Source: a virus
Strand: one strand, 5' to 3'
IMG/VR virus record: IMGVR_UViG_3300009703_004110
Location: 124,001-188,000 of that record
DNA: 64,000 bases
In this document: positions 1 through 64,000 of the stretch, piece after piece
How the letters are laid out: the number at the start of each line of letters is the position of its first letter
Numbering within the stretch: the first letter of the stretch is position 1
Notes under the pieces: model-generated
The model's input: only the letters and a program-made list of their open reading frames with translations
Told to the model about the DNA's origin: nothing
The model's database searches: none
Position numbers and translations under genes: made by a program

Positions 1-580
1 CTTTAGTTGGAAAAACATTGCTCTGAACTGCAGTAGTACGAAGAACTGCACCAGAGATTCCTTTTCCAGAATTAGAATATATAGTCTGGTCTTCTGCCAC
101 CAGATAATGCGCCATCTTAAGTCTATTGCCCTTAAAAAAGCTACCATGATTGCTAATCGTTGAGACGTGAATATCTCCGGTTTCAAACATGGAGACACCA
201 TTGCCTCGACCACCTCTTATAACAATGCGCCCATTTTGCATCTTAGGATAAGGAAGAGTTCCGCCAGGAATGTTTTTCATTCTTCCTGCGCCTCTAAAGT
301 TATCACCTATTCGTCTCTTGCTAGGTATGGTTCCAACAATTACTGTATATTCCGGACCAGATCCAGACGTATCTGCTGCAATAACTCGTGAACCACGTTC
401 GAGACCATGAAAGATACCAGCGTTTCCGCTTCCCGCATGATATGGCAACGGTACATCTGGAATCATATCTTCCAGCCCAAATGATAACGGGCTTAAAGTA
501 CAGGTACCATTTTCGTAGTCGACCTTCTCGACGATGGCTTCATAAATAAATTCTGAAAATGGTGTACGTAATTGACTCAT
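1..580 (-). CDS. Baseplate/spike-like protein, N-terminal part (cut by window edge)
   Basis: The reading frame opens at an ATG at 580 (N-terminus MSQLRTPFSEFIYEAIVEK), eight bases after a GGTG ribosome site, and stays open to base 1, so the C-terminus is missing. About 193 residues are visible. The first 90 or so look like a small beta-barrel: short hydrophobic strands, then a GSGNAGIFHGLERGSR stretch followed by VIAADTSGSG and TVIVGTIP. This pattern suits the OB-fold start of gpV/gp5-type baseplate spike proteins. It follows the hub-like gene by a few bases, which is where a spike or puncturing protein would sit. The spike role is inference from context; no catalytic residues are visible. 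Confidence 0.6.
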   Translation of the reverse strand, partial: MSQLRTPFSEFIYEAIVEKVDYENGTCTLSPLSFGLEDMIPDVPLPYHAGSGNAGIFHGLERGSRVIAADTSGSGPEYTVIVGTIPSKRRIGDNFRGAGRMKNIPGGTLPYPKMQNGRIVIRGGRGNGVSMFETGDIHVSTISNHGSFFKGNRLKMAHYLVAEDQTIYSNSGKGISGAVLRTTAVQSNVFPTK

Positions 581-589
581 TTATCACCT

Positions 590-3500
590 TTAATTGCCTA
601 GACCGCTAGCACTAATTTCTCCGCCGCCGATGGCAATCCCACCTTCTCCAGGATCTTCTTCAAGCCCTCTAGTTAAATCAATTATACCAACTTCTACAAC
701 TTTAAAAAGCTTGGTAAAATCATCTCTAAAGTCTAACCAAGTTTTTTGTTTTGGTCCGCCTTTTGGATATGCCGGAGAATCGACCGACGCTAAGATTTCT
801 TTATCCAAACACTTTATTTCAAATTCAGCCGAGCCTTCTAGTATGGACACCTGCTGCACAATGGCGTCAGCGGGCACAGGAGCTGCCTGGAGGCCGTTTG
901 GCAATACCAGGCTGGTGAGGCCCTTCTCGGAGCCTGTATCCAGCCCTAGCAGGTTGGAGGCCGACAAATCGATACTATCGGATAGGCCGGTCGTTTCAAA
1001 TTGCGTAATCATCTGAGGGTTCTGCAACAACTCCTTTATTATGTTCATATTATTTTCGACTTCTGAACGGTGTATGTCATCTCTCTGCTTAACAAAGCCA
1101 CGTATTAATACCTTCTTATTACCAAGCAACAAAGTATTTAGCTCAATCATCATATTTGCAAAGCGAACCATATTGTCTTGATGATCCAAGAGGACATCTA
1201 TATTGTCTGTAGTAATCTCTTTATTATTCGGGAATAGAATAGCGCAATCTGGACGCAGCTCTCTGTATTTATCGTCTCCATCTGAATTTCTATACGTTGT
1301 AATCTGTCTATCAAATGGGTCCTTTGTTAGTTGCTGACCTATAACATCCAATGGGCTTGGCAGATACACACCTGGAGGATGACCATTGTTTAAAGTTAAC
1401 TGTGTAGTAAAGCTTTGGCCGGCAAAATCAAAAGAGTGATTGACTGAAGTTACATAATACAGGAGGCCTTTTCCTCGAACAAAGACTACGTCTCCAGGTT
1501 CATAATACTCATTACCAACTACGGTTATACTGGCTTGTTGAATCTTTGTTCTCTGTATTTGAAGTTCCATTATGGCAAACGGTCTAGACTGAAGATCTGC
1601 ATTGCTTGCAAACGGAAGATCAATCTTACTTGGTTTATAGCCATACTGTCTCCACATATCAAAGTCTGTTGCACCGGCCCAATAATATGTATTTTCAAAA
1701 CTCTGCTGAAGATTTTCTAGTAGCGGAGCATTACCAACTACATCAACTCTAGTAAATTCTGGAGGCATTTCATTAAATGTGCAGGTTATAATATCATGGT
1801 CTTCAATAACAAAGCGCCTTCCTGAGCCAGGACCTTTAAGATTCTTAGAGTCATCGGAAACTAAGTGGTCTAAGAGATTGCCTTTAGTGGAGTCACCTGT
1901 AATAATATCCTTTGCGGTTGATATGGTGTTACTTGCATTTGTCAAGAATTCTTCAGCGCCAGCCAGTGGGCCTGTAGCTTCTGTATCTTCTGCTGTAAAT
2001 TCACCAGACAATGCAGACTCCAAGTCTTCTAGCTCTTGCTGCTTTTCTTCATTCCTAACGAGAAGCTCTACTAGTTTATCTCTTTCAGATATGGTTGAGG
2101 ACATCTTTGCTAAATAATAATTAACCTTGCCAACCGCCCTGGTCTGATCGCTCAAATTAAAGATAAAGTCCGCATCTTCAAAGGTAGAGTTGGCTGCCAA
2201 GTCGGCGCCCGGATCACCACCATTCAGCTTTCTAAACTGACTTCTAATGGCATTAACATTGCTTGGATTCGCAACCTTTTTGGCGGGAGCACCACCGCGA
2301 TTTCCTACTGTATTCAAAACATTGTTAAATACATTCGCACTACTTTCTTGGAACACTGCATCGAAAACTCCAAGCAGGGTGGAGGTGTCACCATTCGTAA
2401 TATCACCCTCATCTCCCAATGAAAAGTCTACAGATAATCCATCTCCAAGTGTCTGATCATCAAGTGTTTGGATATCTCCAATCGAAAAGTCAAACCCCTT
2501 TAGTTGTGCTACACCAAGGGCAGTACCACCACCTTCAAGGTCGTCTTGCGATACGCCAAAGAAGGCTAAAGAATCAGGGCCAGAAAGAAGAAGGTTCGGG
2601 ATTAATGTCTTATCAGGATACTTACCTAGCAGCAATGCTATAATAACTATTCTCATATTTAGCATATGAATTTCTCTTCTAAGCGACTCTGTTCTATTTC
2701 CGAATAGATCCTTTAGGAACGCAGGAACAACGCCGTCTTCCTCTATTTGATACAGTCTTTCTAAAATAGATTTAGGAGTTTTATTCCACTGTGGAGGACG
2801 AAACTCAAGATGTCCTTGGGGATTGCAGAAAAATTCCATATTCATAAACTTGGCAGCAGCTTCACACTTCTCATAAACACTGGCATATACACCTTGAAAT
2901 ACTTTGTAACTAGAGTCACGGAGCTTGAATAGGTACGGCCTGATGTCAGTATTCTCATCATATTGATCAGAGACTATAAAGAGATTCATATCCCTATTCA
3001 ATCTTGCATCTTCCAGTCTTCTTTGTGCCCCAACTAAAACCAAGGCTCTGGTCGTTTGGTGATCTGCTGTAAAGTTGCCACTTAAAGATAGAGTTCTATT
3101 GTTGCCAAAGAGATTAAAATTATCAAGAAGAAGGCTTGAGGAGTCAAGTGATACATCTGCATATGGTTTTACCTGCGCCTTAATACTTCTATTGATATCG
3201 TTAATTTCTGCCTGGACAGACCTTGCCAGGGCGCCTTCTGCGCCACCTGTTATAGAAACTCTATTTGGATTAGAAGGATTAACTAAATCTTTCTTAATCT
3301 TTTTTAGTTGAATCTTTCTATTTCTTAAGGCTTCGATACTTGCATTAGCATTGCTACGCATAATATAACCACTAGTACCGGCCTCTAAAGATTGAGAACT
3401 CATAGTTATCATTCTATATGGACGGAAATTTCCTAAGTATCTATTTTGTCGCCTAGTGATATCAAGAACAGAAGTTACTGCATTTGTCGGGTCTAGTGAT

Positions 3501-5335
3501 CCAGCAGAATTTCCGGTGTAACCGTTAGCGAAATAAGCCTGCTCAATAAAGCCTTCTACATTGTATGGCTGACCAACAATTAAGATACTTAGGATATTGG
3601 CAATATCTAAGTTGTTAAGAACACCAAGGGCATTGCTATCAGTAGAGGTTACGGGATAACCATACGCTTGCCTGTGCCTCTTGGATGAAACACTTTCTTC
3701 ATTTAATGGATCATCAATAGTCGCAAGATTTGCAATGGCGGTTATAATTCCAGTTTTCCATCTGTAAATAAACCCACTGGGATGTTGCAAAACTCTGGCG
3801 CCCTGCAAAGAGCCTCCGTCATTATACTGCCCCTGAAGCAAGTTTGTCTCTGTAGCAACCTGACCATTTAATAGTCCGGCATCATATTTTAATAGACCAC
3901 TCTGTAGAAGTGCTTTGTTTTCATCCAGAAGCTCAGGGCCTCCAGCGGACAGAACCCTTCCAGAGTCGTCTGTTTTAATTTCATATGGAGTTAGTGGATC
4001 TTCAAGAACGCCTTGCGGATCGCTCATGGCAGGTTCAATCATAAACCTGGCCCACTGTAGCCATCCCATGTTATCAATGCAATTAGCCTTTAAGGTCCAC
4101 TTGCCACCTGAGAAGCTCTCATTAACGTCAGTTACAAAGCCACCAAATACGTGCGCCATACTGAATGAGTTATCTGCGTTCCTTCTTAATTTAGTATAAG
4201 TGTCAAGATCGATCCTTTGATTTGTATAAAGGATTCTTTCTGCTTCTAAGATGCTTGAGTCGATGGTGAGATAGTCTTCTTCAAAAGACGGACCTTCTTC
4301 ATTTCTATAATCATTAACACTTTTGTTTCCGCGTATATAAAAATGGACACCGTCTCCAGGATTTATAATAGCCTTGCCAAGATAAAAAATACGTAGCCTA
4401 TCTCGTATATATCCTATGTTCAAACTTCCGTCCAAGGAGCCTAATCCGAGCTGTTCTAGTCCAGCAGAAACAAGACTTGAGGCATCAAGAAGCGGGGCGT
4501 CAGGATCTCCGCCAGTCAAATTTCTGAGCAATCCTATGGTTCCATTCAAAGCTTCGTCTATTGCTAACTCAATTTCATCATCTGTAATAGTTAGAATACG
4601 ATATGGGTCTTCCATTACAATTGAAGCTGGACTTGGGTTAGTCTGAATATCTGTAGTTGTGCTAAAGGATGTAAACGCACATAAATCTATAACGCCTGTT
4701 CCAGGACCTGTAGTATAATTATCTGTACTTTCAGGATCGACCATCCAGGTTGTTAGACTTATATCTGATGAAAAAGCATTCCTTTTGACAATCTTAAGAA
4801 CATCCCCTTTGTAAGCGTCATAAGCCAGATCAGATAGGGTATTGCTGATCGCCGAAGTGATTAAGCTCAAACCGGACTCTGCGCTAAGATCGGTTCCTTC
4901 TGCCTCAAGAAATTGAGCGTTATTAAGAAGGTCCACAAACAATCCGAGATTAACCTGATGAGTTGATTTGAAATCACTTTCAAATTTTGTTAAGCTTTCA
5001 TAGGTTCTGATCTGCGCACACTTGTATGCAAACAAAGCCTTGGTCGCTCTTAGCAGCATCCTCTCTGTCTTGTCCATAAAACGTAAATCATTATTGGCTT
5101 TAAAGGTAGAAAACGCCTTCTTCTTAATTAAGATAGAAGCTTCAGGTGATACTGTTACTATATTTCTAGTATTTGGAGTATGTGCCTTAAGTTTATTTTC
5201 ACCGAGGTTAAGAGATATACCTTCCCCAAACAATGTATTTTCTGCATTTCCACCAACAAATAATGGATAGCGTCCAGAAAGTACATTCGTAAGAATGTTA
5301 TGAATACTCTTACCAACAATATAATTATATGACAT
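590..5335 (-). CDS. Very large baseplate hub-like structural protein (1581 aa)
   Basis: A 1581-residue protein lying between a smaller tail protein and a spike-like gene. Residues roughly 1230-1330 hold the clearest clue: EPGDVVFVRGKGLLYYVTSV followed by a short strand pair and a VYLPSPLD segment. That pattern (position-dependent barrel with a PGD turn and a Y-Y-V-x-x-V strand) is common in baseplate hub/gpD-like tail proteins. The middle (about 700-1100) is long, acidic and coiled, with several glutamate/leucine-rich stretches. The start ATG at 5335 overlaps the upstream stop, implying translational coupling. It is far longer than classical hubs, so several domains may be fused. Hub assignment is inference; a wedge or other baseplate protein is possible. 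Confidence 0.55.
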   Translation of the reverse strand: MSYNYIVGKSIHNILTNVLSGRYPLFVGGNAENTLFGEGISLNLGENKLKAHTPNTRNIVTVSPEASILIKKKAFSTFKANNDLRFMDKTERMLLRATKALFAYKCAQIRTYESLTKFESDFKSTHQVNLGLFVDLLNNAQFLEAEGTDLSAESGLSLITSAISNTLSDLAYDAYKGDVLKIVKRNAFSSDISLTTWMVDPESTDNYTTGPGTGVIDLCAFTSFSTTTDIQTNPSPASIVMEDPYRILTITDDEIELAIDEALNGTIGLLRNLTGGDPDAPLLDASSLVSAGLEQLGLGSLDGSLNIGYIRDRLRIFYLGKAIINPGDGVHFYIRGNKSVNDYRNEEGPSFEEDYLTIDSSILEAERILYTNQRIDLDTYTKLRRNADNSFSMAHVFGGFVTDVNESFSGGKWTLKANCIDNMGWLQWARFMIEPAMSDPQGVLEDPLTPYEIKTDDSGRVLSAGGPELLDENKALLQSGLLKYDAGLLNGQVATETNLLQGQYNDGGSLQGARVLQHPSGFIYRWKTGIITAIANLATIDDPLNEESVSSKRHRQAYGYPVTSTDSNALGVLNNLDIANILSILIVGQPYNVEGFIEQAYFANGYTGNSAGSLDPTNAVTSVLDITRRQNRYLGNFRPYRMITMSSQSLEAGTSGYIMRSNANASIEALRNRKIQLKKIKKDLVNPSNPNRVSITGGAEGALARSVQAEINDINRSIKAQVKPYADVSLDSSSLLLDNFNLFGNNRTLSLSGNFTADHQTTRALVLVGAQRRLEDARLNRDMNLFIVSDQYDENTDIRPYLFKLRDSSYKVFQGVYASVYEKCEAAAKFMNMEFFCNPQGHLEFRPPQWNKTPKSILERLYQIEEDGVVPAFLKDLFGNRTESLRREIHMLNMRIVIIALLLGKYPDKTLIPNLLLSGPDSLAFFGVSQDDLEGGGTALGVAQLKGFDFSIGDIQTLDDQTLGDGLSVDFSLGDEGDITNGDTSTLLGVFDAVFQESSANVFNNVLNTVGNRGGAPAKKVANPSNVNAIRSQFRKLNGGDPGADLAANSTFEDADFIFNLSDQTRAVGKVNYYLAKMSSTISERDKLVELLVRNEEKQQELEDLESALSGEFTAEDTEATGPLAGAEEFLTNASNTISTAKDIITGDSTKGNLLDHLVSDDSKNLKGPGSGRRFVIEDHDIITCTFNEMPPEFTRVDVVGNAPLLENLQQSFENTYYWAGATDFDMWRQYGYKPSKIDLPFASNADLQSRPFAIMELQIQRTKIQQASITVVGNEYYEPGDVVFVRGKGLLYYVTSVNHSFDFAGQSFTTQLTLNNGHPPGVYLPSPLDVIGQQLTKDPFDRQITTYRNSDGDDKYRELRPDCAILFPNNKEITTDNIDVLLDHQDNMVRFANMMIELNTLLLGNKKVLIRGFVKQRDDIHRSEVENNMNIIKELLQNPQMITQFETTGLSDSIDLSASNLLGLDTGSEKGLTSLVLPNGLQAAPVPADAIVQQVSILEGSAEFEIKCLDKEILASVDSPAYPKGGPKQKTWLDFRDDFTKLFKVVEVGIIDLTRGLEEDPGEGGIAIGGGEISASGLGN

Positions 5336-6228
5336 TAAAAATTACCTCGTCTATTTACCCCAACATTATTTGGATCTATTTCTCCGGCTATATCATTAAA
5401 TAAAGACGTCATTCTATCACTTATAATTCTATTCTGAGTATCTCCATACTCGGCGTTCGTAGCAAATGATAATTCGTCAGTAACAGCACCAGCGGTTGGA
5501 ATTGAAGCAGTTCTTGGTGTTCCATCTATAGTGGTTGGACTTCTATGCCACGGCATAAAATTCTGTCTCTTCCCCATAATACGTGTTATCATGAAAGTAA
5601 AAGAGTAATTAAATAGACCTGGAGAATCTGCACTCTCTCTTGCACTAAAGTCTTTAAAAAACCCCCTGTACTTTACACCTTGAAAGAATATATCTACTGA
5701 TATAGCAAAGGCTCCAAGTGATGGTACCAGTCCAATCTTAGAAGAATCATCAGAAATTCCCAAAAAAGCATCGGTCACCTCTTCTATTGCAGATCTAGTT
5801 CCCTCGACAATATCAGTAGCTGCGCCACCGGCGAATGTATCAATAGCCTCCAGTAGTCCTGCCGCAGTAGTGGCACTCGAAGAATTTTCTATAGCAGTAT
5901 TGGTATCATCACCAAATCTATTAGCTCGACTAAGGAGAACTCGTCTCATAGTAAGCTGTTCAGATCTATAGATATCTCTTAGAATATTTATAGCCTCTAT
6001 ACCGCCCGAGCCTGTGGTTCCTTCTACAGACATAACGGGAAGTTCCTCTCCCCAATACTGAACAATATATCCGCCCTTAGCTAGTGTGTGACTTACTAGC
6101 TTGCTTTCTTTTATATCAATACTTTGAGGATTGATATAAATCTGCAAGGGATCTCGATCGGCTCCAGTGTCTGAGAATAAAGATTTAAGATTTGTGGGTA
6201 ATAAAAACCACATTGTGTGTCGTGACAT
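5335..6228 (-). CDS. Baseplate/tail protein (297 aa)
   Basis: A 297-residue protein between the tape-measure-like gene and the hub-like gene, overlapping the latter by one base. The N-terminus contains PLQIYINPQSIDIKESKLV and the segment GGYIVQYWGEELPVMSVEGT, and the C-terminal half contains ISVDIFFQGVKYRGFFKDF then FNYSFTFMI. This beta-rich pattern, with a strand ending in a 'G-F-F-x-D-F' turn, resembles proteins placed just after the tape measure in contractile phages, which connect tail tube to hub. No enzyme motif or LysM repeat is obvious. Function is inferred from position. Confidence 0.5.
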   Translation of the reverse strand: MSRHTMWFLLPTNLKSLFSDTGADRDPLQIYINPQSIDIKESKLVSHTLAKGGYIVQYWGEELPVMSVEGTTGSGGIEAINILRDIYRSEQLTMRRVLLSRANRFGDDTNTAIENSSSATTAAGLLEAIDTFAGGAATDIVEGTRSAIEEVTDAFLGISDDSSKIGLVPSLGAFAISVDIFFQGVKYRGFFKDFSARESADSPGLFNYSFTFMITRIMGKRQNFMPWHRSPTTIDGTPRTASIPTAGAVTDELSFATNAEYGDTQNRIISDRMTSLFNDIAGEIDPNNVGVNRRGNF

Positions 6229-6237
6229 TATATTCTC

Positions 6238-8079
6238 CTAGGGACCGCTGCCTACTGTTCCCGCCATACCAGTTACTGATTTAAGCAACGGCTTTAATCC
6301 TTCCACTGCCCTGACAATCTCCCCAAGTCCTGCGGCCAATTCTGAGAAGCTAGGTATTAGTGCGGATGGATCAACAGCGGCTTTCTTGCCGGCGCCAGCT
6401 TCGGTGGCATCAGGAAGATCTGTCTTGCCAAGCAAGGCTTCGTTTATATTTCCAAAAGCAGGGATGCTGTTAATCAGTCCTTCTAGCTGGCCGGTAGACA
6501 CCATAGTTCCTTCTGTTATACCAAGCGCACTAAGCGAATCAGACATCTCTTTATTTAGACCAGAAAAATCCAATACCTCTCCAGCTTTTTTAAGTATAGA
6601 TTCTCCGACTATATCTATCTCGGCCTTACCAGCATGCATGGCCAAAAATTGCAAAGAGGATGTTTGCGCATGAAGCTGCGCAACAGCCGCATCAACCTTG
6701 GCACTCATAGCATCTTGAAAACTTAAGGTGGTATTTCTAACGCTGACACCATCTTGAATATCCTTTGTAAGCTTAGCCACCATATCAGCATCACCAGCTT
6801 TAGTGGCATCTTCTAGCTGAGCCAGCATCTCCAAGGTTCTTGCACTAGATTTCGAATCTATCTTGAATAAATCCTGAAGAATTAACATCTGCTTGTACGA
6901 AGTTTCTGCGAGCGCCTTATTTTCAGAGCCCTCCGTTACTGTAACGATTCGGCCGCCACCTAGCGCCGCAACTGTATCCTTCATAGCTCCGACCAATTCA
7001 GCTCCAACCTGCCCTTGTCCGCCCTCTTTGAGTAGAGCAGCCTGCATATCAATTGTAGCAGATACTGCACCGCCACCAACGCCATAAGATAAATCTCCAA
7101 ACTGTGAAGTCAGATACGCAAGAGCAGGATCTTGTGTGATCCCAATCAAAGATTTGCTTAAATCTTCAGTTAGTTTTTTAGCGTTTTCTGCACCAAGACC
7201 TATCTCCTGTAGAGACTTAGCATAACCCCTTAGAACCGGTTCGCCAAAGCTCGCTTGGACACCAAGAGATCTAAAGGATCTTGACATTCCCTGCAATGTA
7301 CTTGTTACATCATCAAGGGCTACACCTGTATCACCAGACACGTCACGAAAAGATGAAAGCTGTTCCATGGCCTGCTGGGTACTTAGCCCCTGACCATAAA
7401 TCGCATCACCAAGCAACTTGGTATATTCTGCCATTTCTAAGTTAAGGGCGCTAGCTTGCAGAATGCCGGCGGCATATGCGGTCATCGAACCATCAGAGGT
7501 TGTTATAGTTTGGGTTAAATCATCCAGACTAAGCCTTGCTGCTTTAGCTGCGGCAAACATAGCCTGAACTTCTGCCTGCCTAATAAAACCAAATTCATAA
7601 GTAGACAAAGTTTCTGCCAAGCTAAGAATCATATTCTTATAATCCCAAGCCGCCTTAAGCCCGCCGCCGAATCCTGCAGATACTTCGTAAAGCTGCTTAA
7701 CTGTTTCTCGTGTAATGCCGGTCATACCATCCATTACACCTGCGGCTTCTCCGATTGCACCGACAAAAGCTCCAGCTACTTGTCCTACGTTCTTAAATAC
7801 TCCACCGAGAACTCCAAATATTTTACTAAAGTTTCCAAGAATAGGAGCCTTCTCAACCAATAGAGAGATAGATTTCGCTGCTGCCTCACCTGCTTTACCT
7901 ACCAACTCCATAGACTCACTTAGAGCCTTCATTGAATTGCCACCAGTTAATACAGACTTATTAATGCCCTCTATGGCGTTACCAACGTTTTCAATAGCAG
8001 ATGTCGCCGAACTCGCAGAGCCGCCGATGGCGTCAAGAATTGCCTTTACTGCACTATCTGATGCTGACGGAGTAGCCAT
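6238..8079 (-). CDS. Tape-measure-like tail protein (613 aa)
   Basis: An alanine/glycine/serine-rich, mostly helical 613-residue protein with long amphipathic stretches. Residues about 75-120 are hydrophobic (ILGNFSKIFGVLGGVF and VAGAFVGAIGEAAGV), which could cross a membrane. It lies directly after the two tail-assembly chaperone frames and before the baseplate genes, the usual place for a tape measure. Tape-measure proteins set tail length and are threaded through the tube during DNA injection. At 613 residues it is short for the family. No lysozyme or peptidase domain is visible. The role is inferred mainly from composition and order. Confidence 0.65.
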   Translation of the reverse strand: MATPSASDSAVKAILDAIGGSASSATSAIENVGNAIEGINKSVLTGGNSMKALSESMELVGKAGEAAAKSISLLVEKAPILGNFSKIFGVLGGVFKNVGQVAGAFVGAIGEAAGVMDGMTGITRETVKQLYEVSAGFGGGLKAAWDYKNMILSLAETLSTYEFGFIRQAEVQAMFAAAKAARLSLDDLTQTITTSDGSMTAYAAGILQASALNLEMAEYTKLLGDAIYGQGLSTQQAMEQLSSFRDVSGDTGVALDDVTSTLQGMSRSFRSLGVQASFGEPVLRGYAKSLQEIGLGAENAKKLTEDLSKSLIGITQDPALAYLTSQFGDLSYGVGGGAVSATIDMQAALLKEGGQGQVGAELVGAMKDTVAALGGGRIVTVTEGSENKALAETSYKQMLILQDLFKIDSKSSARTLEMLAQLEDATKAGDADMVAKLTKDIQDGVSVRNTTLSFQDAMSAKVDAAVAQLHAQTSSLQFLAMHAGKAEIDIVGESILKKAGEVLDFSGLNKEMSDSLSALGITEGTMVSTGQLEGLINSIPAFGNINEALLGKTDLPDATEAGAGKKAAVDPSALIPSFSELAAGLGEIVRAVEGLKPLLKSVTGMAGTVGSGP

Positions 8080-8084
8080 TTAAG

Positions 8085-8537
8085 TTATACCTCATTAATT
8101 AACGACGCCAGATCAGTCGGCAAGCGCATTTTACGTCGCTTAACAATATCTTTCATTACTTCATCGCTACTCTTACCCGGTCTATTAGTATCTGGATTTT
8201 TCATCGAGTTAATTTTCTGAATAGCCTCAACATATTTATTGGCCTTATACTCTTCTTCCACAACCTGCCTATTGAATTCATGATCAGATGCGAAGGCGTG
8301 AGCTTCTGCTGCTTTACGAGATGTCTGAATCTTACCAACTGCTTCTGGGTTCCAGAAGGAAGCTAGATATTCTGTAAATTCTCTTTCTGATTCAAATGAG
8401 TCTATGTCATCTTGAATCAACATAGCGTTATACCAATGCCATTGCTCTTTGCTGATAAGACTAAGTTCAGGATCATCAACAAATCTTCCGAGAGCCTTAC
8501 ATAGTTTCCAGCGGAGTCTATGGCTTGACTCCTGCAT
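8085..8537 (-). CDS. Tail assembly chaperone, downstream (GT-like) frame
   Basis: A 150-residue frame that begins at an ATG overlapping the stop of the upstream chaperone by one base (TAATG). No good Shine-Dalgarno site lies within the usual distance, and the frame is -1 relative to the upstream gene. A run of seven A on the coding strand precedes the junction, so the likely main product is a fusion made by -1 frameshifting, as in lambda G/GT. The protein is basic/acidic mixed, has tryptophan-rich segments near residues 10-35 (QWHWYNAML) and a helical middle. It lies between the first chaperone and the tape-measure-like gene, as in most long-tailed phages. Confidence 0.7.
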   Translation of the reverse strand: MQESSHRLRWKLCKALGRFVDDPELSLISKEQWHWYNAMLIQDDIDSFESEREFTEYLASFWNPEAVGKIQTSRKAAEAHAFASDHEFNRQVVEEEYKANKYVEAIQKINSMKNPDTNRPGKSSDEVMKDIVKRRKMRLPTDLASLINEV

Positions 8538-9115
8538 TATTTTTTTAGATCGTCTTCCAATTTATCGACCTTGAAGATGCCTTTGGATTCGTCAAATAGA
8601 GCTTCGTATTCGTCAAATAATCTTTCTATCAGGGAATCTTGCCAGCTCGTGATAAACTCGAACTCATCTTCATATCCTGCCGACTGTGCTGCGACAGCAA
8701 CTGGCGCATCATTGATAGTATCTAGCGACATCCACAGGGTATAGGGCTTGGCATATATTAGGCGCTTTTCTGCTGGTAAGAGCATAATTTGGGATAGTAA
8801 CTCTCGCTGCTCTGCCCCCGTTAAGGTATGCATCGAGAATACAAATCCTGAGATCTCTACAGTCTTATTCATCTTTCCAAGAAAAACTAAGTCTTTAAAG
8901 TTTGCAAGCCGTGGAGCACTTTCCGCCGCGTCCTTTTCTTCAGCCTCAATACGCTCTTCTTCTAACTTGGAGAATACGTCATCAGCTCCAGATAAAACTT
9001 CCTGAGCTTTGTCGACCTGAGCTTTACTCAAACCTTTGTTATTTCTTCTACTTTTGCGAGACTTGGGCGAGCCAACGCCATCGTGACCCATCTGTACATC
9101 TTTACGTGCTGGCAT
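8537..9115 (-). CDS. Tail assembly chaperone, upstream (G-like) frame
   Basis: A 192-residue protein after the tail tube gene and its terminator. The first 30 residues are basic and low-complexity; the body contains KTVEISGFVFSMHTLTGAEQ and an acidic C-terminus ending in LKK at the slippery run. Short phage proteins of this kind in this place bind the tape measure during tail assembly. The ATG at 9115 follows a good GAGGAG ribosome site (9117-9126 region). Identity comes from gene order plus the frameshift arrangement rather than a diagnostic domain. Confidence 0.7.
   Translation of the reverse strand: MPARKDVQMGHDGVGSPKSRKSRRNNKGLSKAQVDKAQEVLSGADDVFSKLEEERIEAEEKDAAESAPRLANFKDLVFLGKMNKTVEISGFVFSMHTLTGAEQRELLSQIMLLPAEKRLIYAKPYTLWMSLDTINDAPVAVAAQSAGYEDEFEFITSWQDSLIERLFDEYEALFDESKGIFKVDKLEDDLKK
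8540..8546 (-). promoter_or_regulatory. Putative -1 programmed frameshift site (A AAA AAA)
   Basis: On the coding strand the last codons of the upstream chaperone are CTA AAA AAA TAA, giving the heptamer A AAA AAA in the correct register just before the stop. A one-base backward slip reads AAA AAA ATA ATG and enters the 150-residue downstream frame. This is the X XXY YYZ pattern known from tail-assembly chaperone genes of many phages. Use in vivo is inferred. Confidence 0.65.
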
Positions 9116-9129
9116 AATTACTCCTCAAT

Positions 9130-9148
9130 AGCTATGATTTTCATAGCT
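9130..9148 (-). promoter_or_regulatory. Leader hairpin upstream of tail chaperone gene
   Basis: A perfect 8-bp inverted repeat, AGCTATGA and TCATAGCT with a 3-base loop, lies between the tube-gene-proximal terminator and the chaperone ribosome site. On the transcript it would put a small hairpin a few bases ahead of GAGGAG. It has no T-run, so it is not a terminator. A role in mRNA 5'-end stability or processing is only a guess. Confidence 0.35.
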
Positions 9149-9178
9149 TACACTTTGATTCTACCGTACCGAAACAAA

Positions 9179-9204
9179 AATGCCGCCATAATTATGGCGG
9201 CATT
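9179..9204 (-). terminator. Rho-independent terminator after the tail tube gene
   Basis: A perfect palindrome (core TGCCGCCATAA and its complement, 9181-9202, extended one or two bases each side) is followed on the minus strand by TTTTTG. It lies 24 bases beyond the tube stop codon. It would reduce read-through from the highly expressed sheath/tube genes into the chaperones. Confidence 0.85.
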
Positions 9205-9227
9205 ATGTATAAGTTTATTTATTTTCT

Positions 9228-9836
9228 TTAGAATGCAGCAGAGATAAGCCCAGGGAAGTCTAAGGCACCTCTTCTTGTTCCCGAATCAGCCTGTCCTTCA
9301 ACATCGTCAAACTGTGTACCAGATAGCTGACGACCACCGCCGGCACCTTGACTTAGTACAACTGCGTCTCCGCCTCTAATGGTTGATACAAATTCAACGT
9401 CAACACCACAGTCTTCTGTGATGATGTAGTCGTCAGAGCTATATGATCGTCCGACCTTGTTGAACCAGCAATTGTGGTATGTAGTGATAATAGCATCATC
9501 ACCACTACCAGTAAACTGATCGATTACTACAATATCGAATGGAATTCTCTGCGCCTGTAGGTTTCTGAAACTTTTTGAGAAAGCCTCAGTAATACTCAGG
9601 CCATCGAATGCTACTCTGTTGACAGTAAGGGTAATGTTAGTAGGGCTCTGAGGAACGATTTCTATTGTTCCGTCTGTACCAACTTCTGCAATTCTTTTAT
9701 TTGTTCTGCTTTGATCTTCTCCAAAAGACTGTACCGCACCGACTGGCTCGTTATTTACCATGATTATAATCTGGGTAGATAACGCAGTCCTTGTGGTACT
9801 GTCTAGAATTGATCCTGTTGCTGGATATGTTGGCAT
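9228..9836 (-). CDS. Tail tube protein (202 aa)
   Basis: A 202-residue, beta-rich protein directly after the sheath gene and followed by a strong terminator. It contains a strand/turn pattern around VNNEPVGAVQSFGEDQSR, then ITLTVNRVAFDG, and a C-terminal DYIITEDCGVDVEF strand. Myovirus inner tubes are built from a single copy protein of about this size encoded next to the sheath. The ribosome site GGAGT precedes the ATG. The identification rests on size, fold pattern and neighbours. Confidence 0.75.
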   Translation of the reverse strand: MPTYPATGSILDSTTRTALSTQIIIMVNNEPVGAVQSFGEDQSRTNKRIAEVGTDGTIEIVPQSPTNITLTVNRVAFDGLSITEAFSKSFRNLQAQRIPFDIVVIDQFTGSGDDAIITTYHNCWFNKVGRSYSSDDYIITEDCGVDVEFVSTIRGGDAVVLSQGAGGGRQLSGTQFDDVEGQADSGTRRGALDFPGLISAAF

Positions 9837-9855
9837 TTTTTAATTAACTCCTAGA

Positions 9856-12800
9856 TTATCCGAAAGATGATACGCCTACTTCAATGTCAATGAAGACGTA
9901 GTTTATTGGGTAAGCAGGCTGGAATCTTACAAACACATTCCATTGTCTTGGGTCGACCTTGTCTCTTTCTACTCTTACATTACTAAAATTAGTAATTAGT
10001 CCTTGAGAAAGTAACGCGGACATAAGTGCGATTACTCTAGAGGTTAATACCGCTTGAGTATTTTCATCTTCGACCGTACCGATGAATGGCTTCATTCCAG
10101 CTCTAAGAGCCTTCTTTGCAGCATCTCGGATGAACATAACTGAAATTTCTTCGTCCTCTACGAATCCAGACTGACTAGTAGTTCTTCCGGCAAGAACTCG
10201 GCCTCCACCAATTACCGGCTGCAGAACAGTTGCTCCAACATTTCCAAGAGAATTAAGGGTTATTTGCTTCAGCCTCTTATCTCTTAAGATTGAGAATCCC
10301 TGAAGAACCTTGTTAGTAAGTGGAAGTGCAACATTCTGATGACCAGAGAACCATCCGCCGGCACAAGCCGCTAGGTAGAATCCGTCAATGAATACATTCG
10401 TTCCATTAATATTTCTTACAATTTGGTCAGGCCAGAAGTACATTGAACGCTTACTTGTGAAGTTATCGCTTAGTTTAAAGTTAACAAGGTCCTCGACATT
10501 GCCATCCAAAACTTCTTCTGGATCATCGCCCTGAATTCCTTCAAGAACTCCAATGTCTTCGACAGCAACTTCTTCTGTTCCAATCAGCGCTGCTGGAGTA
10601 ACACCCTGCTGAGCGCCGAAGAAAGCATAGCGCTCCTTCTGAATAGCGATGGTACTCATATTTTCAGCGTGTGTCACAGCCGCTCTAAAGATACCGCTTC
10701 TGTTCTGAAGAGGCAGAGGAACTACAATTTCGCAGTCCGCAGCCTCAAGCGCCTCATAGGCGTTGAACCAATTAGTATCGAAGAAGTCTGCGTCTAGCTG
10801 ATCGATATAAGAAATCTTGATACCGTCACCTTCTTGTAAAGTTCCGTTATCAACCAAGTCTTTATGTAGAAGTAGTGCAGCTCTTACATCTGTAGTGTTA
10901 GATTCGTCTTTAACAAAATATTGTACATCAAATCCATTACCAGTCATTGCGGTTAAGGATCCGTCGTTAGACACTACCACTACTGTACTATCGTCAGTTA
11001 CTGAAGAGATTACCAATTCAACACCAGGAGTTGTAGACCCGAAGAGTTGAGTACTAATGTCATTATCTGTAGTAGAAATAGTTCCAGAAGAATTTTCTAG
11101 ACTTTGAACAACGATAATCCTACCTACGTCATCTGCATCAAAGTCAACTTCTGCAGTAGTGAAGGTACTGTCGGTAGCATTTAGCTCGCCGTTAAAACCT
11201 TGTCCTGTAATTTCGAAGTTAGTATTGATAATGGTGTAGGAGAATGATGTGTCGCTACTTGATATAAAAGCAGTTTGGCCAACAGCGTTCTCATACTGAG
11301 AGTTGTAGAAAGCTGTCTTGTTAGGGAAGATTTGAGTCTCTACCTCGTCTCTAACTACAAAGATATTAACTTGTGTATCTCCATCAGGCTTCGCTGCCTT
11401 AAGTCCTTCTCTTGGAATAGGAATGATGAACAATAGATCATCAACTTCGCAATCATCAGCATTTCCACCGCAAGCTGTAAACCCGCCATCACCGTTGCTA
11501 TCTACTTCTTCTAGTAGAGTTACAGTGGTTCTTGCAGAAATTGGGGGCTTAGCCTGTAGTGCAAGAACGCCCGGGGCGCCATTCTCAAAGACTAACTGAG
11601 AGCCTAGAGATAGAGTATTTGTTAAGCTTGGAGCACCATGCTTATCAAAAAGAGATGCTGCAGAGGTAAAGAACTCTGGATCGTCAATATCAATTAAGTC
11701 GATATATCTGATCTTAAGCTCGTCGCCTACATCAAGAACTCTAGACTTAACATCTATGAAGAACTTGTCTCCAACTTCAAATGGCACTGCGCCCTCTTGA
11801 ATTCCGAAAAGTAGGATTCCGTTACTCTCTAATAGATGCCAGGTAAGTCCAATTTCGGCTAGGCCGTCACTGTTATCATCCTGCAATCCTGCTGGGAAAG
11901 CTACTGTAGCGTCACCAAGCTTCTGAACTCTCAACCTTCTGGTCGAAGTTACCGCTGTAATTTCGTATTTACCAGTGCTATCTCCGCTGCAAATCATCAA
12001 GACCTTACCAACGTCTCCTCCGGTGAAGCTACCTTCTCCGGATGGGGCGCCAGTTAGACCATTGTGACTGACAGTTGGGTCATCGATGAATAAATCAGTT
12101 GCTCTAATGTCCCATGAGAAGTCATCAGCACCAGCGTCAAGGCTGTCACTTATTAAGGTAATGGTTGTTTTTGTAGTGTCTGAATCGTATGCAAGCTCTG
12201 TAATTTCAATGCCAACATAACCGTCTACACATAAGAAGTCACCAGGTACAACCTGTCCTTGATCGACCAAGTCTCCGTCAATTGAGAATTGATCAGTTGT
12301 ATCTTTTGTAGAGTCTCCAACCTTACGAACTGCATTTCCTACTCCGAAATCTGCATCAGAAGCTACAATAAAGCCGTCTGTACACTCATCATCGTTACCG
12401 GAAACTGCTCCATTGGAGCTTGTTAGATAAGCGCTATGAAAGATAATTGGCTGATTTGCTGCATCGCGAACCTGTCCAGATGATGATCCGGTCAAGGTAA
12501 ACGTAGCTTTGCCAGGAACAGGATCTCCATTGGAATCTCTAATGACACCAATGCATCTCACAGTCCATCTTTCTGCTGGTGCGGAATCGTCAATCACAGA
12601 TATGGTATCAAAGAGGCCGCATGTAGTGTCAATGATTGTTCCTGTACCAACGTTCAAAGAACTGGCAGAGTACTTCTTTCCGTCTTGATCTCCGACACTT
12701 GCGCCCTGAAGCTCTAAGCATCCTGTGGTTGTATCTAATCGATAATCGAACTGACCATCAAAGCTATTTGCATCGATGTTGTCTTCTGTACCAAATAGTA

Positions 12801-13077
12801 AGTTCTCGTTAACGTAAACTTCCGTACGTCCGCTTACGATTGATGTAGCCTTTGTATCAAAGAAGCGTCCGCCAGCAACATCTGTAGGGCTGCAGTCATC
12901 GTCACCATCTGCGCCACCACCTACAGCGGATGCGATTAAAGTGCGCTCCTTAAGACCCTCACCAATCACACAGACAATACGGGTACCGCCAGGAATAGAC
13001 ACACCCTGAGAGATAACTCTATCTCTTGCGAATACTCCTGGCTGAACGTAGCCTGAAATTCCTGGGATATTAGCCAT
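9856..13077 (-). CDS. Contractile tail sheath protein (1073 aa)
   Basis: The N-terminus (MANIPGISGYVQPGVFARDR) and C-terminus are sheath-like. The last 200 residues hold GFSILRDKRLKQITLN, RTTSQSGFVEDEEISV and FIRDAAKKALRAGMKPFIG, then a final VRVERDKVDPRQWNVFVRF strand. These correspond to the conserved core domains that interlock and contract. At 1073 residues it is much longer than typical sheaths (about 450-700); the extra 500 or so residues in the middle are beta-rich, aspartate-rich repeats that probably form exposed surface domains. A contractile sheath makes this a myovirus. A good GGAGGAA ribosome site precedes the ATG. Confidence 0.88.
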   Translation of the reverse strand: MANIPGISGYVQPGVFARDRVISQGVSIPGGTRIVCVIGEGLKERTLIASAVGGGADGDDDCSPTDVAGGRFFDTKATSIVSGRTEVYVNENLLFGTEDNIDANSFDGQFDYRLDTTTGCLELQGASVGDQDGKKYSASSLNVGTGTIIDTTCGLFDTISVIDDSAPAERWTVRCIGVIRDSNGDPVPGKATFTLTGSSSGQVRDAANQPIIFHSAYLTSSNGAVSGNDDECTDGFIVASDADFGVGNAVRKVGDSTKDTTDQFSIDGDLVDQGQVVPGDFLCVDGYVGIEITELAYDSDTTKTTITLISDSLDAGADDFSWDIRATDLFIDDPTVSHNGLTGAPSGEGSFTGGDVGKVLMICSGDSTGKYEITAVTSTRRLRVQKLGDATVAFPAGLQDDNSDGLAEIGLTWHLLESNGILLFGIQEGAVPFEVGDKFFIDVKSRVLDVGDELKIRYIDLIDIDDPEFFTSAASLFDKHGAPSLTNTLSLGSQLVFENGAPGVLALQAKPPISARTTVTLLEEVDSNGDGGFTACGGNADDCEVDDLLFIIPIPREGLKAAKPDGDTQVNIFVVRDEVETQIFPNKTAFYNSQYENAVGQTAFISSSDTSFSYTIINTNFEITGQGFNGELNATDSTFTTAEVDFDADDVGRIIVVQSLENSSGTISTTDNDISTQLFGSTTPGVELVISSVTDDSTVVVVSNDGSLTAMTGNGFDVQYFVKDESNTTDVRAALLLHKDLVDNGTLQEGDGIKISYIDQLDADFFDTNWFNAYEALEAADCEIVVPLPLQNRSGIFRAAVTHAENMSTIAIQKERYAFFGAQQGVTPAALIGTEEVAVEDIGVLEGIQGDDPEEVLDGNVEDLVNFKLSDNFTSKRSMYFWPDQIVRNINGTNVFIDGFYLAACAGGWFSGHQNVALPLTNKVLQGFSILRDKRLKQITLNSLGNVGATVLQPVIGGGRVLAGRTTSQSGFVEDEEISVMFIRDAAKKALRAGMKPFIGTVEDENTQAVLTSRVIALMSALLSQGLITNFSNVRVERDKVDPRQWNVFVRFQPAYPINYVFIDIEVGVSSFG

Positions 13078-13130
13078 TGATGTTCCTCCAAAGTATAAAT
13101 AAACTCATTTCATTCTCTTATATTAGTAGT

Positions 13131-13943
13131 TTAAGATATATCAGCAATTTCCAAAATATCATCGTATTTTAATGCTATAGCAGTAGACGTAGAACCGAAA
13201 TTTGGTATAGGGGTTAAAACAGAATCAAAGTAGAAAAGCATTTTCTCAATTACATTATCAATAGGTATTTCGACTCTCCACTCGGAATAAGTCGAAATAC
13301 TTATTGTCTGGTTGTATACATAGTCATTAGCATATGCCTCGGCATTTTCGCCACCAATTGATAGGCTTTGAATAAACAATCCATTGGCTCGCAGTTCATT
13401 CCATGCTACATATTGAAGCATCATGGTGACTGTGTCGACTAACTCTTCCAGCTCAGACTGGCTTTCAGAGTAGATATTAATTTCAAAATTCATGCTCCAC
13501 GCACCAGCATAAACACGATGAGAGGGAGTTAGTGTCTCTGATATTAAACCAAAGGAACTCTCCTCCACATCTTTTCTATATTTGTATGTAGCATTTTGAT
13601 TAAAAGATATCGGCTTATATTGTCCGCCGGCATTTTTAATCACGATGGCTGGATAGAACTTAACTTCATATCTGAATATATCACTGATTAAGATCTTTGT
13701 AGTTTCTTCTGAATCTATTTCTATTCCAGTAAGGTCTCTAGTTTTAGGAAAACCATATTCGTCCATTCTATATGTAAAGATATTGTCACGAGCGAAATGT
13801 TTTCTAAGTGTGTCAATTAAAAGATTTTTTGGCTGAACGATACAAACTTGCTGAATGATCGCATTATCATCATAAAAGTTAGAATAAACTCTATGGTCAC
13901 CATTAAATCCTGTTCCAGGGGTCGCTTGGCTATCAATAGGCAT
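13131..13943 (-). CDS. Putative tail terminator / neck protein (270 aa)
   Basis: A 270-residue protein just before the sheath gene. It contains a helix near SELEELVDTVTMMLQYVAWN and beta strands such as WSMNFEINIYSES and WRVEIPIDNVIEK. Proteins of this size and mixed alpha/beta pattern located immediately ahead of the sheath often cap the tail or join it to the neck. Its start ATG overlaps the stop of the HNH gene by one base. Its first residues (MPIDSQATPG) closely match the first residues of that HNH protein. Function is inferred from position only. Confidence 0.4.
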   Translation of the reverse strand: MPIDSQATPGTGFNGDHRVYSNFYDDNAIIQQVCIVQPKNLLIDTLRKHFARDNIFTYRMDEYGFPKTRDLTGIEIDSEETTKILISDIFRYEVKFYPAIVIKNAGGQYKPISFNQNATYKYRKDVEESSFGLISETLTPSHRVYAGAWSMNFEINIYSESQSELEELVDTVTMMLQYVAWNELRANGLFIQSLSIGGENAEAYANDYVYNQTISISTYSEWRVEIPIDNVIEKMLFYFDSVLTPIPNFGSTSTAIALKYDDILEIADIS

Positions 13944-14242
13944 TATAATAATCCATTATTTTTATGTTCTATAATATGACATTCATGACATAAAGTAATT
14001 CCATTATCAAGATTAAACATAAGATCTCTGTGCTTAGGCTTTGATAGAATATAATGCGCATGTAGCTCATTCCTTAAATGAGTAACGTTACACTTTTGAC
14101 AAATATAGTTATCTCGCTCCCTCACTTCTTTAGACCACTTTGATAATTTATAAGAATTCTTATAAACAGGATTAGATATACCACAATCTTTACATATCTT
14201 TTCCATACTTGCGCCCGGTAGATTTTGTACATCTATTCCCAT
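13943..14242 (-). CDS. Small HNH endonuclease (99 aa), probably homing type
   Basis: Residues about 16-95 form an HNH zinc-finger nuclease: CKDCG, then W-S-K-E-V-R-E-R-D-N-Y-I-C-Q-K-C, HAHYI, NGITLCHECH and a final H. The two CxxC pairs would hold a structural zinc. The usual AHHI pair is AHYI here, so the expected second histidine is a tyrosine, and activity is uncertain. The first 12 residues (MGIDVQNLPGAS) are unlike an HNH start but mirror the first residues of the next gene. An internal Met at residue 13 (MEKICKDCG) may be the ancestral start. Such genes are selfish mobile elements common in phages. Confidence 0.8.
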   Translation of the reverse strand: MGIDVQNLPGASMEKICKDCGISNPVYKNSYKLSKWSKEVRERDNYICQKCNVTHLRNELHAHYILSKPKHRDLMFNLDNGITLCHECHIIEHKNNGLL

Positions 14243-14249
14243 AGTTTAG

Positions 14250-14591
14250 TTACCTCATGTGTAAAGGCAGATATATGCTCTCCTCTACTTCTTTTGCCTG
14301 GTTACAAAAGTGTTTTATATTAGTAATATATCGATCAAGTTCCGCTCTATCTTTAAAAGCCTCTTTATTAATAACTACTGTCTTTCTAATTACAAGTTCT
14401 GCAACAATTTCATCAGAAGATACACCGGCCTCTTTACCGGCAATTATTTCAATACAATGATTATCAGACAAAACCTTAGTATCTTTTAAATTAAGTTCTT
14501 TACATATATATTCTGAAATATTATTAATCGTTTTATCAAACTCAGAAGTTCTTTCATCTTTTTCTTGGTGTATTTTAACAGCTAACATCAT
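14250..14591 (-). CDS. Hypothetical protein (113 aa)
   Basis: No family recognised. It has an N-terminal strand (MMLAVKIHQEK), a helical acidic middle and a C-terminal helix (YITNIKHFCNQAKEVEES). Its start overlaps the stop of the preceding coiled-coil gene as ATGA, with GAGGTGAC just upstream, so it is translationally coupled to that virion-type gene. A role in tail or fibre assembly would fit the position but is not shown. Confidence 0.6.
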   Translation of the reverse strand: MMLAVKIHQEKDERTSEFDKTINNISEYICKELNLKDTKVLSDNHCIEIIAGKEAGVSSDEIVAELVIRKTVVINKEAFKDRAELDRYITNIKHFCNQAKEVEESIYLPLHMR

Positions 14592-15094
14592 GTCACCTCA
14601 TATTCTTTTGTTCTTTCATTCAATTCAACCGTGCGGTTAATTGGTTTAAACTTTCTATTACCAAAATGGTGATTATACTCAACCCCGTATTTACCTGGAG
14701 GGAGTCTTACGCTCCAGTGTCCATCGTTATTGGAAACCTTTTCTTTAATAACTTCACCAGTTTCATTATAAACAGTAATATTAACACCTTTTATTGGTGA
14801 ATTGTTTTTACTAAAAATATATCCAAATAATTTAATATCACCAATAACTAACCCTTTATTTCGTGCAGGCACCAGAGATGGCCCTGGAGCAGATGCCGAT
14901 GGTGTCTTTGCTACTGCTGCCGCTGATGGTCTGGTGCTAACCCCTCCCTCTATTTTTTTTGACAACTTAGAAACTTTATTATTCAGATTTTTAATATTAC
15001 TATCAATCACAACTAAATACTTTTCAATAGTTTCAAGTCTTTCTGAGATAGCGAAGATTTCATCTATCGCTGACTTTGCTTTCTCTTCTGACAT
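14588..15094 (-). CDS. Coiled-coil protein with C-terminal carboxypeptidase-regulatory-like Ig domain (168 aa)
   Basis: Residues 1-50 form a heptad-rich coiled coil (IDEIFAISERLETIEKYLV and similar). An alanine/proline/serine linker follows (about 52-75). Residues about 82-168 look like a prealbumin/carboxypeptidase-regulatory fold: GDIKLFGYIFSKNNSPIKG, then VTVYNETG-type strand, NDGHWSVRLPPGKYGV and a last strand. In virions such add-on domains are exposed and can bind sugars or proteins. It lies after the two giant fibre genes and may be an accessory fibre or a linker. Domain call is by pattern. Confidence 0.6.
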   Translation of the reverse strand: MSEEKAKSAIDEIFAISERLETIEKYLVVIDSNIKNLNNKVSKLSKKIEGGVSTRPSAAAVAKTPSASAPGPSLVPARNKGLVIGDIKLFGYIFSKNNSPIKGVNITVYNETGEVIKEKVSNNDGHWSVRLPPGKYGVEYNHHFGNRKFKPINRTVELNERTKEYEVT

Positions 15095-15102
15095 ATTTAC
15101 TC

Positions 15103-18100
15103 CTAACTTAGACTAACAGCATTGCTATTCTCAATGACTCCTTCCATTGTCGGGGCTGTTGGGAATTCTATAATTTCGAATCCATCTTCAAGTTCCGCCG
15201 GAGACATATTGGTGGCTATATTATTGGACACCACAACGTTTCTAAATGTGCCGCTGGCAGAGTTAGAAAAAATAATCCCTCCGAATTCCAGACCCATTCT
15301 GTCGAGCCTGCACCCCGTTACAATCAAGTTACCCATAGTTATGCTACTAGTGGGAGTAAAATCGTTCTCATCTGTTTGTCCTACAGCTATTGCGTATTCA
15401 CCTATTAAATCACTATCAGCCCCAGTTCCGAACTGTATGTCCTCTGGCCCCAAAAAGTTAACGTTCTGAACTCTAAAGGTCGCGACCTGACTAGCAGACT
15501 CGCCTGATTTAATAAGTGGATGAGTAATCGATATCACACAGCCAACCGCCTCTAAATCTTCTGAAGACTCATAAGTGAAATTTTCAAAAGTGACTCCATT
15601 GAAAATTCTGTCTGAGCCTGTTTCAGATGTTTTACCAACCAAGAAGAGCGCATCACCAAAGTCTACATTGCCAGATACGGGAGGAGTACCCTCTGCAAAT
15701 GCCCCAGAACGCTTCAGGACAGTGTCAGGACCTGCTCCACAAATCTTAACATCAAAGTCTACTATAATGGTGCTGGATATTTCAAAATCCCCCTGTTCAA
15801 TATATACTATGGGAGTTCCTTGGTTTGGATACATTTCAGTAAATTTACCAGCATATGCAATTGCTGAACTTATGCTGGTAAAGTGTCCGAAGTTTTGAGT
15901 TTTTGAGACAACAATCTTTCCAGACTTTAGATCTATCCGATCAATGAAATGTCTTAAGTCAACTATTGTTGATTCTGAGGCGTCTATAAATCCTAAGTAT
16001 GCCAACTCTTGATCTGCAAATGGCGCAATTTGATCGGTATAACCATCGGTATAACCGTCAGGATTTGTAATTTGGTTACCTGTTGCGATGCATCCGAAGG
16101 CATCTACAGCCAAGTAAAAGTCCGAACCAGAGTTGATTCGGAAGGCAGAAAATCCAGATATCTCATATCTAATGCCATTAACATATGCTACACCTGCATC
16201 GATATCGACTTCCTGATAATAAATGATATCACCAGATCCATCTGTTTCACCACTATCTATTAAGTTTACATTTGAAAGACCCAGACCTCTAACAATTCCG
16301 TGAGATCTAAGCTCGTTTCTGGGACCCTGGATATATTTCTCTAGCAATGATTCGCTAACTATAGTTTCATCAACAGTTCCGCTACTTCTTTTATCAATAA
16401 CCGATGGAACTCCAACACCAGTATAAGCTCCGAGAACTCTACCAAGTGACGTTGAGAAAGTGCCTCTGCATACTCTATAGTTGTTTAAAGCAATCTCGTC
16501 AAAGCCGTATAGATCTACTGTCTGTGCCACAGCGGGAAGACCGGTACTGTGAACCGAAAGAGTCACATAAGATAGCCCATCATTAGCGAGAAGCCTATAG
16601 ACACCAGACTGCCCGACGTAGATAGAGGCACCGTCAGCTAGGTTTGGATCTGTTAGAGATGCAAATCCAAGTGTATCTACATTGACCGTTGCCTTCTCCC
16701 CGTCTACTACAAACCCTCTTGATACGTCAATAATTGCAGCTTGGAATCCGCCGCTAGAGACTGTTCCATCAATCTCCATTCTCTTATAATATTGAACATC
16801 TTTTTCTTCAGTTATAAAAACATCAATCAGGATAGAGCCATCAACTGAAACAATCTCTGTAAAGTCAAGTTCTTCAATTGGAGCGGAGCATCTTATGATA
16901 TATATTATGCCAGTATCCGCTGGGAGCGCCCCAACAAGGCTGAGGGTAGAGCTATCAAGCGTGACTATGCTTCCGCTGACATCAGAGACGCGATATGTTC
17001 CATCATCATCTGATTCTTCCGAACCAGTGATAACCAGAAGGTCCCCGATTCTTACGCCTTTTTCTGTAAAAGTGCCTGAGAACAAAGAGATAGTATTTGT
17101 TTCTGATATAATTTCTACATCAGCTGATGAAAATTCTAATACGCCACCAAAGGTGTCTAGGATTAGTCCGTTAATATGATATGAGTTTCCGGCCTCTCCT
17201 TCTTTGGTTATATCTAAAACTAAGTCAAGTCCAAGTTCTGAGGCGCCATCATCAGAGGAGCCCTCTTTGACTTCCAAAGTTCTATTTACTACATCTCCTC
17301 CAATATTTGGAAGAATGTGCGTTAATGCCATTTCATAACAATTATTTGATCTAATTTTATAGGCTAAGAAATTCAGATTTTGGTCGACTGCTTGTTCGTT
17401 AATCTTATTGACAATAGATTCAATAGACTGGGTAGTCGCATTTGAATCAAAGGTTTCAATCGTTACTACTGTTCCGCCGTCAATTGAGATATCAAAAGTA
17501 TCTGTGCCGTCTACAATTTTAGAAGGTTGAATTCCAGTGGTTATAACTGTGGCTGCATCCGGATTTGCCACGATAATATCCGGTGTGTTGGTCTTATCAA
17601 AACGTGGCCTTGGCGTAGCATTCAATCCGTTAGCGTTATAGGTTACATAAATGTTCTTCGAAATAGAAGCAGTTAGTCCAGTTGTAGACTCACCTAAAGG
17701 TGCGCCAAATACTACAACTGTAACAAGATCAGAGCCACTATAGATTAATTCAGCAATCTGATAACTCTTGTTATCATTATCAGTATCAGATCCGGCAAGA
17801 ATTAAATAGTCAAAATTTGAGATAGGGTCTAGCGGCGTCTGAGCATTTTCAAAAGAGAATCTAGTCCTAGAGCCTTCTTTGGCATATGTAACAGTCGCAG
17901 CCTCAATTAATACGCTTCCAGTACCGTTATCTTCGTAGTCGTCTACTATAGAGCCCGTGCGTATTCTTCCATTCGATGCAATATTAAGGGTGGTATTTCT
18001 AAGACCGACACTTCCAATGTTCGCAAGATCCTCAATAGCACCCTGCACGTCATCTTGAAAGATTACGTCCTCTACCTCTTCAGTATCAAAATAAATTTGG

Positions 18101-18711
18101 TCAGCGGAATGAGAATTATTTCCAGATAAAACATTGCCACTGAAATTAATATGGCCATTAACAATATCCTCTATTACGTTCTGTAAGTTATCATCAGAAC
18201 CTAGTGAATTAAACGACGTAGAACTCTCATCTAGATCTGCCTCAAGAACTGTTATAGCAACAGCATTATGTCGATCTATAGCGTCAGGATGTACGTGAGC
18301 AGAGATAGTAGCATTCAAAACTACAATTTGTGCAGCGAGTACATCAAGCTCTCCGCTTACAATTGATATTTCATCTTGCAGAACCTGGGTAGGAAAATTT
18401 AGCCTTAGCTTTTTTTCCGCAATTGCAGCTACATTAGATACATCTGTATCAGTAATTGGTCCAGCTAAAACATTGGCCTTCGCCAAAGCCTCTTTCCTAA
18501 TATTGCCTGTATCATCTAGAGAGGAGTTTAATCTTGTAGATACAGTATTACCAGCGACACCTTGCGGATTAATACCGAGAGTCTTCTCAATATTTAGAAT
18601 GGCAGACCTTAGGCTGTTAATAACCTCTGAGCCAATTTCAGTTATATTGTCACGAACTGGTGGCAGCTCCTTCGAGGTATCTAACGATGTTGGATATTTA
18701 GACTTCGCCAT
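15103..18711 (-). CDS. Giant fibre/adhesin-like protein, downstream paralogue (1202 aa)
   Basis: The first 130 or so residues are nearly the same as those of the next gene upstream (both begin MAKS-x-YP and share LGINPQG, ANVL, GPIT and PTQVLQDEISIVSGELD). This shared segment is probably the virion attachment domain. The middle is made of repeated beta domains. The last 250 residues look like a right-handed beta-helix: IYIEQGDFEISST-type turns, then NGVTFENFTYES, NVNFLG, MGNLIVTGCRLDRMG and VVVSNNIATN, as in tailspikes and pectate-lyase folds. A host-receptor or polysaccharide-binding role is inferred. The ATG overlaps the upstream stop. Confidence 0.7.
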   Translation of the reverse strand: MAKSKYPTSLDTSKELPPVRDNITEIGSEVINSLRSAILNIEKTLGINPQGVAGNTVSTRLNSSLDDTGNIRKEALAKANVLAGPITDTDVSNVAAIAEKKLRLNFPTQVLQDEISIVSGELDVLAAQIVVLNATISAHVHPDAIDRHNAVAITVLEADLDESSTSFNSLGSDDNLQNVIEDIVNGHINFSGNVLSGNNSHSADQIYFDTEEVEDVIFQDDVQGAIEDLANIGSVGLRNTTLNIASNGRIRTGSIVDDYEDNGTGSVLIEAATVTYAKEGSRTRFSFENAQTPLDPISNFDYLILAGSDTDNDNKSYQIAELIYSGSDLVTVVVFGAPLGESTTGLTASISKNIYVTYNANGLNATPRPRFDKTNTPDIIVANPDAATVITTGIQPSKIVDGTDTFDISIDGGTVVTIETFDSNATTQSIESIVNKINEQAVDQNLNFLAYKIRSNNCYEMALTHILPNIGGDVVNRTLEVKEGSSDDGASELGLDLVLDITKEGEAGNSYHINGLILDTFGGVLEFSSADVEIISETNTISLFSGTFTEKGVRIGDLLVITGSEESDDDGTYRVSDVSGSIVTLDSSTLSLVGALPADTGIIYIIRCSAPIEELDFTEIVSVDGSILIDVFITEEKDVQYYKRMEIDGTVSSGGFQAAIIDVSRGFVVDGEKATVNVDTLGFASLTDPNLADGASIYVGQSGVYRLLANDGLSYVTLSVHSTGLPAVAQTVDLYGFDEIALNNYRVCRGTFSTSLGRVLGAYTGVGVPSVIDKRSSGTVDETIVSESLLEKYIQGPRNELRSHGIVRGLGLSNVNLIDSGETDGSGDIIYYQEVDIDAGVAYVNGIRYEISGFSAFRINSGSDFYLAVDAFGCIATGNQITNPDGYTDGYTDQIAPFADQELAYLGFIDASESTIVDLRHFIDRIDLKSGKIVVSKTQNFGHFTSISSAIAYAGKFTEMYPNQGTPIVYIEQGDFEISSTIIVDFDVKICGAGPDTVLKRSGAFAEGTPPVSGNVDFGDALFLVGKTSETGSDRIFNGVTFENFTYESSEDLEAVGCVISITHPLIKSGESASQVATFRVQNVNFLGPEDIQFGTGADSDLIGEYAIAVGQTDENDFTPTSSITMGNLIVTGCRLDRMGLEFGGIIFSNSASGTFRNVVVSNNIATNMSPAELEDGFEIIEFPTAPTMEGVIENSNAVSLS

Positions 18712-21700
18712 TAATCGAATCCTCCAATTCCTTCTACAGTTGTTGTTTCAACCACATAAGATATATACGCAACATGCTCTTTAAAAGAAGATACGGCCTG
18801 GCGATTAAATTTAATATAAAAATATTTATAATCAGAACCAGATATAGATAAGCCAGATAAATCAACTACATTAAATCCAAGCGCACCATTAGGGTGTATA
18901 CCGATAGTCATTGGATTTGCAGAAGAGCTGGCTTCAGAAGATTGCGTGAGATCTAAATCTTCTGAAAATATTTCATAATCGTGATTTCCAAACTCACCAG
19001 ATCCAGCTATTATTTCTGAATAAAAATGGATCGCCAGTTGAGTCAGCGTTTGTCCGTTTAAAATATCAGGAAGGCGCATCTGAACAAAGTCAGTAGTGTT
19101 AGTTCCATCCAGCAGAATAGTCTTGACCTCTCTACTTCCGTTATTAAATGTACTAAAGGCTGATCCAGGTGTCGGCTCGCCCATAGCCACGTCAGGCAGC
19201 TGATCGACGTGCGCGTATTTGATAGCATTCCTAGCAGTATTATACTTATAAAGATCTGCCTTTATAAAGTCAGTCGACTCAACAAATCCGCCAATATACT
19301 GATTACTTTCTGTTCTAGCACTAATACCATCTATACTTTGAACTAATGTTGGCGCAGTTGCAGAATCTGAAACCTCATGATTGTCTGCAATATAGTTACC
19401 ATAAACTTCTATATTGGATCCATCATTAGCATCATCAAAGCTCACAACATTATTATGTAATAAATAACCAGTGTCATTAGAGTAAAGTACATTATTACTA
19501 AATCTAAAATTTTGAATTCTACTAGCTGTTGTGAATATGACATATGAATCTATAAACTTACAATTATCAATAACGATGTTACCTTTATTTGTGGTTTTAT
19601 CATCAAGTTCAGTAATCGACACACCTCTTCTGCCAATCAGATCATCAAGATTGACAGTGGTAAATGCCGCATCAAAATCGAAAGTAACATTTTTAATCTC
19701 TACTCCAAAGGTAAATGGCGTTCCAGTATCGTCTTCGACATTTAAATCGACACAAGATACCCTACAATTATCCATTCTAAAATCTGAAAGCTTAATAAAT
19801 CCAGAACTAAAAGTACTATTTGGTGCAGTTATTGTTGCAAATTTATCACCAGGTATAAATATAATCCCTCTAAATGAAGCAACTTGATCGGAAAAAGTAT
19901 ATTCTGTTCTTATCTTCAGAATAGTTCCATCGCCTTCTCCAGTGATTGTGACCGGAAAATCGATAAGAAGCCCTTGATCATATACTGCCGTATAAAGACT
20001 GTCATATATTACATCCGGGTCCGCGACAAAATCAGTCTCCCACTCATCATAGGTCCTGGTAGATTCATCCTTTTTAACGGTAACTTCGTGTGTACCAGAC
20101 TTCAGATGAATAGTTGGTGTGCCAGCCAACGGGAACATATCAGAAAATCTTTCTGCATATTTAAGAGCCTGCGTTACACTGTCGAAGTGTGCAAGTCTAT
20201 AGTCTGGAGATACTGTAATAGAATTTAACAGAGTTAGATCTAAATCGCTAATAAACAATCTAAGATCGTAAACTCGAACAGTAGTTTGATCGTATTCAAC
20301 TGTAGCTAAAATCACAGAATCATCATCAGCAAATGGATTATCACAAGTACTTGCCTCTGCCGGTTCAGCTAAAATCTCACCTTCGGAGTTGATTGCAACA
20401 TAAAACTTATCTACTGTGGCCGATTCTATATCCGTTTCAATTGTAACAGTAGATGGTATTTCAAACCTTCTTCCACGAACATAGCAAGTTCCTGATCCAA
20501 CAGTTATGCTATACAACCCATCGTTGATTACAGGGGAGGTAACCTGTAGTCCATATGTTACACCATCACTCCTAAGTTCATTGATCGGCCTTTCCGTACC
20601 TTTATGTATAGCATCCGTTCTTAGATCATCCCATCCAACAGACCCTCTCTGAACAGGAGAAAATACCCTTGGGTTGTCTGGATCGACGCCACCAACTATT
20701 CTACCTCTATAATTTCCAAACGGTACTCGTCCAAGCATCAAAACGGAATCTTCATTAATGCCGTCAAAGGCATATACTGTGGTAGTTATGGTTCCATTGG
20801 CAACAATTTTAGATAGCAGAGTTGCCGCATTTGGAATATAAACTCTCAACCTTCTATTGTCTGTACCTGATTCAATCCATATATATGAGTCGCTTCCGAT
20901 GGCCCTCTGTTTAGTTCCGCCATCTAGAGAAATATTAACTATACTGTTAATATCTTCTATAGTTAAAGTTAGCGTCTCATCCTTGGCAAACGGCCCTTCG
21001 TAATCTGAAATAGAGATAAGAGCATCAATGCCAGAAATTTCTACACCATATTCGAGCCTCTTATTCGAAAACAAGTTTTGATTCTCATCTATAAAAACTT
21101 CCATCATTGTTGCGCCGATCGAGCCGGCGACAGCATCAAAGACAGTATCGTCCAGGTTTATAATATTTTCATAGATTTCAAATACCGCATCATCACCTGG
21201 CGAACCAGCGAATCCGCTCGGTATTTGATCGGTATCGATCACAAGTGACGTAGAGGTCACATCTGAAATTACAAAGCTTCCATCATCTGTACCTTCTTCC
21301 GCACCAGATATGGTAATTAGATCACCATTCTTAATACCAGCTTTCAAAAAATCGACTGATGCACTTCCTATAGTGATTGATGTTGTTCCCGCAAAATATG
21401 ATAGACCAGTAGTATTTAATTTTTCTCTTAGACCAGAGAGTGGCAACCCTTTTATAAAATAAAGTGAACCAACTTCTGCAGAGATATCCAAGTCTTTAAG
21501 ATGAGACAGCCCCGCTGTTGTAAGTGCACCATCGCTACCTTCTCCGATCATCAGGGTCCTCTGATTATCAGTAGTGTCTGGTAAATTATGAACAATAGCG
21601 AACTCAACTCCGCCATCACGAAGCTCTAATCTGTAAGCCAAGAACTTAAAATTGCCTTCAACCGCCTGCTCATTGATTTTCTTTACAATGGAATCAACAG

Positions 21701-23009
21701 ATTGTGTCGTAGAACTTGCATCATAGAGATCTAATGTGGTTGTAGAGCTACCATCAACCGATAAGGTAATGAATCTATTTGTACTGGTAATTTCAGACGG
21801 CTTAACGCCACTAGAGACTATGGCGCATGAATCCGGATTAGCAACCTGCATAGATGTAGCAGAAGTTAAGGTAGCCTTTTCTCTAATGCCAAGAAGCATG
21901 CCTGGTGCATTTTGCGGCCTCTGTGGGTTTTTAGCAACCGTGAATAAAGTTGTAGATACATTAGAGCCATGTAAAAGTCCGTAGACTTCTACGCTCTCTA
22001 CGTCTTCTTCGTCATCAGACAGATTTATAATTGCAATGTAATATGTTCCTACATAAAGTTCATCAGTATCTGCAGTATCTTTTATAATTAAAAGGTCGCC
22101 TTTTTTCGGAGTAAAAGATTCTATTTCTATAGGGTCATTGAAGGTAACCTTGGTTAGACCATCTGACTCACCATCACTTGCTGAAAAAGACGCACCAACA
22201 TCTTCTGCGAAAATTAATCCAATCTCGTCATTTGTAGCATCTTTTAGAGATCCATTCCTCAAATATCCATTGGAATGATGTCTGTCTTGATGAAGAATTG
22301 TTTGTGTACTGGTCAAAAGAGCTGTTTCTTCTATTGCTTCTTGTACGTCATCAGAACTTAATAGACCACTTACTTCAGCGTCATTAAAGTATATTTGATT
22401 AGCGAGATGAGAATTATTTGAAGAACTTATGTCCGCACCCGTATAGTTAATATGTCTATCATGGATGTCTTCAAATGCCTGCTGTACATCTGTTGCCTCA
22501 ATGTCTAGGATACCCTCATCAGATCCTATAGCAGTTGTAGGGTCTGCTGAGATTGCGGTGGCAGCATGCCTGTTGATAGCCGAACTGTTTGTGTGAGCGG
22601 ATAATAGAGCAGAAACATTCTTAATCTGTTCTCCCAGAATATCTAACTCGCCACTGACAATTGATATCTCATCCTGTAAGACTTGTGTTGGAAAAGTAAG
22701 TCTTAGTTTGCTCTCAGCAATGGCTGCTACGCTGGATACGTCTGTATTGGTAATTGGCCCAGAAAGTACATTGGCCAAGGCAAGAGCCTCTTTTCTAATT
22801 TTTCCATTACCATCCAACGCGGCATTTAGTCTGTTTGCCACGGTATTGCCAGATGCGCCCTGAGGGTTAATTCCAAGGGCTCGTTCAATATTGAAAAGAG
22901 CAGAGCGTATGCTGTTAATAGCCTCTGATCCGATCTCTAAAATATCATCTCTAACCGCAGGAACTTCCTTAGATGTATCCAGTTTGCTTGGATAATTAGA
23001 TTTTGCCAT
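18711..23009 (-). CDS. Giant fibre/adhesin-like protein, upstream paralogue (1432 aa)
   Basis: A 1432-residue paralogue of the following gene: the N-terminal attachment region and many later segments (for example QSVDSIVKKINEQAVE versus QSIESIVNKINEQAVD) align along the length. Residues about 950-1280 carry a beta-helix pattern (THLKSGTHEV-like turn, FSSGFIKLSDFRMDNCRVSC, VIDNCKFIDSYVIF, FSNNVLYSND). The C-terminal 130 residues differ from the paralogue and end in a beta-sandwich-like module. The pair arose by duplication and then diverged at the tips, as host-recognition proteins often do. Catalytic residues of a depolymerase cannot be assigned. Confidence 0.7.
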   Translation of the reverse strand: MAKSNYPSKLDTSKEVPAVRDDILEIGSEAINSIRSALFNIERALGINPQGASGNTVANRLNAALDGNGKIRKEALALANVLSGPITNTDVSSVAAIAESKLRLTFPTQVLQDEISIVSGELDILGEQIKNVSALLSAHTNSSAINRHAATAISADPTTAIGSDEGILDIEATDVQQAFEDIHDRHINYTGADISSSNNSHLANQIYFNDAEVSGLLSSDDVQEAIEETALLTSTQTILHQDRHHSNGYLRNGSLKDATNDEIGLIFAEDVGASFSASDGESDGLTKVTFNDPIEIESFTPKKGDLLIIKDTADTDELYVGTYYIAIINLSDDEEDVESVEVYGLLHGSNVSTTLFTVAKNPQRPQNAPGMLLGIREKATLTSATSMQVANPDSCAIVSSGVKPSEITSTNRFITLSVDGSSTTTLDLYDASSTTQSVDSIVKKINEQAVEGNFKFLAYRLELRDGGVEFAIVHNLPDTTDNQRTLMIGEGSDGALTTAGLSHLKDLDISAEVGSLYFIKGLPLSGLREKLNTTGLSYFAGTTSITIGSASVDFLKAGIKNGDLITISGAEEGTDDGSFVISDVTSTSLVIDTDQIPSGFAGSPGDDAVFEIYENIINLDDTVFDAVAGSIGATMMEVFIDENQNLFSNKRLEYGVEISGIDALISISDYEGPFAKDETLTLTIEDINSIVNISLDGGTKQRAIGSDSYIWIESGTDNRRLRVYIPNAATLLSKIVANGTITTTVYAFDGINEDSVLMLGRVPFGNYRGRIVGGVDPDNPRVFSPVQRGSVGWDDLRTDAIHKGTERPINELRSDGVTYGLQVTSPVINDGLYSITVGSGTCYVRGRRFEIPSTVTIETDIESATVDKFYVAINSEGEILAEPAEASTCDNPFADDDSVILATVEYDQTTVRVYDLRLFISDLDLTLLNSITVSPDYRLAHFDSVTQALKYAERFSDMFPLAGTPTIHLKSGTHEVTVKKDESTRTYDEWETDFVADPDVIYDSLYTAVYDQGLLIDFPVTITGEGDGTILKIRTEYTFSDQVASFRGIIFIPGDKFATITAPNSTFSSGFIKLSDFRMDNCRVSCVDLNVEDDTGTPFTFGVEIKNVTFDFDAAFTTVNLDDLIGRRGVSITELDDKTTNKGNIVIDNCKFIDSYVIFTTASRIQNFRFSNNVLYSNDTGYLLHNNVVSFDDANDGSNIEVYGNYIADNHEVSDSATAPTLVQSIDGISARTESNQYIGGFVESTDFIKADLYKYNTARNAIKYAHVDQLPDVAMGEPTPGSAFSTFNNGSREVKTILLDGTNTTDFVQMRLPDILNGQTLTQLAIHFYSEIIAGSGEFGNHDYEIFSEDLDLTQSSEASSSANPMTIGIHPNGALGFNVVDLSGLSISGSDYKYFYIKFNRQAVSSFKEHVAYISYVVETTTVEGIGGFD

Positions 23010-23010
23010 C

Positions 23011-23460
23011 TTAGTTGGTCTCCATACTATCGCCTATCTTATCTCCCAGATAAATAGCGCCTCCAGTTACTGCTACTCCCAAAACAAACCATCCAACATT
23101 TTCGAGAGTATTAAACTTTTCTCGTCTTTCAAGCTTATCAACCCTATCTTGATAAAGTTCTCCAAGCTCTTGCCATTCGCCTAACTGAGCGTCCTTGACA
23201 ACCAAAAGGTCTTCCAGGGTGGCAATCTCTCTTTCTTGTATCTCGGTAAGCTGCTTGAAAGCCTCTGCCTTTCTTTCTATAACCTCTAATGTCTCTATCC
23301 TAACTCTTAATGCATCCGCTTCTTCTACCGTAAAGACTACAGATTCCTCTTCGATAACGTCACCTGGATGCATTATTTCAGAGGCATGTGCAACTGGAGC
23401 AAGTATCAAAGATATTGCAATAAGCATCGCAAAGAAAATTTGAGTTATTTTATGTAACAT
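23011..23460 (-). CDS. Secreted coiled-coil protein with C-terminal membrane segment (149 aa), spanin-like
   Basis: The N-terminus is a clear signal peptide (basic start, hydrophobic IFFAMLIAISLILAPVAHA, cleavage after AHA). Residues about 45-115 are a continuous coiled coil rich in Glu, Leu and Lys. A hydrophobic segment (VGWFVLGVAVTGGAIYLGD, about 124-142) ends the protein. A periplasmic coiled coil anchored in the membrane resembles spanin-type lysis proteins, but a virion or injection role is equally possible. It overlaps the next small gene upstream by 11 bases and lies in a group with two other membrane proteins. Confidence 0.55.
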   Translation of the reverse strand: MLHKITQIFFAMLIAISLILAPVAHASEIMHPGDVIEEESVVFTVEEADALRVRIETLEVIERKAEAFKQLTEIQEREIATLEDLLVVKDAQLGEWQELGELYQDRVDKLERREKFNTLENVGWFVLGVAVTGGAIYLGDKIGDSMETN

Positions 23461-23689
23461 TCTCCACCTCTACAACGTCCATCTCAACTTCAGGAAATTC
23501 AAACTTATCAGAATTAATCATAGATTCAAGCTGGAATACGTCTATAGGTATTGTCTGATCTAGTGATTGTGCAGAAGTGGCACGAGCATCTTGATCATCA
23601 GAATACTTTAATATTGTACTCGCAATCCTTTTATTTATACTTGGAAACTCTGAAGAAGCCTTTATTAGATTTACTAGGTTATATTCCAT
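23450..23689 (-). CDS. Hypothetical protein (79 aa)
   Basis: A small helical and then acidic protein with no recognised domain. It sits between two membrane-protein genes, its stop region overlapping the following gene's start by 11 bases and its own start abutting the upstream stop. The C-terminus is strongly acidic (FPEVEMDVVEVENVT). Overlaps on both sides support a real, coupled gene. Confidence 0.55.
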   Translation of the reverse strand: MEYNLVNLIKASSEFPSINKRIASTILKYSDDQDARATSAQSLDQTIPIDVFQLESMINSDKFEFPEVEMDVVEVENVT

Positions 23690-24018
23690 TAAAATCCTCG
23701 TGAATCAAAAAAGGAGTCAAGCTCTTCCACTGACATCTCGCGACCTATCTCAACCTCTTGAGCCTCAATTACATCAATCTTTCTAAGAATTGCCCCTTTT
23801 TGTTCCCGCAAAACTTCTAACTTTTTCTCCCTTGCCTTAGCATCTTTTTCTAAATGTGCTAGTTCAGATTCGTGAGTTACACGGGCTAATTCAAATTTAA
23901 GCTTATCCTTAGCTAAGAACTTACGTTTTGCTGTCATGAATAATAACATGCCTATAAACATTCCAATTAAGCCAACAGCAATCTTGAATTTTATATTTAA
24001 CTTTTTAAACCATTCCAT
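23689..24018 (-). CDS. Membrane-anchored coiled-coil protein (109 aa)
   Basis: One N-terminal membrane segment (about residues 12-30, IAVGLIGMFIGMLLFMT) is followed by a charged coiled coil to about residue 90. Topology would leave the coiled coil cytoplasmic if the positive residues follow the inside rule, since Lys/Arg cluster after the segment. It lies in a run of three membrane proteins. The type resembles small phage inner-membrane proteins of lysis or morphogenesis cassettes. Function unknown. Confidence 0.55.
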   Translation of the reverse strand: MEWFKKLNIKFKIAVGLIGMFIGMLLFMTAKRKFLAKDKLKFELARVTHESELAHLEKDAKAREKKLEVLREQKGAILRKIDVIEAQEVEIGREMSVEELDSFFDSRGF

Positions 24019-24353
24019 TATCTTTCTCCAGTTGGCTCAAAATCATCTGGCACATCTACGGAGCCATCACCTTGTTGAACGATAATAGTTGTATTTCCGG
24101 TCTCAGGTGGTGGGTCCGTTTCGTCGGTAGAATAAGCGGCCGTTGTCCAACGTCTACCAACGTAAGCTGATAATGTTGGCGCTAAGAATGCCGCCATAGT
24201 ACCTGAGTCCATCGCAACAAAAGTAAAGCTAACTCCAGCTACAGTAAGTGTTCCTAAAGTTGCCAGAATAACATTAAATACCACGACTGCAAATGCAATC
24301 AAGGCAATAGTCAACATTGCATCAGGCCTTCCTTTTGTATTCTTAATCCACAT
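24018..24353 (-). CDS. Small two-segment membrane protein, holin-like candidate (111 aa)
   Basis: Two hydrophobic stretches (about 13-33 and 37-60, the first ALIAFAVVVFNVILATL) are followed by a hydrophilic acidic tail ending in a proline-rich PDDFEPTGER. Size and topology fit a holin, but holins are not recognisable by sequence and no endolysin lies next to it. The ATG at 24353 is one gene upstream of the spanin-like protein group. Call as holin candidate only. Confidence 0.4.
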   Translation of the reverse strand: MWIKNTKGRPDAMLTIALIAFAVVVFNVILATLGTLTVAGVSFTFVAMDSGTMAAFLAPTLSAYVGRRWTTAAYSTDETDPPPETGNTTIIVQQGDGSVDVPDDFEPTGER

Positions 24354-24366
24354 TTTTTATTCTCCA

Positions 24367-26355
24367 TTATATTGTCCAACCAAATGTATAGACTATATCA
24401 GTTTTGTCAAGTCTTTTAAGCTCGATTCTTTGCCTTGTAAAGTGTCTAAAGACTATCTTCTCTCTACTGACTTTTAGCACTTCATAAATATATTCCTGAT
24501 CGTCTGTAAAATCAAATCTAACAATTAAGTCTCTATCTTTAATTGCCGGGATTGGCACAGTCCAAGCTGATGGTTCAAAATCTTGCTCCAAATGCTCTGC
24601 AGCACCTAGCTTTAAGTCTTCAACTGCATCTGCAAAGGAAATAATAACTCGCTTATCCTCTCGTCTGAGATTTGAATATTGACTATATCCACCAACATAT
24701 CCTGTGCCAAAGCACTCCTTACAGCTTTTAACCTTTGGATGCATTCTCCTTGAACCCATGCAGCTACAGATTTGGCCATCCCAAATTCTTCTAAGTAGAA
24801 CAATAGGTTCACCAACCTGGTCCAGAAGCACCTCTTCTCTGCCAATAAGCCTATCCCAAAGATTAAATCCTCTAAACCCATTATACTCACCACCAAGATA
24901 AGTTCCACAGTCATCTACGCCATTTAATGTATGTTGAGGAAGCGGCCTGTGATATCCACAAAAATCATAGCCCTGAAAGAACTTCTGATCATTATCACCA
25001 TAGTCTGTAACAACTAGTCCGGTATTATCGACTTCACGCTGAAGATCATATCCGTCATGGAAAGTTGGCGTAGCCATAATAATAACAGTATTTTGATCTC
25101 TGCAGTTAGTAAAAAACTTTACTTCGTCTCCAACGACATAGACACCAGCGGTAGTGCCTAATAAACCTCTGCCACCAGAAGGCACTAAGAACGAAGAGTT
25201 CTCTTCTGAAACTGAGTTATATCCTATAATCTCTGTTCCAATTATCAGGTTTCCTTTGGCTCCAAATCCATCTACTGAATCAACATAGATAACCGAATCT
25301 GTATCAAAAATTGATTGTGATACTGCTGTTGCAGACGGGAACTCCCAAAATCCATCAGAAATCTCCACCATCCCGGTAAAGTCTAATGCATCCTTATGGG
25401 TCTCCATAGCTCTTGCCGCAAAAGACAAAGTTAGGCCTGGGGTTAAGCCGGTAATAGTAGCCGATAGTATATCTGCTCTGGCTATATAAGACGGCTCAGA
25501 ATCAAAAATATCAAGCCTCTTCTCGTTCATATAAATCAAAACATAGACATCGCTCTTATACGCTCTTTTGGCTGGTACGTTCCATTCCAAAAGAAGGGAG
25601 TCACCAGAGCCGCAACTTGAAACTTTTTGCATTCCCTGAAAGAATCCAACGAATCCTGTTTGTGGAAAAACTTCGGGAAGTGTAGCGACCCTCTGCTTAA
25701 CAGTAAAGGGGATCTCGCCAGTAGCTTTGCCGCCATTCTCATCGGAAACGGCCCAGTTGATTTTATAATCACCATTCTTAAGAGGCTCATCCGGATCGAT
25801 CTTGACTACTACGGTATCGCTGTCTTCAAAGATTCCTGATTCAGCTCCGTTAGGGCTGCTTTCGAATGCTCCATTAACAACATAATCTAGGCCGCCTATG
25901 CTAATTTGAATTGAACTTAAGTCAATATCATCCAGCAAGTCCTCAAACTCTAATGTAATTAATTGGGGATTTACAATGACGCCGTTCGCTACAGGATTTG
26001 ACTCAACTAGTACCGGCTCTTCTAAGATAGCTCTATAGACATAAGTACGATTAAAATATCCACCGTCCATATCTTGAACTTGGATTTTTATAAATACTTG
26101 GGTACCCTTTGGAAAGTCTGACTCTGGATCGATTACAACATTGAAATTTTCGCCATCCTGATTTATCTCAGAGTTAAGGCCGTCAAAGCCGGTTTTAAAG
26201 TCTACTCCAACCACCGCCCGGTTGCCACGCACCTCCACAATAAGCGTAGATATATCTATGCCCGTGCCGTCGTCCAGTATGGTAAACTCTATATCGGCAT
26301 CAAGTGCGACTTGTTTTTCGCCCTCTGATGGTGATAATCCTGATATTGAAAACAT
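24367..26355 (-). CDS. Ig-like structural protein with C-terminal zinc-type motif (662 aa)
   Basis: Residues 1-220 look like two bacterial Ig-like domains (SPSEGEKQVALDADIEFTI and NPVANGVIVNPQLITLEFED are typical start strands). A fibronectin-like region follows (LTPGLTLSFAARAME). Around residues 400-560 there is a CSCMGSRRMHP segment, then CKECFGTGYVGGY, a DnaJ-type CxxCxGxG pattern that probably binds zinc. The C-terminus is a beta-rich domain. It lies among virion-type genes upstream of the fibres, so it is likely a tail or neck structural protein. Exact role unknown. Confidence 0.55.
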   Translation of the reverse strand: MFSISGLSPSEGEKQVALDADIEFTILDDGTGIDISTLIVEVRGNRAVVGVDFKTGFDGLNSEINQDGENFNVVIDPESDFPKGTQVFIKIQVQDMDGGYFNRTYVYRAILEEPVLVESNPVANGVIVNPQLITLEFEDLLDDIDLSSIQISIGGLDYVVNGAFESSPNGAESGIFEDSDTVVVKIDPDEPLKNGDYKINWAVSDENGGKATGEIPFTVKQRVATLPEVFPQTGFVGFFQGMQKVSSCGSGDSLLLEWNVPAKRAYKSDVYVLIYMNEKRLDIFDSEPSYIARADILSATITGLTPGLTLSFAARAMETHKDALDFTGMVEISDGFWEFPSATAVSQSIFDTDSVIYVDSVDGFGAKGNLIIGTEIIGYNSVSEENSSFLVPSGGRGLLGTTAGVYVVGDEVKFFTNCRDQNTVIIMATPTFHDGYDLQREVDNTGLVVTDYGDNDQKFFQGYDFCGYHRPLPQHTLNGVDDCGTYLGGEYNGFRGFNLWDRLIGREEVLLDQVGEPIVLLRRIWDGQICSCMGSRRMHPKVKSCKECFGTGYVGGYSQYSNLRREDKRVIISFADAVEDLKLGAAEHLEQDFEPSAWTVPIPAIKDRDLIVRFDFTDDQEYIYEVLKVSREKIVFRHFTRQRIELKRLDKTDIVYTFGWTI

Positions 26356-26404
26356 GCGTGTATCTCCACTAAAAATGAATTCTATTAATAGAGAAGTCTA
26401 TAGC

Positions 26405-26902
26405 TTAGTTTCTTAACAGCTCATCAATTTTTTCTTTTTTGTCGCCATCACTGACCTCATGATACTCGACAAGTTCGACAACGTATTTGTGGGCAGACTC
26501 CTCACCCTCGACTTCCTTCTGATATTCTATTTGATTTTGAAATGCTTCAAGTTCGTCATCTCTATCTAAGTAATCATCATCTGCATATGGATCCTCTTCT
26601 ATGTGCTCACGATTCATATGTTGCAAAGCATGGGTTAATTCATGAACTGCATATCTCATTATAACTTCAAATGATTCAGATAGAAGATTTTCATTTAAAT
26701 AAATTTTAGAGTCTATCGTCTTGGCAGAAACGTCAAGTTCTGAAAACTCAATAGAGATTCCATCAAGGATTTCTATCGGATATCCTAATTCTTCAAATAG
26801 ACTGTGAACAACAGGCAGAGATGCAAGCTCTCTTTTAACCTGCGCTAGCAATCTTGCTTTGTCTTTTAGTTCCACTTCTTCTTTTGATGTTATTATGATC
26901 AT
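26405..26902 (-). CDS. Putative zinc metallopeptidase with HELTH motif (about 165 aa)
   Basis: Residues about 87-91 read HELTH in the context YAVHELTHALQHMNR, the signature of zincin metallopeptidases (two zinc His and a catalytic Glu). Downstream DDELEAF offers a Glu as third ligand, as in gluzincins. The protein is small and highly acidic. Start chosen at 26902 (MIIITSKEE); an upstream ATG at 26929 and a TTG are alternatives. The first 68 bases overlap the preceding small gene. In phages such enzymes may cut host or virion proteins; the substrate is unknown. Confidence 0.6.
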   Translation of the reverse strand: MIIITSKEEVELKDKARLLAQVKRELASLPVVHSLFEELGYPIEILDGISIEFSELDVSAKTIDSKIYLNENLLSESFEVIMRYAVHELTHALQHMNREHIEEDPYADDDYLDRDDELEAFQNQIEYQKEVEGEESAHKYVVELVEYHEVSDGDKKEKIDELLRN

Positions 26903-27071
26903 CTTTTGTGATTGCCTCTTTTGTCTCATCAAGTGACTTTATTAAGTTACTTACATTATACTGTAATATGGCTTGTAGTTCCAAGCATTCGGCGACAAGT
27001 TCTTTTAAGTTCTTATCGCGGCCTTCATCATTATCACGAAGACCTAAGGTCTGCTGAAAGGATTCTATCAT
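26835..27071 (-). CDS. Hypothetical small helical protein (78 aa)
   Basis: Starts with an ATGA overlap to the stop of the upstream membrane/coiled-coil gene, which supports the frame. Residues 15-55 are helical and leucine-rich (LKELVAECLELQAILQYNV). The last 25 residues are basic and overlap the start of the metallopeptidase gene in another frame. No family recognised. Confidence 0.5.
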   Translation of the reverse strand: MIESFQQTLGLRDNDEGRDKNLKELVAECLELQAILQYNVSNLIKSLDETKEAITKDDHNNIKRRSGTKRQSKIASAG

Positions 27072-27658
27072 TGTTCAATCTCCACTGGTCTAATAGTTGA
27101 TCTAATTTTTTCAAGAGCAATGGTTAGATCAATCAGAGTTTTATTATAATTTGTTAAAATTTCTTTTAACTCATCTACACGTCCTTCATTTAGTTTAGAA
27201 AGTTCTTTACTATGCTCCACCAATATAATTGCATCACGCTGCATTGTATCAGCCAATTCTTTGATGCCTTCATACAAAGAGCGCTTGACATACCATATTG
27301 GAGCACCATCCTGATCCTTAACATTATGCCAATCCCAAAGATCTTTAACTAACTCACCAATATGTTGCATAGAATTATGCATCATGTCGGCAGTCTTTTC
27401 GTGCTCAATATGACTTGTGTGCCCGTTCGATATATTATTTTCAATAGTTATAACCCTATCAGATACGGCTTCTAAATCTTTAGAGAGCGCATCAATTTTT
27501 TCAATGAGTATATCAACAGATTTTTGATCAGGTTTTTTATCCGCCTTTTTAGACAGATCTTTTCCCTTTCCAGTCCACCATATATACACTAACGACAATA
27601 GAAACAAAAGGCCGAAGATGCCTCCCTTTTCTAAAAGGAAGGCTATAATTAAGTCCAT
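27068..27658 (-). CDS. Membrane-anchored coiled-coil protein (196 aa)
   Basis: An N-terminal membrane segment (about residues 12-28, GGIFGLLFLLSLVYIWW) precedes a lysine-rich linker and long helices (about 45-80 and 150-185) with heptad spacing. It overlaps the next gene by four bases (ATGA). The topology with a short periplasmic tail and a cytoplasmic coiled-coil body is common in phage genes of unknown role between structural modules. Function unknown. Confidence 0.6.
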   Translation of the reverse strand: MDLIIAFLLEKGGIFGLLFLLSLVYIWWTGKGKDLSKKADKKPDQKSVDILIEKIDALSKDLEAVSDRVITIENNISNGHTSHIEHEKTADMMHNSMQHIGELVKDLWDWHNVKDQDGAPIWYVKRSLYEGIKELADTMQRDAIILVEHSKELSKLNEGRVDELKEILTNYNKTLIDLTIALEKIRSTIRPVEIEQ

Positions 27659-27659
27659 A

Positions 27660-28583
27660 TTATATAACCCTCCTCGCCCTCAAGTGCCTAAGCCTAGTGA
27701 AGGCCGGCGCACCAGAAGTAAGATTCGTATAAGTACCATAGCCACGCGGACCAGGACGAATGCTATTCTTCATAAACTTTAGTCTTTCGCGATAAGAGGT
27801 AAGCCAATTATTGTAATTTGCCTGAAGAAAGTCGCCAAGCCGAGGAGGCTGATAACTAATTCCACCATCTGATATAGTGAAGTCTCTTCCTTTTTCTACT
27901 AGAGCCTGAGAGGCCATAGCGTAAATCATAGCGCCCTCTACTACGGCAGATGAGAATAGAGTCTTGATAATCTCATCAGCGAAGGTGTATGCTGTAAAGA
28001 ATGGTATCATATTAAATTCTGACAAAGCCATGCATAGAAAGCACACTAAGACTTCATCATCGAAAACATTACATTGTTCAGTTAATATCTCACCATATCC
28101 ATCTGTAACAAAAGCACCAAACTCATCACGAACAGGCTTAACACCTGTTGAACTAAGTCTTGACTTCAATAACTTAAGTAATAAGTTTAGAGTGGCAAGT
28201 TCTTCTTGAGTAAAATCAAAGACAACGTCATCACCAAGTGTGACCTGGCCGGGACCAGTATCTGCGGTCAGCACATCATCCGGACTTACTACCACGAAAG
28301 AGAAAGTGGCGTCAAATGGGGCCGTCTCTATTTCGGCCTCCCAGGTGTCCGCCCACTCGCCTTCTTCTGCAAATGACCCTACGGTATAGGAGTATTTGTA
28401 AAGGCCGGTGCTAACCCTGCTAACACCGGTAGAAGTGGACGCAACAAAGACGGAGCCGTTTGGATCAGCAATTTCAATCGCAGGTGTGCTATCGGCATCT
28501 ACTTCGTTGCCATCAGCATCATAAAACTGAATTTGGAGGACAAGTTCTTGTCCTTTTACTGCTGAGTCTCTGTCGTTTGCCAT
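27660..28583 (-). CDS. Structural protein with N-terminal Ig-like domain (307 aa)
   Basis: Residues 1-110 form a beta-sandwich-like domain (LVLQIQFYDADGNEVDADS and GLYKYSYTVGSF are typical strands). The rest is mostly helical, with an aromatic, conserved-looking C-terminus (LQANYNNWLTSYRERLKF, then a basic RLRHLRARRVI end). Its position between small genes and the tail fibre region suggests a virion protein, perhaps a head-tail connector or fibre base. No catalytic motif seen. Confidence 0.5.
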   Translation of the reverse strand: MANDRDSAVKGQELVLQIQFYDADGNEVDADSTPAIEIADPNGSVFVASTSTGVSRVSTGLYKYSYTVGSFAEEGEWADTWEAEIETAPFDATFSFVVVSPDDVLTADTGPGQVTLGDDVVFDFTQEELATLNLLLKLLKSRLSSTGVKPVRDEFGAFVTDGYGEILTEQCNVFDDEVLVCFLCMALSEFNMIPFFTAYTFADEIIKTLFSSAVVEGAMIYAMASQALVEKGRDFTISDGGISYQPPRLGDFLQANYNNWLTSYRERLKFMKNSIRPGPRGYGTYTNLTSGAPAFTRLRHLRARRVI

Positions 28584-28595
28584 TGACTACTCTCC

Positions 28596-28820
28596 CTACT
28601 TTGTATAAAGAAGCTTCTTTATTAATCTAACTTGACTATCAAATTTAGAAAATTCTGAGTTTATATACTCCAAAGATAAAGATGCGGCTACAGCATCGGG
28701 GTCGCTCAAAATAAATTCAAATTTGCCACCCGGAAGCTTAACTGCTTTCTTTATATCAAGACCTCTCATCGACAAAAATGCAGCAAGAGAAAGATCAGAT
28801 GTAACATAACAATTATCCAT
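28596..28820 (-). CDS. DUF5659-like small protein (74 aa)
   Basis: The start TSDLSLAAFLSMRGLDIK, then GGKFEFIL, then a helix with a conserved Y (LEYINSEFSKFDSQV) and a C-terminal LIKKLLY helix match the pattern I recall for DUF5659, a short family of phage and bacterial proteins of unknown function. The match is from memory of the family consensus and should be searched. The gene sits alone with its own ribosome site. Confidence 0.5.
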   Translation of the reverse strand: MDNCYVTSDLSLAAFLSMRGLDIKKAVKLPGGKFEFILSDPDAVAASLSLEYINSEFSKFDSQVRLIKKLLYTK

Positions 28821-28853
28821 AGTTGACTCACTTATCGATAATTAATTAATAGA

Positions 28854-29309
28854 TTACTTTTTACGATGAGCGGCACACAAAGTGCCCTTTTTCGGAGCTT
28901 GACGTTTACATCGCTGACCATTAGTCTTTACAAATAAACATCTTTTAAACTCAGGAGGCGCCTTAACCTCTTCATAATCTTCCATTACAACCGGATTAAA
29001 CTTTGGTTCAGACTCTTCCTCCATCACTATAAATCCATGAGATTCGTCCTTTTTCTCTGTAATGTTTGTAACATCACCTGAGGTAGTAGTACCATAAATT
29101 GCGGCGCGCCTCTCCTGCTCGTTGGAGGCCTCTAACTCATCTAAATCTTTTTGAAACTCAAAGAAGCTTTCATACGCCACATCATATTCATCTGCATCAT
29201 CTGGAACATGGTGCTCTCCACGTCGTCCAATATCATGAGGAGATGGGGCTTTACGAATTGGCGTACCTTTAATTAGATGACTTCTTTTCTTCAGCTTGCT
29301 CTTTAGCAT
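28854..29309 (-). CDS. Hypothetical protein with C-terminal zinc-binding motif (about 151 aa)
   Basis: The C-terminal 30 residues read RCLFVKTNGQRCKRQAP then GTLCAAHRKK, a C-x9-C-x9-C-x2-H arrangement typical of small zinc-binding tails in phage and bacterial proteins. The middle is acidic and disordered. Start chosen at 29309 (MLKSKLKK): an AGGAGG site lies six bases before this ATG, whereas the ATG just upstream is only three away. It overlaps the upstream lysine-rich gene by 41 bases. Confidence 0.55.
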   Translation of the reverse strand: MLKSKLKKRSHLIKGTPIRKAPSPHDIGRRGEHHVPDDADEYDVAYESFFEFQKDLDELEASNEQERRAAIYGTTTSGDVTNITEKKDESHGFIVMEEESEPKFNPVVMEDYEEVKAPPEFKRCLFVKTNGQRCKRQAPKKGTLCAAHRKK

Positions 29310-29922
29310 CATCTTCCTCCTCAAAATACCTTGACAGAATCTCTTCTAAGGCGTCATGGATCTCATCCTCTAAATCCTCTGCCTCTTCTTTGTCTAGCTC
29401 TAGATCGAATGGCAGGTTTACCCTTGCGCCGACTTCATTATCCTTTATGAAGATATTAAAATGAGGGTCCGGAGTTTTGCACTCAGTATCTTCGTCATTA
29501 GTAGTGTGAAGAACTTCCTTCATCTGTTCGGCCATGTCATGAACCCTGTCAGATGCGTCGGGAAGCTCTAAAAGTTTAAGAGCAATCGCGAGTTTGGTAA
29601 GGTCACTAAAGAGAGAAGACTTCTTTTTCTTCTTCTTCTTCTTCTTTTTATCTTTCCACTTGACCTTCTTTTCCCACTTCTTAACTTTCTTTTTTGTTTC
29701 CTCTTTGTCAGTGGAAACGTGAGATTCTTCTAGATTTTTGTTTTGGTTCAATACGCCCCATGCCTTTGCATAAGCTCTCGCATCGCTTTCGCCAGCATCC
29801 TTAGCGCCCTCAAAGACAGCCATAAATTGGCGGTACTCTTTGGCGCCAGCACCTGGATGACGCTTCTTGACTTTCTTTTTAATATCAGCAGGAACTGATT
29901 TTTTCTTTGCCGTAATCAGCAT
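29269..29922 (-). CDS. ChaB-like N-terminus, poly-lysine and acidic protein (217 aa)
   Basis: Residues about 10-58 (VPADIKKKVKKRHPGAGA, then a YRQFMAVFEGAKDAG helix and YAKAWGVLNQ) resemble the short helical ChaB fold found in phages and bacteria, with its A-W near the end. Then follows a strongly basic stretch that ends in ten consecutive lysines (about residues 92-101), a hydrophobic helix, and a C-terminal acidic domain (KEEAEDLEDEIHDALEEIL). The lysine tract is encoded by AAG/AAA repeats. It follows a terminator and so begins a new transcript region. DNA binding by the basic half is plausible, not proven. Confidence 0.5.
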   Translation of the reverse strand: MLITAKKKSVPADIKKKVKKRHPGAGAKEYRQFMAVFEGAKDAGESDARAYAKAWGVLNQNKNLEESHVSTDKEETKKKVKKWEKKVKWKDKKKKKKKKKKSSLFSDLTKLAIALKLLELPDASDRVHDMAEQMKEVLHTTNDEDTECKTPDPHFNIFIKDNEVGARVNLPFDLELDKEEAEDLEDEIHDALEEILSRYFEEEDDAKEQAEEKKSSN

Positions 29923-29940
29923 CTTAAAACTCCATTAAAA

Positions 29941-29970
29941 AAGCCGCAGATCTAATGGGATCTGCAGCTT
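29941..29970 (-). terminator. Rho-independent terminator closing the small-gene island
   Basis: Arms AAGCCGCAGATC (29941-29952) and GATCTGCAGCTT (29959-29970) pair with one mismatch and a six-base loop; on the minus strand they are followed by TTTTTT. It ends transcription from the 30-34.7 kb small-gene island. Confidence 0.85.
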
Positions 29971-30020
29971 TAAGACTTTCCCATCTAATTAGGAGCGTCA
30001 ATATTAATATAGTTTAATCA

Positions 30021-30036
30021 CATATGCGCGCGCGCG
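30021..30036. repeat. Alternating purine-pyrimidine (CG) tract
   Basis: Sixteen bases of strict alternation, CATATGCGCGCGCGCG, in an otherwise AT-rich gap between the cysteine-rich micro-gene and the terminator. Such tracts can adopt Z-DNA and are slippage-prone. No gene or promoter was found in the surrounding 100 bases. Confidence 0.6.
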
Positions 30037-30072
30037 GCTCTAACTACATTATCTAGTTCAATTTTTTTCCAT

Positions 30073-30174
30073 TTATTCCTCGCATTCACACCTGACGCAA
30101 TCACAGCAGCTAGTAACACAAACGCACTCTCTGCAGATTGCACATAGCTCGCAACATTCACATTTATTTTCCAT
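30073..30174 (-). CDS. Metallothionein-like cysteine-rich micropeptide (33 aa)
   Basis: An ATG at 30174 follows an excellent AGGAGG site seven bases away and opens a 33-codon frame ending in TAA. The peptide has 12 cysteines in 33 residues: MENKCECCELCAICRE then CVCVTSCCDCVRCECEE. CxC, CC and CxxC spacings resemble metallothioneins, although no known family was recognised. The remaining residues are mostly acidic. It should bind soft metals such as Zn, Cu or Cd if reduced. It is the last gene of the small-gene island before the terminator. Too short for ordinary gene callers. Confidence 0.75.
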   Translation of the reverse strand: MENKCECCELCAICRECVCVTSCCDCVRCECEE

Positions 30175-30201
30175 AATAACCTCCTATAAAGTAGCTAATT
30201 A

Positions 30202-30570
30202 TTAGTTGGTTATATTCATCTTCGATATGCCTTTTGGATTCATAACGCCTATGCCAATTTTTTCAGTTACAGACCATGAAAGTCCCGTCCTTGGTAATAA
30301 AGCAGGAAAAGAATCAAAGTTATATACGCACCATTCCTTTAAAACATCTGGAAGATCATCAAATATCTCCTCCAGAGGGCATGGTGTTGATGTGGCAATA
30401 AGCTTTCCATTACGAATACTTTTCTGCTGTTTAATTTTATAACAATTAACTTTATAATCATATATTCCATAGTATACGAATTCAAATTCGCCATTAGAAA
30501 ATTTACCACTACTAACTTCTTTAAAGCCAGCAGCTTTCAATATTCTTTCAAATTCATTACAGTCTTCCAT
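30202..30570 (-). CDS. Small-island family protein fused to a capsid-like C-terminal motif (122 aa)
   Basis: The N-terminal 90 residues fit the small-gene family of this island: a helix ending in GF (FERILKAAGFKEV), beta strands, then IFDDLPDVLKEWCVYNFDSF. The last 30 residues are different: LSWSVTEKIGIGVMNPKG closely matches LGWVVSEIIGIGIVNPRG from the C-terminus of the major capsid protein 4.3 kb upstream. The DNA under the two motifs has diverged, so the copy is old. It starts with a TAATG overlap to its neighbour. It may be a remnant of a capsid gene end carried along by the island, or a protein that interacts with the capsid. Confidence 0.7.
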   Translation of the reverse strand: MEDCNEFERILKAAGFKEVSSGKFSNGEFEFVYYGIYDYKVNCYKIKQQKSIRNGKLIATSTPCPLEEIFDDLPDVLKEWCVYNFDSFPALLPRTGLSWSVTEKIGIGVMNPKGISKMNITN

Positions 30571-30953
30571 TAGGCAAACCTCAATCTTTCGTATTCTGCT
30601 TTCTCTGTGGCATTAGCACGTTTTGCCTCAGCAGCATTAACAAGTCTTTTACGTTCTCTAGCAAGGTCCTGCATGTTAAATAATGTTGTATCTCTTATTT
30701 CATATACAGTTAATTGGTCATATGCGTGTTCGTTATAACTCTCAGGTAAGTGTCCGGCATATTTGCTATCCCAATACATTTCCTCATAATCGTCATCATT
30801 ATAGTCAAGATCGTTAACAAATAAAAGTTCTTTTTTAATTCTTGCAACAAGCTCCTCCATCGAATCAGCATATTCTGTCCAGGTTTTTACTCCGCAGCCA
30901 ATAGTGTAATCACATCCGCTGCCTTGCTCGGCTATAACTAAAAAGGTCTTCAT
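30570..30953 (-). CDS. Hypothetical acidic small-island protein (127 aa)
   Basis: A beta strand start (MKTFLVIAEQGSGCDYTIGCG) is followed by a helix (YADSMEELVARIKKEL), an acidic stretch DYNDDDYEEMYWDS and a C-terminal basic, alanine-rich helix. The YNxELF motif of most neighbours is absent, so it is not assigned to that family. Coupled by ATGA to the upstream gene and TAATG to the next. Function unknown. Confidence 0.6.
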   Translation of the reverse strand: MKTFLVIAEQGSGCDYTIGCGVKTWTEYADSMEELVARIKKELLFVNDLDYNDDDYEEMYWDSKYAGHLPESYNEHAYDQLTVYEIRDTTLFNMQDLARERKRLVNAAEAKRANATEKAEYERLRFA

Positions 30954-31213
30954 AATCTTATCTCTCCTTTACTTGTAGATACAAACATATCTAGATTACA
31001 TAATACAAATATCGCCTGATCTCTTCCAAGTTCCATTAGAAAATCATCAAGCTCAGTCTCTCCTATATCCTTAGGGTCAAGTCTACGTCGTTTATAAACC
31101 AATAGTTTATACCCATCGCTTACCATTTTTGGAACAAATCGCCACTTAAACTTATCTTTTCCAAGCTCTCGAAACAGCTCATCTTTAAAGCCTTGGCATT
31201 CAAATAAGGTCAT
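30950..31213 (-). CDS. Small-island family protein (about 87 aa)
   Basis: Start chosen at 31213 (MTLFECQGFKDELF) because a GGAG site lies seven bases upstream; the longer frame from 31240 has none. The protein shows the family outline: an N-terminal helix with QGF, basic beta strands (YKLLVYKRRR), and near the C-terminus FVLCNLDMF, a variant of the IIYNxELF motif. Its start lies inside the end of the upstream gene (14-base overlap). Function unknown. Confidence 0.55.
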   Translation of the reverse strand: MTLFECQGFKDELFRELGKDKFKWRFVPKMVSDGYKLLVYKRRRLDPKDIGETELDDFLMELGRDQAIFVLCNLDMFVSTSKGEIRL

Positions 31214-31445
31214 TAAATGGCTCCATATCATTATGGTCAAACATATCTAAATTATTAATCAAAATATCTTTAATCGAAACTGATAAATAATCATCATTTA
31301 ACATAGCTTCCAATAACATCTTGGTACTATTTGGGCTAGACCAGCATATTATTTGAACCTTGCTACCTATTTGCCCCATAAACATTTTTCGTCTAGCCAG
31401 GTAATCGTCTAATCCAAGCTTATTCATTTCTGATATTATTTTCAT
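31200..31445 (-). CDS. Small-island family protein (81 aa)
   Basis: Starts at 31445, one base over the stop of the upstream member (TGATG). The helix FISEMNKLGLDD-like start, strands (VQIICWSS) and the end SIKDILINNLDMFDHND fit the family motif with a nine-residue-plus extension after it. Function unknown; assigned to the island family by motif. Confidence 0.55.
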   Translation of the reverse strand: MKIISEMNKLGLDDYLARRKMFMGQIGSKVQIICWSSPNSTKMLLEAMLNDDYLSVSIKDILINNLDMFDHNDMEPFNDLI

Positions 31446-31816
31446 CAAAATAACTCCGCATTATAAATAATAAAGTCTTGCAACTCTATGGGTAAATCAT
31501 CAATAATCTGGTCAGTGCTTTGATAAATATAGTTACTATCTTTTGGATTCCATCTTGAAAATACGATTGTTTCATCTCTGTGCATAGAGACGCGCAACTC
31601 TTTTTTAAGCTCTGAGTCAGATACATCCAAACGAAAATCTTCAAAGTACTGAAGAGATTTAAAACCGCTTGATATAACTAAGGACCTAAATCTTGCAAAT
31701 TTATCAAACGGCAGTTTATAGCCATTAGAAATAATTAGATTAAGACTAACATAGTCGAGTCTAAAACCTAAGTCTATAGTGCACAAGGAATTATTTAATC
31801 CTCTAATTTTCTTCAT
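31445..31816 (-). CDS. Small-island family protein (123 aa)
   Basis: A clear member: FRSLVISSGFKSLQYF (helix then GF), strands ending in ETIVFSRWNP, and the C-terminus IIDDLPIELQDFIIYNAELF, which stops right at the motif. Its start overlaps the zinc-finger gene upstream by 14 bases. One of the best-preserved copies, useful as a reference for the family. No known domain recognised. Confidence 0.65.
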   Translation of the reverse strand: MKKIRGLNNSLCTIDLGFRLDYVSLNLIISNGYKLPFDKFARFRSLVISSGFKSLQYFEDFRLDVSDSELKKELRVSMHRDETIVFSRWNPKDSNYIYQSTDQIIDDLPIELQDFIIYNAELF

Positions 31817-32039
31817 AAATCTCGCGCTCTAATACATCGTTAATTAAAAGCTCAAGAGGACGCCTTATATACTCAGGCGGCTGTATTCTGGGCGATTGAT
31901 CGCTAGCCCGTATAAATTGGGTCTTACGCATAGAATCTAAACGACATTGCTTAGAGCAGTATGCTAGAGAGCACTCAGTCTTTTTTATATATATAAATGC
32001 TTTGCAGCAATGGGTACACATGGTTTTATGGGTTTTCAT
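31803..32039 (-). CDS. Small zinc-finger protein in the small-gene island (78 aa)
   Basis: Residues about 8-33 are a zinc finger: CTHCCKAFIYIKK, then CSLAYCSKQCR. This is the 'CxxC ... YCSxxC' type often seen in phage and homing-endonuclease-linked proteins. The rest (RRPLELLINDVLEREIYEEN) is helical and does not carry the IIYNxELF motif. ATGA overlap with the upstream gene. It could bind nucleic acid. Confidence 0.6.
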   Translation of the reverse strand: MKTHKTMCTHCCKAFIYIKKTECSLAYCSKQCRLDSMRKTQFIRASDQSPRIQPPEYIRRPLELLINDVLEREIYEEN

Positions 32040-32239
32040 ATAAACAGCTCCATATTGTGAATCATATAATTTTGAAACCTTTTTGGTATTCCAGGAAATT
32101 CCAGAATCTTTTCAGCAGAGATCGGATTAAATACATCCGAAATTAAAGACACAAAAATAATCTTTTTTTTGCCATCGACTCTCGCCATTGATATAAAATT
32201 TAGACTCAGCCATTCCGAAAATTCTTCTTCAATATTCAT
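32036..32239 (-). CDS. Small-island family protein (67 aa)
   Basis: One of the shortest members: an N-terminal EEEFSEWLSLNF helix, two strands (KKIIFVSLIS), then FPGIPKRFQNYMIHNMELFI at the end. Both ends use ATGA overlaps. The shortened middle suggests partial deletion or a minimal functional version. Confidence 0.6.
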   Translation of the reverse strand: MNIEEEFSEWLSLNFISMARVDGKKKIIFVSLISDVFNPISAEKILEFPGIPKRFQNYMIHNMELFI

Positions 32240-32532
32240 ATAAATAACCCTATATTATGAATGATGAGATCTTGAACATCAGGCGGAAACTCATTCATAT
32301 GTTCTGACACCTTTCTTAACTCATAATTAAGATAACCATCTATATTATTAGGATCTCTAATTTTATCTATTGATTCGTATACATATAATTTTTCCATACG
32401 AACAGAATAAACGATGCGCATTCTTAAGCCATCATTAAAAAATGCATGATTATGTCGATAGGTCTTTTGTACAAATCCTATCGAATTTAATATTCTTATT
32501 ATAGACGGAGGCACGGCATTTCCATAATTCAT
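32236..32532 (-). CDS. Small-island family protein (98 aa)
   Basis: Full outline: IIRILNSIGFVQKTYRHNH (helix, GF), strands (MRIVYSVRMEKLYVYES), acidic helix, then FPPDVQDLIIHNIGLFI at the C-terminus. Coupled by ATGA at both ends. The SIDKIRD segment after the strands recurs in the 123-residue member as STDQIID, a second family landmark. Confidence 0.65.
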   Translation of the reverse strand: MNYGNAVPPSIIRILNSIGFVQKTYRHNHAFFNDGLRMRIVYSVRMEKLYVYESIDKIRDPNNIDGYLNYELRKVSEHMNEFPPDVQDLIIHNIGLFI

Positions 32533-32834
32533 ATAAATAACTCCGCATTATAAATCACAAACTCTTGGACCTCTTCTGGCAAAAAAGCAAATAGGTCTCC
32601 GACGCTTTTACCCGGATAAGATTTCACAAATCCGCTACAATCAAGCTTTCCAAATGTAAGCTTAACATGATCGCCGCGCTCACGGAAAGATATTCTAATC
32701 TCCTTTTTAAAGGTATAGTCGTATCTGCTTCCAGAACGTGAACTTATTTCAAATCCTGAGCACATCATGACGCTGTGAAATTCATAAGCGGGAATAGTGG
32801 CGAGAATGTATTCTCCCGGGTATCTTCCTTTCAT
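32529..32834 (-). CDS. Small-island family protein (101 aa)
   Basis: Contains FHSVMMCSGFEISSRSGSR (helix, GF), basic strands (KKEIRISFRERGDHVKL) and the C-terminus FLPEEVQEFVIYNAELFI. Its ATG would overlap the stop of the frameshifted upstream member (ATGA) if that gene were intact. Function unknown; one of the clearest family members. Confidence 0.65.
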   Translation of the reverse strand: MKGRYPGEYILATIPAYEFHSVMMCSGFEISSRSGSRYDYTFKKEIRISFRERGDHVKLTFGKLDCSGFVKSYPGKSVGDLFAFLPEEVQEFVIYNAELFI

Positions 32835-33081
32835 ATAAGTAAATCCATATTATGAATCAAAGCATCCTTTACATATTGTGGGAAACGATTGCTTTCAAGG
32901 GCCTCTGATATATATCCCAAGTATAAACATATCTATATCCCGCCTCATCATCGCGACGCTCCTGTATATAGGTGCTTATAAAAAAATCGTCTACATCATT
33001 GCGACCACTATATATGACCATATTATTTTCTTTTAGATATTCACTTATTTCTGGTATATCGATATAATCTCTGACACTCAT
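32831..33081 (-). pseudogene. Frameshifted small-island family member (AT slip)
   Basis: The frame from 33081 (MSVRDYIDIPEISEYLKEN) gives a 70-residue product that ends without the family motif. In another frame the DNA continues as EALESNRFPQYVKDALIHNM then DLLI and a stop at 32831-32833, which is the ATGA overlap with the next gene seen elsewhere in the island. Removing one AT from the (AT)4 run near 32916-32925 restores a single frame. Either a decaying gene, a phase-variable one or a consensus error. A 78-base gap separates it from the gene upstream. Confidence 0.7.
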
Positions 33082-33159
33082 AAATTCCGCCTGCCTATCT
33101 AGGCTTTTCTATACAGTACCTGCGCGAACGATGGTGTGCAAATCTAGGAATGGAAAGAT

Positions 33160-33414
33160 TTACACAAACAGTTCCAAATTATGGATAATATAATCCTGGA
33201 TGGTTAACTCAAGATCGTTTAGTTTATCACCTATATCATAAAGAATATACTCCATTCTATCATTGTTCCAGATCCCATAATACCATTTTTTATAAGGATG
33301 ATTGCTCCAGTAATCACATATAATTTTTTCATCGCCATAACAATAGCATCCCTTTTGTCTGGATACAAAACCGCGCTTCTCTAGAAGATCGAAGAATTCA
33401 TTATATTCAATCAT
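33160..33414 (-). CDS. Small-island family protein (84 aa)
   Basis: Shows FFDLLEKRGFVSRQKGCYC (helix, GF), tyrosine/tryptophan-rich strands (KWYYGIWNNDRMEYI), DIGDKLND, and the end LTIQDYIIHNLELFV. The ATG overlaps the previous member's stop (ATGA). Like the others it is a small, soluble alpha/beta protein with no recognised domain. Confidence 0.65.
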   Translation of the reverse strand: MIEYNEFFDLLEKRGFVSRQKGCYCYGDEKIICDYWSNHPYKKWYYGIWNNDRMEYILYDIGDKLNDLELTIQDYIIHNLELFV

Positions 33415-33650
33415 ACAAACAACTCCATATTATATATGATATAATCTTTAACTTCTATAGGAAATTGATTAGAATTTAATACATAAGTTATAGAATGCCA
33501 CTCAATATGTTTTCCAGGCCTTTTAATCCCAATAGAATATTTACCATCTTCATCTGCAAAGCTGCTAGTTGCCAAACTACAGTCATACTGTCCAATGAAA
33601 TGACTTATAATTGCATAATAATTATTTGTATTATCATCAGGTATTGACAT
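33411..33650 (-). CDS. Small-island family protein (79 aa)
   Basis: Short member with strands around KYSIGIKRPGKHIEWHSITY and the end FPIEVKDYIIYNMELFV. The start ATG lies directly after the TAA of the amber-interrupted member. The N-terminal helix (NNYYAIISHFIGQYD) lacks the usual GF. Function unknown. Confidence 0.6.
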   Translation of the reverse strand: MSIPDDNTNNYYAIISHFIGQYDCSLATSSFADEDGKYSIGIKRPGKHIEWHSITYVLNSNQFPIEVKDYIIYNMELFV

Positions 33651-33839
33651 TTATTGGCCCTTTATTCTAATAAATAGATCCAAGTTATAAATAATAAAGC
33701 TGCGCGCAGGATCCGGAAGGTCTTCGCATTCTAAGAGTGCTTCGGCAGACCACCAGACTTTCTCGCAATCATCACTCTAAGTAACGTACTCCCATAAGTC
33801 CATATATCCATACACTTCTGTTAACTTTGGTTTATTCAT
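33651..33839 (-). pseudogene. Amber-interrupted small-island family member
   Basis: An ATG at 33839 overlaps the HNH stop (TAATG) and opens a 62-codon frame with one in-frame TAG at 33777-33779 (codon 21). The reading after it continues in the same frame as VWWSAEALLECEDLPDPARS then FIIYNLDLFIRIKGQ and stops at 33651-33653, directly before the next ATG. The motif and both junctions are intact, so a single nonsense mutation explains it. TAG is a normal stop elsewhere here (portal gene), so general recoding is unlikely. Confidence 0.7.
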
Positions 33840-34681
33840 TACCAGTTATCCTTATTGGCGAGCATTTTTTCTAAATGAGACTTGAGAAAGCAGGCATCGT
33901 GAGCCATCTTTACTCTATTACATACTTCACAACAAGATACTACATTGTCAAGGCTATAGCCTTTGCTAGAGTCAACTCTGTCCACCCCAAGAGTTTCTAT
34001 CTTGTCCCCGCAATAATTACAAGGCTTCTGCCAAAAAGTAGAAAACTGTTCGTCAGTTAGATTCCAAGCAAATCCTCTTTTCTTTGCATTAAACTTATAT
34101 TTAGATAGCTTACCTGCGAGAGTGGCGTTATGTATTTTAGCATAGGCACGCTCCTGCTTTCTGGCTTTTTCTAGATTTTCACTTCGCCACTTATTCTTTG
34201 CAACTCTTCTCTTTTCGCGATATACCTCATCATCTTTATATTTTTCCTTGTGCCATTTGGCCTTGCAGGGTTTGCAAACTACTCCAAATCCATCATCCCT
34301 TGACTTATCCTTATAAAAGTCATCAACTGATAACGTTAGCTTACAATGCGAGCATCGTTTTTCTATTTTATCTGAAAATATACCACTTGCTGCATTTTTC
34401 TTTCTCTTTTTAATACGACAAAGTTTGCACACATTCTCCCTACCATCCGCAAGAAGCTTTGATTTATTAAAGCTATCCATAGGTAATAATTCCGAACAAG
34501 CTTTGCAGGTCTTTTCTATTCTATCTATATCATATTTAATTCTTGGAACCGGCACTCTTTTGGCATTTTTTACTTTACTAGTACAGGTTCTGCACCTATT
34601 AGAATATCCATCTTTAGTTGCCTTATTTAAACTATATGCCTCATATGGCATAGGATCTTTACAGTAGTTACAAGTCTTCAT
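33839..34681 (-). CDS. HNH homing endonuclease with three zinc fingers (about 280 aa)
   Basis: The N-terminal two thirds hold three copies of a CxxC ... DGxxxxCxxC finger (first CNYCKDPMPYEAY, then CKACSELLPMDSF and CSHCKLTLSVDDF). The C-terminus is an HNH nuclease: PCNYCGDKIETLGVDRVD, GYSLDNVVSCC, EVCNRVK. Such proteins bind and nick specific phage sites and spread by homing. Start taken at 34681 (MKTCNYCK), which follows GGAGGAGGG; the longer frame from 34708 begins inside the promoter-like site. It lies right after the capsid terminator and heads the small-gene island. Confidence 0.85.
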   Translation of the reverse strand: MKTCNYCKDPMPYEAYSLNKATKDGYSNRCRTCTSKVKNAKRVPVPRIKYDIDRIEKTCKACSELLPMDSFNKSKLLADGRENVCKLCRIKKRKKNAASGIFSDKIEKRCSHCKLTLSVDDFYKDKSRDDGFGVVCKPCKAKWHKEKYKDDEVYREKRRVAKNKWRSENLEKARKQERAYAKIHNATLAGKLSKYKFNAKKRGFAWNLTDEQFSTFWQKPCNYCGDKIETLGVDRVDSSKGYSLDNVVSCCEVCNRVKMAHDACFLKSHLEKMLANKDNW

Positions 34682-34698
34682 CCCTCCTCCATACATAT

Positions 34699-34727
34699 AT
34701 TTTACCATCGTGAAGCATCGAAATCAA
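34699..34727 (-). promoter_or_regulatory. Sigma-70-like promoter for the HNH/small-gene island
   Basis: On the minus strand TTGATT (34722-34727), a 17-base spacer and TAAAAT (34699-34704) lie just upstream of the GGAGGAGGG site and the HNH start at 34681. The match to a host sigma-70 promoter is good and the place (between the capsid terminator and the island) is logical. Transcription would begin only about ten bases before the start codon. Confidence 0.45.
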
Positions 34728-34806
34728 AAAAATTTGGATTGGGTGTGAAAATTTTATTTCTTAGTGACGACCCACCCAAGCCAAAGCAGCATCAGAGGCG
34801 AAAAAA

Positions 34807-34834
34807 AATCCCTGTCTCCGAAGAGTCAGGGATT
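34807..34834 (-). terminator. Rho-independent terminator after the major capsid gene
   Basis: Arms AATCCCTG and CAGGGATT (34807-34814 and 34827-34834) with a short inner stem are followed on the minus strand by eight T. It sits 33 bases past the capsid stop codon and separates capsid transcription from the island. Confidence 0.85.
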
Positions 34835-34866
34835 AATTATACGGAATCCTCAATGAGGACTAGGGT

Positions 34867-35880
34867 TTAGTCAGTGACAAAGCCACTGCCGACACCTCGG
34901 GGGTTTACAATCCCAATTCCGATTATTTCGCTGACTACCCAGCCAAGCTTCAACTGCTTAGGCTCGTCAGCAGGCAGTACCTCGATGTCCTGACGGACAG
35001 GCATTACACCTACGAACTCTGGATCCGCTACTGCGAAGACCTGCTTGTTAGTAACAACCTTGGAGACGATGATATCAGCACCGAAGATTGAACCATAAAG
35101 TCCAGTCTGTAGTAGTTCACGCTGAGTCACAGGATCGACCTGAGACGCACCACCGGCACCAGCAGACTCCCAATTAAGGATGTCAGTGAATTCATTGATG
35201 TGCATGAAGTACTTAGCAGTCACGAGGTCCCAACGATCGACCTGACGCTTTAGGTTTAGAAGACCGACCTTAGCCAGTTCATCAGTGGTAGTACCGTTGT
35301 CCAATGTCTGCAACTGGTTCTCACCACCTGCGTTGTTGTCACCGGCGAAATCAAGAGCGGCGAATACGTTAGCATCCTCCTGCGCCTGGATTTCCTGACG
35401 GGCCTTTTGCTGAGCACGATCGATTACATTGAATCTACGCCTCTTGACTTCAGCAATACGGACGGTTGGGTTTGAAACTACTTCAAACTCTGGGATGGTT
35501 ACTCTGTCACCGAAGACACGGGACTCAGGCGCGGTACCATTGCTAGATATAACAACAGCTCCTACGTCGATATCACGGTCGTAGACAGGTAGAGCACCTT
35601 GTGGAAGTGGATCGACTACGAGAGCCTTTCTACCTACACCTTGGTAATCAAGGTTCCTACGAATAGGATTAGCCATAGCTTGACCGAGGGCAGTCTTACC
35701 TTCTTGAGTCATAAGAGCCTGCTTGATCATTTCGTCTCTCTGCTCTTCATTTAATGAAGAACCCTGAGATAGAGCTGAGCTAGAAGGTGCCAATTCTTCA
35801 ATGATGGAAGCGTATCTAACAATCTGCGCTAGAGCATCTTTTACGTTGCCGGCGTTTAATTCGCCTTGTGTATTAAACAT
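34867..35880 (-). CDS. Major capsid protein, HK97 fold (337 aa)
   Basis: A 337-residue protein of the HK97 type: a helical N-terminal arm (about 1-70), then a P-domain and E-loop pattern (YDRDIDVGAVVIS, RVFGDRVTIPEFEVV), a helical KRRRFNVIDRAQQKARQEI spine, and a C-terminal beta region ending in LGWVVSEIIGIGIVNPRG. It has its own strong ribosome site (AAGGAG) and is followed by a strong terminator, as expected for the most abundant virion protein. It lies after the scaffold/protease and other head genes. No delta-domain or separate scaffold part is visible in it. Confidence 0.85.
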   Translation of the reverse strand: MFNTQGELNAGNVKDALAQIVRYASIIEELAPSSSALSQGSSLNEEQRDEMIKQALMTQEGKTALGQAMANPIRRNLDYQGVGRKALVVDPLPQGALPVYDRDIDVGAVVISSNGTAPESRVFGDRVTIPEFEVVSNPTVRIAEVKRRRFNVIDRAQQKARQEIQAQEDANVFAALDFAGDNNAGGENQLQTLDNGTTTDELAKVGLLNLKRQVDRWDLVTAKYFMHINEFTDILNWESAGAGGASQVDPVTQRELLQTGLYGSIFGADIIVSKVVTNKQVFAVADPEFVGVMPVRQDIEVLPADEPKQLKLGWVVSEIIGIGIVNPRGVGSGFVTD

Positions 35881-35901
35881 AATTTAGTTACTCCTTTAAG
35901 A

Positions 35902-36564
35902 TTACATCTGTAGGCCAGCAAGGTAGAAGGCACCATACTGAGAAGCGGTAGAAGAAGCACCTGCCTGGGTATCAGTAGTAGATACTAGAGAGATGTCGTC
36001 AACGCGCCCAATATGTAGGCCAACGGCCTGCCCATTGCTGGTTGATGTGGTGGTTAGTTTTCCATCGTTAGTTGCATCTGCTGCGTCGCCATAAATTGCG
36101 TCATTCAAAGAAGCTGCAGTGTATTCAGATTCTGCGGTCCAAGCATCCTTAGTAACTCCGTAAAGTCCTGGCTTGGTCCATAGGGTTGCTTTACCTGATC
36201 CTACGATGGTGGAAGGGCCGACAACGACGACACCTGCGGTAGAAGAGTCACCGAATCCGGTTCCCTTACCTGTGGTGGCGCCAATTACGGTACCGAACAA
36301 AGTTCCATAGCTCTGAGAGCCATCACCCTGTACTGAAGTACCTTCATCGACTAGGCCGTGGAAAACTGCCACGGCAGAGACACTTCCAAGAATAAGATGA
36401 ATTTGCGGACCTGGGTCGCCAAAAACGTCAGCAGCATATAAATCTGTATTGACGGTTAGCGCCTGAAGTGTCGCAACCTCACCACCCTTGACTAAGGCTC
36501 TATTGTCGTCCTCAAGGTCGAACTGGCCTAATGGCTCAATTCCTGGTTGTAATGGTTTTAACAT
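35902..36564 (-). CDS. Putative capsid decoration or head protein (220 aa)
   Basis: A glycine/serine/threonine-rich, beta-type protein directly upstream of the capsid gene. It has a strand-rich middle (HLILGSVSAVAVFHGLV), long Gly-Ser linkers (GDSSTAGVVVVGPSTIVGS) and a C-terminus ending in YGAFYLAGLQM. Decoration or stabilising proteins of this size often neighbour the capsid gene. No catalytic motif. Decoration role is inference from position and composition. Confidence 0.45.
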   Translation of the reverse strand: MLKPLQPGIEPLGQFDLEDDNRALVKGGEVATLQALTVNTDLYAADVFGDPGPQIHLILGSVSAVAVFHGLVDEGTSVQGDGSQSYGTLFGTVIGATTGKGTGFGDSSTAGVVVVGPSTIVGSGKATLWTKPGLYGVTKDAWTAESEYTAASLNDAIYGDAADATNDGKLTTTSTSNGQAVGLHIGRVDDISLVSTTDTQAGASSTASQYGAFYLAGLQM

Positions 36565-36589
36565 TTATTATTACTCCTACATTAGACAA

Positions 36590-39193
36590 TTATTTGTCTA
36601 GTATATTGTTTATAGTTGTATCTATTAATTCAGAAACTTCAAAAAATCCAGCTTTATCAGCTTGATTTGCAATTTTGGTCAAAGCCATAATCACTTCGAG
36701 ATTTGCGTGCTTTCCTCTAAAGTTTCCTGTAGGAGCGCTCTTAGCCACACCTTCAGAATGTGATTTCTGCTCTAATGAATTTTCAACAAGCCCGCCATTT
36801 CCCATTGCGTCTGCGACAACAATAGCTTCAGGGTGAGCCTCCTGAACCAAGTCAGCACCTTTCTCTCCATGTAATTCATAAAGGTCGCGGTAATCTGCCT
36901 TGGATTTGTCCGCTTTCGTATTGTACTGACTCTTAAGTCCAGCAAAATACGATTTGGCATATTGGTCTGAAAGACCAACGATAGCGTCACTTATATACTT
37001 ATTTGGATATTCGTTTGCCATCTTCACTCCAATGGTCGATCTATTAGTAGATCTCTTAATTAAGTCTGTGTATATTACTAGATTTTCAGCTCGTCTTGAA
37101 CGACCTCTTCTTCTATAATACTTAACAGCATTTTTCCATCCACTATGACGCCTTCTTCCCTGTTTTGGTATAGCGTGTCTCATGAATTTTCTCAATTGAG
37201 AAGGAGTGTGAACGCCTTCTTTATAGAGATACCCAAGCGAATTTAGATAGTCTACTTCCGGCCTACCAGTCTTTCTAATAAATCCGCCCCACTGATTATC
37301 TGGATCTACGAAAGCTTTGCCGACAGGATGGTTGAGTAATCTCTTGACCATTCTGAACGCTGTGCTTCTAAACCCTGCCGGGGTATCTGTTATATCTATT
37401 GGGACACCATAGACATCTAGAATTGTCCTTTCACCTTCTACGCCTTCGCCGATTCTTGGAGATGCAACAGGTTTAGTTCCTTGCTGTACACCGCCTTCTG
37501 TGCCTGCTCCTGCACCGACTCCCTGACCGCCACTAATACTTTCTCCGCCACCCGCATTGATAAGTGCTCGGAATTGCTCTTTTGCAGAACCAAGAGCTGC
37601 TAACAGTTCCTGATCCGCCGCAAGAGTATCCTCCCAGTGATTTGCTGCTGACAAATGTTCAGCAATATCATCACTACTTCTCATAAAATTAGTCGTCTCA
37701 GTTTTAAGTTCGCTAAGCTGTACCATTGCTTCGTCTTTCTCTTCGTCAGTTGACTCCGAAAGATTGTAAAGTACAGAGGCAGAACGCTGATTATCTCCAA
37801 GCTCATCAACCATATGCTGGTTGTGAGTTTCACCAGGACTAGCTGCAACAAACCTTAAAGCCTTATGCTTAGCCGTGGAAGCAATGATAGCCTTATGAAG
37901 ACGATTAATAGCCTCTTGATATGCGGCTAATTTATCGGCATCTCCCGAGATATAAGCCCAAATATTATCCCAGTTAAAATATACAGCAAGAAGAATAGCT
38001 CCAACTGCCGCATATGTTATTCCCTTAATTGCAAGGCCCGCAACAGTGCCCTCACCCATAAGCTTTTGGAGCCATTGAAGATTGCCACGCCTTATTGCCT
38101 GTAGCCAGGTTTCTGGTAAGTCGGAAGCCTTAACCGCTTTTTTTCCGGCCTTTCTTCCGGAATCTGCGAACTGCTTACATAGTTTTTTAATTGCCTCTTG
38201 ATTACCGGCAGATGTCTTTGCCACAGCCTCAATCTGTCCAACAAGCTCTTGCTTAAGCTCTCCCAAGCCAAAACGCATAGAGCCGGCAATCTCTTCGGCT
38301 GCCGCTATATTTCTTTCGGCTATGGCTCTAACCTCATCTGTCATAGTAGAGAGTGTGCCTTTTACTTCTCGTACTGAACCTTCTAGTACAACAACAGCTT
38401 CTTCTAGAACACCTAATTGCTGACTAGATGTATTTAAATCATCCGCCAGTTTGGTAACTTCTGGAGTTACTGCTCCACCAGAATTAACAATTGCAGTGGT
38501 TAAATCTTCAACCGCTGGAGCTTCTGCCTTTAATGTTGCATCAGCAGGGTTCGGCTTCGTAGGCGAAACCTCTGGAGCTTCAGGCTTTGCAGCTGGAGCC
38601 TCAGGCTTTACCGGAGGAACCTCCGGAGCATCAGGTTTTACTGTCGGAGCATCTGGTACCTTTACTGGCGGCACATCTGTCCTAGCTGCCGCAGTAGTTA
38701 ATTCTGCTATACGTGAGTCTAGTCCGGTCGTCACCCCTGGGATGCCATTATTTATACGGATTGCAAGATACTTTTCAACAGCAACTGCCGCTTCTGGAGT
38801 TGACTCTGCAAAGTCGATAGACTCTCGCGCCTTTTCTAGTAGCTGCTTAAACTTGCCTAACTCTTCGGATGATCTTTGCAAATAAGCTATATCGTCCCAG
38901 CCATCTCCGGCCGCCTCTTTAGTAGCCTTTGCTAAAATTCGAAACTGTTCATCTAAAGACTTTAAGTTAACTTTAAATAGATCTTCAAACATGCTATGAA
39001 ATTCAGCTGTATTTTTAAGAGTAACCTTTGTAGCTACGGTTGCAAACCCAAGAGCATCATCAATATATTTGGCAAAGTCGCCAAACGCACCAACAGCCAT
39101 ATCAGCCTTGCTGCCCTTCTTTTCGATAAAAGAATGCATTACAGACGAATATATGTCGAATACTTCAGATAAAGATACTGGTTGAATTTTCAT
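36590..39193 (-). CDS. Large head-module protein with membrane-like segment (867 aa)
   Basis: Residues 1-160 are helical. Then comes a proline/alanine-rich repeat region (about 180-230) made of KPEAP/KPDAP-like units. Around 385-410 there is a hydrophobic stretch (ITYAAVGAILLAVYFNW), followed by coiled regions. The C-terminal third is basic (RRRHSGWKNAVKYYRRRGR) and ends in an amphipathic helix motif ALTKIANQADKAGFFEVSEL. The size, basic patch and membrane-like segment would fit an internal head protein or one ejected with DNA. No catalytic motif recognised. Confidence 0.45.
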   Translation of the reverse strand: MKIQPVSLSEVFDIYSSVMHSFIEKKGSKADMAVGAFGDFAKYIDDALGFATVATKVTLKNTAEFHSMFEDLFKVNLKSLDEQFRILAKATKEAAGDGWDDIAYLQRSSEELGKFKQLLEKARESIDFAESTPEAAVAVEKYLAIRINNGIPGVTTGLDSRIAELTTAAARTDVPPVKVPDAPTVKPDAPEVPPVKPEAPAAKPEAPEVSPTKPNPADATLKAEAPAVEDLTTAIVNSGGAVTPEVTKLADDLNTSSQQLGVLEEAVVVLEGSVREVKGTLSTMTDEVRAIAERNIAAAEEIAGSMRFGLGELKQELVGQIEAVAKTSAGNQEAIKKLCKQFADSGRKAGKKAVKASDLPETWLQAIRRGNLQWLQKLMGEGTVAGLAIKGITYAAVGAILLAVYFNWDNIWAYISGDADKLAAYQEAINRLHKAIIASTAKHKALRFVAASPGETHNQHMVDELGDNQRSASVLYNLSESTDEEKDEAMVQLSELKTETTNFMRSSDDIAEHLSAANHWEDTLAADQELLAALGSAKEQFRALINAGGGESISGGQGVGAGAGTEGGVQQGTKPVASPRIGEGVEGERTILDVYGVPIDITDTPAGFRSTAFRMVKRLLNHPVGKAFVDPDNQWGGFIRKTGRPEVDYLNSLGYLYKEGVHTPSQLRKFMRHAIPKQGRRRHSGWKNAVKYYRRRGRSRRAENLVIYTDLIKRSTNRSTIGVKMANEYPNKYISDAIVGLSDQYAKSYFAGLKSQYNTKADKSKADYRDLYELHGEKGADLVQEAHPEAIVVADAMGNGGLVENSLEQKSHSEGVAKSAPTGNFRGKHANLEVIMALTKIANQADKAGFFEVSELIDTTINNILDK

Positions 39194-39194
39194 T

Positions 39195-39572
39195 TTAATC
39201 TCCGGAGATTTCGGAAATGGTACGTTCTATACGATATGCGAGTTTAATATTTCCTAAATCAGCAGCCGCTTGTGCTGCAGCCTTTAGCTCATCTAATAGA
39301 GACTGCTGAGCAGACGCGTGCTCTTCTTCACTAATGCCATCTGCTTCACCATCGTCAGCAAGCTTCGCACTCTGCTCTACAACTGTTTCTATCGCCGCAG
39401 CTGCAGGTGTTCCTGCATCTTTAATATCAGTTAACTTCTGAACAGTCTGAGCAGTTTGCGCTTGAACCATGAGTTCCAACTTCTTTGCAGTTTCAAGAAT
39501 ATACTTTTCTAACTCTTGAGCCACAACGCTCTTTTTCCACGCTTGTCTAGTTGTAAGATCCCATTTTGCCAT
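39195..39572 (-). CDS. Helical alanine/glutamate-rich protein (125 aa)
   Basis: A mostly helical protein with a coiled-coil-like middle (LETAKKLELMVQAQTAQTV) and a C-terminal motif AAAQAAADLGNIKLAYRIER that resembles the C-terminal helices of two other head-module proteins. Its stop lies one base from the start of the 867-residue gene. A strong GGAG site precedes its ATG. Function unknown; could be a scaffold or head component. Confidence 0.55.
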   Translation of the reverse strand: MAKWDLTTRQAWKKSVVAQELEKYILETAKKLELMVQAQTAQTVQKLTDIKDAGTPAAAAIETVVEQSAKLADDGEADGISEEEHASAQQSLLDELKAAAQAAADLGNIKLAYRIERTISEISGD

Positions 39573-39673
39573 TATATCTCCTTAGCTATAATAACTATAT
39601 AAATTAGTATGTTTTATTAGAAGCTAAATTGCTTCATATGCACTATCAAATATTTTTGTTCTTCCAAAATCTT

Positions 39674-39817
39674 TCATTTATTTTCCCTTCTAACTCTTTT
39701 AATTACATTTCTGCTAACAGAGAAGCGTTGGGCTAGTGCTTTGCCGCTTAACGTATATGACATAATCAAATCTATTTGTTCTTTAGTAAATTCAATTCTA
39801 TTGACAAGCTTTACGCC
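39674..39817 (-). pseudogene. Orphan C-terminal HTH of the GIY-YIG endonuclease (frameshifted)
   Basis: In the frame next to the endonuclease the DNA reads LVNRIEFTKEQIDLIMSYTL then SGKALAQRFSVSRNVIKRV, a classic homing-endonuclease helix-turn-helix (the Tn-type intron-encoded repeat). It would follow directly after the nuclease's last NUMOD3 element if one base were removed between about 39808 and 39819. The endonuclease frame instead stops at a TAG 20 bases later. A start codon for an independent protein is not convincing. About 100 further bases to the next gene hold nothing recognised. Confidence 0.65.
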
Positions 39818-40556
39818 CCTTAAGAGCTGCCGATATCTTAGCCTTTGTTTCTTCAGGAAGAGGGACGCCCTTGTTGTGAGCGATTCTATCAGGAGCGGTG
39901 AGTGCGCCATGCTTTCTTAATCTCTGTTCATGCATATCACAATAACGTATTCCATTAACTTTGAATCCATCGGTTCTTTCGCATCCTGGTGCGTTGCAAA
40001 CTTTGGAGCCATAGTTTTTATCAAATGTTATTTTCCTTTTATCCAGCTCATCTTGAGTTGGCTGGTAACCTTTTTTGTAATTACCAGCATGAAGATTTTC
40101 TTTGTGATGTTCTGATATTTTTCTTTTATGTTCTTCAGAAAGTTTTCTGCCTCGATTAGCTTCGTGAGCTTTTTTTATACTTTCAAGAGTATGGTGCTTG
40201 TGCCAATCTTCGGACATCTTCTTCTTTGTTTCTTCGGAGTGTTTCCAGCCCCCACGAGTATTCCCGCCGGGCCTTAGATTGTATCCAAACTTTTTATCTT
40301 GAGACTTATATTGTCTTATTACCCTTGCCTCTGCTAAGTCGCAATCATTTTTAAAAATATGCTCCTCAAGGATTTCGAAAGTAAAGTTTTTAACTCCATG
40401 TTTATTTATCGCATGATGAACATACTGATTGGTCTTTTTATTCTTAGCCAAATATCTATGCCTATACCATCTAGCCATGGGATCTGCACTCTGACCTATG
40501 TAGACTTTTTTATTCAGAATATTTGTTATTTTATATATGTAGTATTTTTTGGACAT
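39798..40556 (-). CDS. GIY-YIG homing endonuclease (252 aa; C-terminus frameshifted)
   Basis: Residues 5-95 are a GIY-YIG nuclease: YYIYKITNILNKKVYIGQS, then the R (ARWYRHR) and a Glu near 77, and GYNLRPGG with the conserved Asn. Three NUMOD3 helix modules follow (HSEETKKKMSE, LSEEHKRKISE, LPEETKAKISAALKGRK) and a zinc-finger-like CNAPGCERTDG ... YCDMHEQ segment. It is a DNA-binding, site-specific homing endonuclease. The frame ends early; the expected HTH lies in the next frame. It interrupts the head operon between two structural genes. Confidence 0.85.
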   Translation of the reverse strand: MSKKYYIYKITNILNKKVYIGQSADPMARWYRHRYLAKNKKTNQYVHHAINKHGVKNFTFEILEEHIFKNDCDLAEARVIRQYKSQDKKFGYNLRPGGNTRGGWKHSEETKKKMSEDWHKHHTLESIKKAHEANRGRKLSEEHKRKISEHHKENLHAGNYKKGYQPTQDELDKRKITFDKNYGSKVCNAPGCERTDGFKVNGIRYCDMHEQRLRKHGALTAPDRIAHNKGVPLPEETKAKISAALKGRKACQ

Positions 40557-40594
40557 TATTTGCCCTCCAATTTACATTATACGCAATTTCTCCT

Positions 40595-41290
40595 TTAAAG
40601 CCACATAAACTCTAATGTTCCGTTGACAGAACTCGGCGGACCAGTAACATATGCAATTGCCGGATGGTTTTCTGTTGGCTGCTCAGTAGTAAGCTTTCCA
40701 TCCAATCCAACATATAGGTTGGCATTCAATGGATAGAGCTGAAGAGTATCAAACTGGTCTGTAGCATAGATGCCACGCTGATAATGGACGGTAATTCTAC
40801 CAGACCCGATGGTTGAGTCATCTCCTGGCTTAGTAGCTATACGATAGGCATAACTAACAACTACTTTAAATGCGTTAAAATCTCCATCGCCATCTGTATC
40901 ATAATTAAGTGCCGTACCTGCTGGAACCGTAATAATGCCATTTACATCATTAAGCTCTACAGTTATAGTTGAGGTAAAACTATTTCTGTTAATGTGCGGA
41001 AATTCAAGAGGGCCCATTTGATCCGTAGAGGTCACTCTAACACCATTTGATTCTGTAATATGCAAAGTATTAACTTCGATAATCACAACTTCATCAATTT
41101 GTGATTTAGTAAACGCACTAGTTCTTACATCATCAATAATACCGAGCGGAGCTGTACCATCACTGACACCGGCTATAATGTCATTACCCAAAATCTTAAG
41201 CTGCGCAATCATTCCTGATTCGAACTCTGCAGTAGGATCCAGGGGATAACTTGCTGGCAAACCTGTTCCGGTATGTACAACTCTTAACAT
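40595..41290 (-). CDS. Head-module structural protein (231 aa)
   Basis: A beta-rich protein starting after a terminator, with a good GGAGG site before its ATG. It contains strands such as AQLKILGNDIIAGVSDGTAP and VVSYAYRIATKPGDDSTIG and a final NGTLEFMWL. Aspartate-rich loops (DTDGDGDFN) are common in exposed virion domains. Its place between scaffold/protease and capsid genes suggests a head protein such as a decoration or vertex protein. No family recognised. Confidence 0.5.
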   Translation of the reverse strand: MLRVVHTGTGLPASYPLDPTAEFESGMIAQLKILGNDIIAGVSDGTAPLGIIDDVRTSAFTKSQIDEVVIIEVNTLHITESNGVRVTSTDQMGPLEFPHINRNSFTSTITVELNDVNGIITVPAGTALNYDTDGDGDFNAFKVVVSYAYRIATKPGDDSTIGSGRITVHYQRGIYATDQFDTLQLYPLNANLYVGLDGKLTTEQPTENHPAIAYVTGPPSSVNGTLEFMWL

Positions 41291-41336
41291 ATGTTTTCCT
41301 CCACGGTATTCAGTTTAAAGAGAATAATTAATAAAA

Positions 41337-41364
41337 AAGGAAGGATATAGAAACATCCTTCCTT
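41337..41364 (-). terminator. Rho-independent terminator closing the scaffold/protease operon
   Basis: A perfect ten-base stem (AAGGAAGGAT, 41337-41346, with its complement 41355-41364) and an eight-base loop, followed on the minus strand by TTTTTTAT. It lies 24 bases past the stop of the 201-residue gene. The symmetric stem has an A-run on the other side too, so it could work in both directions. Confidence 0.85.
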
Positions 41365-41387
41365 TTATCATACTATAGCAAACGGCA

Positions 41388-41993
41388 TTAAGCCTTTTTA
41401 ATTTTCTCTATAGTCACCAAAACCATATCAGAAGCGATCTGGTTACCTGATTCAGTTAACTCTTTAGCCATTTTTTGAAGTTCAGAAACAACATGGAGTC
41501 GATCAGACGCTTCTTTAACGAAGTCATCTTTGATACTCATAGCTGTAGTTTCTACAATATCAGAAGCAAAGCCGTGCCCTTTCACTCTTAAGCTGCCAGC
41601 AATCTTACCAAGACCGTTCAGAATATGACCGGCCGTGGCATCGAAATAGTCAGACTCAGATAACTGAGCATCTTCTGCCATAGAAGGATCGCAAGCGCAA
41701 GATTCTTGAGCACACTTCTTACAGACAGCTAAAGCCTCCATCGAGTCAATGCTGCCATCAAGTGCCCCACTAATATCGTCCATTGATACTTCTGTAGACA
41801 TAAGAAAAGATTCAGCACTAGGCTCCACATCAGTGGCTTCTGCTTCTAGATCAGGATTTAAAACAGCTTCTACAGGATCATCAATCGGAGACTCAAAAAG
41901 TTCTTGAGACTCCTTGATAATCTTTGCTCGCTCCTCAAGAATTCTTTGATATTCTTGAGCAATACTATCACCATTAAATCTATTACCAAGCAT
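41388..41993 (-). CDS. Helical head-module protein with cysteine cluster (201 aa)
   Basis: An acidic, helical protein with a cysteine cluster (CKKCAQESCACD, about residues 90-101) that could bind a metal, and a C-terminal helix motif LQKMAKELTESGNQIASDMV related to the tails of two other head-module proteins. It follows the protease/scaffold gene by 17 bases and ends before a terminator. Function unknown. Confidence 0.5.
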   Translation of the reverse strand: MLGNRFNGDSIAQEYQRILEERAKIIKESQELFESPIDDPVEAVLNPDLEAEATDVEPSAESFLMSTEVSMDDISGALDGSIDSMEALAVCKKCAQESCACDPSMAEDAQLSESDYFDATAGHILNGLGKIAGSLRVKGHGFASDIVETTAMSIKDDFVKEASDRLHVVSELQKMAKELTESGNQIASDMVLVTIEKIKKA

Positions 41994-42010
41994 TGGAATC
42001 TCCTTTTAGA

Positions 42011-45000
42011 TTAGTTGAATAAGTCAGAAAGACTTTCGACCATAGTTTTTCTAGGAGTATCCTCTGGGGTTTCGTAACCAACGTTTAGCCCACCAAGATC
42101 ACTGGCTACCTTAACGGTGTCAGGGACTCTGGCGTTTGCTACTGAGCGCTTGAATGCTTCAAATGCCTTTTCGTCAAACTCTAGAACTAAATCTACTTGA
42201 CTATCAAGAGCTGCTCTGGTAGGAGGTATTAGTTGCTTGCGCTGCATATCCATCGCAAGGTCATAAGCCCTTCTCATCCTTAGCTTAATCTGCTCTCTTT
42301 CGTCTTCAGCTTTCTTCTCCATGAACTTCTGGCCAAGGGCCGCTCTTGGGGAAGGAACCTGTTCGGTTACAAAGGCAGCGTCTTGGACGCCATCGTTAGG
42401 AACGACATCATTCGCGTCGTTTGCGTCTGACTCCTCTCCTTCGTCTCCTTCGTGATGCTTATCTTCATGCTCATCAACTTCTTCTTCAGCTGCTTCCTCT
42501 GCCTTCTCTTCTACGTCTGCTTCGTCTACTGCATTATTTACAGCACCGTCATCAGCCGCTTGACCGGTAGGCTCTTTCTGAGCTACAACTTCTGCATCAT
42601 CAGCAGCGTTTAGTAGTCCATCATCAGCGCACTGTCCGGTAGGAGTCTTCTCTGCCACTTCTCTCGGAGTACCAGTTGGAGCCTTATCGCCAGGAACTGC
42701 CTGTACTTGTCCACCAGTTGGCGCTGCTTTCGCTACACCCTCTGCTGCACCTGCACCGTCATCAGCTGCATTGTCATCAACTTCGCTATCATCATCGCCT
42801 TCGCTAGCCTCACCGTCATCAGCGGCCATTTCTGCAGCAGCAGGAGCGGCTTCTTGAGCAAGCTTCTTACGAGCCTCCTCTACCATAGCTGCCCTTCGAG
42901 CCTTTCTCATCTCTAGTGCCTTGGCATATAGTTCTGAATCAGTTGCTTCAGTTGCGGATGCGGTGCTCTGTTCAGGAACTTCCTCTACATACTCAGAAGT
43001 CTTAACTAAAGACTTAGCCATTACGCTGGCCATTCTTAGTAAGGTACGTGCCTCACCAGATAGCTGGGCTGAATCACTTAGAGCGTCAGCAGCGAGACCC
43101 TTTAGTTCTGCCATTTTCTTAGCAGGAATCTTCTTTCTGTGCTCGAATGCTTCAGAGATCAAGGCTAGTTCATCAGCAGATTCACTAGACTCGGCCATAA
43201 CGACCTTCATATCTCTTAGAAGTCTCTTAGATAGAGCTACTTGTTCTGCATCGCCTTCACCAGGAGTAACGTTGATTTCTACATCACCGCCACCACCAAG
43301 TTCGTCTACGGCAGTTCTAAGTGCAGATACGGCTTCTTCCATATCTACTAGCGCACTGTCTACTCTTGACTTCGGATCGCCTTCTTCTTCTGCGAGTGGC
43401 TCTTCATCAAGTGGAGCCTCTTCGCCCAACGGAGCTTCCTCACCAAGTGGGGCCTCTTCGCCGAGAGCCTCTGGAGCTGCTACATCGCCAAGATCGCCAA
43501 GCGGAGATTCTTGAGCTACGCGAGTTAGCTTAGCAGCAATTGCCGGCAAACCTTCTTCACGAATAGCTGCGACAACAGCCTTACCGTATTCACGGCTGCT
43601 TAGGAATTCCCAATTTTCTTCTAGCTTAGGACCATAGATGTCCTTAGCAGTTGTTGCCAAGACGAGGTGGCCATCAGCATATACTTCGAAGCAAGAAGCC
43701 GCTTTATTAACGGCACCGTTAAGGGCCCTAACCTGCTTGAACTTAGTGCTTAGCTTAGCTCTCTTTTGCTGTTCTTTTATCTGCATATCGCCAGGGAAAG
43801 TTCCAGTGTCTCCACCCATTGACTTATCCTGGTGCATGTGCTTATCGTCCATCCAGTACTTCTTGTAGTCTTCAGACTTAAAAGTAGATGGCTCAACAGG
43901 CTCAGCGGAACCTTCGCCTGCCGCACCACCGTAGAAGTAGGCTCTCCTCTCCATACGACGTTGTGCAAGCTCAGCTCTCTTTTGCTGCTCTTTTACCTGC
44001 ATATCTCCTGGGAAGGTACCAGAGTCTCCACCCATTGACTTGTCCTGATGCATGTGCTTGTCATCCATCCAGTATTTCTTGTAATCTTCTGAGGTAAAAG
44101 TACTTGGCTCGACAGGCTCAGCGGAACCTTCTCCTGATGCACCACCGTAGAAGTAAGCAATACGACGTCTCAATTCCGCACGCTTTCTTAGATTTGATTC
44201 ACTCATTATTTCTCCCATAATGTTTTTAATTGATTTGTCTCTATCTAGACTGGAAAAAGCATAAGATTCTGGTCCTACACCATCCGTATCGAACGTATCA
44301 GTAAGTTCACCACTGTCACTAGAAACTAATCCTGTGGACTCGCCTCCAGTTCCTCTAACACCTTCACTATCATATGTTTCAAGAGAAGGTGCTCCTTCAG
44401 CAGATTGACCGCTTGTAAATACCTCTCCTTCAGCTGTACTCATTTCATTCTCATACGCTTTACCAAAACTAGTATATAGCGTTTGAATATCTCTATCTGT
44501 TGCGCCGGCGTCCCTTAGCTGGGACAGAGCCTTTGCAAACTGAACCTCTTTAGCTGCTTCCGGACTAAGGGCTGCATCTTGAGCGTTCTTTATAAATCCC
44601 TTCTTTTCTAGATAGCCGCCAATTAATGACGCCCTCTTATCGATCGTGCAACCTTGCGGCCCACATGCGACCTTTAATAGCTGGTCCAACTCTTCAGCAT
44701 TCTTTAACGTTAGATTCGATACGAACTCGTTATAATCAGAAATGCCGTGGCTGACCAGTTCCGCCTTGTGATCGCCAATAGACGCCAAGCACTGAAGTAA
44801 TCTAGCCCCAGGTTCTGCAGGCTGAACTACGAGGCTATACTCAATTGGCTGTAAGCCAATGTTGATTTCGCCATATGCAGAACGTGCTGTTACACACTTG
44901 CAATACTGAGTTGGAGTGCTGGCTCTGTTTCCGCAGTCACTACAAATAGAAGTAGAAACCGCAGTTCCCATAGAACCATATCGAACAACCCCCGTCTCAA

Positions 45001-45508
45001 CCTTTCTAGCTAAGTTAGGGTAATTTACTTTATCTAATGCGCAAAGACCTACCGCCTGCTTGTGCTTCTCATCGTAATAAACGTCAAGAATAATACCCCT
45101 GATTCCGTCAACAGATTCAGATTTGTGGTCTACACAAAGTGGCATTCCAATCCAATCTCGGGCGGCCTTCTTTAGTTCTGATTCCGGGAAGATGTCGCCA
45201 TTGTTATTCTTGTGAGGTTGAACATTACCGTGCCACTTAAATTGGTCATCAAAATAACCCCAAGCACGGTCACTGCCAACCTTCCTCAAATTACCTTCGT
45301 CATCAACCAGGGAAGCTTCAGCTGCTCTTAAAAATATGATTGTAAAATATAAAAAATCGTCTGATTTAGGAGCCAGAACTTGTGAGGTTCTAGCAAACTT
45401 TCCAAGCCTTTTCAAAATAACAGGAGACGCGGTAACCGTATCAGCATCGACTTCTTGCACCACATTGCTATTGGAATATCCAAATTTTTTAATATCTAGT
45501 CCAGGCAT
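42011..45508 (-). CDS. Prohead protease-scaffold fusion protein (1165 aa)
   Basis: Residues about 80-185 look like a prohead (assemblin-type) serine protease: NNNGDIFPESELKKAA, then MPLCVDHKSES (His128 candidate) and VRYGSMGTAV (Ser179 candidate). A small zinc-like cluster follows (CSDCGN ... CKC, about 189-205). The rest is long, acidic and low-complexity like a scaffold: a tandem 72-residue repeat, LGEEAP repeats around 685-710, and glutamate/alanine-rich tails. Scaffold and protease fused in one gene fits phages that cut their scaffold during maturation. It lies after the portal group. Catalytic assignments are by pattern. Confidence 0.7.
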   Translation of the reverse strand: MPGLDIKKFGYSNSNVVQEVDADTVTASPVILKRLGKFARTSQVLAPKSDDFLYFTIIFLRAAEASLVDDEGNLRKVGSDRAWGYFDDQFKWHGNVQPHKNNNGDIFPESELKKAARDWIGMPLCVDHKSESVDGIRGIILDVYYDEKHKQAVGLCALDKVNYPNLARKVETGVVRYGSMGTAVSTSICSDCGNRASTPTQYCKCVTARSAYGEINIGLQPIEYSLVVQPAEPGARLLQCLASIGDHKAELVSHGISDYNEFVSNLTLKNAEELDQLLKVACGPQGCTIDKRASLIGGYLEKKGFIKNAQDAALSPEAAKEVQFAKALSQLRDAGATDRDIQTLYTSFGKAYENEMSTAEGEVFTSGQSAEGAPSLETYDSEGVRGTGGESTGLVSSDSGELTDTFDTDGVGPESYAFSSLDRDKSIKNIMGEIMSESNLRKRAELRRRIAYFYGGASGEGSAEPVEPSTFTSEDYKKYWMDDKHMHQDKSMGGDSGTFPGDMQVKEQQKRAELAQRRMERRAYFYGGAAGEGSAEPVEPSTFKSEDYKKYWMDDKHMHQDKSMGGDTGTFPGDMQIKEQQKRAKLSTKFKQVRALNGAVNKAASCFEVYADGHLVLATTAKDIYGPKLEENWEFLSSREYGKAVVAAIREEGLPAIAAKLTRVAQESPLGDLGDVAAPEALGEEAPLGEEAPLGEEAPLDEEPLAEEEGDPKSRVDSALVDMEEAVSALRTAVDELGGGGDVEINVTPGEGDAEQVALSKRLLRDMKVVMAESSESADELALISEAFEHRKKIPAKKMAELKGLAADALSDSAQLSGEARTLLRMASVMAKSLVKTSEYVEEVPEQSTASATEATDSELYAKALEMRKARRAAMVEEARKKLAQEAAPAAAEMAADDGEASEGDDDSEVDDNAADDGAGAAEGVAKAAPTGGQVQAVPGDKAPTGTPREVAEKTPTGQCADDGLLNAADDAEVVAQKEPTGQAADDGAVNNAVDEADVEEKAEEAAEEEVDEHEDKHHEGDEGEESDANDANDVVPNDGVQDAAFVTEQVPSPRAALGQKFMEKKAEDEREQIKLRMRRAYDLAMDMQRKQLIPPTRAALDSQVDLVLEFDEKAFEAFKRSVANARVPDTVKVASDLGGLNVGYETPEDTPRKTMVESLSDLFN
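43757..44188 (-). repeat. Tandem 216-bp direct repeat inside the scaffold gene
   Basis: Two adjacent copies with a period of 216 bp (72 codons) in the reading frame of the protease-scaffold gene: the AGCTCTCTTTTGCT and CCACCGTAGAAGTA segments recur exactly 216 bp apart. Each unit encodes an AYFYGGA then EPVEPSTF, YKKYWMDDKHMHQDKSMGGD and GTFPGDMQ module. The copies differ at synonymous and some other sites, so the duplication is not brand new. Because the period is a multiple of three the frame is kept. Confidence 0.9.
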
Positions 45509-45570
45509 ATGAAAATTCCTTGTTAATCACCATTTCTTTAATTATTAGTTATTTGATATTTTTGTGTAAA

Positions 45571-47388
45571 TTATTCAGATAGAACAATCATACCCAAAAT
45601 GTTAGAATTAATGTATTCTTTTGCTCTTTCTAGAGAGGAAACAAGGTCCTCTACCGCGCTCTCATAACCGTCTGTTAGTCCCGAAAACTCTATAAAAAAG
45701 TCCGGAGATTTAATTTTATCTATCATAGCGAAAACTTTTTCCGCAGCATCTGATGATGCCTTAGATGATGATACCAGGCTATCAATAATTTCCAAGGTAG
45801 TTGTTATATCCCTTATATCATTCAATATTCTAATAGAGTCCCTTACCTTAATCAGATATGACTTAATCAAAGCAGTATTTCTTTTAACAGACTGATGAAA
45901 CTGGCCTTTGGAATTAGATATTACCTCATCATTTCCTTGATGCTTTTCGTATTCAATTTTGTTTTTAAGCATCTTCTCAAGAGATTCTTCAGCAATAGTC
46001 TGTGCACGTTGCAAAGCCTTTATAGCTTCCTTGCCCTTTCTCTTTACGTCGTCTGGAACAGGAATACCGGCGTTTCTAAGAAGGGAGCTGTCCGCCTTAA
46101 TAGTGATTTTAGCATTAGGATATTTATCTTTGATACAAGTCAATATATTTATCGCATCCATGTCTGAAGATAAAGATAATATTTCTACTGTATCTAAATC
46201 TATCAGCTCTCCATGCTGGTAAGTCATTTTATGCTTTAGCATATCTACCAGATTTCTAGGCGCAGATGCGGATGTACAGAATATTATTTTCTCTTTAGAG
46301 TCATAAGCTGTTTTTATAGAACTAAGAAGCTTGCCGACTTCGTTGTTATACGGCATGTCTCCATCTATATGTAGAAATTCAGCAAAGCTGCCCCTAACTA
46401 ATCTTCCAATAGAATGTTCTTTTCTCGCGTCTACAGATAGACTCTTTGTTACAAATACAGATAACCCATTGATATCAGTCGTCATAAATCCTTGCCAGCT
46501 ATCATCAACATCAATGCTTCTAGTATAGTTTTTTACTTGCGCCGCTTGTGCGAATAAGCCATCCATATAGAACGCAGTAACGCTCTCAATAGGCTGAGGC
46601 GCAAGGTTAATTAAATCGGAAGTAAGGCCTAGACTCTTTCTAGATGCCTTCTTGGATAAAGTTGGAGATATATTAACAACAGGAAAGTTATTCCATTTAT
46701 ATGCCCCATTCTTCTGGAAATCAAAATGAGTTAATATCGCACTCTTAGAAAAGCCGGCCTCTGAAGATGTCTTATTGATATCCTTTATTAAGTGAGAACG
46801 TCTTCCTATCTCAATCATATCACCAACATCGATTCCAAGTCGACTTGTTAACCCGCCATATATTTCTAAGACATATTTTATATCTGAGCATCCGAATGTC
46901 GCTAAAGATCCTGGCTCGATGTTGCGATAGATTCTTCTTATAACGTTATCCTCGTTTACAAAAAGTATATCAATCGGAAAAGATACAGATCCCATGTGAT
47001 ATAGTACATCCTCCGGCCTTCTATATTTAAAGAGAAGGCCGGCATCTTCACCTAAAGATTTATAAGATTGAAGCCCAATGACTTTATCTTGGTAACTTTC
47101 GGCCACACCACATAAAAATACTGCTAATGGAGAATTTGCCCCATTATAAACTGTAATCTGAGCTTTCTTTTTAGTATCTTGATCATCAACCCAACTATAG
47201 TCATTACACTCGACGGGGCTTATAATGCCGCCCTCATAGCCCATAATCTCCTGATCTTCTAAAACGGACTTTTCTGGAACTAGTCCATCATACGGTTCTG
47301 AGGTATCTTGCTCAATTGACATAGGGCCACCTTCTGGTGTAGTATCTTTGATAGAACCTGGTGCTCCAAGCAATGCAGTTTTCTTCAT
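45571..47388 (-). CDS. DUF192-domain protein of the head module (605 aa)
   Basis: Residues about 92-195 match the DUF192 pattern: GLQSY near 105, GLLFKY at 117-122, FPIDILFV at 137-144, YVLEIYGG at 172-179 and a GIDVGD end. The family is normally a small stand-alone, often exported, protein of unknown function. Here it is fused to a long helical C-terminal part (about 430-600) with coiled coil and KKNKIE-like basic stretches. It lies between the portal-linked genes and the scaffold, so it is probably a virion or assembly protein. Enzyme activity is not established for DUF192. Confidence 0.65.
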   Translation of the reverse strand: MKKTALLGAPGSIKDTTPEGGPMSIEQDTSEPYDGLVPEKSVLEDQEIMGYEGGIISPVECNDYSWVDDQDTKKKAQITVYNGANSPLAVFLCGVAESYQDKVIGLQSYKSLGEDAGLLFKYRRPEDVLYHMGSVSFPIDILFVNEDNVIRRIYRNIEPGSLATFGCSDIKYVLEIYGGLTSRLGIDVGDMIEIGRRSHLIKDINKTSSEAGFSKSAILTHFDFQKNGAYKWNNFPVVNISPTLSKKASRKSLGLTSDLINLAPQPIESVTAFYMDGLFAQAAQVKNYTRSIDVDDSWQGFMTTDINGLSVFVTKSLSVDARKEHSIGRLVRGSFAEFLHIDGDMPYNNEVGKLLSSIKTAYDSKEKIIFCTSASAPRNLVDMLKHKMTYQHGELIDLDTVEILSLSSDMDAINILTCIKDKYPNAKITIKADSSLLRNAGIPVPDDVKRKGKEAIKALQRAQTIAEESLEKMLKNKIEYEKHQGNDEVISNSKGQFHQSVKRNTALIKSYLIKVRDSIRILNDIRDITTTLEIIDSLVSSSKASSDAAEKVFAMIDKIKSPDFFIEFSGLTDGYESAVEDLVSSLERAKEYINSNILGMIVLSE

Positions 47389-47396
47389 AATACCTC

Positions 47397-47684
47397 CTAT
47401 AGCATCCTTGCGAGTTCGTCTAGAACTTGCGTTATATATGCTGGATTTTTACCATTGAGCGTATTTTTAATCAAACTAATGCTAACACCAATAGACGCCC
47501 CACCGGGTGTTTTCTTGCTCGCCATATCCGGCACATTAAGTTCGTTAATCTTTTTCCTTAAATTAGGATAAGCTTTGACCCTAGACTCTAATGACATCTT
47601 ATAAAGCATGATATCAATAATACTCTTAATTTGCTTAGCCACATATTGCGGATTTTCATAAATGTATTGAGATTCTTTTTTCAT
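47397..47684 (-). CDS. Hypothetical helical protein (95 aa)
   Basis: A small basic protein (AKQIKSIIDIMLYKM helix, a GASIGVSISLIKNTL segment). It overlaps the upstream gene by four bases and lies between portal-linked genes and the DUF192 gene. It starts with MKKES, the same first residues as its upstream neighbour (MKKESHRSS). No domain recognised. Confidence 0.55.
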   Translation of the reverse strand: MKKESQYIYENPQYVAKQIKSIIDIMLYKMSLESRVKAYPNLRKKINELNVPDMASKKTPGGASIGVSISLIKNTLNGKNPAYITQVLDELARML

Positions 47685-48217
47685 TCCGACTCCGACAAAT
47701 ATTGTTCAGCACGAGTTACAATCTTTTTATAGGCAGATTGCTTAGCCTTAGATAAATTAGCGTGCTTACTGTATTCAAGAAGTATAGTTCTGCTAAATAT
47801 CTTGGTCAATTTCTTTAAAATATCATTAGTATTAACTAAATTAGCATTTGTAATTTTAATCATTAGCTGATTAAAAAGAATCGTGGGATCCTCTTCTGTT
47901 GTTTCAGCATATTTTACAAGTAAATAATCGGTAAAGTCAGCAAGAGTCTGATTGTCTTGATCATCAGCTGCATCACCAAGTTCCACCATCAAATTAATTA
48001 TATCAGAAAAAGACCTTTTATCTTTTTCTTTCGGCTCTTTATAATGGTTCTCCTCGTAATTAGCAGGATCTTGCCCAAACCCTTCGACTCCCATCTCAAG
48101 CAAATTCCAGCCATTAGCACCTTCGGCCGCAACGTCATTTTCACGAAATGATATAGGTACATTCTTAACTGGCTTTGGTTCTTCTGGAATAGAAGATCTG
48201 TGAGATTCTTTTTTCAC
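47681..48217 (-). CDS. Hypothetical protein (178 aa)
   Basis: A mixed-charge, helical protein with FSDIINLMVELGDAADDQD and a basic C-terminus (KHANLSKAKQSAYKKIV). It starts four bases inside the preceding gene's end and continues the coupled series after the portal. Possible role in portal or head assembly from position only. Confidence 0.55.
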   Translation of the reverse strand: MKKESHRSSIPEEPKPVKNVPISFRENDVAAEGANGWNLLEMGVEGFGQDPANYEENHYKEPKEKDKRSFSDIINLMVELGDAADDQDNQTLADFTDYLLVKYAETTEEDPTILFNQLMIKITNANLVNTNDILKKLTKIFSRTILLEYSKHANLSKAKQSAYKKIVTRAEQYLSESE

Positions 48218-48459
48218 TTATTGTCTGCGCCTCGCACATTGGTTATACCATAATCAGATTTGCCAACTTCACTTGCTTTACTTGCGCTTCTGTACTTAGC
48301 CGGCTTCTTTTTCTTACCGGATACAATATCCGAAATAGAAAACTTCTCACCATCCTCACCTTCGTAATACGAACTGGTACTTGTAGCTGCAGCAATCTTT
48401 TTTAAATCGACAAGTTCTTCGGCTGTGATTGGAAATAACTCACTATATAATTTGGACAT
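48214..48459 (-). CDS. Hypothetical protein (81 aa)
   Basis: A small basic protein after the portal gene with an AGGGGG ribosome site. Residues 30-60 are lysine-rich (VSGKKKKPAKYRSASK). No domain recognised. ATGA overlap with the next gene supports the frame. Confidence 0.55.
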   Translation of the reverse strand: MSKLYSELFPITAEELVDLKKIAAATSTSSYYEGEDGEKFSISDIVSGKKKKPAKYRSASKASEVGKSDYGITNVRGADNK

Positions 48460-48489
48460 ACGGGCCCCCTGCTTAGAATCTAAATATTA

Positions 48490-50280
48490 CTATGCCGGAG
48501 GGGGAGCTTCTCCTCCGCCACCACCAGCTTCTGGTGATCCTCCAAGATCTAAGCTGCCTTCTGCTCCGCCATCTTCAGCCCCAGGCATTGGAGGCAGCCC
48601 TCCCATGTCAAGGCCTCCGCCACCTCCGACGCCAGGTAATCCGCCCATATCTTCGCCACCGGGCTCTTCCATCCCCGGAAGGTCGTCTCCATCTGGTGGC
48701 TCTGCAATAGCGCTATCTGCATCAAGATTCCTAAGCTCAGCTAGCCTCATACCGTTCATAGACTGCTCTTCCTTCTGTCGGATGACGTTAGCGATAAGCT
48801 CTTCTTTAAGACGCCTGTCTTCTTCTTCCTTACTTAGGCCCAAACTTCTATATAGAGTCTGCAGAGAGACCTTGTTGTCTGATACGAAGTTAGATATGTT
48901 CTGGATATAATCATTCATATCGTATAGGTTCATATGGTTGAAGTCTACTTGCGGAATTACGAGTCTTTTTTCGCCATCAACATATTCAAAAAATCCTTGT
49001 ATTTCGCATATTGGTGCGAAAATCTTTTGCTCAAGCCACTTCTTAATCATATTTCTAAAGATATCGTATCTCTGCCTTAGAACCTCTAAGCCAACAGATG
49101 AGCTGGCGTAAGTTACGCCCTCCTGATCCATCAGTGCCTTCGGTGTCATTAGTCCTGTATAGATATTATTATTGATTAATTCTATATCTGAAGCTATATC
49201 CAAAACCGATCCAGAGAATCCAACTCTCTCGATTGTAACACCTTCGTGAGTCACAATCTTGAAGTCTTTATCGTACTGAGCCTCTTCTAGAATTATTCTA
49301 AATGCGTCAATGTCCGCCTGAGTTGGCCTATAATCGTTAGAGCCTCCAAGCTTAACCAGAGTTAATGGATTAACCATTCCGTCTGCTTGCGCAAATTTAG
49401 ATTCACGAAGTTTGTCATATAGCATCAAATCTTTATAGATTGATACAATTACAGAGGTTCCTCTAATGTCATAAGGGGAGCTTAAAAGCTTAAGGTGAGA
49501 AACGTTAAGTGCATCTAATGGAATATTCTGACCTTTTTTAACAAAGTCCAAAATATACTTAGGCATCCTTCGCCTCATTTGCAAATCAGCAGGAGCATTA
49601 GAGTTAACTAATCTTTGCAGAGATGCATCGGGCCTAAGCGAAATAATAGTCTGATCGCCAATCGCCGGCTTCTTGACATGGGTATAGTCCGGATTAAGAA
49701 CTGTAATTCTTTTCCACATACCAGTCTTTCGATCTAATTCGGCATACGGGAAGGCCTCTCCCATCTTCCAGAACTCAAGCGATACGCCATACACTATGGA
49801 GTATAAGTCGATTCTCTCGGCCATCTCAAGAAAGAACTCTTGAACCTGCTTGCTTTTGCAGGTTATGTTTATTTTAGAGATAGGATAAGAGGCGTGCAAG
49901 TTGATAGCATTTCTAACAATAGGATGTGTATCATAAAAAATCCTATTCCATGCATTCATCGTGACTCGATCACGAGGTAAGTTTAGATTAGATAATTGAA
50001 ATAATGGAGAATAAACATCTGGCGCTAAACGATCTGTAGCACTCGTAGATGAAGGTAGAACAGTTCCACCAGAAGACGCACTCTTTCTAAATCCAGGACT
50101 ATGAGCTACTGCGGAATCAGCAAATTTGCTGAAGCTAGCAGGATCCATGTTCTCTTCTCTGCTCAAAGCAGTAGAAACTTCTGCCCTACGAAGCTTAGAA
50201 AGCTTATCAAGGGTGTTCTTATCTACTGAACCTCGATCAAGAACATTATTATTTGATGGTCTCTCGCCTCTTCTGGGCAT
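48490..50280 (-). CDS. Portal protein (596 aa)
   Basis: Residues about 95-480 match portal proteins: a start with FYDTHPIVRNAINLHASYPI, the long MGEAFPYAELDR and NPDYTHVKKP strands, a SSPYDIRGTSVIVSIYKDLM helix, and LMTPKALMDQEGVTYASSSV near the channel. The C-terminal 120 residues are glycine/proline-rich (GGLPGVGGGGG, PMPGAEDGG) and probably disordered. The portal is the dodecamer through which DNA enters; it sits next to the large terminase, as usual. Stop codon TAG. Confidence 0.88.
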   Translation of the reverse strand: MPRRGERPSNNNVLDRGSVDKNTLDKLSKLRRAEVSTALSREENMDPASFSKFADSAVAHSPGFRKSASSGGTVLPSSTSATDRLAPDVYSPLFQLSNLNLPRDRVTMNAWNRIFYDTHPIVRNAINLHASYPISKINITCKSKQVQEFFLEMAERIDLYSIVYGVSLEFWKMGEAFPYAELDRKTGMWKRITVLNPDYTHVKKPAIGDQTIISLRPDASLQRLVNSNAPADLQMRRRMPKYILDFVKKGQNIPLDALNVSHLKLLSSPYDIRGTSVIVSIYKDLMLYDKLRESKFAQADGMVNPLTLVKLGGSNDYRPTQADIDAFRIILEEAQYDKDFKIVTHEGVTIERVGFSGSVLDIASDIELINNNIYTGLMTPKALMDQEGVTYASSSVGLEVLRQRYDIFRNMIKKWLEQKIFAPICEIQGFFEYVDGEKRLVIPQVDFNHMNLYDMNDYIQNISNFVSDNKVSLQTLYRSLGLSKEEEDRRLKEELIANVIRQKEEQSMNGMRLAELRNLDADSAIAEPPDGDDLPGMEEPGGEDMGGLPGVGGGGGLDMGGLPPMPGAEDGGAEGSLDLGGSPEAGGGGGEAPPPA

Positions 50281-50292
50281 ATGGGAGTCTCC

Positions 50293-52080
50293 TTATCTAA
50301 GTCTTGGTAGATGAGCAAGGGATGGCAATGGCATCGTTGTTTCTTTGTCAACTCCAGGCCTAATAGTGAAACCCTTAGTCATATCATACTTCCAAGCTAT
50401 ATACGCATACATTAAAGCCATAAGGCCGTCATTAGGTATACTACCTTTTTTATATATTTTAATTGGCTGCCCAGAGGATATTCTTGTTCCCTGTTCCATT
50501 GAGGTACAGTGATCAATTAACCACTCCAGATGCTCATAGCTCTGCCAAGGGAATCTAATTTTGCCTTTTTTAAACTTCTCAAATATTTCATCAATAAGAA
50601 GGTCTTTGTGATAACCAACCATTAGTTCATCCTCACGATACTTTAAAGGCTTAGCTAAGTTACCACTTCCTTGGGCCCCAAGAAATCTATCTCCATATAT
50701 CATTTGTAGATCTGTAACTACGTCCTGACCATAGAAATGATCGGATACACCTCTTTGGATTCCAAACCTTCTATAGCATTCTTTAATGGTTGCTATCTTA
50801 TGCTTGAATCTATGCTCGCCAATTTTATGAGCATGCTCTACCAGAAGGGTGCCATCTGCTTGTGCCGACAATACCACTACGCAAGAGAAAGATTGCCCTC
50901 GGTCTATATTGTCATTCTCTACTTTACCACCCCAGTCTACACCAAGATATGTTCTCTTATGATGCGGATCAATTTTTCTCGCCATAGACCTGTCCTGATC
51001 TCGACACATCTCATATATATCGGCCTTGGTCAACGGAAGACCTGCACCAGAATAGAATTCTCCAATAACCTCATTGTTCCACACTCGGTTGGACTGGGTC
51101 GGATTATTCTCAGGCATCAAGTCTAGAATGTTTTGTTTTGGAAAATTAGGAAGATAGAGCTGATTAATATGATAGCCAACATACTTGGCTGTAGCAGGGT
51201 CTCTAGTAGGAACCCACTTTCCAAGCTCAATTGACTCAATCTTATGCTGCTTATGTCCGCATAGTGGGCACTGAATAGTGAAGCCCTCTACCCAAATAGT
51301 CTTCCATCGATCATCACCAGATAGATAGAATGGAAAATGATCTTTACAGTTGCCGCATCCAAGGTGATAATATCTCTGATCTGATTGTTCCCAGATGGAA
51401 TGAAAGTAAGAGCTTCTTTCTTTTGGAGTTCCGAAGTAAACTTGAACGCCCTTACCTACGGCGCCGTATTTTGCAGCGGTTAATATCTTGGTGGCATTAC
51501 CAATTGCCGCACCATACATGTCCTGAACCTCATCAAAGAAGGTTACATCTGCAGTCATACCTCTGATTCTATCCGCATCTCTACCGAGACTATCTACCCA
51601 TAAGGTTCCAGAGGTAAATTGCTTCATCGTCAGATTATCTACGGCATTAATATCTTTGAGCTTATTCTTGTTAATGATATCATTCTTAGCCGTTCTAATC
51701 ATTCCCTCTAGTTTATCTTGAGTGAACTTCTTTACCATAGCTAAAGCAGGAAAAGCATGCAATACTCTAATTGGAGGATTAGAAAAAAGGCCGCTATTAG
51801 TCAGATATAGATCTAGGGCGCCAGCCATCATGGTTGCACCAACCTGACGACCCTTACATAATACAACAGGCTTCCCTATTTCGGTGGTAGCCTGCATAGC
51901 AATATAACGATAAATGTCGGCCATGAATTTCCATCCATTGCCGACAATCCTAAACGGTTGTCCGTCAATCGTTAAATTATTTTCAACAAAGTGAGCCGGA
52001 TCATAATCTAAAAAACTAGATTTGATCTGAGTAAACAGCTCATCATTACTTTTAATTAAATCTTTCTTATACTTTGACAC
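50293..52080 (-). CDS. Terminase large subunit (595 aa)
   Basis: ATPase part: CKGRQVGAT (residues 75-83, Walker A) and VTFFDE (179-184, Walker B with catalytic Glu). A C4 zinc-finger-like insertion follows (C242, C245, C271, C274). Nuclease part: GVDWGG (Asp382 as first metal ligand), DHFYGQD and a final PNDGLMALMYAYIAW helix. This is the motor that cuts and packages concatemeric DNA through the portal. The zinc-finger insertion recalls the lambda GpA type. Length is typical. Confidence 0.93.
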   Translation of the reverse strand: MSKYKKDLIKSNDELFTQIKSSFLDYDPAHFVENNLTIDGQPFRIVGNGWKFMADIYRYIAMQATTEIGKPVVLCKGRQVGATMMAGALDLYLTNSGLFSNPPIRVLHAFPALAMVKKFTQDKLEGMIRTAKNDIINKNKLKDINAVDNLTMKQFTSGTLWVDSLGRDADRIRGMTADVTFFDEVQDMYGAAIGNATKILTAAKYGAVGKGVQVYFGTPKERSSYFHSIWEQSDQRYYHLGCGNCKDHFPFYLSGDDRWKTIWVEGFTIQCPLCGHKQHKIESIELGKWVPTRDPATAKYVGYHINQLYLPNFPKQNILDLMPENNPTQSNRVWNNEVIGEFYSGAGLPLTKADIYEMCRDQDRSMARKIDPHHKRTYLGVDWGGKVENDNIDRGQSFSCVVVLSAQADGTLLVEHAHKIGEHRFKHKIATIKECYRRFGIQRGVSDHFYGQDVVTDLQMIYGDRFLGAQGSGNLAKPLKYREDELMVGYHKDLLIDEIFEKFKKGKIRFPWQSYEHLEWLIDHCTSMEQGTRISSGQPIKIYKKGSIPNDGLMALMYAYIAWKYDMTKGFTIRPGVDKETTMPLPSLAHLPRLR

Positions 52081-52091
52081 AGATCACCTTA

Positions 52092-52694
52092 TTACACTGT
52101 TGGTTCAGCGTGCTGGTAATACTCTGCTCTATTGTCTTCTGCATCACCAGATGCTATCGGCTCTGGCGGAACGTATTTTACATCATACTCTTCATCATCA
52201 GATACAAGAGTTCCGATCCACTCCTGTAATTTCTTAAGATTGATTGGAAGATCGACGAAGCGTAAGCCAGGTTCTTTTCTGCATCTATCAAGTACAGTAG
52301 GGACATCAAGATGAGGCTCATGATCTGAAAGGTCTTTAATGTAACTTAATATTTGGCTCATAGCTTTGATATCAGACTCGCTATGCTCAGCCTTTGCAGT
52401 CTTAATTTTACATACGCATGAAGCTACCTTTTCACATCCGCAGTTTTGGGAAGCTACCTTAGGCTCTTCGTTACGATATTCTGCTAACAGATCAAATCCT
52501 ATTCGACTTTTAATATCTGCCATTTTAGCATCTATCGTTCTAAATCGCCTAGCGTTATCTAATATACGAGTCCTATCACCTCCGTCTAGATATTCTAAAT
52601 TTGCTTCTTTAGCTATGCTATTTGCAAATTCATCCAACCAGTCGCAAGTTATATTATAGTTCTCTGTTAAATCAGATTGCCTGTTAATCTTCAT
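52092..52694 (-). CDS. Hypothetical protein with cysteine pairs (200 aa)
   Basis: A helical protein before the large terminase, with CGCEKVASCVC (about 86-96), a possible metal site, and an acidic C-terminus. It has an AAGGA site before the ATG and ends 12 bases before the terminase. Small genes in this position can be terminase helpers, but nothing shows it here. Confidence 0.5.
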   Translation of the reverse strand: MKINRQSDLTENYNITCDWLDEFANSIAKEANLEYLDGGDRTRILDNARRFRTIDAKMADIKSRIGFDLLAEYRNEEPKVASQNCGCEKVASCVCKIKTAKAEHSESDIKAMSQILSYIKDLSDHEPHLDVPTVLDRCRKEPGLRFVDLPINLKKLQEWIGTLVSDDEEYDVKYVPPEPIASGDAEDNRAEYYQHAEPTV

Positions 52695-52704
52695 TTGTAA
52701 TCCT

Positions 52705-53760
52705 TTATCCGAAGTAATTCTTAATAAAGTCTATACCGTGACCCTCAGTTTCTTTACCACTTTGTGGAGTTGCACCAATAGTTCCACGATCCTTAAAGAT
52801 CGGAAATCCGTAATCCATCACTAACTGAAGAACAGCAAGCTCTTCACGGTCGGTTAGTTTGTACTTGTCCTTTAGAAAGTCATAAACATCTTCAAATGGG
52901 TGTCCACCAGAAACTACAGAGTTGACAAGAATGCCAGAAATAGCTCTTTCGAATGGGGTCATAACCATTTGTACACGAGAGACGGTTGCTTCCTTTTGCA
53001 TAGGCTCATTATCAGATACTCCAGCAAGAATGATGACCTCTTCGAGATCAACCGAACTGTTGGACTTTAACTTCTTCTTAAGCTTGCCCATGTGCTCTTT
53101 TAATGCACTCATATCGTGAATCATGTTAACTCTTGCCTTCTCGATAAAATCCATATCAAGAACGTGACTTACGTCCTTTCTAACAGCCTCTGAAACTTCA
53201 TTATTCAGTCTGTTCAAATAAGAGTAGGCCCTTTCACATCCGGAAATAGAGCGGCCATCGTGACGAGGAATGCCGCCAGGGTAGCCTTCCTGTAGATAAT
53301 TTGTAAAGTGTGAAACATCTCTGTCGTCAACCCATGAGGTCTGCTTTGGCTCTTCTGGCTCAGGTTCAGGATCTTCGACATAAGCAACATCAGATCCTGG
53401 AAGATATAGGCCATCACGGTTCTCATCGGACTGCTCTTCTGGATGGTCCCCTTCTTCAAATCCCATTAGCCCATGCAATAGACCTTCTGAAACTTCTTCA
53501 TCTGAAGGCTCTGAACCTTCCTCAAATGTAACTTCTTCGAACGGTATAATATCAGCCTCTTCTATAGGTAGTTCTTCCTCTTCCTCAAAGGTAACAACTA
53601 ATGGCTCGATCTCCTCTATGTCAAGCTCAGGCATATCAGAGCCTTCCTCGACCTCAAGAAGCTCATGTAGATCAGGTTCGTCAGCTAAACTTTCAGCCAC
53701 GGGAGGATGAGCAATCTCCTCTTCTCTTGCGCCTGGATATACATAGCTTATTTTTTTCAT
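52705..53760 (-). CDS. Acidic protein of the packaging module (about 351 aa)
   Basis: Residues 20-110 are very acidic and largely disordered (EEEEELPIEEADIIP, EVTFEEGSEPSDEEV). The C-terminal half is helical with PFERAISGILVNSVVSGGHP and an ending TPQSGKETEGHGIDF then a short tail. Start at 53760 (MKKISYVYP) after an AAGGAG site; the in-frame ATG 18 bases earlier lacks one. Function unknown. Confidence 0.5.
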   Translation of the reverse strand: MKKISYVYPGAREEEIAHPPVAESLADEPDLHELLEVEEGSDMPELDIEEIEPLVVTFEEEEELPIEEADIIPFEEVTFEEGSEPSDEEVSEGLLHGLMGFEEGDHPEEQSDENRDGLYLPGSDVAYVEDPEPEPEEPKQTSWVDDRDVSHFTNYLQEGYPGGIPRHDGRSISGCERAYSYLNRLNNEVSEAVRKDVSHVLDMDFIEKARVNMIHDMSALKEHMGKLKKKLKSNSSVDLEEVIILAGVSDNEPMQKEATVSRVQMVMTPFERAISGILVNSVVSGGHPFEDVYDFLKDKYKLTDREELAVLQLVMDYGFPIFKDRGTIGATPQSGKETEGHGIDFIKNYFG

Positions 53761-53770
53761 TACGTTCTCC

Positions 53771-54049
53771 TTAACCAAAAAAACTCATAAGGCCGTGCCA
53801 CGTATTAGTGATATTATCATCACCAACCGCTCCAGAATCCGGATACGGACCAGTAGAGAGTGGCTTAGCCGATTCACCCGTCCATATCCTTGGGGATAGG
53901 GGGCTACCATTTAAAGGAATATTAACAGAAAATTCTTCAGACAGCAGAGGGGCATCAGGATCAGCTTCAGCACTCTCTTCTTCAGAGCCTTCAAGTTCAT
54001 CATTCATTTCTTTATTTAAGAAATCAAAAAAATCTTTGGGGCTTGACAT
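53771..54049 (-). CDS. Small acidic protein (92 aa)
   Basis: An acidic N-terminal half (DDFLNKEMNDELEGSEEES-like) followed by a proline/glycine-rich C-terminus (GSPLSPRIWTGESAKPL). A good AAGGAG site lies six bases before the ATG. Lies between the acidic gene and the M15-like peptidase. Function unknown. Confidence 0.5.
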   Translation of the reverse strand: MSSPKDFFDFLNKEMNDELEGSEEESAEADPDAPLLSEEFSVNIPLNGSPLSPRIWTGESAKPLSTGPYPDSGAVGDDNITNTWHGLMSFFG

Positions 54050-54084
54050 ATTATACTCCTTCTAACACAATTATTATTAGCAAA

Positions 54085-55041
54085 TTATCCAGTGACTTTG
54101 ACATGAAAATGATCATCTTCTTCGAGCTTAGACATTTGAAATTCACCACTTTGTTCTACCTCAGATAATAGCTCTTTTGTTTCGCCATCTTGAAGTCTTA
54201 AATCTATAGCATTACCAGAACCATGACCAGTATGAGCTAGGCCTAGAGATTCATAATATTCTGCGCCAGCTTTTACACCATTTCGGCTAGTTCCAAGATC
54301 TAAAAAAATATCATTCATGCCTATGACCATATTTTTATTTTGATAAAGATCATAGAGATATATAAGGCCGGCATTAAGAGGCTTATTAGTTACGCTTCTT
54401 AGTCTATCAACAGTCGCCTGGCCATGAAAACGGGCATACTTATGCGCATCACTATCTGATACAATCCTGGAACCGTCTCCTCCCTGTCTTTGCCAATTTT
54501 TAGCCATAGCACGAATTTGTGCTCGTGGAGATCTAAACCCACTGGTAACGTGCGGTTTGTGATATCCTTTTTCCTTCGCCAAATTGCCAAGAGCTGCGAG
54601 AAATTCTTTCATGGTATCTGAAACACCATCTAGATTTACACCTGTATTTGATTTTACAACTCCTTTATAGTCGCGTGAACCGCCTCTAAGTTTGCCGCTT
54701 AAACCCCCTCTGTCAAAAAGACCGGCTGCCCAGTCTCGTACTCTTCTGGTTCGCTCTTGTATGCCGTCTGATAATCCGGCAGCTTCTCCAGCAACTGTTC
54801 CGTCCGACTCCGCTTGAAGTATTTCTAAAACATCAGCTGGCCCACGATGGACCCTTCCCCACTTATCGCTATACTTATTCCAATACCACAATGTCCAAGA
54901 ATTATAGTCAGAAGTATAAGACCCAGGCAAACTAGTTGCGTGATTCCTCCACCATAGCTCCAACTCTTTATAGTCAGGCCCTTGGCTAGAATACTCTTCC
55001 CAGTTGTAAGCAGTGAATGCTGTTTTTCTAATTTTATGCAT
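54085..55041 (-). CDS. M15-like metallopeptidase domain protein (318 aa)
   Basis: The C-terminal half (about 150-318) has the M15/DD-carboxypeptidase pattern: VTSGFRSPRAQ, then GHGSGNAIDLRL (His273 and Asp280 as zinc ligands) and DDHFHVKV near the end (His311/His313). This fold cleaves peptidoglycan peptides or acts in D-Ala-D-Ala hydrolysis. The N-terminal half is a separate domain rich in tryptophan. It overlaps the nucleotidyltransferase gene by eight bases. A virion-associated lysin or endolysin is plausible; no signal peptide is seen. Confidence 0.75.
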   Translation of the reverse strand: MHKIRKTAFTAYNWEEYSSQGPDYKELELWWRNHATSLPGSYTSDYNSWTLWYWNKYSDKWGRVHRGPADVLEILQAESDGTVAGEAAGLSDGIQERTRRVRDWAAGLFDRGGLSGKLRGGSRDYKGVVKSNTGVNLDGVSDTMKEFLAALGNLAKEKGYHKPHVTSGFRSPRAQIRAMAKNWQRQGGDGSRIVSDSDAHKYARFHGQATVDRLRSVTNKPLNAGLIYLYDLYQNKNMVIGMNDIFLDLGTSRNGVKAGAEYYESLGLAHTGHGSGNAIDLRLQDGETKELLSEVEQSGEFQMSKLEEDDHFHVKVTG

Positions 55042-55789
55042 CCGCTAAATACTCCACTAATAATCTCTTCTGTATCAAAATATCTTTAAATTCGCCAACC
55101 AATGGAACATTCTTAAACAAATCCAGCTCTTTTAATAATCGAATAGTTTTATCGGCGTCTAGTTTAAGTGCCTTAGCTAACTTTACGGTTATATACTTAT
55201 CTTTAATATTTTCAGAAGAAAATAGCTCTGGATTATCTAGAGTGTATTTAATAATCTCATCTGATATCTCAAAATCATATCTTACAGCAAGGTTAATTGC
55301 TCTGTATATTCTTCTTGGATCGTCACCGATGGAAATTTTTGGCTTGACCGGTGTTCTTATCACCCCGCTCTTTATATCATCGAAAGCCATTCCGGTTGGA
55401 TCGTAGACCTCCTTAGTATCAAGATCTTGATGTAAAGTATTAATCGTAAAGTCTCTACTAAAGACCTCTGCCAAATGCTTCTTATCTTCGTCTAGTTCTT
55501 CCAGGACGCCTACCGACTCAAAGTTACTAGAGAAGTCAATATCAAAAGAGTCTGTATAGACAGTAACATGGCCATCATCTGATAGTTCAAAGGTTACGTT
55601 TAGTGTTGAGGCTAGTAAGATTCCAAGTCTAAGTACATCTGCCGAGTTAGTCGTAAGGTCTATATCGGAAGTCTTAATATCTTTTCCTAGATATACGTCT
55701 CTAGCTAGGCCGCCTACAATGTAGGGCCTATCTATCTTATTTCTCTCAGCTATTTGAGAGATAAGCCTTAAGACGCTATCGACTTCCAT
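55034..55789 (-). CDS. CCA-adding / poly(A) polymerase-like nucleotidyltransferase (251 aa)
   Basis: The class II CCA/PAP head is clear: VGGLARDVYLGK, then TSDIDL (Asp42 and Asp44, metal ligands), DSFDIDFS (third carboxylate), SRDFTINTLHQD, DPTG, and DDPRRIYRAINLAVR. These bind ATP and tRNA or RNA 3' ends. At 251 residues it lacks much of the usual C-terminal body, so specificity is uncertain; 3'-end repair of tRNA or RNA tailing are both possible. It sits in the packaging module next to the M15-like gene, and no tRNA is found in this window. Confidence 0.85.
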   Translation of the reverse strand: MEVDSVLRLISQIAERNKIDRPYIVGGLARDVYLGKDIKTSDIDLTTNSADVLRLGILLASTLNVTFELSDDGHVTVYTDSFDIDFSSNFESVGVLEELDEDKKHLAEVFSRDFTINTLHQDLDTKEVYDPTGMAFDDIKSGVIRTPVKPKISIGDDPRRIYRAINLAVRYDFEISDEIIKYTLDNPELFSSENIKDKYITVKLAKALKLDADKTIRLLKELDLFKNVPLVGEFKDILIQKRLLVEYLADA

Positions 55790-55799
55790 GACTCAATCC

Positions 55800-57281
55800 T
55801 TACTCTATTGGCTGTGCTTCTTGTCCGCTCTGGCCGGGGCCAAACTCTTGGCTTAACGCCTCAGTACCTTTGCCACCGGCAACTTGTTCCTCTCCCTGGT
55901 TAAAGGTTTTGTTTACCTCTTTAATTGCTTTGTTGGAGATGTCAGTTGTCTTAGCTTCGGAAATCTCGGCCATACTTTTTCCTGAGGATAACATGCCAAG
56001 CATCTTGGTTACACGAACTAACGCATAAGAATACGCATCAATCAGCTTACTTTGAGCTTCAGCTAGTTCTGGGAATAAAGATGCTATGCCCAGTTTATCT
56101 AACATAATATCAAACTCAGCCAGCTGCCTAATGGTTCTTCTGTCTGCTAATCTAGCAGCTACCTCTTCTAGCTTAACAGCCGCTTCTCCAAGATTAATTT
56201 GTCCGCCAGTCTGTGCAAGCTCATCAAAGACGGCTCCATGATTTTCCACCGGAGGTTCTCCAGACGTTAAAACCCTCTCTATGGCCTCTCCTGGGCCTCC
56301 GGCTGCTGCCGGTTCCTGGCCTGGTACGGTATTTGGGGCGGCCTCTGCTGGCGCCTCAGGAGCCTCCAAACCGGTATCCGCACCGGGGACCTCAGGGGCT
56401 CCGAGATCCTGTGCTGCTTTCATTAGTAAATCAGATCCTGCGTCATAACCAAGCTTCTTAAACAGGCTCGCAGCCTGGAAAGTCAAATCTTCTCCGGTTG
56501 ATTGGAGGCGAACACGTCGAACTTGAAGATCGAAAGCATGAAGCATTTCTGCCAAGTCCTGCTGTTCTTCTGGCGACAAATGCTCATCAGTTCTTAATAG
56601 CTTATCTAGTCTACGAATTGCACCATTAAGCTTGCTTTTCCACTCTTCAAACATCTGGCCTTTGGCGTCCTTATCCTCAAGCTCTTTAAGCTTCTTACTA
56701 ATAGACTCGTCATGAGGGACGGAATCACCCGGATAAAAGTTGGAACTCAAACCAAATTGGTAATCTGACTCCTTTTTGATGTCCACTATCTGATCCTCCT
56801 CGGAATATTTCTGGTGCTGACCATCTTTATAATAAGTGATCCATTTTTTGAATCTAACATCTTCACCATTTCTAGTGTTTAATGTACCGGAATAATAATC
56901 TAATGCGTGATGAAATGTCATGTCACCAGATTCAACGGCACTGTATATTTTATGAACAAGAGATACCCACTTTTCCATATCAGCCTGAATCCACGGATTC
57001 TCTGATAATGCGCCCATGCCGATAGGGTACGCCTTCTTTGTAAGGTCTGCATTTTTAATTAATGAAGTGGTAATCAAATAGTAATAATCGTTTGCCGTCT
57101 TTAGACTTACTGAATCTCTATTTAAAAATGCATCCATCAAAATGGTTGGGTCTACATTCTCAAAGGTTGCTTCTAATATATTATGTATATTAACGAAATC
57201 TCTAGTCTCATCATGAGAAGCAAAGCGTAGACCGGGATATTTTTGTTCTATCCTACGAATGTCATTCTTTAAACTGCTCAT
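55800..57281 (-). CDS. Hypothetical packaging-module protein with proline/alanine linker (493 aa)
   Basis: A soluble, mostly helical protein. Residues about 1-280 form one region (MSSLKNDIRRIEQKYPG start, acidic SEEDQIVDIKKES middle), then a proline/alanine/glycine linker (APEAPAEAAPNTVPGQEP, about 300-330) and a helical C-terminus. The start overlaps the previous small gene by about 20 bases. Function unknown; virion protein possible. Confidence 0.5.
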   Translation of the reverse strand: MSSLKNDIRRIEQKYPGLRFASHDETRDFVNIHNILEATFENVDPTILMDAFLNRDSVSLKTANDYYYLITTSLIKNADLTKKAYPIGMGALSENPWIQADMEKWVSLVHKIYSAVESGDMTFHHALDYYSGTLNTRNGEDVRFKKWITYYKDGQHQKYSEEDQIVDIKKESDYQFGLSSNFYPGDSVPHDESISKKLKELEDKDAKGQMFEEWKSKLNGAIRRLDKLLRTDEHLSPEEQQDLAEMLHAFDLQVRRVRLQSTGEDLTFQAASLFKKLGYDAGSDLLMKAAQDLGAPEVPGADTGLEAPEAPAEAAPNTVPGQEPAAAGGPGEAIERVLTSGEPPVENHGAVFDELAQTGGQINLGEAAVKLEEVAARLADRRTIRQLAEFDIMLDKLGIASLFPELAEAQSKLIDAYSYALVRVTKMLGMLSSGKSMAEISEAKTTDISNKAIKEVNKTFNQGEEQVAGGKGTEALSQEFGPGQSGQEAQPIE

Positions 57282-57507
57282 GTTTTATTAGCCTTCCTTT
57301 GAGTCTCTCAATAGTTTTAAACCATACAAGCCTGTCGTATGGAAAATTTTCTTTTCGTACCTGATCTTCAATATATTGAAGAAATATATTTAGATGTTCA
57401 TCCGGTACTTCCTTTTCATTGTAAATATTAATATGCTTTCGTGCCCAGGCTTCAAATGCGGTGATATTAATTAGGTCCGAAAGTTTTAACTCTCTAATCT
57501 TCTCCAT
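57262..57507 (-). CDS. Hypothetical small protein (81 aa)
   Basis: Starts at 57507 (MEKIRELKLSDLINITAFEA) after a GTGGAG site; the frame from 57522 has an extra MWSLQ. The protein is helical with a tryptophan pair (AFEAWARKH ... DRLVWFKTIERL). It overlaps both neighbours. No domain recognised. Confidence 0.55.
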   Translation of the reverse strand: MEKIRELKLSDLINITAFEAWARKHINIYNEKEVPDEHLNIFLQYIEDQVRKENFPYDRLVWFKTIERLKGRLIKHEQFKE

Positions 57508-58198
57508 CTGTAAACTCCACATCTATAGTCTCTATTTGTTTATATTCTGGGGATTTATATTCCATTCCGTCCATTTTGGCATTCACTTTATCTATAAATA
57601 TCGGAATAAGAGATGGTTCTAATTCTCTCAGAACTTCGAAGACTACACCTTTAACTACATTTACCTGCTCGTTGACTACGTTTATATTGATATTGTGCTC
57701 GATAGTTTTATCTGCAACACCATCAATGTACTTCTTCCAGTCCTGCAGGATGCCCTTGTACATGTTTAGATACTCAAGAAAGACTCTATCATGCTTTATA
57801 TCTCCCTGCCCACTGGCCAAAGAGTCATAATAAAATTCAAGCCTAGAGGTCACTAGAGCGTCCATTTGTAATAACTTTTTAGAGACATCAAGCTCAGCAT
57901 CAGCAATCTCATTTATCTTTTTCTGATATGAGGAGCTTTGGCTTACGATATGCTTTGCCTCTGCCAATGCGGCATTTCTATCTGTATCCGCTCTAGAGTT
58001 CTTAACCGCATCAAGGACGTCGCCGTGAAGGTCGAGGTGCTCCTTTCTGAATGTTTGCAATGTCATATAGCTTATCCAAAGAGATTTCTTCTTGGGATAT
58101 TTATCTTTCAGCCACGCATCAACACTTTTGACAGATTCTCCATCAAGAAGCTTCTTAATGATTTCTTCTTTATCCACATGTCTTAAAACTTTGCTCAC
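57494..58198 (-). CDS. Putative terminase small subunit (234 aa)
   Basis: The N-terminus (about 8-55) is a basic helical bundle, DKEEIIKKLLDGESVKSVDA then a K-rich PKKKSLWISYMTLQTFRKEH, that could be an HTH for DNA recognition. Middle helices and a C-terminal acidic segment (NAKMDGMEYKSPEY) follow. A similar layout is usual in small terminases, and it stands at the head of the module that contains the large terminase. It follows a strong terminator. The call rests on position and HTH-like pattern. Confidence 0.4.
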   Translation of the reverse strand: MSKVLRHVDKEEIIKKLLDGESVKSVDAWLKDKYPKKKSLWISYMTLQTFRKEHLDLHGDVLDAVKNSRADTDRNAALAEAKHIVSQSSSYQKKINEIADAELDVSKKLLQMDALVTSRLEFYYDSLASGQGDIKHDRVFLEYLNMYKGILQDWKKYIDGVADKTIEHNININVVNEQVNVVKGVVFEVLRELEPSLIPIFIDKVNAKMDGMEYKSPEYKQIETIDVEFTDGED

Positions 58199-58216
58199 GC
58201 CATCTCCTTAAATAAA

Positions 58217-58255
58217 AAATCCACTACTATATTACCAGAATATAGTAGTGGATTT
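58217..58255 (-). terminator. Rho-independent terminator ahead of the packaging module
   Basis: A perfect 17-base stem (AAATCCACTACTATATT and its complement) with a five-base loop ACCAG, followed on the minus strand by TTTTTTATT. It ends the operon of the 156-residue gene and isolates the packaging genes downstream. Confidence 0.92.
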
Positions 58256-58273
58256 ATAGTTTTGGAACTAGGT

Positions 58274-58744
58274 TTAGTATTCGAAATACAAATCTGACTG
58301 CAAAGAGACTTGCCCGCCAGGAAATTTCTCACCTGTTTCTGTAGTAAATCCGTCATTCCAGTTATATTCCTTTCCGGTCAATGGGTCAGTTTGTACGCCA
58401 TCTTTGGTAGGGGCTTGAACACCGACTCTATCTGGAGAATACCTTGTTGACAGGGTTCGCGGGGCATCGTCATAGCTTATCTTTGACTTCTCGTGTTTCG
58501 GACCTAGATTGTATTTACGCTCATCGCCTTTGGTTCCACCTCTCTGATGCGCAAATTCAGTTCTGGTCGGATAGTCTTGGGCACCATGTTGCATATTTTG
58601 GAATATACCATGCTGATCACTAGTTGACGCAGCTTCTTTGGACATTTCGATAATAGTCTCTAGTGCCGCTTTGCGCAACTTTCGAGCCAAAGATCTATCA
58701 ATCCCTGATGCTGACGTTAGTATTTTTGATACTTTTGTAGACAT
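58274..58744 (-). CDS. Hypothetical protein (156 aa)
   Basis: A basic helical N-terminus (GIDRSLARKLRKAALETI) and a long, polar, glycine/asparagine-rich C-terminal part with two related tails (DSRTLSTRYSPDRVG, FTTETGEKFPGGQVSL). It ends before the strong terminator. No domain recognised; small virion or DNA-handling protein possible. Confidence 0.5.
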   Translation of the reverse strand: MSTKVSKILTSASGIDRSLARKLRKAALETIIEMSKEAASTSDQHGIFQNMQHGAQDYPTRTEFAHQRGGTKGDERKYNLGPKHEKSKISYDDAPRTLSTRYSPDRVGVQAPTKDGVQTDPLTGKEYNWNDGFTTETGEKFPGGQVSLQSDLYFEY

Positions 58745-58754
58745 AGACCGCTCC

Positions 58755-60335
58755 TTAGGAGAATACTATTCTAGAGGTGGAGATTAACGTTTCCTCATCA
58801 ATATTAGCACTCTTGTTTCTGTACTTAGGATAAGGACGACCCTGCTCATCAAAGTCAACTTTACTTAGTGGCAATCCTAGCTTAGGACAGTATGGCTCTA
58901 CTGATGTGGAAATGGTGATTAGATCACCGCGTTCGAAGGCCTCCTTAACTACCTGAGCCCTAGAAGAGCCTTGTCTAGCAGATACCTTTAGAAGTTCAGC
59001 AAACTTATCAAGCGCAATCTTGTGTTGTACTGCGCCAAATTTTTCTTGGATAGTTGCCAAAGAATCTTCGGCAAGCTTATAATCTTGTGATGATACACCA
59101 TCAATCATTCTATCTACAAGCTGATAGTAAGTCATGCTACTCATTTCGCCATTCTGCCTAGCCTTTCGTATGCCGGAGTCATCACGAGATGTGTTAGTCA
59201 CAAATGCTTTAATGTCATTATATGTAAAGTCGTGTATAACCTCTTCGGTCGAAGAAGAGGACGCAAACCTGCTTGGAAGAATTGGCTTATCGTTATGGAA
59301 TTCTACGGGAACGTGAATCATGCTCCTGCCCATTGCGGTAGGAATAGATACATCGAACATCAGAGTGTTTTGATCCGAAGAAGCAACTCTAATCTGCGGG
59401 TTAACCACGCCAGCAGCCTTGAACTCTGTTGCCAACATGCTGCTCGCCATTAATACCTGCTCTCTGCTGAAGTTAGATGCCGCAACTACTAGCTCATTCT
59501 CTAGTTCTGCATAATCCTTTAGGGCGTTTGGAACAACCGCCTTATCAACAGATATAGCCTGAGAACCATGCTGCCCGGCGAACTTATTCAAACTAGCAGT
59601 CTTGACCTGATTTTCTTCCATCTTTAGATGCACTAATAGATTAGCGCGACTTAGCTCAGTCACTTCCCCACCAGAGATCATTGTCTTAGGTGGGGAAACC
59701 TGGCCACCAGTTATAGGAACCGGTATGTGTACCGCAACCTTGTTAAGGCTGTTAGTATTGTATACTGCGGTAGCCAAAACAAAGTGATTGTTTGATTCTG
59801 AAATCACAACGTCATTTGGCTGCATACCCATATGGCTTAGCTTGGAAATAACGGCTTTCTGTACTTCTCTTTTATCTTTCGGATTATATAAGCCAAAAGA
59901 ATTTTCATTACCAAGATCAAAAATAGAGGCAAACGCATTGGAAAGCCCCTCGTCATGATCCACCTGAATAGACTTGGATTCATCTGAGCCTCTTCTCGTG
60001 GAAGCAGAATAGGCCGTCTTCTGAAGTTGTCTATTTTGTAATAGTAAGTCACCAAGTTCTGCGCGGAAAGCGGTCTGTCCGCCAGATAGTCCGTACATTC
60101 TATCATAACAGTCGGTCAGTTCTTGCTGAGAAAAGAATTCCTGTCGGCTTGCACGTTTTACTACAACATCACGCATATTTCCGATTAACTGATCAGTTGG
60201 ATGATTAGACGCTGCGGTTACAAACCTGCTGACAATATATGGCGCAGAATACTTGCTTCCATCTTCCATCTGCCCCAAAGCGGCTCTAGCTTCTTTTAGG
60301 AGCTGCTTAATGTCTGTTGCTTTTAAATCTTTCAT
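58755..60335 (-). CDS. Hypothetical protein (526 aa)
   Basis: A large helix/strand protein without a known motif. It has an N-terminal helical domain (MKDLKATDIKQLLKEARAAL), a middle with AYSASTRRGSDESKSIQVDH and repeated strands (NNHFVLATAVYNTN; QNTLMFDVSIPTAMG) in two halves that may be duplicated. Possible virion protein from position between replication and packaging modules. Function unknown. Confidence 0.5.
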   Translation of the reverse strand: MKDLKATDIKQLLKEARAALGQMEDGSKYSAPYIVSRFVTAASNHPTDQLIGNMRDVVVKRASRQEFFSQQELTDCYDRMYGLSGGQTAFRAELGDLLLQNRQLQKTAYSASTRRGSDESKSIQVDHDEGLSNAFASIFDLGNENSFGLYNPKDKREVQKAVISKLSHMGMQPNDVVISESNNHFVLATAVYNTNSLNKVAVHIPVPITGGQVSPPKTMISGGEVTELSRANLLVHLKMEENQVKTASLNKFAGQHGSQAISVDKAVVPNALKDYAELENELVVAASNFSREQVLMASSMLATEFKAAGVVNPQIRVASSDQNTLMFDVSIPTAMGRSMIHVPVEFHNDKPILPSRFASSSSTEEVIHDFTYNDIKAFVTNTSRDDSGIRKARQNGEMSSMTYYQLVDRMIDGVSSQDYKLAEDSLATIQEKFGAVQHKIALDKFAELLKVSARQGSSRAQVVKEAFERGDLITISTSVEPYCPKLGLPLSKVDFDEQGRPYPKYRNKSANIDEETLISTSRIVFS

Positions 60336-60349
60336 TAGACCTTATCCCT

Positions 60350-60856
60350 TTAAATGAATTTGCTCAGCTCTGGAAAAGAGGAGACCAAAGCATGCTGCTT
60401 CCCTTGAGGTTGCTCTGCAAGAACTTCTTTTAAAAATCCTTCATCTTCACCAACCAATTCTAGCAGCGCCGTCTTAAACGAGCTTATATCGTCTGGATTA
60501 AATCCATAACTTTCTGCCGAGAACCTTGCAACTGGTACATTTTTATAAGCTAAGGTTACATTTTGATGCTCATAATCACTAATTGCGGCCCAATCACCTT
60601 GGCCCCTAGAGTCATATTTTGGATCCGACATTCTTACGAGATGCTTTCTTCCGTCACTTTCTTCCACCTGCCACAAACTACGGTAAGGATCATTTTCAAC
60701 ACGATATACGTCAAAAGCAACTCTACGAATTGCTTTTGAAGCCTCAAGTTCTTCAGAATATTCAATAGAATTTACAGTTCTCAAGCTAGAAGATGTCTTA
60801 CCAAAAACCTCTCCCAAGACCTTATCGAGATCCGTACTAAACTTTTCTTTTGCCAT
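60350..60856 (-). CDS. Hypothetical protein (168 aa)
   Basis: Start chosen at 60856 (MAKEKFSTDLDKVLGEVFG) after a GAGGG site; the upstream frame extension has none. A helical N-terminus, a small beta segment (KAIRRVAFDVYRVENDPYRS, WQVEESDGRKHLVRMSD) and an acidic C-terminus (LLELVGEDEGFLKEVLAE). The gene abuts the sigma-region-4-like gene. Function unknown. Confidence 0.5.
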   Translation of the reverse strand: MAKEKFSTDLDKVLGEVFGKTSSSLRTVNSIEYSEELEASKAIRRVAFDVYRVENDPYRSLWQVEESDGRKHLVRMSDPKYDSRGQGDWAAISDYEHQNVTLAYKNVPVARFSAESYGFNPDDISSFKTALLELVGEDEGFLKEVLAEQPQGKQHALVSSFPELSKFI

Positions 60857-60903
60857 GTTTATGCCCTCTACGTAATTTTTACGATTTATTAATAGAAAAG
60901 AAA

Positions 60904-61341
60904 TTAGCATAAAGTGCTGTTCTTAATCTGGTCAATCTCTTTGAGTATCCTTACTATTCTTTGATTATTAGTACATATCTTCTTTAGCTTTTTAATTATG
61001 CCGCCATATCGCTTCTTATTATTCTTATAATCGATATTACCATGCATGGCTTTGTGTACAGCAGACTGTGTTATTCCAAGATGTTCAGCAATATCATTCT
61101 GTGTTTTGCCGGTCAGCCTCATCATTAAAATAGTTTTCTGATGTTCTGTTAAATAGTTACCACTAACAATATTATAGATCTCTTCAATTAGTTCGTCACG
61201 TAATTCTGAGATCCTATCGTTACATTGGTTGTCTGCAAGCAAGGAACTGATTCCTCGCTCAACAGGAAAGTTATCGAGCTTATCATGGTCAAATGATATT
61301 TCGACAATCTTGTATTGATACAATCTTGATTTATTCTTCAT
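60904..61341 (-). CDS. Sigma-region-4-like HTH protein (145 aa)
   Basis: Residues about 62-105 form an HTH like sigma-70 region 4: LTEHQKTILMMRLTGKTQND, then IAEHLGITQSAVHKAMHGN. The rest is an acidic N-terminal helix region and a basic tail. Such small HTH proteins in phages may be transcription regulators or sigma-like factors, but the conserved HxxxSxVHKAxxGN tail suggests DNA binding at a repeated site. It follows the primase gene and could control late genes. Confidence 0.65.
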   Translation of the reverse strand: MKNKSRLYQYKIVEISFDHDKLDNFPVERGISSLLADNQCNDRISELRDELIEEIYNIVSGNYLTEHQKTILMMRLTGKTQNDIAEHLGITQSAVHKAMHGNIDYKNNKKRYGGIIKKLKKICTNNQRIVRILKEIDQIKNSTLC

Positions 61342-61348
61342 CTTTCTC

Positions 61349-62125
61349 CTAAGACCAGTTTGGGATATATGGTTTTAGATCTTTAAGAAAGGATTCCTTG
61401 CTATTAAATTCGTTTTTGAAATATTCATCCGCATCTTTATAGCCATCTGGAATCAGCATAAATCTTAGCTTAACACCCTTATTTGAGTACTTACTATATA
61501 TCCTTTCCATAGATTTTATACCACCATCATCTCTATCCAAAATGAAGGTGATTCTGTCTGTATATCGTGATAGTTTAACTAGATGATTTTTTGAGAATGC
61601 GGTTCCACAAATTGCTACACAATTTGGCATACCGGCTCGGACCATTGCCATGAAATCAAAATAGCCTTCAACGGCGTATGCATTTCGTTCCTTTAGAATA
61701 TATCCTCTGGAATGATTTAGGCCGTAAAGATACTTGGACTTTTTATAACCAGATCCTTCGTACTTCGCTAACGAAAGAAGACTCCTTTGATTGTCGTTCA
61801 AAAGAGTCCTCCCGCTAATTCCTATTGCATTATTGTATTCATCAAAAATGGGAAATATAACACCATGTGTTGTGGCGAATTTACTATCCCCAAAATAATC
61901 TGTTATTTTTTCTTCCTTTAAGACTGCACTAGACACATGCTTACTTAACATAGAAGTATTTTGTGGAAAAAATCCGAGCTTATATTTCTTAACTTCAGGC
62001 ACACTAATCCCTCGTTCCTTAACTAAATAAGTTGCGATTTCTTTTGAATTTTTTAAATTAGCGTGACAAATATTCACAAGTTTTCCTAGTTCTATAGATT
62101 TTTCTTCAGCTGTAACATTTGACAT
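61349..62125 (-). CDS. DnaG-type primase core (Toprim), no zinc-binding domain (258 aa)
   Basis: A DnaG-like RNA polymerase core: YLVKERGISVPEVKKYKL (N-terminal helix), GVIFPIFDEY ... GISGRTL, KYLYGLNHSR, then the Toprim VEGYFDFMA (Glu153) and FILDRDDGG (Asp197 and Asp199, metal ligands). It makes RNA primers for replication. The N-terminal CHC2 zinc domain and C-terminal helicase-binding domain of DnaG are absent; the neighbouring 110-residue zinc-ribbon gene may supply DNA recognition in trans. Start by an AGGA site at the ATG. Confidence 0.85.
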   Translation of the reverse strand: MSNVTAEEKSIELGKLVNICHANLKNSKEIATYLVKERGISVPEVKKYKLGFFPQNTSMLSKHVSSAVLKEEKITDYFGDSKFATTHGVIFPIFDEYNNAIGISGRTLLNDNQRSLLSLAKYEGSGYKKSKYLYGLNHSRGYILKERNAYAVEGYFDFMAMVRAGMPNCVAICGTAFSKNHLVKLSRYTDRITFILDRDDGGIKSMERIYSKYSNKGVKLRFMLIPDGYKDADEYFKNEFNSKESFLKDLKPYIPNWS

Positions 62126-62130
62126 TTTAT

Positions 62131-62463
62131 TTAATCCTGTGTAATTTTGATAGATTCGATCATAAACTTAGATATATTGAACTCGCAACCACCTTGGTCG
62201 CAATTTTGCCCAACCACTTCACCAGAATCATTCACCACGGCTTCGACTTTTTTATTACATGTTTGACAATCAAACTGAAAAGCCTTTCGCTTATCTTTTC
62301 TTACAATATCTCCACGTTGTTTCATCGACTTTTTAGAGTATGAAGAGATGTGCGATAACACCTCTTCGCAGTCTTCACAAACTACCTCATCGAGATCTAA
62401 ATCAACGGAGCCAATTGTTGTACCATCTCGCTTAGTACACCCAACATTACATCTGACTAACAT
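62131..62463 (-). CDS. Zinc-ribbon protein next to the primase (110 aa)
   Basis: Two pairs of metal-binding cysteine motifs: CNVGC then CEDC in the first half, and CQTC then CDQGGC in the second, as in double zinc ribbons. It overlaps nothing but starts 25 bases after the recombinase stop with an AGGAG site. It may be a DNA- or RNA-binding partner of the primase. No family named. Confidence 0.6.
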   Translation of the reverse strand: MLVRCNVGCTKRDGTTIGSVDLDLDEVVCEDCEEVLSHISSYSKKSMKQRGDIVRKDKRKAFQFDCQTCNKKVEAVVNDSGEVVGQNCDQGGCEFNISKFMIESIKITQD

Positions 62464-62488
62464 CTAATATACTCCTATGATTAATAGA

Positions 62489-63661
62489 TCATTCAAACGG
62501 ATCAGCCGGGATTTCAATCTCTGGATCTTCTTCCGTATATTCCGCTTGGATATTTTCACCAAGATAATAAGACCTGATCTCCTGGTCGAACCTATCCAAA
62601 TTATCTCGGATGGCCTCCAGCACCGTGGCCCTACTTGAATATTTTACGCCGTCGATCAAATAAGTTCTTGCACTTGGTCTTTCCCAGTACCCAATAGCGT
62701 TACCAACATCAAGAAGTTCTTCTTCTTTACGGACAATACCTTCGAGATATTTAATGGTATATTCGCATTGTGCATACGAAGTAGAGACCTTATTCTTCAG
62801 GACTTTAGCTCTAACTCTATGTCCAATCCTGACGTCATTAGAGTCTTTAATGATATTATCTGCGCCGCCCATAGGTGCGAAATTTATCATAAGGCTGCAA
62901 GCGTGCTTAAGAGCACGGCCGCCAGGAGAATCCTCAGGGTTTCCAAACATTTGACCGGGGTTGACACGTAACTGGTTAATCAGAATAACCGCTGTATTTG
63001 ATTGCGCCGCCCCAGGGGTGATTTTTCGTAGCTCTACGGAAAGGAATCTCGCCATTAAAGCCATGTTCTGCTTACCAACATCAGAAGTTCTTTCCATTGG
63101 TGGTTGCATTGCCGCTATAGAATCCAAGATAACAAGTCCGCATCGTCCAAGATTTAGACGATTCATCTTAGTCCCATCTGGATGTGGGTAATCCATAACA
63201 ATACCATCTTTAATCATATCAAAGATGCCCTTGATTTTAGTTTCTTTCTTAGTCTGCTTATTTACCTTCGTCTTTCCAACTAATCCGCCGAATAGCTTTT
63301 CGGCTTGATTGCTTTTTACTAAGAAGATTCTATCATTATCAATTCCAAATTTCTCAGCCCATGATGCAGAGTAAGTATATTCTGCATCTAGGAAAACAAA
63401 ACAATTTTCCGGATGTAAAGACTGCCAATAAGCCGCACTCTGTAAAGCTGTAAAGGTCTTTCCGGATGCTTCCTTTCCAGCATATTGTGTTACTCGTCCC
63501 CTTACCGGTCCGCCGCCAGTCGCGAAATCTAAGCCGGGGCTACCTGTACTGATAGTTTCAATATTATTGCTGATTGCCTTTGGGTGCACAATTGCGTCGT
63601 TACCGAATAGACTTTCGGCCTGCTTAAAAGCCTCACTTGGTGATAGTAGTTCTTTTGCCAT
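62489..63661 (-). CDS. RecA/UvsX-like recombinase (390 aa)
   Basis: Core RecA motifs: AGKEASGKT (Walker A, residues 61-69), LDAEYTY (catalytic Glu94 region), GLVILDSIAAM (Walker B, Asp180) and the L2-type segment VILINQLRVNPGQMFG, then GGRALKH. The C-terminus is acidic, as in other recombinases. It forms ATP-dependent filaments on single-stranded DNA and catalyses strand exchange in repair and recombination-dependent replication. Start at 63661 (MAKELLSPSEAF) after AAGGAG; the longer frame adds 26 residues without support. Length fits bacterial-type RecA more than T4 UvsX. Confidence 0.92.
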   Translation of the reverse strand: MAKELLSPSEAFKQAESLFGNDAIVHPKAISNNIETISTGSPGLDFATGGGPVRGRVTQYAGKEASGKTFTALQSAAYWQSLHPENCFVFLDAEYTYSASWAEKFGIDNDRIFLVKSNQAEKLFGGLVGKTKVNKQTKKETKIKGIFDMIKDGIVMDYPHPDGTKMNRLNLGRCGLVILDSIAAMQPPMERTSDVGKQNMALMARFLSVELRKITPGAAQSNTAVILINQLRVNPGQMFGNPEDSPGGRALKHACSLMINFAPMGGADNIIKDSNDVRIGHRVRAKVLKNKVSTSYAQCEYTIKYLEGIVRKEEELLDVGNAIGYWERPSARTYLIDGVKYSSRATVLEAIRDNLDRFDQEIRSYYLGENIQAEYTEEDPEIEIPADPFE

Positions 63662-63674
63662 CTTGATATACTCC

Positions 63675-64000
63675 TTAATATTTGTGATTGTAGCCTGTAT
63701 CAGAAGGCAGACGATATCCGGCTGGTGGGCTCCATCCAACAGGATCTTCTGGTCTTTCTGCTACTGCGGCTTCTGTTCTAATTAACAAATTGGCTATACT
63801 TGTTGCATTAATAAGGGCTGTTTTAGTAACTTTCTTAGGGTCTATTACACCCATTTCAACTAAGTCACCGTACAGGCCCTCTGCTACATTATACCCGAAA
63901 TTTGGGTTAGCATCAGGGAGTATTTTGTTCAAAACTTCTTCTACATCTTCATCCGCATTCTTCAATATTTGAGCAATAGGTCTAACGCATGCGCCTAATA
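63675..64000 (-). CDS. groEL: GroEL (Hsp60) chaperonin, C-terminal part (cut by window edge)
   Basis: The final 110 or so residues of a GroEL-type chaperonin are visible: an ACVRPIAQILKN stretch at the edge, then GYNVAEGLYGDLVEMG, a VTKTALINATSIANLLIRTE helix matching the GroEL equatorial domain, and the end. The C-terminal GGM tail of bacterial GroEL is absent. The frame is open to base 64000, so the start lies outside the window. Large phages such as OBP and EL carry their own GroEL to fold virion proteins. The TTG at 63965 is only the first apparent start and is not used. Confidence 0.9.
   Translation of the reverse strand, partial: LGACVRPIAQILKNADEDVEEVLNKILPDANPNFGYNVAEGLYGDLVEMGVIDPKKVTKTALINATSIANLLIRTEAAVAERPEDPVGWSPPAGYRLPSDTGYNHKY

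Follow-up and report, generated by a model that had tools for sequence, protein, structure and literature searches.

Organization of the insertion

The 64 kb window, the whole stretch of DNA that was analyzed, is part of a 332-kb record of a jumbo phage, a virus of bacteria. Its major capsid protein is 50% identical to gp27 of Bacillus phage G over 85% of its length. The capsid gene is followed by an insertion of ~5.5 kb composed of an HNH/endonuclease VII (EndoVII) gene, an array of small genes, a Cys-rich mini-ORF, and the gene at 29269 (Table 1). The gene calls and coordinates of the array (30202-33839) are as the original prediction gave them. It also treated the array as a complete unit. 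These limits are too narrow; the insertion also takes in the HNH gene beyond 33839 and all of the sequence as far as 29269. Hairpins are present on both sides, as the flanking terminators of that prediction would have it, but scans of the region gave promoter- and terminator-like matches at chance level only.

Table 1. Features of the insertion and its borders, in transcription order (positions in the window).
Feature	Position	Strand	Evidence and remarks
Major capsid protein gene	34867..35880	-	PHROG 2522 major head protein, E 2e-73; left neighbor of the insertion in transcription order
Hairpin and T run after the capsid gene, likely terminator	34801..34836	-	-16.4 kcal/mol, z -1.4
Free-standing HNH/endonuclease VII-type gene, likely mobility gene of the insertion	33839..34708	-	PHROG 1035 endonuclease VII, E 2e-38
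m13	33663..33836	-	Member remnant with in-frame TAG; tail against non-window HMM, E 9e-7
m12	33411..33650	-	Member; non-window HMM, E 3e-5
m11	33160..33414	-	Member; HMM E 0.008; AF2 model helix-four strands-two helices, pLDDT 72
m10	32831..33081	-	Member remnant with frame shift; tail HMM E 1e-4
m09	32529..32834	-	Member; HMM E 1e-5; resembles m05 over most of its length
m08	32236..32532	-	Member; HMM E 7e-4
m07	32036..32239	-	Member; HMM E 7e-4
m06	31803..32039	-	Unrelated Cys-rich, zinc-finger-like gene inside the array; weak matches only
m05	31445..31816	-	Member; HMM E 3e-5
m04	31200..31445	-	Member; HMM E 0.006; extra C-terminal extension contains the m03 ribosome-binding site
m03	30950..31213	-	Possible member; HMM E 0.44, not significant
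m02	30570..30953	-	Unrelated gene inside the array; best family match not better than E 0.006
m01	30202..30570	-	Member; HMM E 0.001; in-frame fusion to a copy of the capsid-protein C-terminus
26-codon copy of the capsid C-terminus plus stop	30202..30282	-	Last codons of m01, far end of the array
33-aa Cys-rich mini-ORF (12 Cys)	30073..30174	-	Behind an AGGAGG site
Strong hairpin and T run, likely island terminator	29940..29972	-	-20.4 kcal/mol, z -3.5
217-aa gene, part of the insertion	29269..29922	-	Homolog in 0 of 80 capsid loci
Conserved gene, right border of the insertion	28854..29324	-	Directly after the capsid gene in most relatives; present in 50 of 80 loci

Two unrelated genes, m02 and m06, are mixed into the array, as predicted, and two copies, m10 and m13, have decayed. 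ATGA overlaps, expected at most junctions, are found at about half of them. The others are TAATG or TGATG, overlaps of 14 nt, or gaps of 12 and 78 nt. Judged by its sequence, the array is translationally coupled and lies inside the insertion.

In 36 non-redundant relatives that do not have an insert, no more than 644 bp separate the capsid gene from the next conserved genes. An insert follows the capsid gene in 11 non-redundant relatives, and 6 of these have an HNH gene (4 are homologs of the window HNH and 2 are of another type). HNH homologs are found directly 3' of the capsid gene in loci L006-L008, L039, L068-L070, and L076. Some inserts have no HNH gene and include a serS-like gene (L067) or a gene encoding 1235 aa (L077). 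From these comparisons, the insertion is an accessory segment, and the interval from the capsid gene to the conserved gene after it is an insertion hot spot in this jumbo-phage clade. The idea that the mini-ORF already flanked the capsid gene on the right in the ancestor was rejected because this ORF is missing from the capsid loci of all relatives.

A constant C-terminal module with divergent heads

The original prediction grouped eleven array genes into one family. A family HMM was built solely from members outside the window and then run against the window genes. It recovers 10 of the 11, with E values from 9e-7 to 8e-3, above all other window genes (the best non-member has an E value of 0.2). 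Membership is thus confirmed for all except m03. Profile-profile comparison, named at the outset as a way to refute the family, did not do so; the window array matches the array of a related phage, G005, with a probability of 92.7% (E 4e-7), and 60 column-shuffled controls reach 2% at most.

The common element is a C-terminal module of two helices and ~25 residues, F-E-E-x-F-D-x-LP-x4-QExIIFNxDLF. The tails are 38% identical among members versus 19% for shuffles. The heads are 21% identical versus 20% for shuffles and, apart from m05 and m09, are no closer than shuffled sequence. Repeated duplication of one gene, as originally proposed, is visible in the m05/m09 pair (31% identity over 86 aa, E 4e-8); the other members share the tail module only. 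At the sequence level, the array proteins are therefore a constant two-helix C-terminal module under heads diverged beyond recognition.

The N-terminal helix ending in GF and the central strands that were first noted agree with the architecture of the modeled members, helix-four strands-two helices, though this is not accompanied by head similarity for most pairs. One alpha/beta member yields a confident predicted fold (pLDDT 90.5), and the module is integral to the predicted fold in the alpha/beta members. The model of m11 from the window is of medium confidence only. Foldseek of the predicted fold against the PDB and viral models gave no match below E 0.02. The fold is thus confidently predicted and without a solved relative.

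In line with the original prediction, which recognized no known family, no relative of the window members was found in Pfam, PHROG, NCBIfam, PADLOC, or the PDB. The best family match of any array member is to PHROG 35185 (E 7e-4), over 41 head residues of one G005 member; PHROG 35185 is a family of unknown function. The LP-x-E-x4-I portion of the module is superficially like the first helix of the F-box. This identity was rejected because the rest of the domain is absent, and there is no match to the Pfam F-box. A DNA search against 50,697 phage records gave no match, direct searches of IMG/VR with m09 or m01 gave no confirmed relative, and nothing was found in Rfam. Degenerate DNA patterns of the tail returned only chance matches and already known phages from IMG/VR, and 40 matches from 84,980 bacterial and archaeal genomes, all of which are chance matches by HMM (best E 0.019).

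Distribution in related jumbo phages

Iterated searches identified ~54 distinct proteins that bear the module in related jumbo phages, and it is C-terminal in nearly all of them. It is found in independent tandem arrays on differing heads. The G005 array is composed of small alpha/beta proteins, with at least 12 members, and the G037 array has HREDGPA-repeat heads. The G003 array has Imm5-like heads, where 9 of 11 members match PF21805 (28.8 bits versus a cut-off of 25), though the match is modest (E 6e-7) and lies partly within Ala-rich sequence. No window member matches this Pfam model, so membership of PF21805 is limited to the G003 heads. The presence of the same ending on quite different proteins, likewise in rows, suggests a fast-evolving accessory toolkit.

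A close relative, L008, has a single member after its HNH gene, at the same site as the window array. Members are not confined to the capsid neighborhood; arrays and singletons are scattered across the related genomes, also away from structural genes. Bacillus phage G has no detectable member. Both the family and the capsid-adjacent hot spot are very probably real.

Comparison with known systems

Homogeneous polyimmunity loci are composed of tandem SUKH, Imm11, Imm36, and other immunity genes (Zhang et al. 2012, PMC3482391). Like these loci, the window array has small, overlapping genes in tandem, transcribed in one direction and near a DNA-mobility gene, and copy number in this family's arrays varies between close relatives. 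No toxin genes lie between the members and the junctions are short or overlapping. The Imm5-like heads of the related G003 array add to the likeness. However, polyimmunity loci are dominated by one known immunity type, whereas the window array matches no immunity family in Pfam, NCBIfam, or PADLOC. The arrays also differ in being carried by jumbo phages and in joining unrelated heads to one common C-terminal module.

The window HNH gene resembles the free-standing homing endonucleases of the T4 type (seg/mob), which are intergenic and missing from most relatives. It likewise adjoins the capsid gene, and the site is found without and with an insert among the relatives counted above. In T4, the endonuclease gene segD sits between the capsid and vertex genes, 23 and 24 (PMC2988022). 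Unlike seg/mob genes, the window HNH accompanies a multi-gene cargo and is of the EndoVII type with zinc-ribbon repeats. In Bacillus phage G, about 35 zinc-ribbon genes form a lineage-specific expansion (PMC7824862). This expansion and the constant-tail family are both sets of many paralogs in jumbo phages with related capsid proteins, but they differ in fold.

The capsid-like tail of m01

The capsid C-terminus copy that ends m01 was absent from the original prediction. It aligns to the capsid with a score of 71, compared to 28.7 +/- 4.5 for shuffles (maximum 54), and the capsid gene is the best non-self match in 16 of 16 genomes giving a match. By codon position, 15, 17, and 8 of 26 are identical to the capsid gene, and third positions are near saturation. 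Because of this near-saturation, recent duplication from the capsid gene of the same phage was rejected as the source.

The copy is most likely a scar of recombination. It is seen in this genome only and at the border of the insertion, where a scar is expected. A functional tail, either a mimic that disturbs the capsid assembly of competitors or a tether of array products to capsids, would account for an in-frame copy whose stop position matches that of the capsid gene and whose residues are still capsid-like despite the nearly saturated third positions. This is very unlikely, since a segment from a distant capsid gene would give the same pattern and the tail is about as similar to the LR745208 capsid as to that of its own phage (44% and 46-50%). 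The tail could instead be the leftover of a second capsid-type gene, such as a vertex-protein paralog, that was replaced by the insertion. The order of capsid gene, endonuclease, and capsid-like tail mirrors 23-segD-24 of T4 (PMC2988022), and a paralog would account for the degree of divergence better than recent duplication would. However, a second capsid-type gene is found at the site in 0 of 80 loci and one capsid gene was found in this genome, making such a remnant unlikely.

Proposed mechanism and function

The best explanation of the whole, given about an even chance, is a hot-spot insertion that was moved by its HNH gene and carries a polyimmunity-like array of constant-tail binders. 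The product of the HNH gene, a predicted endonuclease, would cut the DNA of competing phages at the capsid gene or close to it, and the segment would move by intronless homing. Such an HNH-driven origin is rather probable. The array would grow and decay through birth and death of copies, and the capsid-tail copy on m01 would be the scar left by recombination at the insertion site. Each variable head may bind a different host or rival-phage protein, while the constant tail may dock all array proteins on one common phage partner or mediate dimerization. That the array proteins form a polyimmunity- or anti-defense-like panel of binders is tentative, and the window proteins match no immunity, defense, or anti-defense family, which counts against it. 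A broader reading is more doubtful still: that one portable module serves as a universal handle by which dozens of unrelated small proteins (alpha/beta, Imm5-like, and HREDGPA-repeat) are docked or sorted, and that these proteins, in tandem arrays partly spread by endonuclease-driven insertion, make up a modular effector or immunity kit with a common receptor.

The tail could also be a sorting tag that directs the heads to the virion, or to some other compartment of the phage, for injection and action against host defenses. The internal proteins of T4 likewise have a short, constant, helical tag on variable small proteins, a common capsid-targeting sequence, though this tag is N-terminal and cleaved, whereas the module described here is C-terminal in nearly all members. 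One tail on several unrelated head types and the location of the window array in the late structural region, adjoining the capsid gene, favor sorting. The arrays and singletons away from structural genes and the integration of the module into the alpha/beta fold make it unlikely. Selfish or neutral proliferation is less probable again. In that case, the ending would persist mainly because the next gene uses its DNA for ribosome binding and initiation, and the proteins would be nearly functionless. At several junctions, a GGAG within the x-E codons does lie 7-8 nt upstream of the next ATG, which the stop codon overlaps, and two copies are broken. But the motif is kept where the ribosome-binding site is elsewhere (m03, m04) or absent (m11, m10) and in singletons without a following member (L097, L115, L199, L202). 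Moreover, orthologous singletons conserve their heads (44% and 38% identity), and one member yields a confident predicted fold.

Implications

Most jumbo-phage genes are unannotated, and a module found on ~54 proteins with unrelated heads gives access to many of them at the same time. The hot spot next to the capsid gene, together with the capsid-tail copy, illustrates the insertion of endonuclease-linked cargo next to a gene that is essential. Should the heads prove immunity- or anti-defense-like, the arrays would represent a phage equivalent of the polyimmunity loci of bacteria. The partner of the constant tail, once identified, would open the biology of the whole set.

Identification of a tandem gene array behind the capsid gene

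The window comprises bases 124001-188000 of a virus record (G000) totalling 332,270 bases, and nearly all of its genes are on the minus strand. The capsid protein matches PHROG 2522 and shares 50% identity with Bacillus phage G gp27, which places this virus among the jumbo phages with a phage-G-like capsid lineage. Neither tRNAs nor Rfam elements were found in the region searched. The array genes are numbered m01 to m13, with m13 nearest the capsid gene, and m02 and m06 are unrelated genes within it. Two large adjoining genes elsewhere in the window have near-identical starts (MAKSxYPxxLDTSKExPxVRD) and are likely duplicated tail genes.

Features of the window and of related phage records
Feature	Location	Strand	Description
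Array m01-m13	30202-33839	minus	small genes with common C-terminal module
m03	30950-31213	minus	possible member
HNH/EndoVII gene	33839-34708	minus	between array and capsid gene
Capsid gene	34867-35880	minus	
Cys-rich ORF	30073-30174	minus	33 aa, 12 cysteines, just after m01; AGGAGG site in front
Small HNH/zinc-ribbon gene	13943-14242	minus	inserted in structural region
GIY-YIG endonuclease gene with NUMOD3	39798-40556	minus	inserted in structural region
Large gene	15103-18711	minus	1202 aa
Large gene	18711-23009	minus	1432 aa
L199	G000:34500-36500		module gene between presumed YeaH/DUF444-like and SpoVR-like genes
L205	G000:188800-190000		module gene immediately upstream of groEL
L198	G037:202000-211453		tandem HREDGPA (MORN-like) repeat proteins, 117-255 aa, common tail; near contig end
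serS-like gene	L067:11147-12469		in insert after capsid gene; presumably seryl-tRNA synthetase-like, named from reading of sequence
purB-like gene	L008:13171-14484		in insert after capsid gene; presumably adenylosuccinate lyase-like, named from reading of sequence

Re-reading the window confirmed the gene positions of the original prediction. To avoid circularity, a profile was built solely from members outside the window and then run on the window genes. The ten best genes (in order m13, m09, m05, m12, m10, m08, m07, m01, m04 and m11) had E-values of 9e-7 to 8e-3, and the next window gene had 0.2. Of the eleven members proposed, ten were recovered, but m03 was not significant. Two of the ten are disrupted, m10 by a frame shift and m13 by an in-frame stop. 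The relatedness that had been predicted also held in a profile-profile comparison with the array of another phage (92.7% probability, E 4e-7), against at most 2% in 60 column-shuffled controls. By these comparisons, the array is real and above chance. Its proteins have no family match in Pfam, PHROG, NCBIfam or PADLOC.

A constant tail on variable heads

Each protein was divided into a head and its last 27 residues, and identities were set against shuffled sequences. Heads are close to shuffled identity in the window (21% vs 20%) and in the array of a related phage, G005 (22% vs 19%), whereas tails exceed it in both (38% vs 19% and 36% vs 22%). Because m05 and m09 are also the only window pair that aligns over most of its length (E 4e-8), the mark of the family is the C-terminal module, with a consensus of about FEEvFDxLPeexqExIifNxDLF. 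For one G005 member, AlphaFold2 gives a confident model (pLDDT 90.5, pTM 0.78) consisting of a helix, four strands and two final helices, which are the module. An identical arrangement is predicted for m11 with medium confidence (pLDDT 72). Neither model significantly matched solved structures or viral models.

At several junctions, GGAG lies within the x-E codons of the tail, 7-8 bases ahead of the next ATG, and the stop codon overlaps that ATG. As read from the DNA, these features constrain the gene ending. The motif is nevertheless retained where the ribosome-binding site is elsewhere (m03, m04), where there is no such site (m11, m10) and in genes with no member behind them. It is therefore the protein that is conserved.

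At convergence, the iterated profile had collected 68 frames, of which 54 are distinct; in most frames the module ends within 14 residues of the stop. Module bearers occur in G000 outside the window (at about 3, 35, 189, 251, 266, 285, 294, 314 and 321 kb) and in records G003, G005, G015, G035 and G037. None were found in phage G, Tunturi_5, LR745208 or Rctr197k, and the tail DNA pattern had no true match in 84,980 prokaryote genomes. The G005 array has at least 12 members and one unrelated gene in between. In G003, the array proteins are ~190 residues long, and their ends match the G005 module with 93% profile-profile probability; 9 of 11 heads match Imm5_like PF21805 (best E 6e-7), partly on Ala-rich sequence. 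Tandem Imm5-like proteins of G003 (L111, L094, L100, L102) have hypervariable Ala/Tyr/Asn-rich centres and near-identical ends, which suggests recent recombination between copies. The G037 array comprises at least eight HREDGPA-repeat proteins with terminal EEWFEQLTEEQQEKLLFN, linked to the family by a profile match (best E 2e-4). Singleton module genes adjoin groEL, translation and SpoVR-type genes. The position immediately upstream of groEL recurs in G005 (L099). The presumed YeaH/DUF444-like and SpoVR-like pair, unusual for a phage, recurs around a module gene in G003 (L206).

Insertion after the capsid gene

Across 80 capsid loci from relatives, the capsid gene is mostly followed directly by two conserved genes, 28854 and 28596 (named by lower coordinate), so the window insertion extends from the HNH gene (34708) to gene 29269. 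Among non-redundant loci, the distance from the capsid gene to the conserved genes is at most 644 bp in 36 and 1.3 to 8.7 kb in 11. Inserts carry a homolog of the window HNH gene (L006, L039, L068, L076), another HNH type (L034, L037), the serS-like (L067) or purB-like (L008) gene, or a gene of 1235 aa (L077). The Cys-rich ORF has no counterpart in the 80 loci. In L008, whose capsid is 92% identical, the HNH gene has a single module gene behind it at the position that the array occupies in the window, which suggests that the array expanded from such a single-module state.

The array gene farthest from the capsid gene, m01, extends beyond its module by LSWSVTEKIGIGVMNPKGISKMNITN. This segment aligns gap-free with the capsid end LGWVVSEIIGIGIVNPRGVGSGFVTD up to the stop codon (score 71; shuffles 28.7 +/- 4.5, maximum 54). 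Across 18 genomes, the capsid gene is the sole match of this peptide in 16, and the homology breaks off sharply upstream. Of its 26 codons, 15 match the capsid end at position 1, 17 at position 2 and 8 at position 3. Agreement at third positions is thus close to the chance level, yet the amino acids are preserved, so the segment is not a fresh copy. It may instead derive from a distant capsid gene, and the LR745208 capsid end is about as close to it (44%). Alternatively, it could be the remnant of a lost capsid paralog, by analogy with T4, where segD is situated between the capsid-type genes 23 and 24 (PMC2988022), or it may be retained for some function. The simplest reading, though unproven, is that recombination at the border of the insertion left this segment as a scar.

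Proposed origin and role

Expanded paralog families are already known in jumbo phages, such as the ~35 zinc-ribbon genes of phage G (PMC7824862). Endonuclease genes at capsid loci, such as T4 segD, are known as well. To our knowledge, phage arrays in which proteins with several unrelated types of head share a single C-terminal module have not been described. A literature search found no such description, although subscription journals were mostly outside its coverage and absence is unproven.

The module, arrays, overlapping junctions, decay, hot spot, HNH association and capsid-tail copy are all visible in the sequences. The HNH protein would promote intronless homing, and the array would grow by birth-and-death. 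The array shares published anatomical features with polyimmunity loci (PMC3482391), but lacks their defining feature, known immunity proteins as members. A function as polyimmunity- or anti-defence-like binders is a tentative reading, less probable than not. In such a role, the variable heads would engage variable partners, and the constant tail would bind one constant partner or mediate dimerisation.
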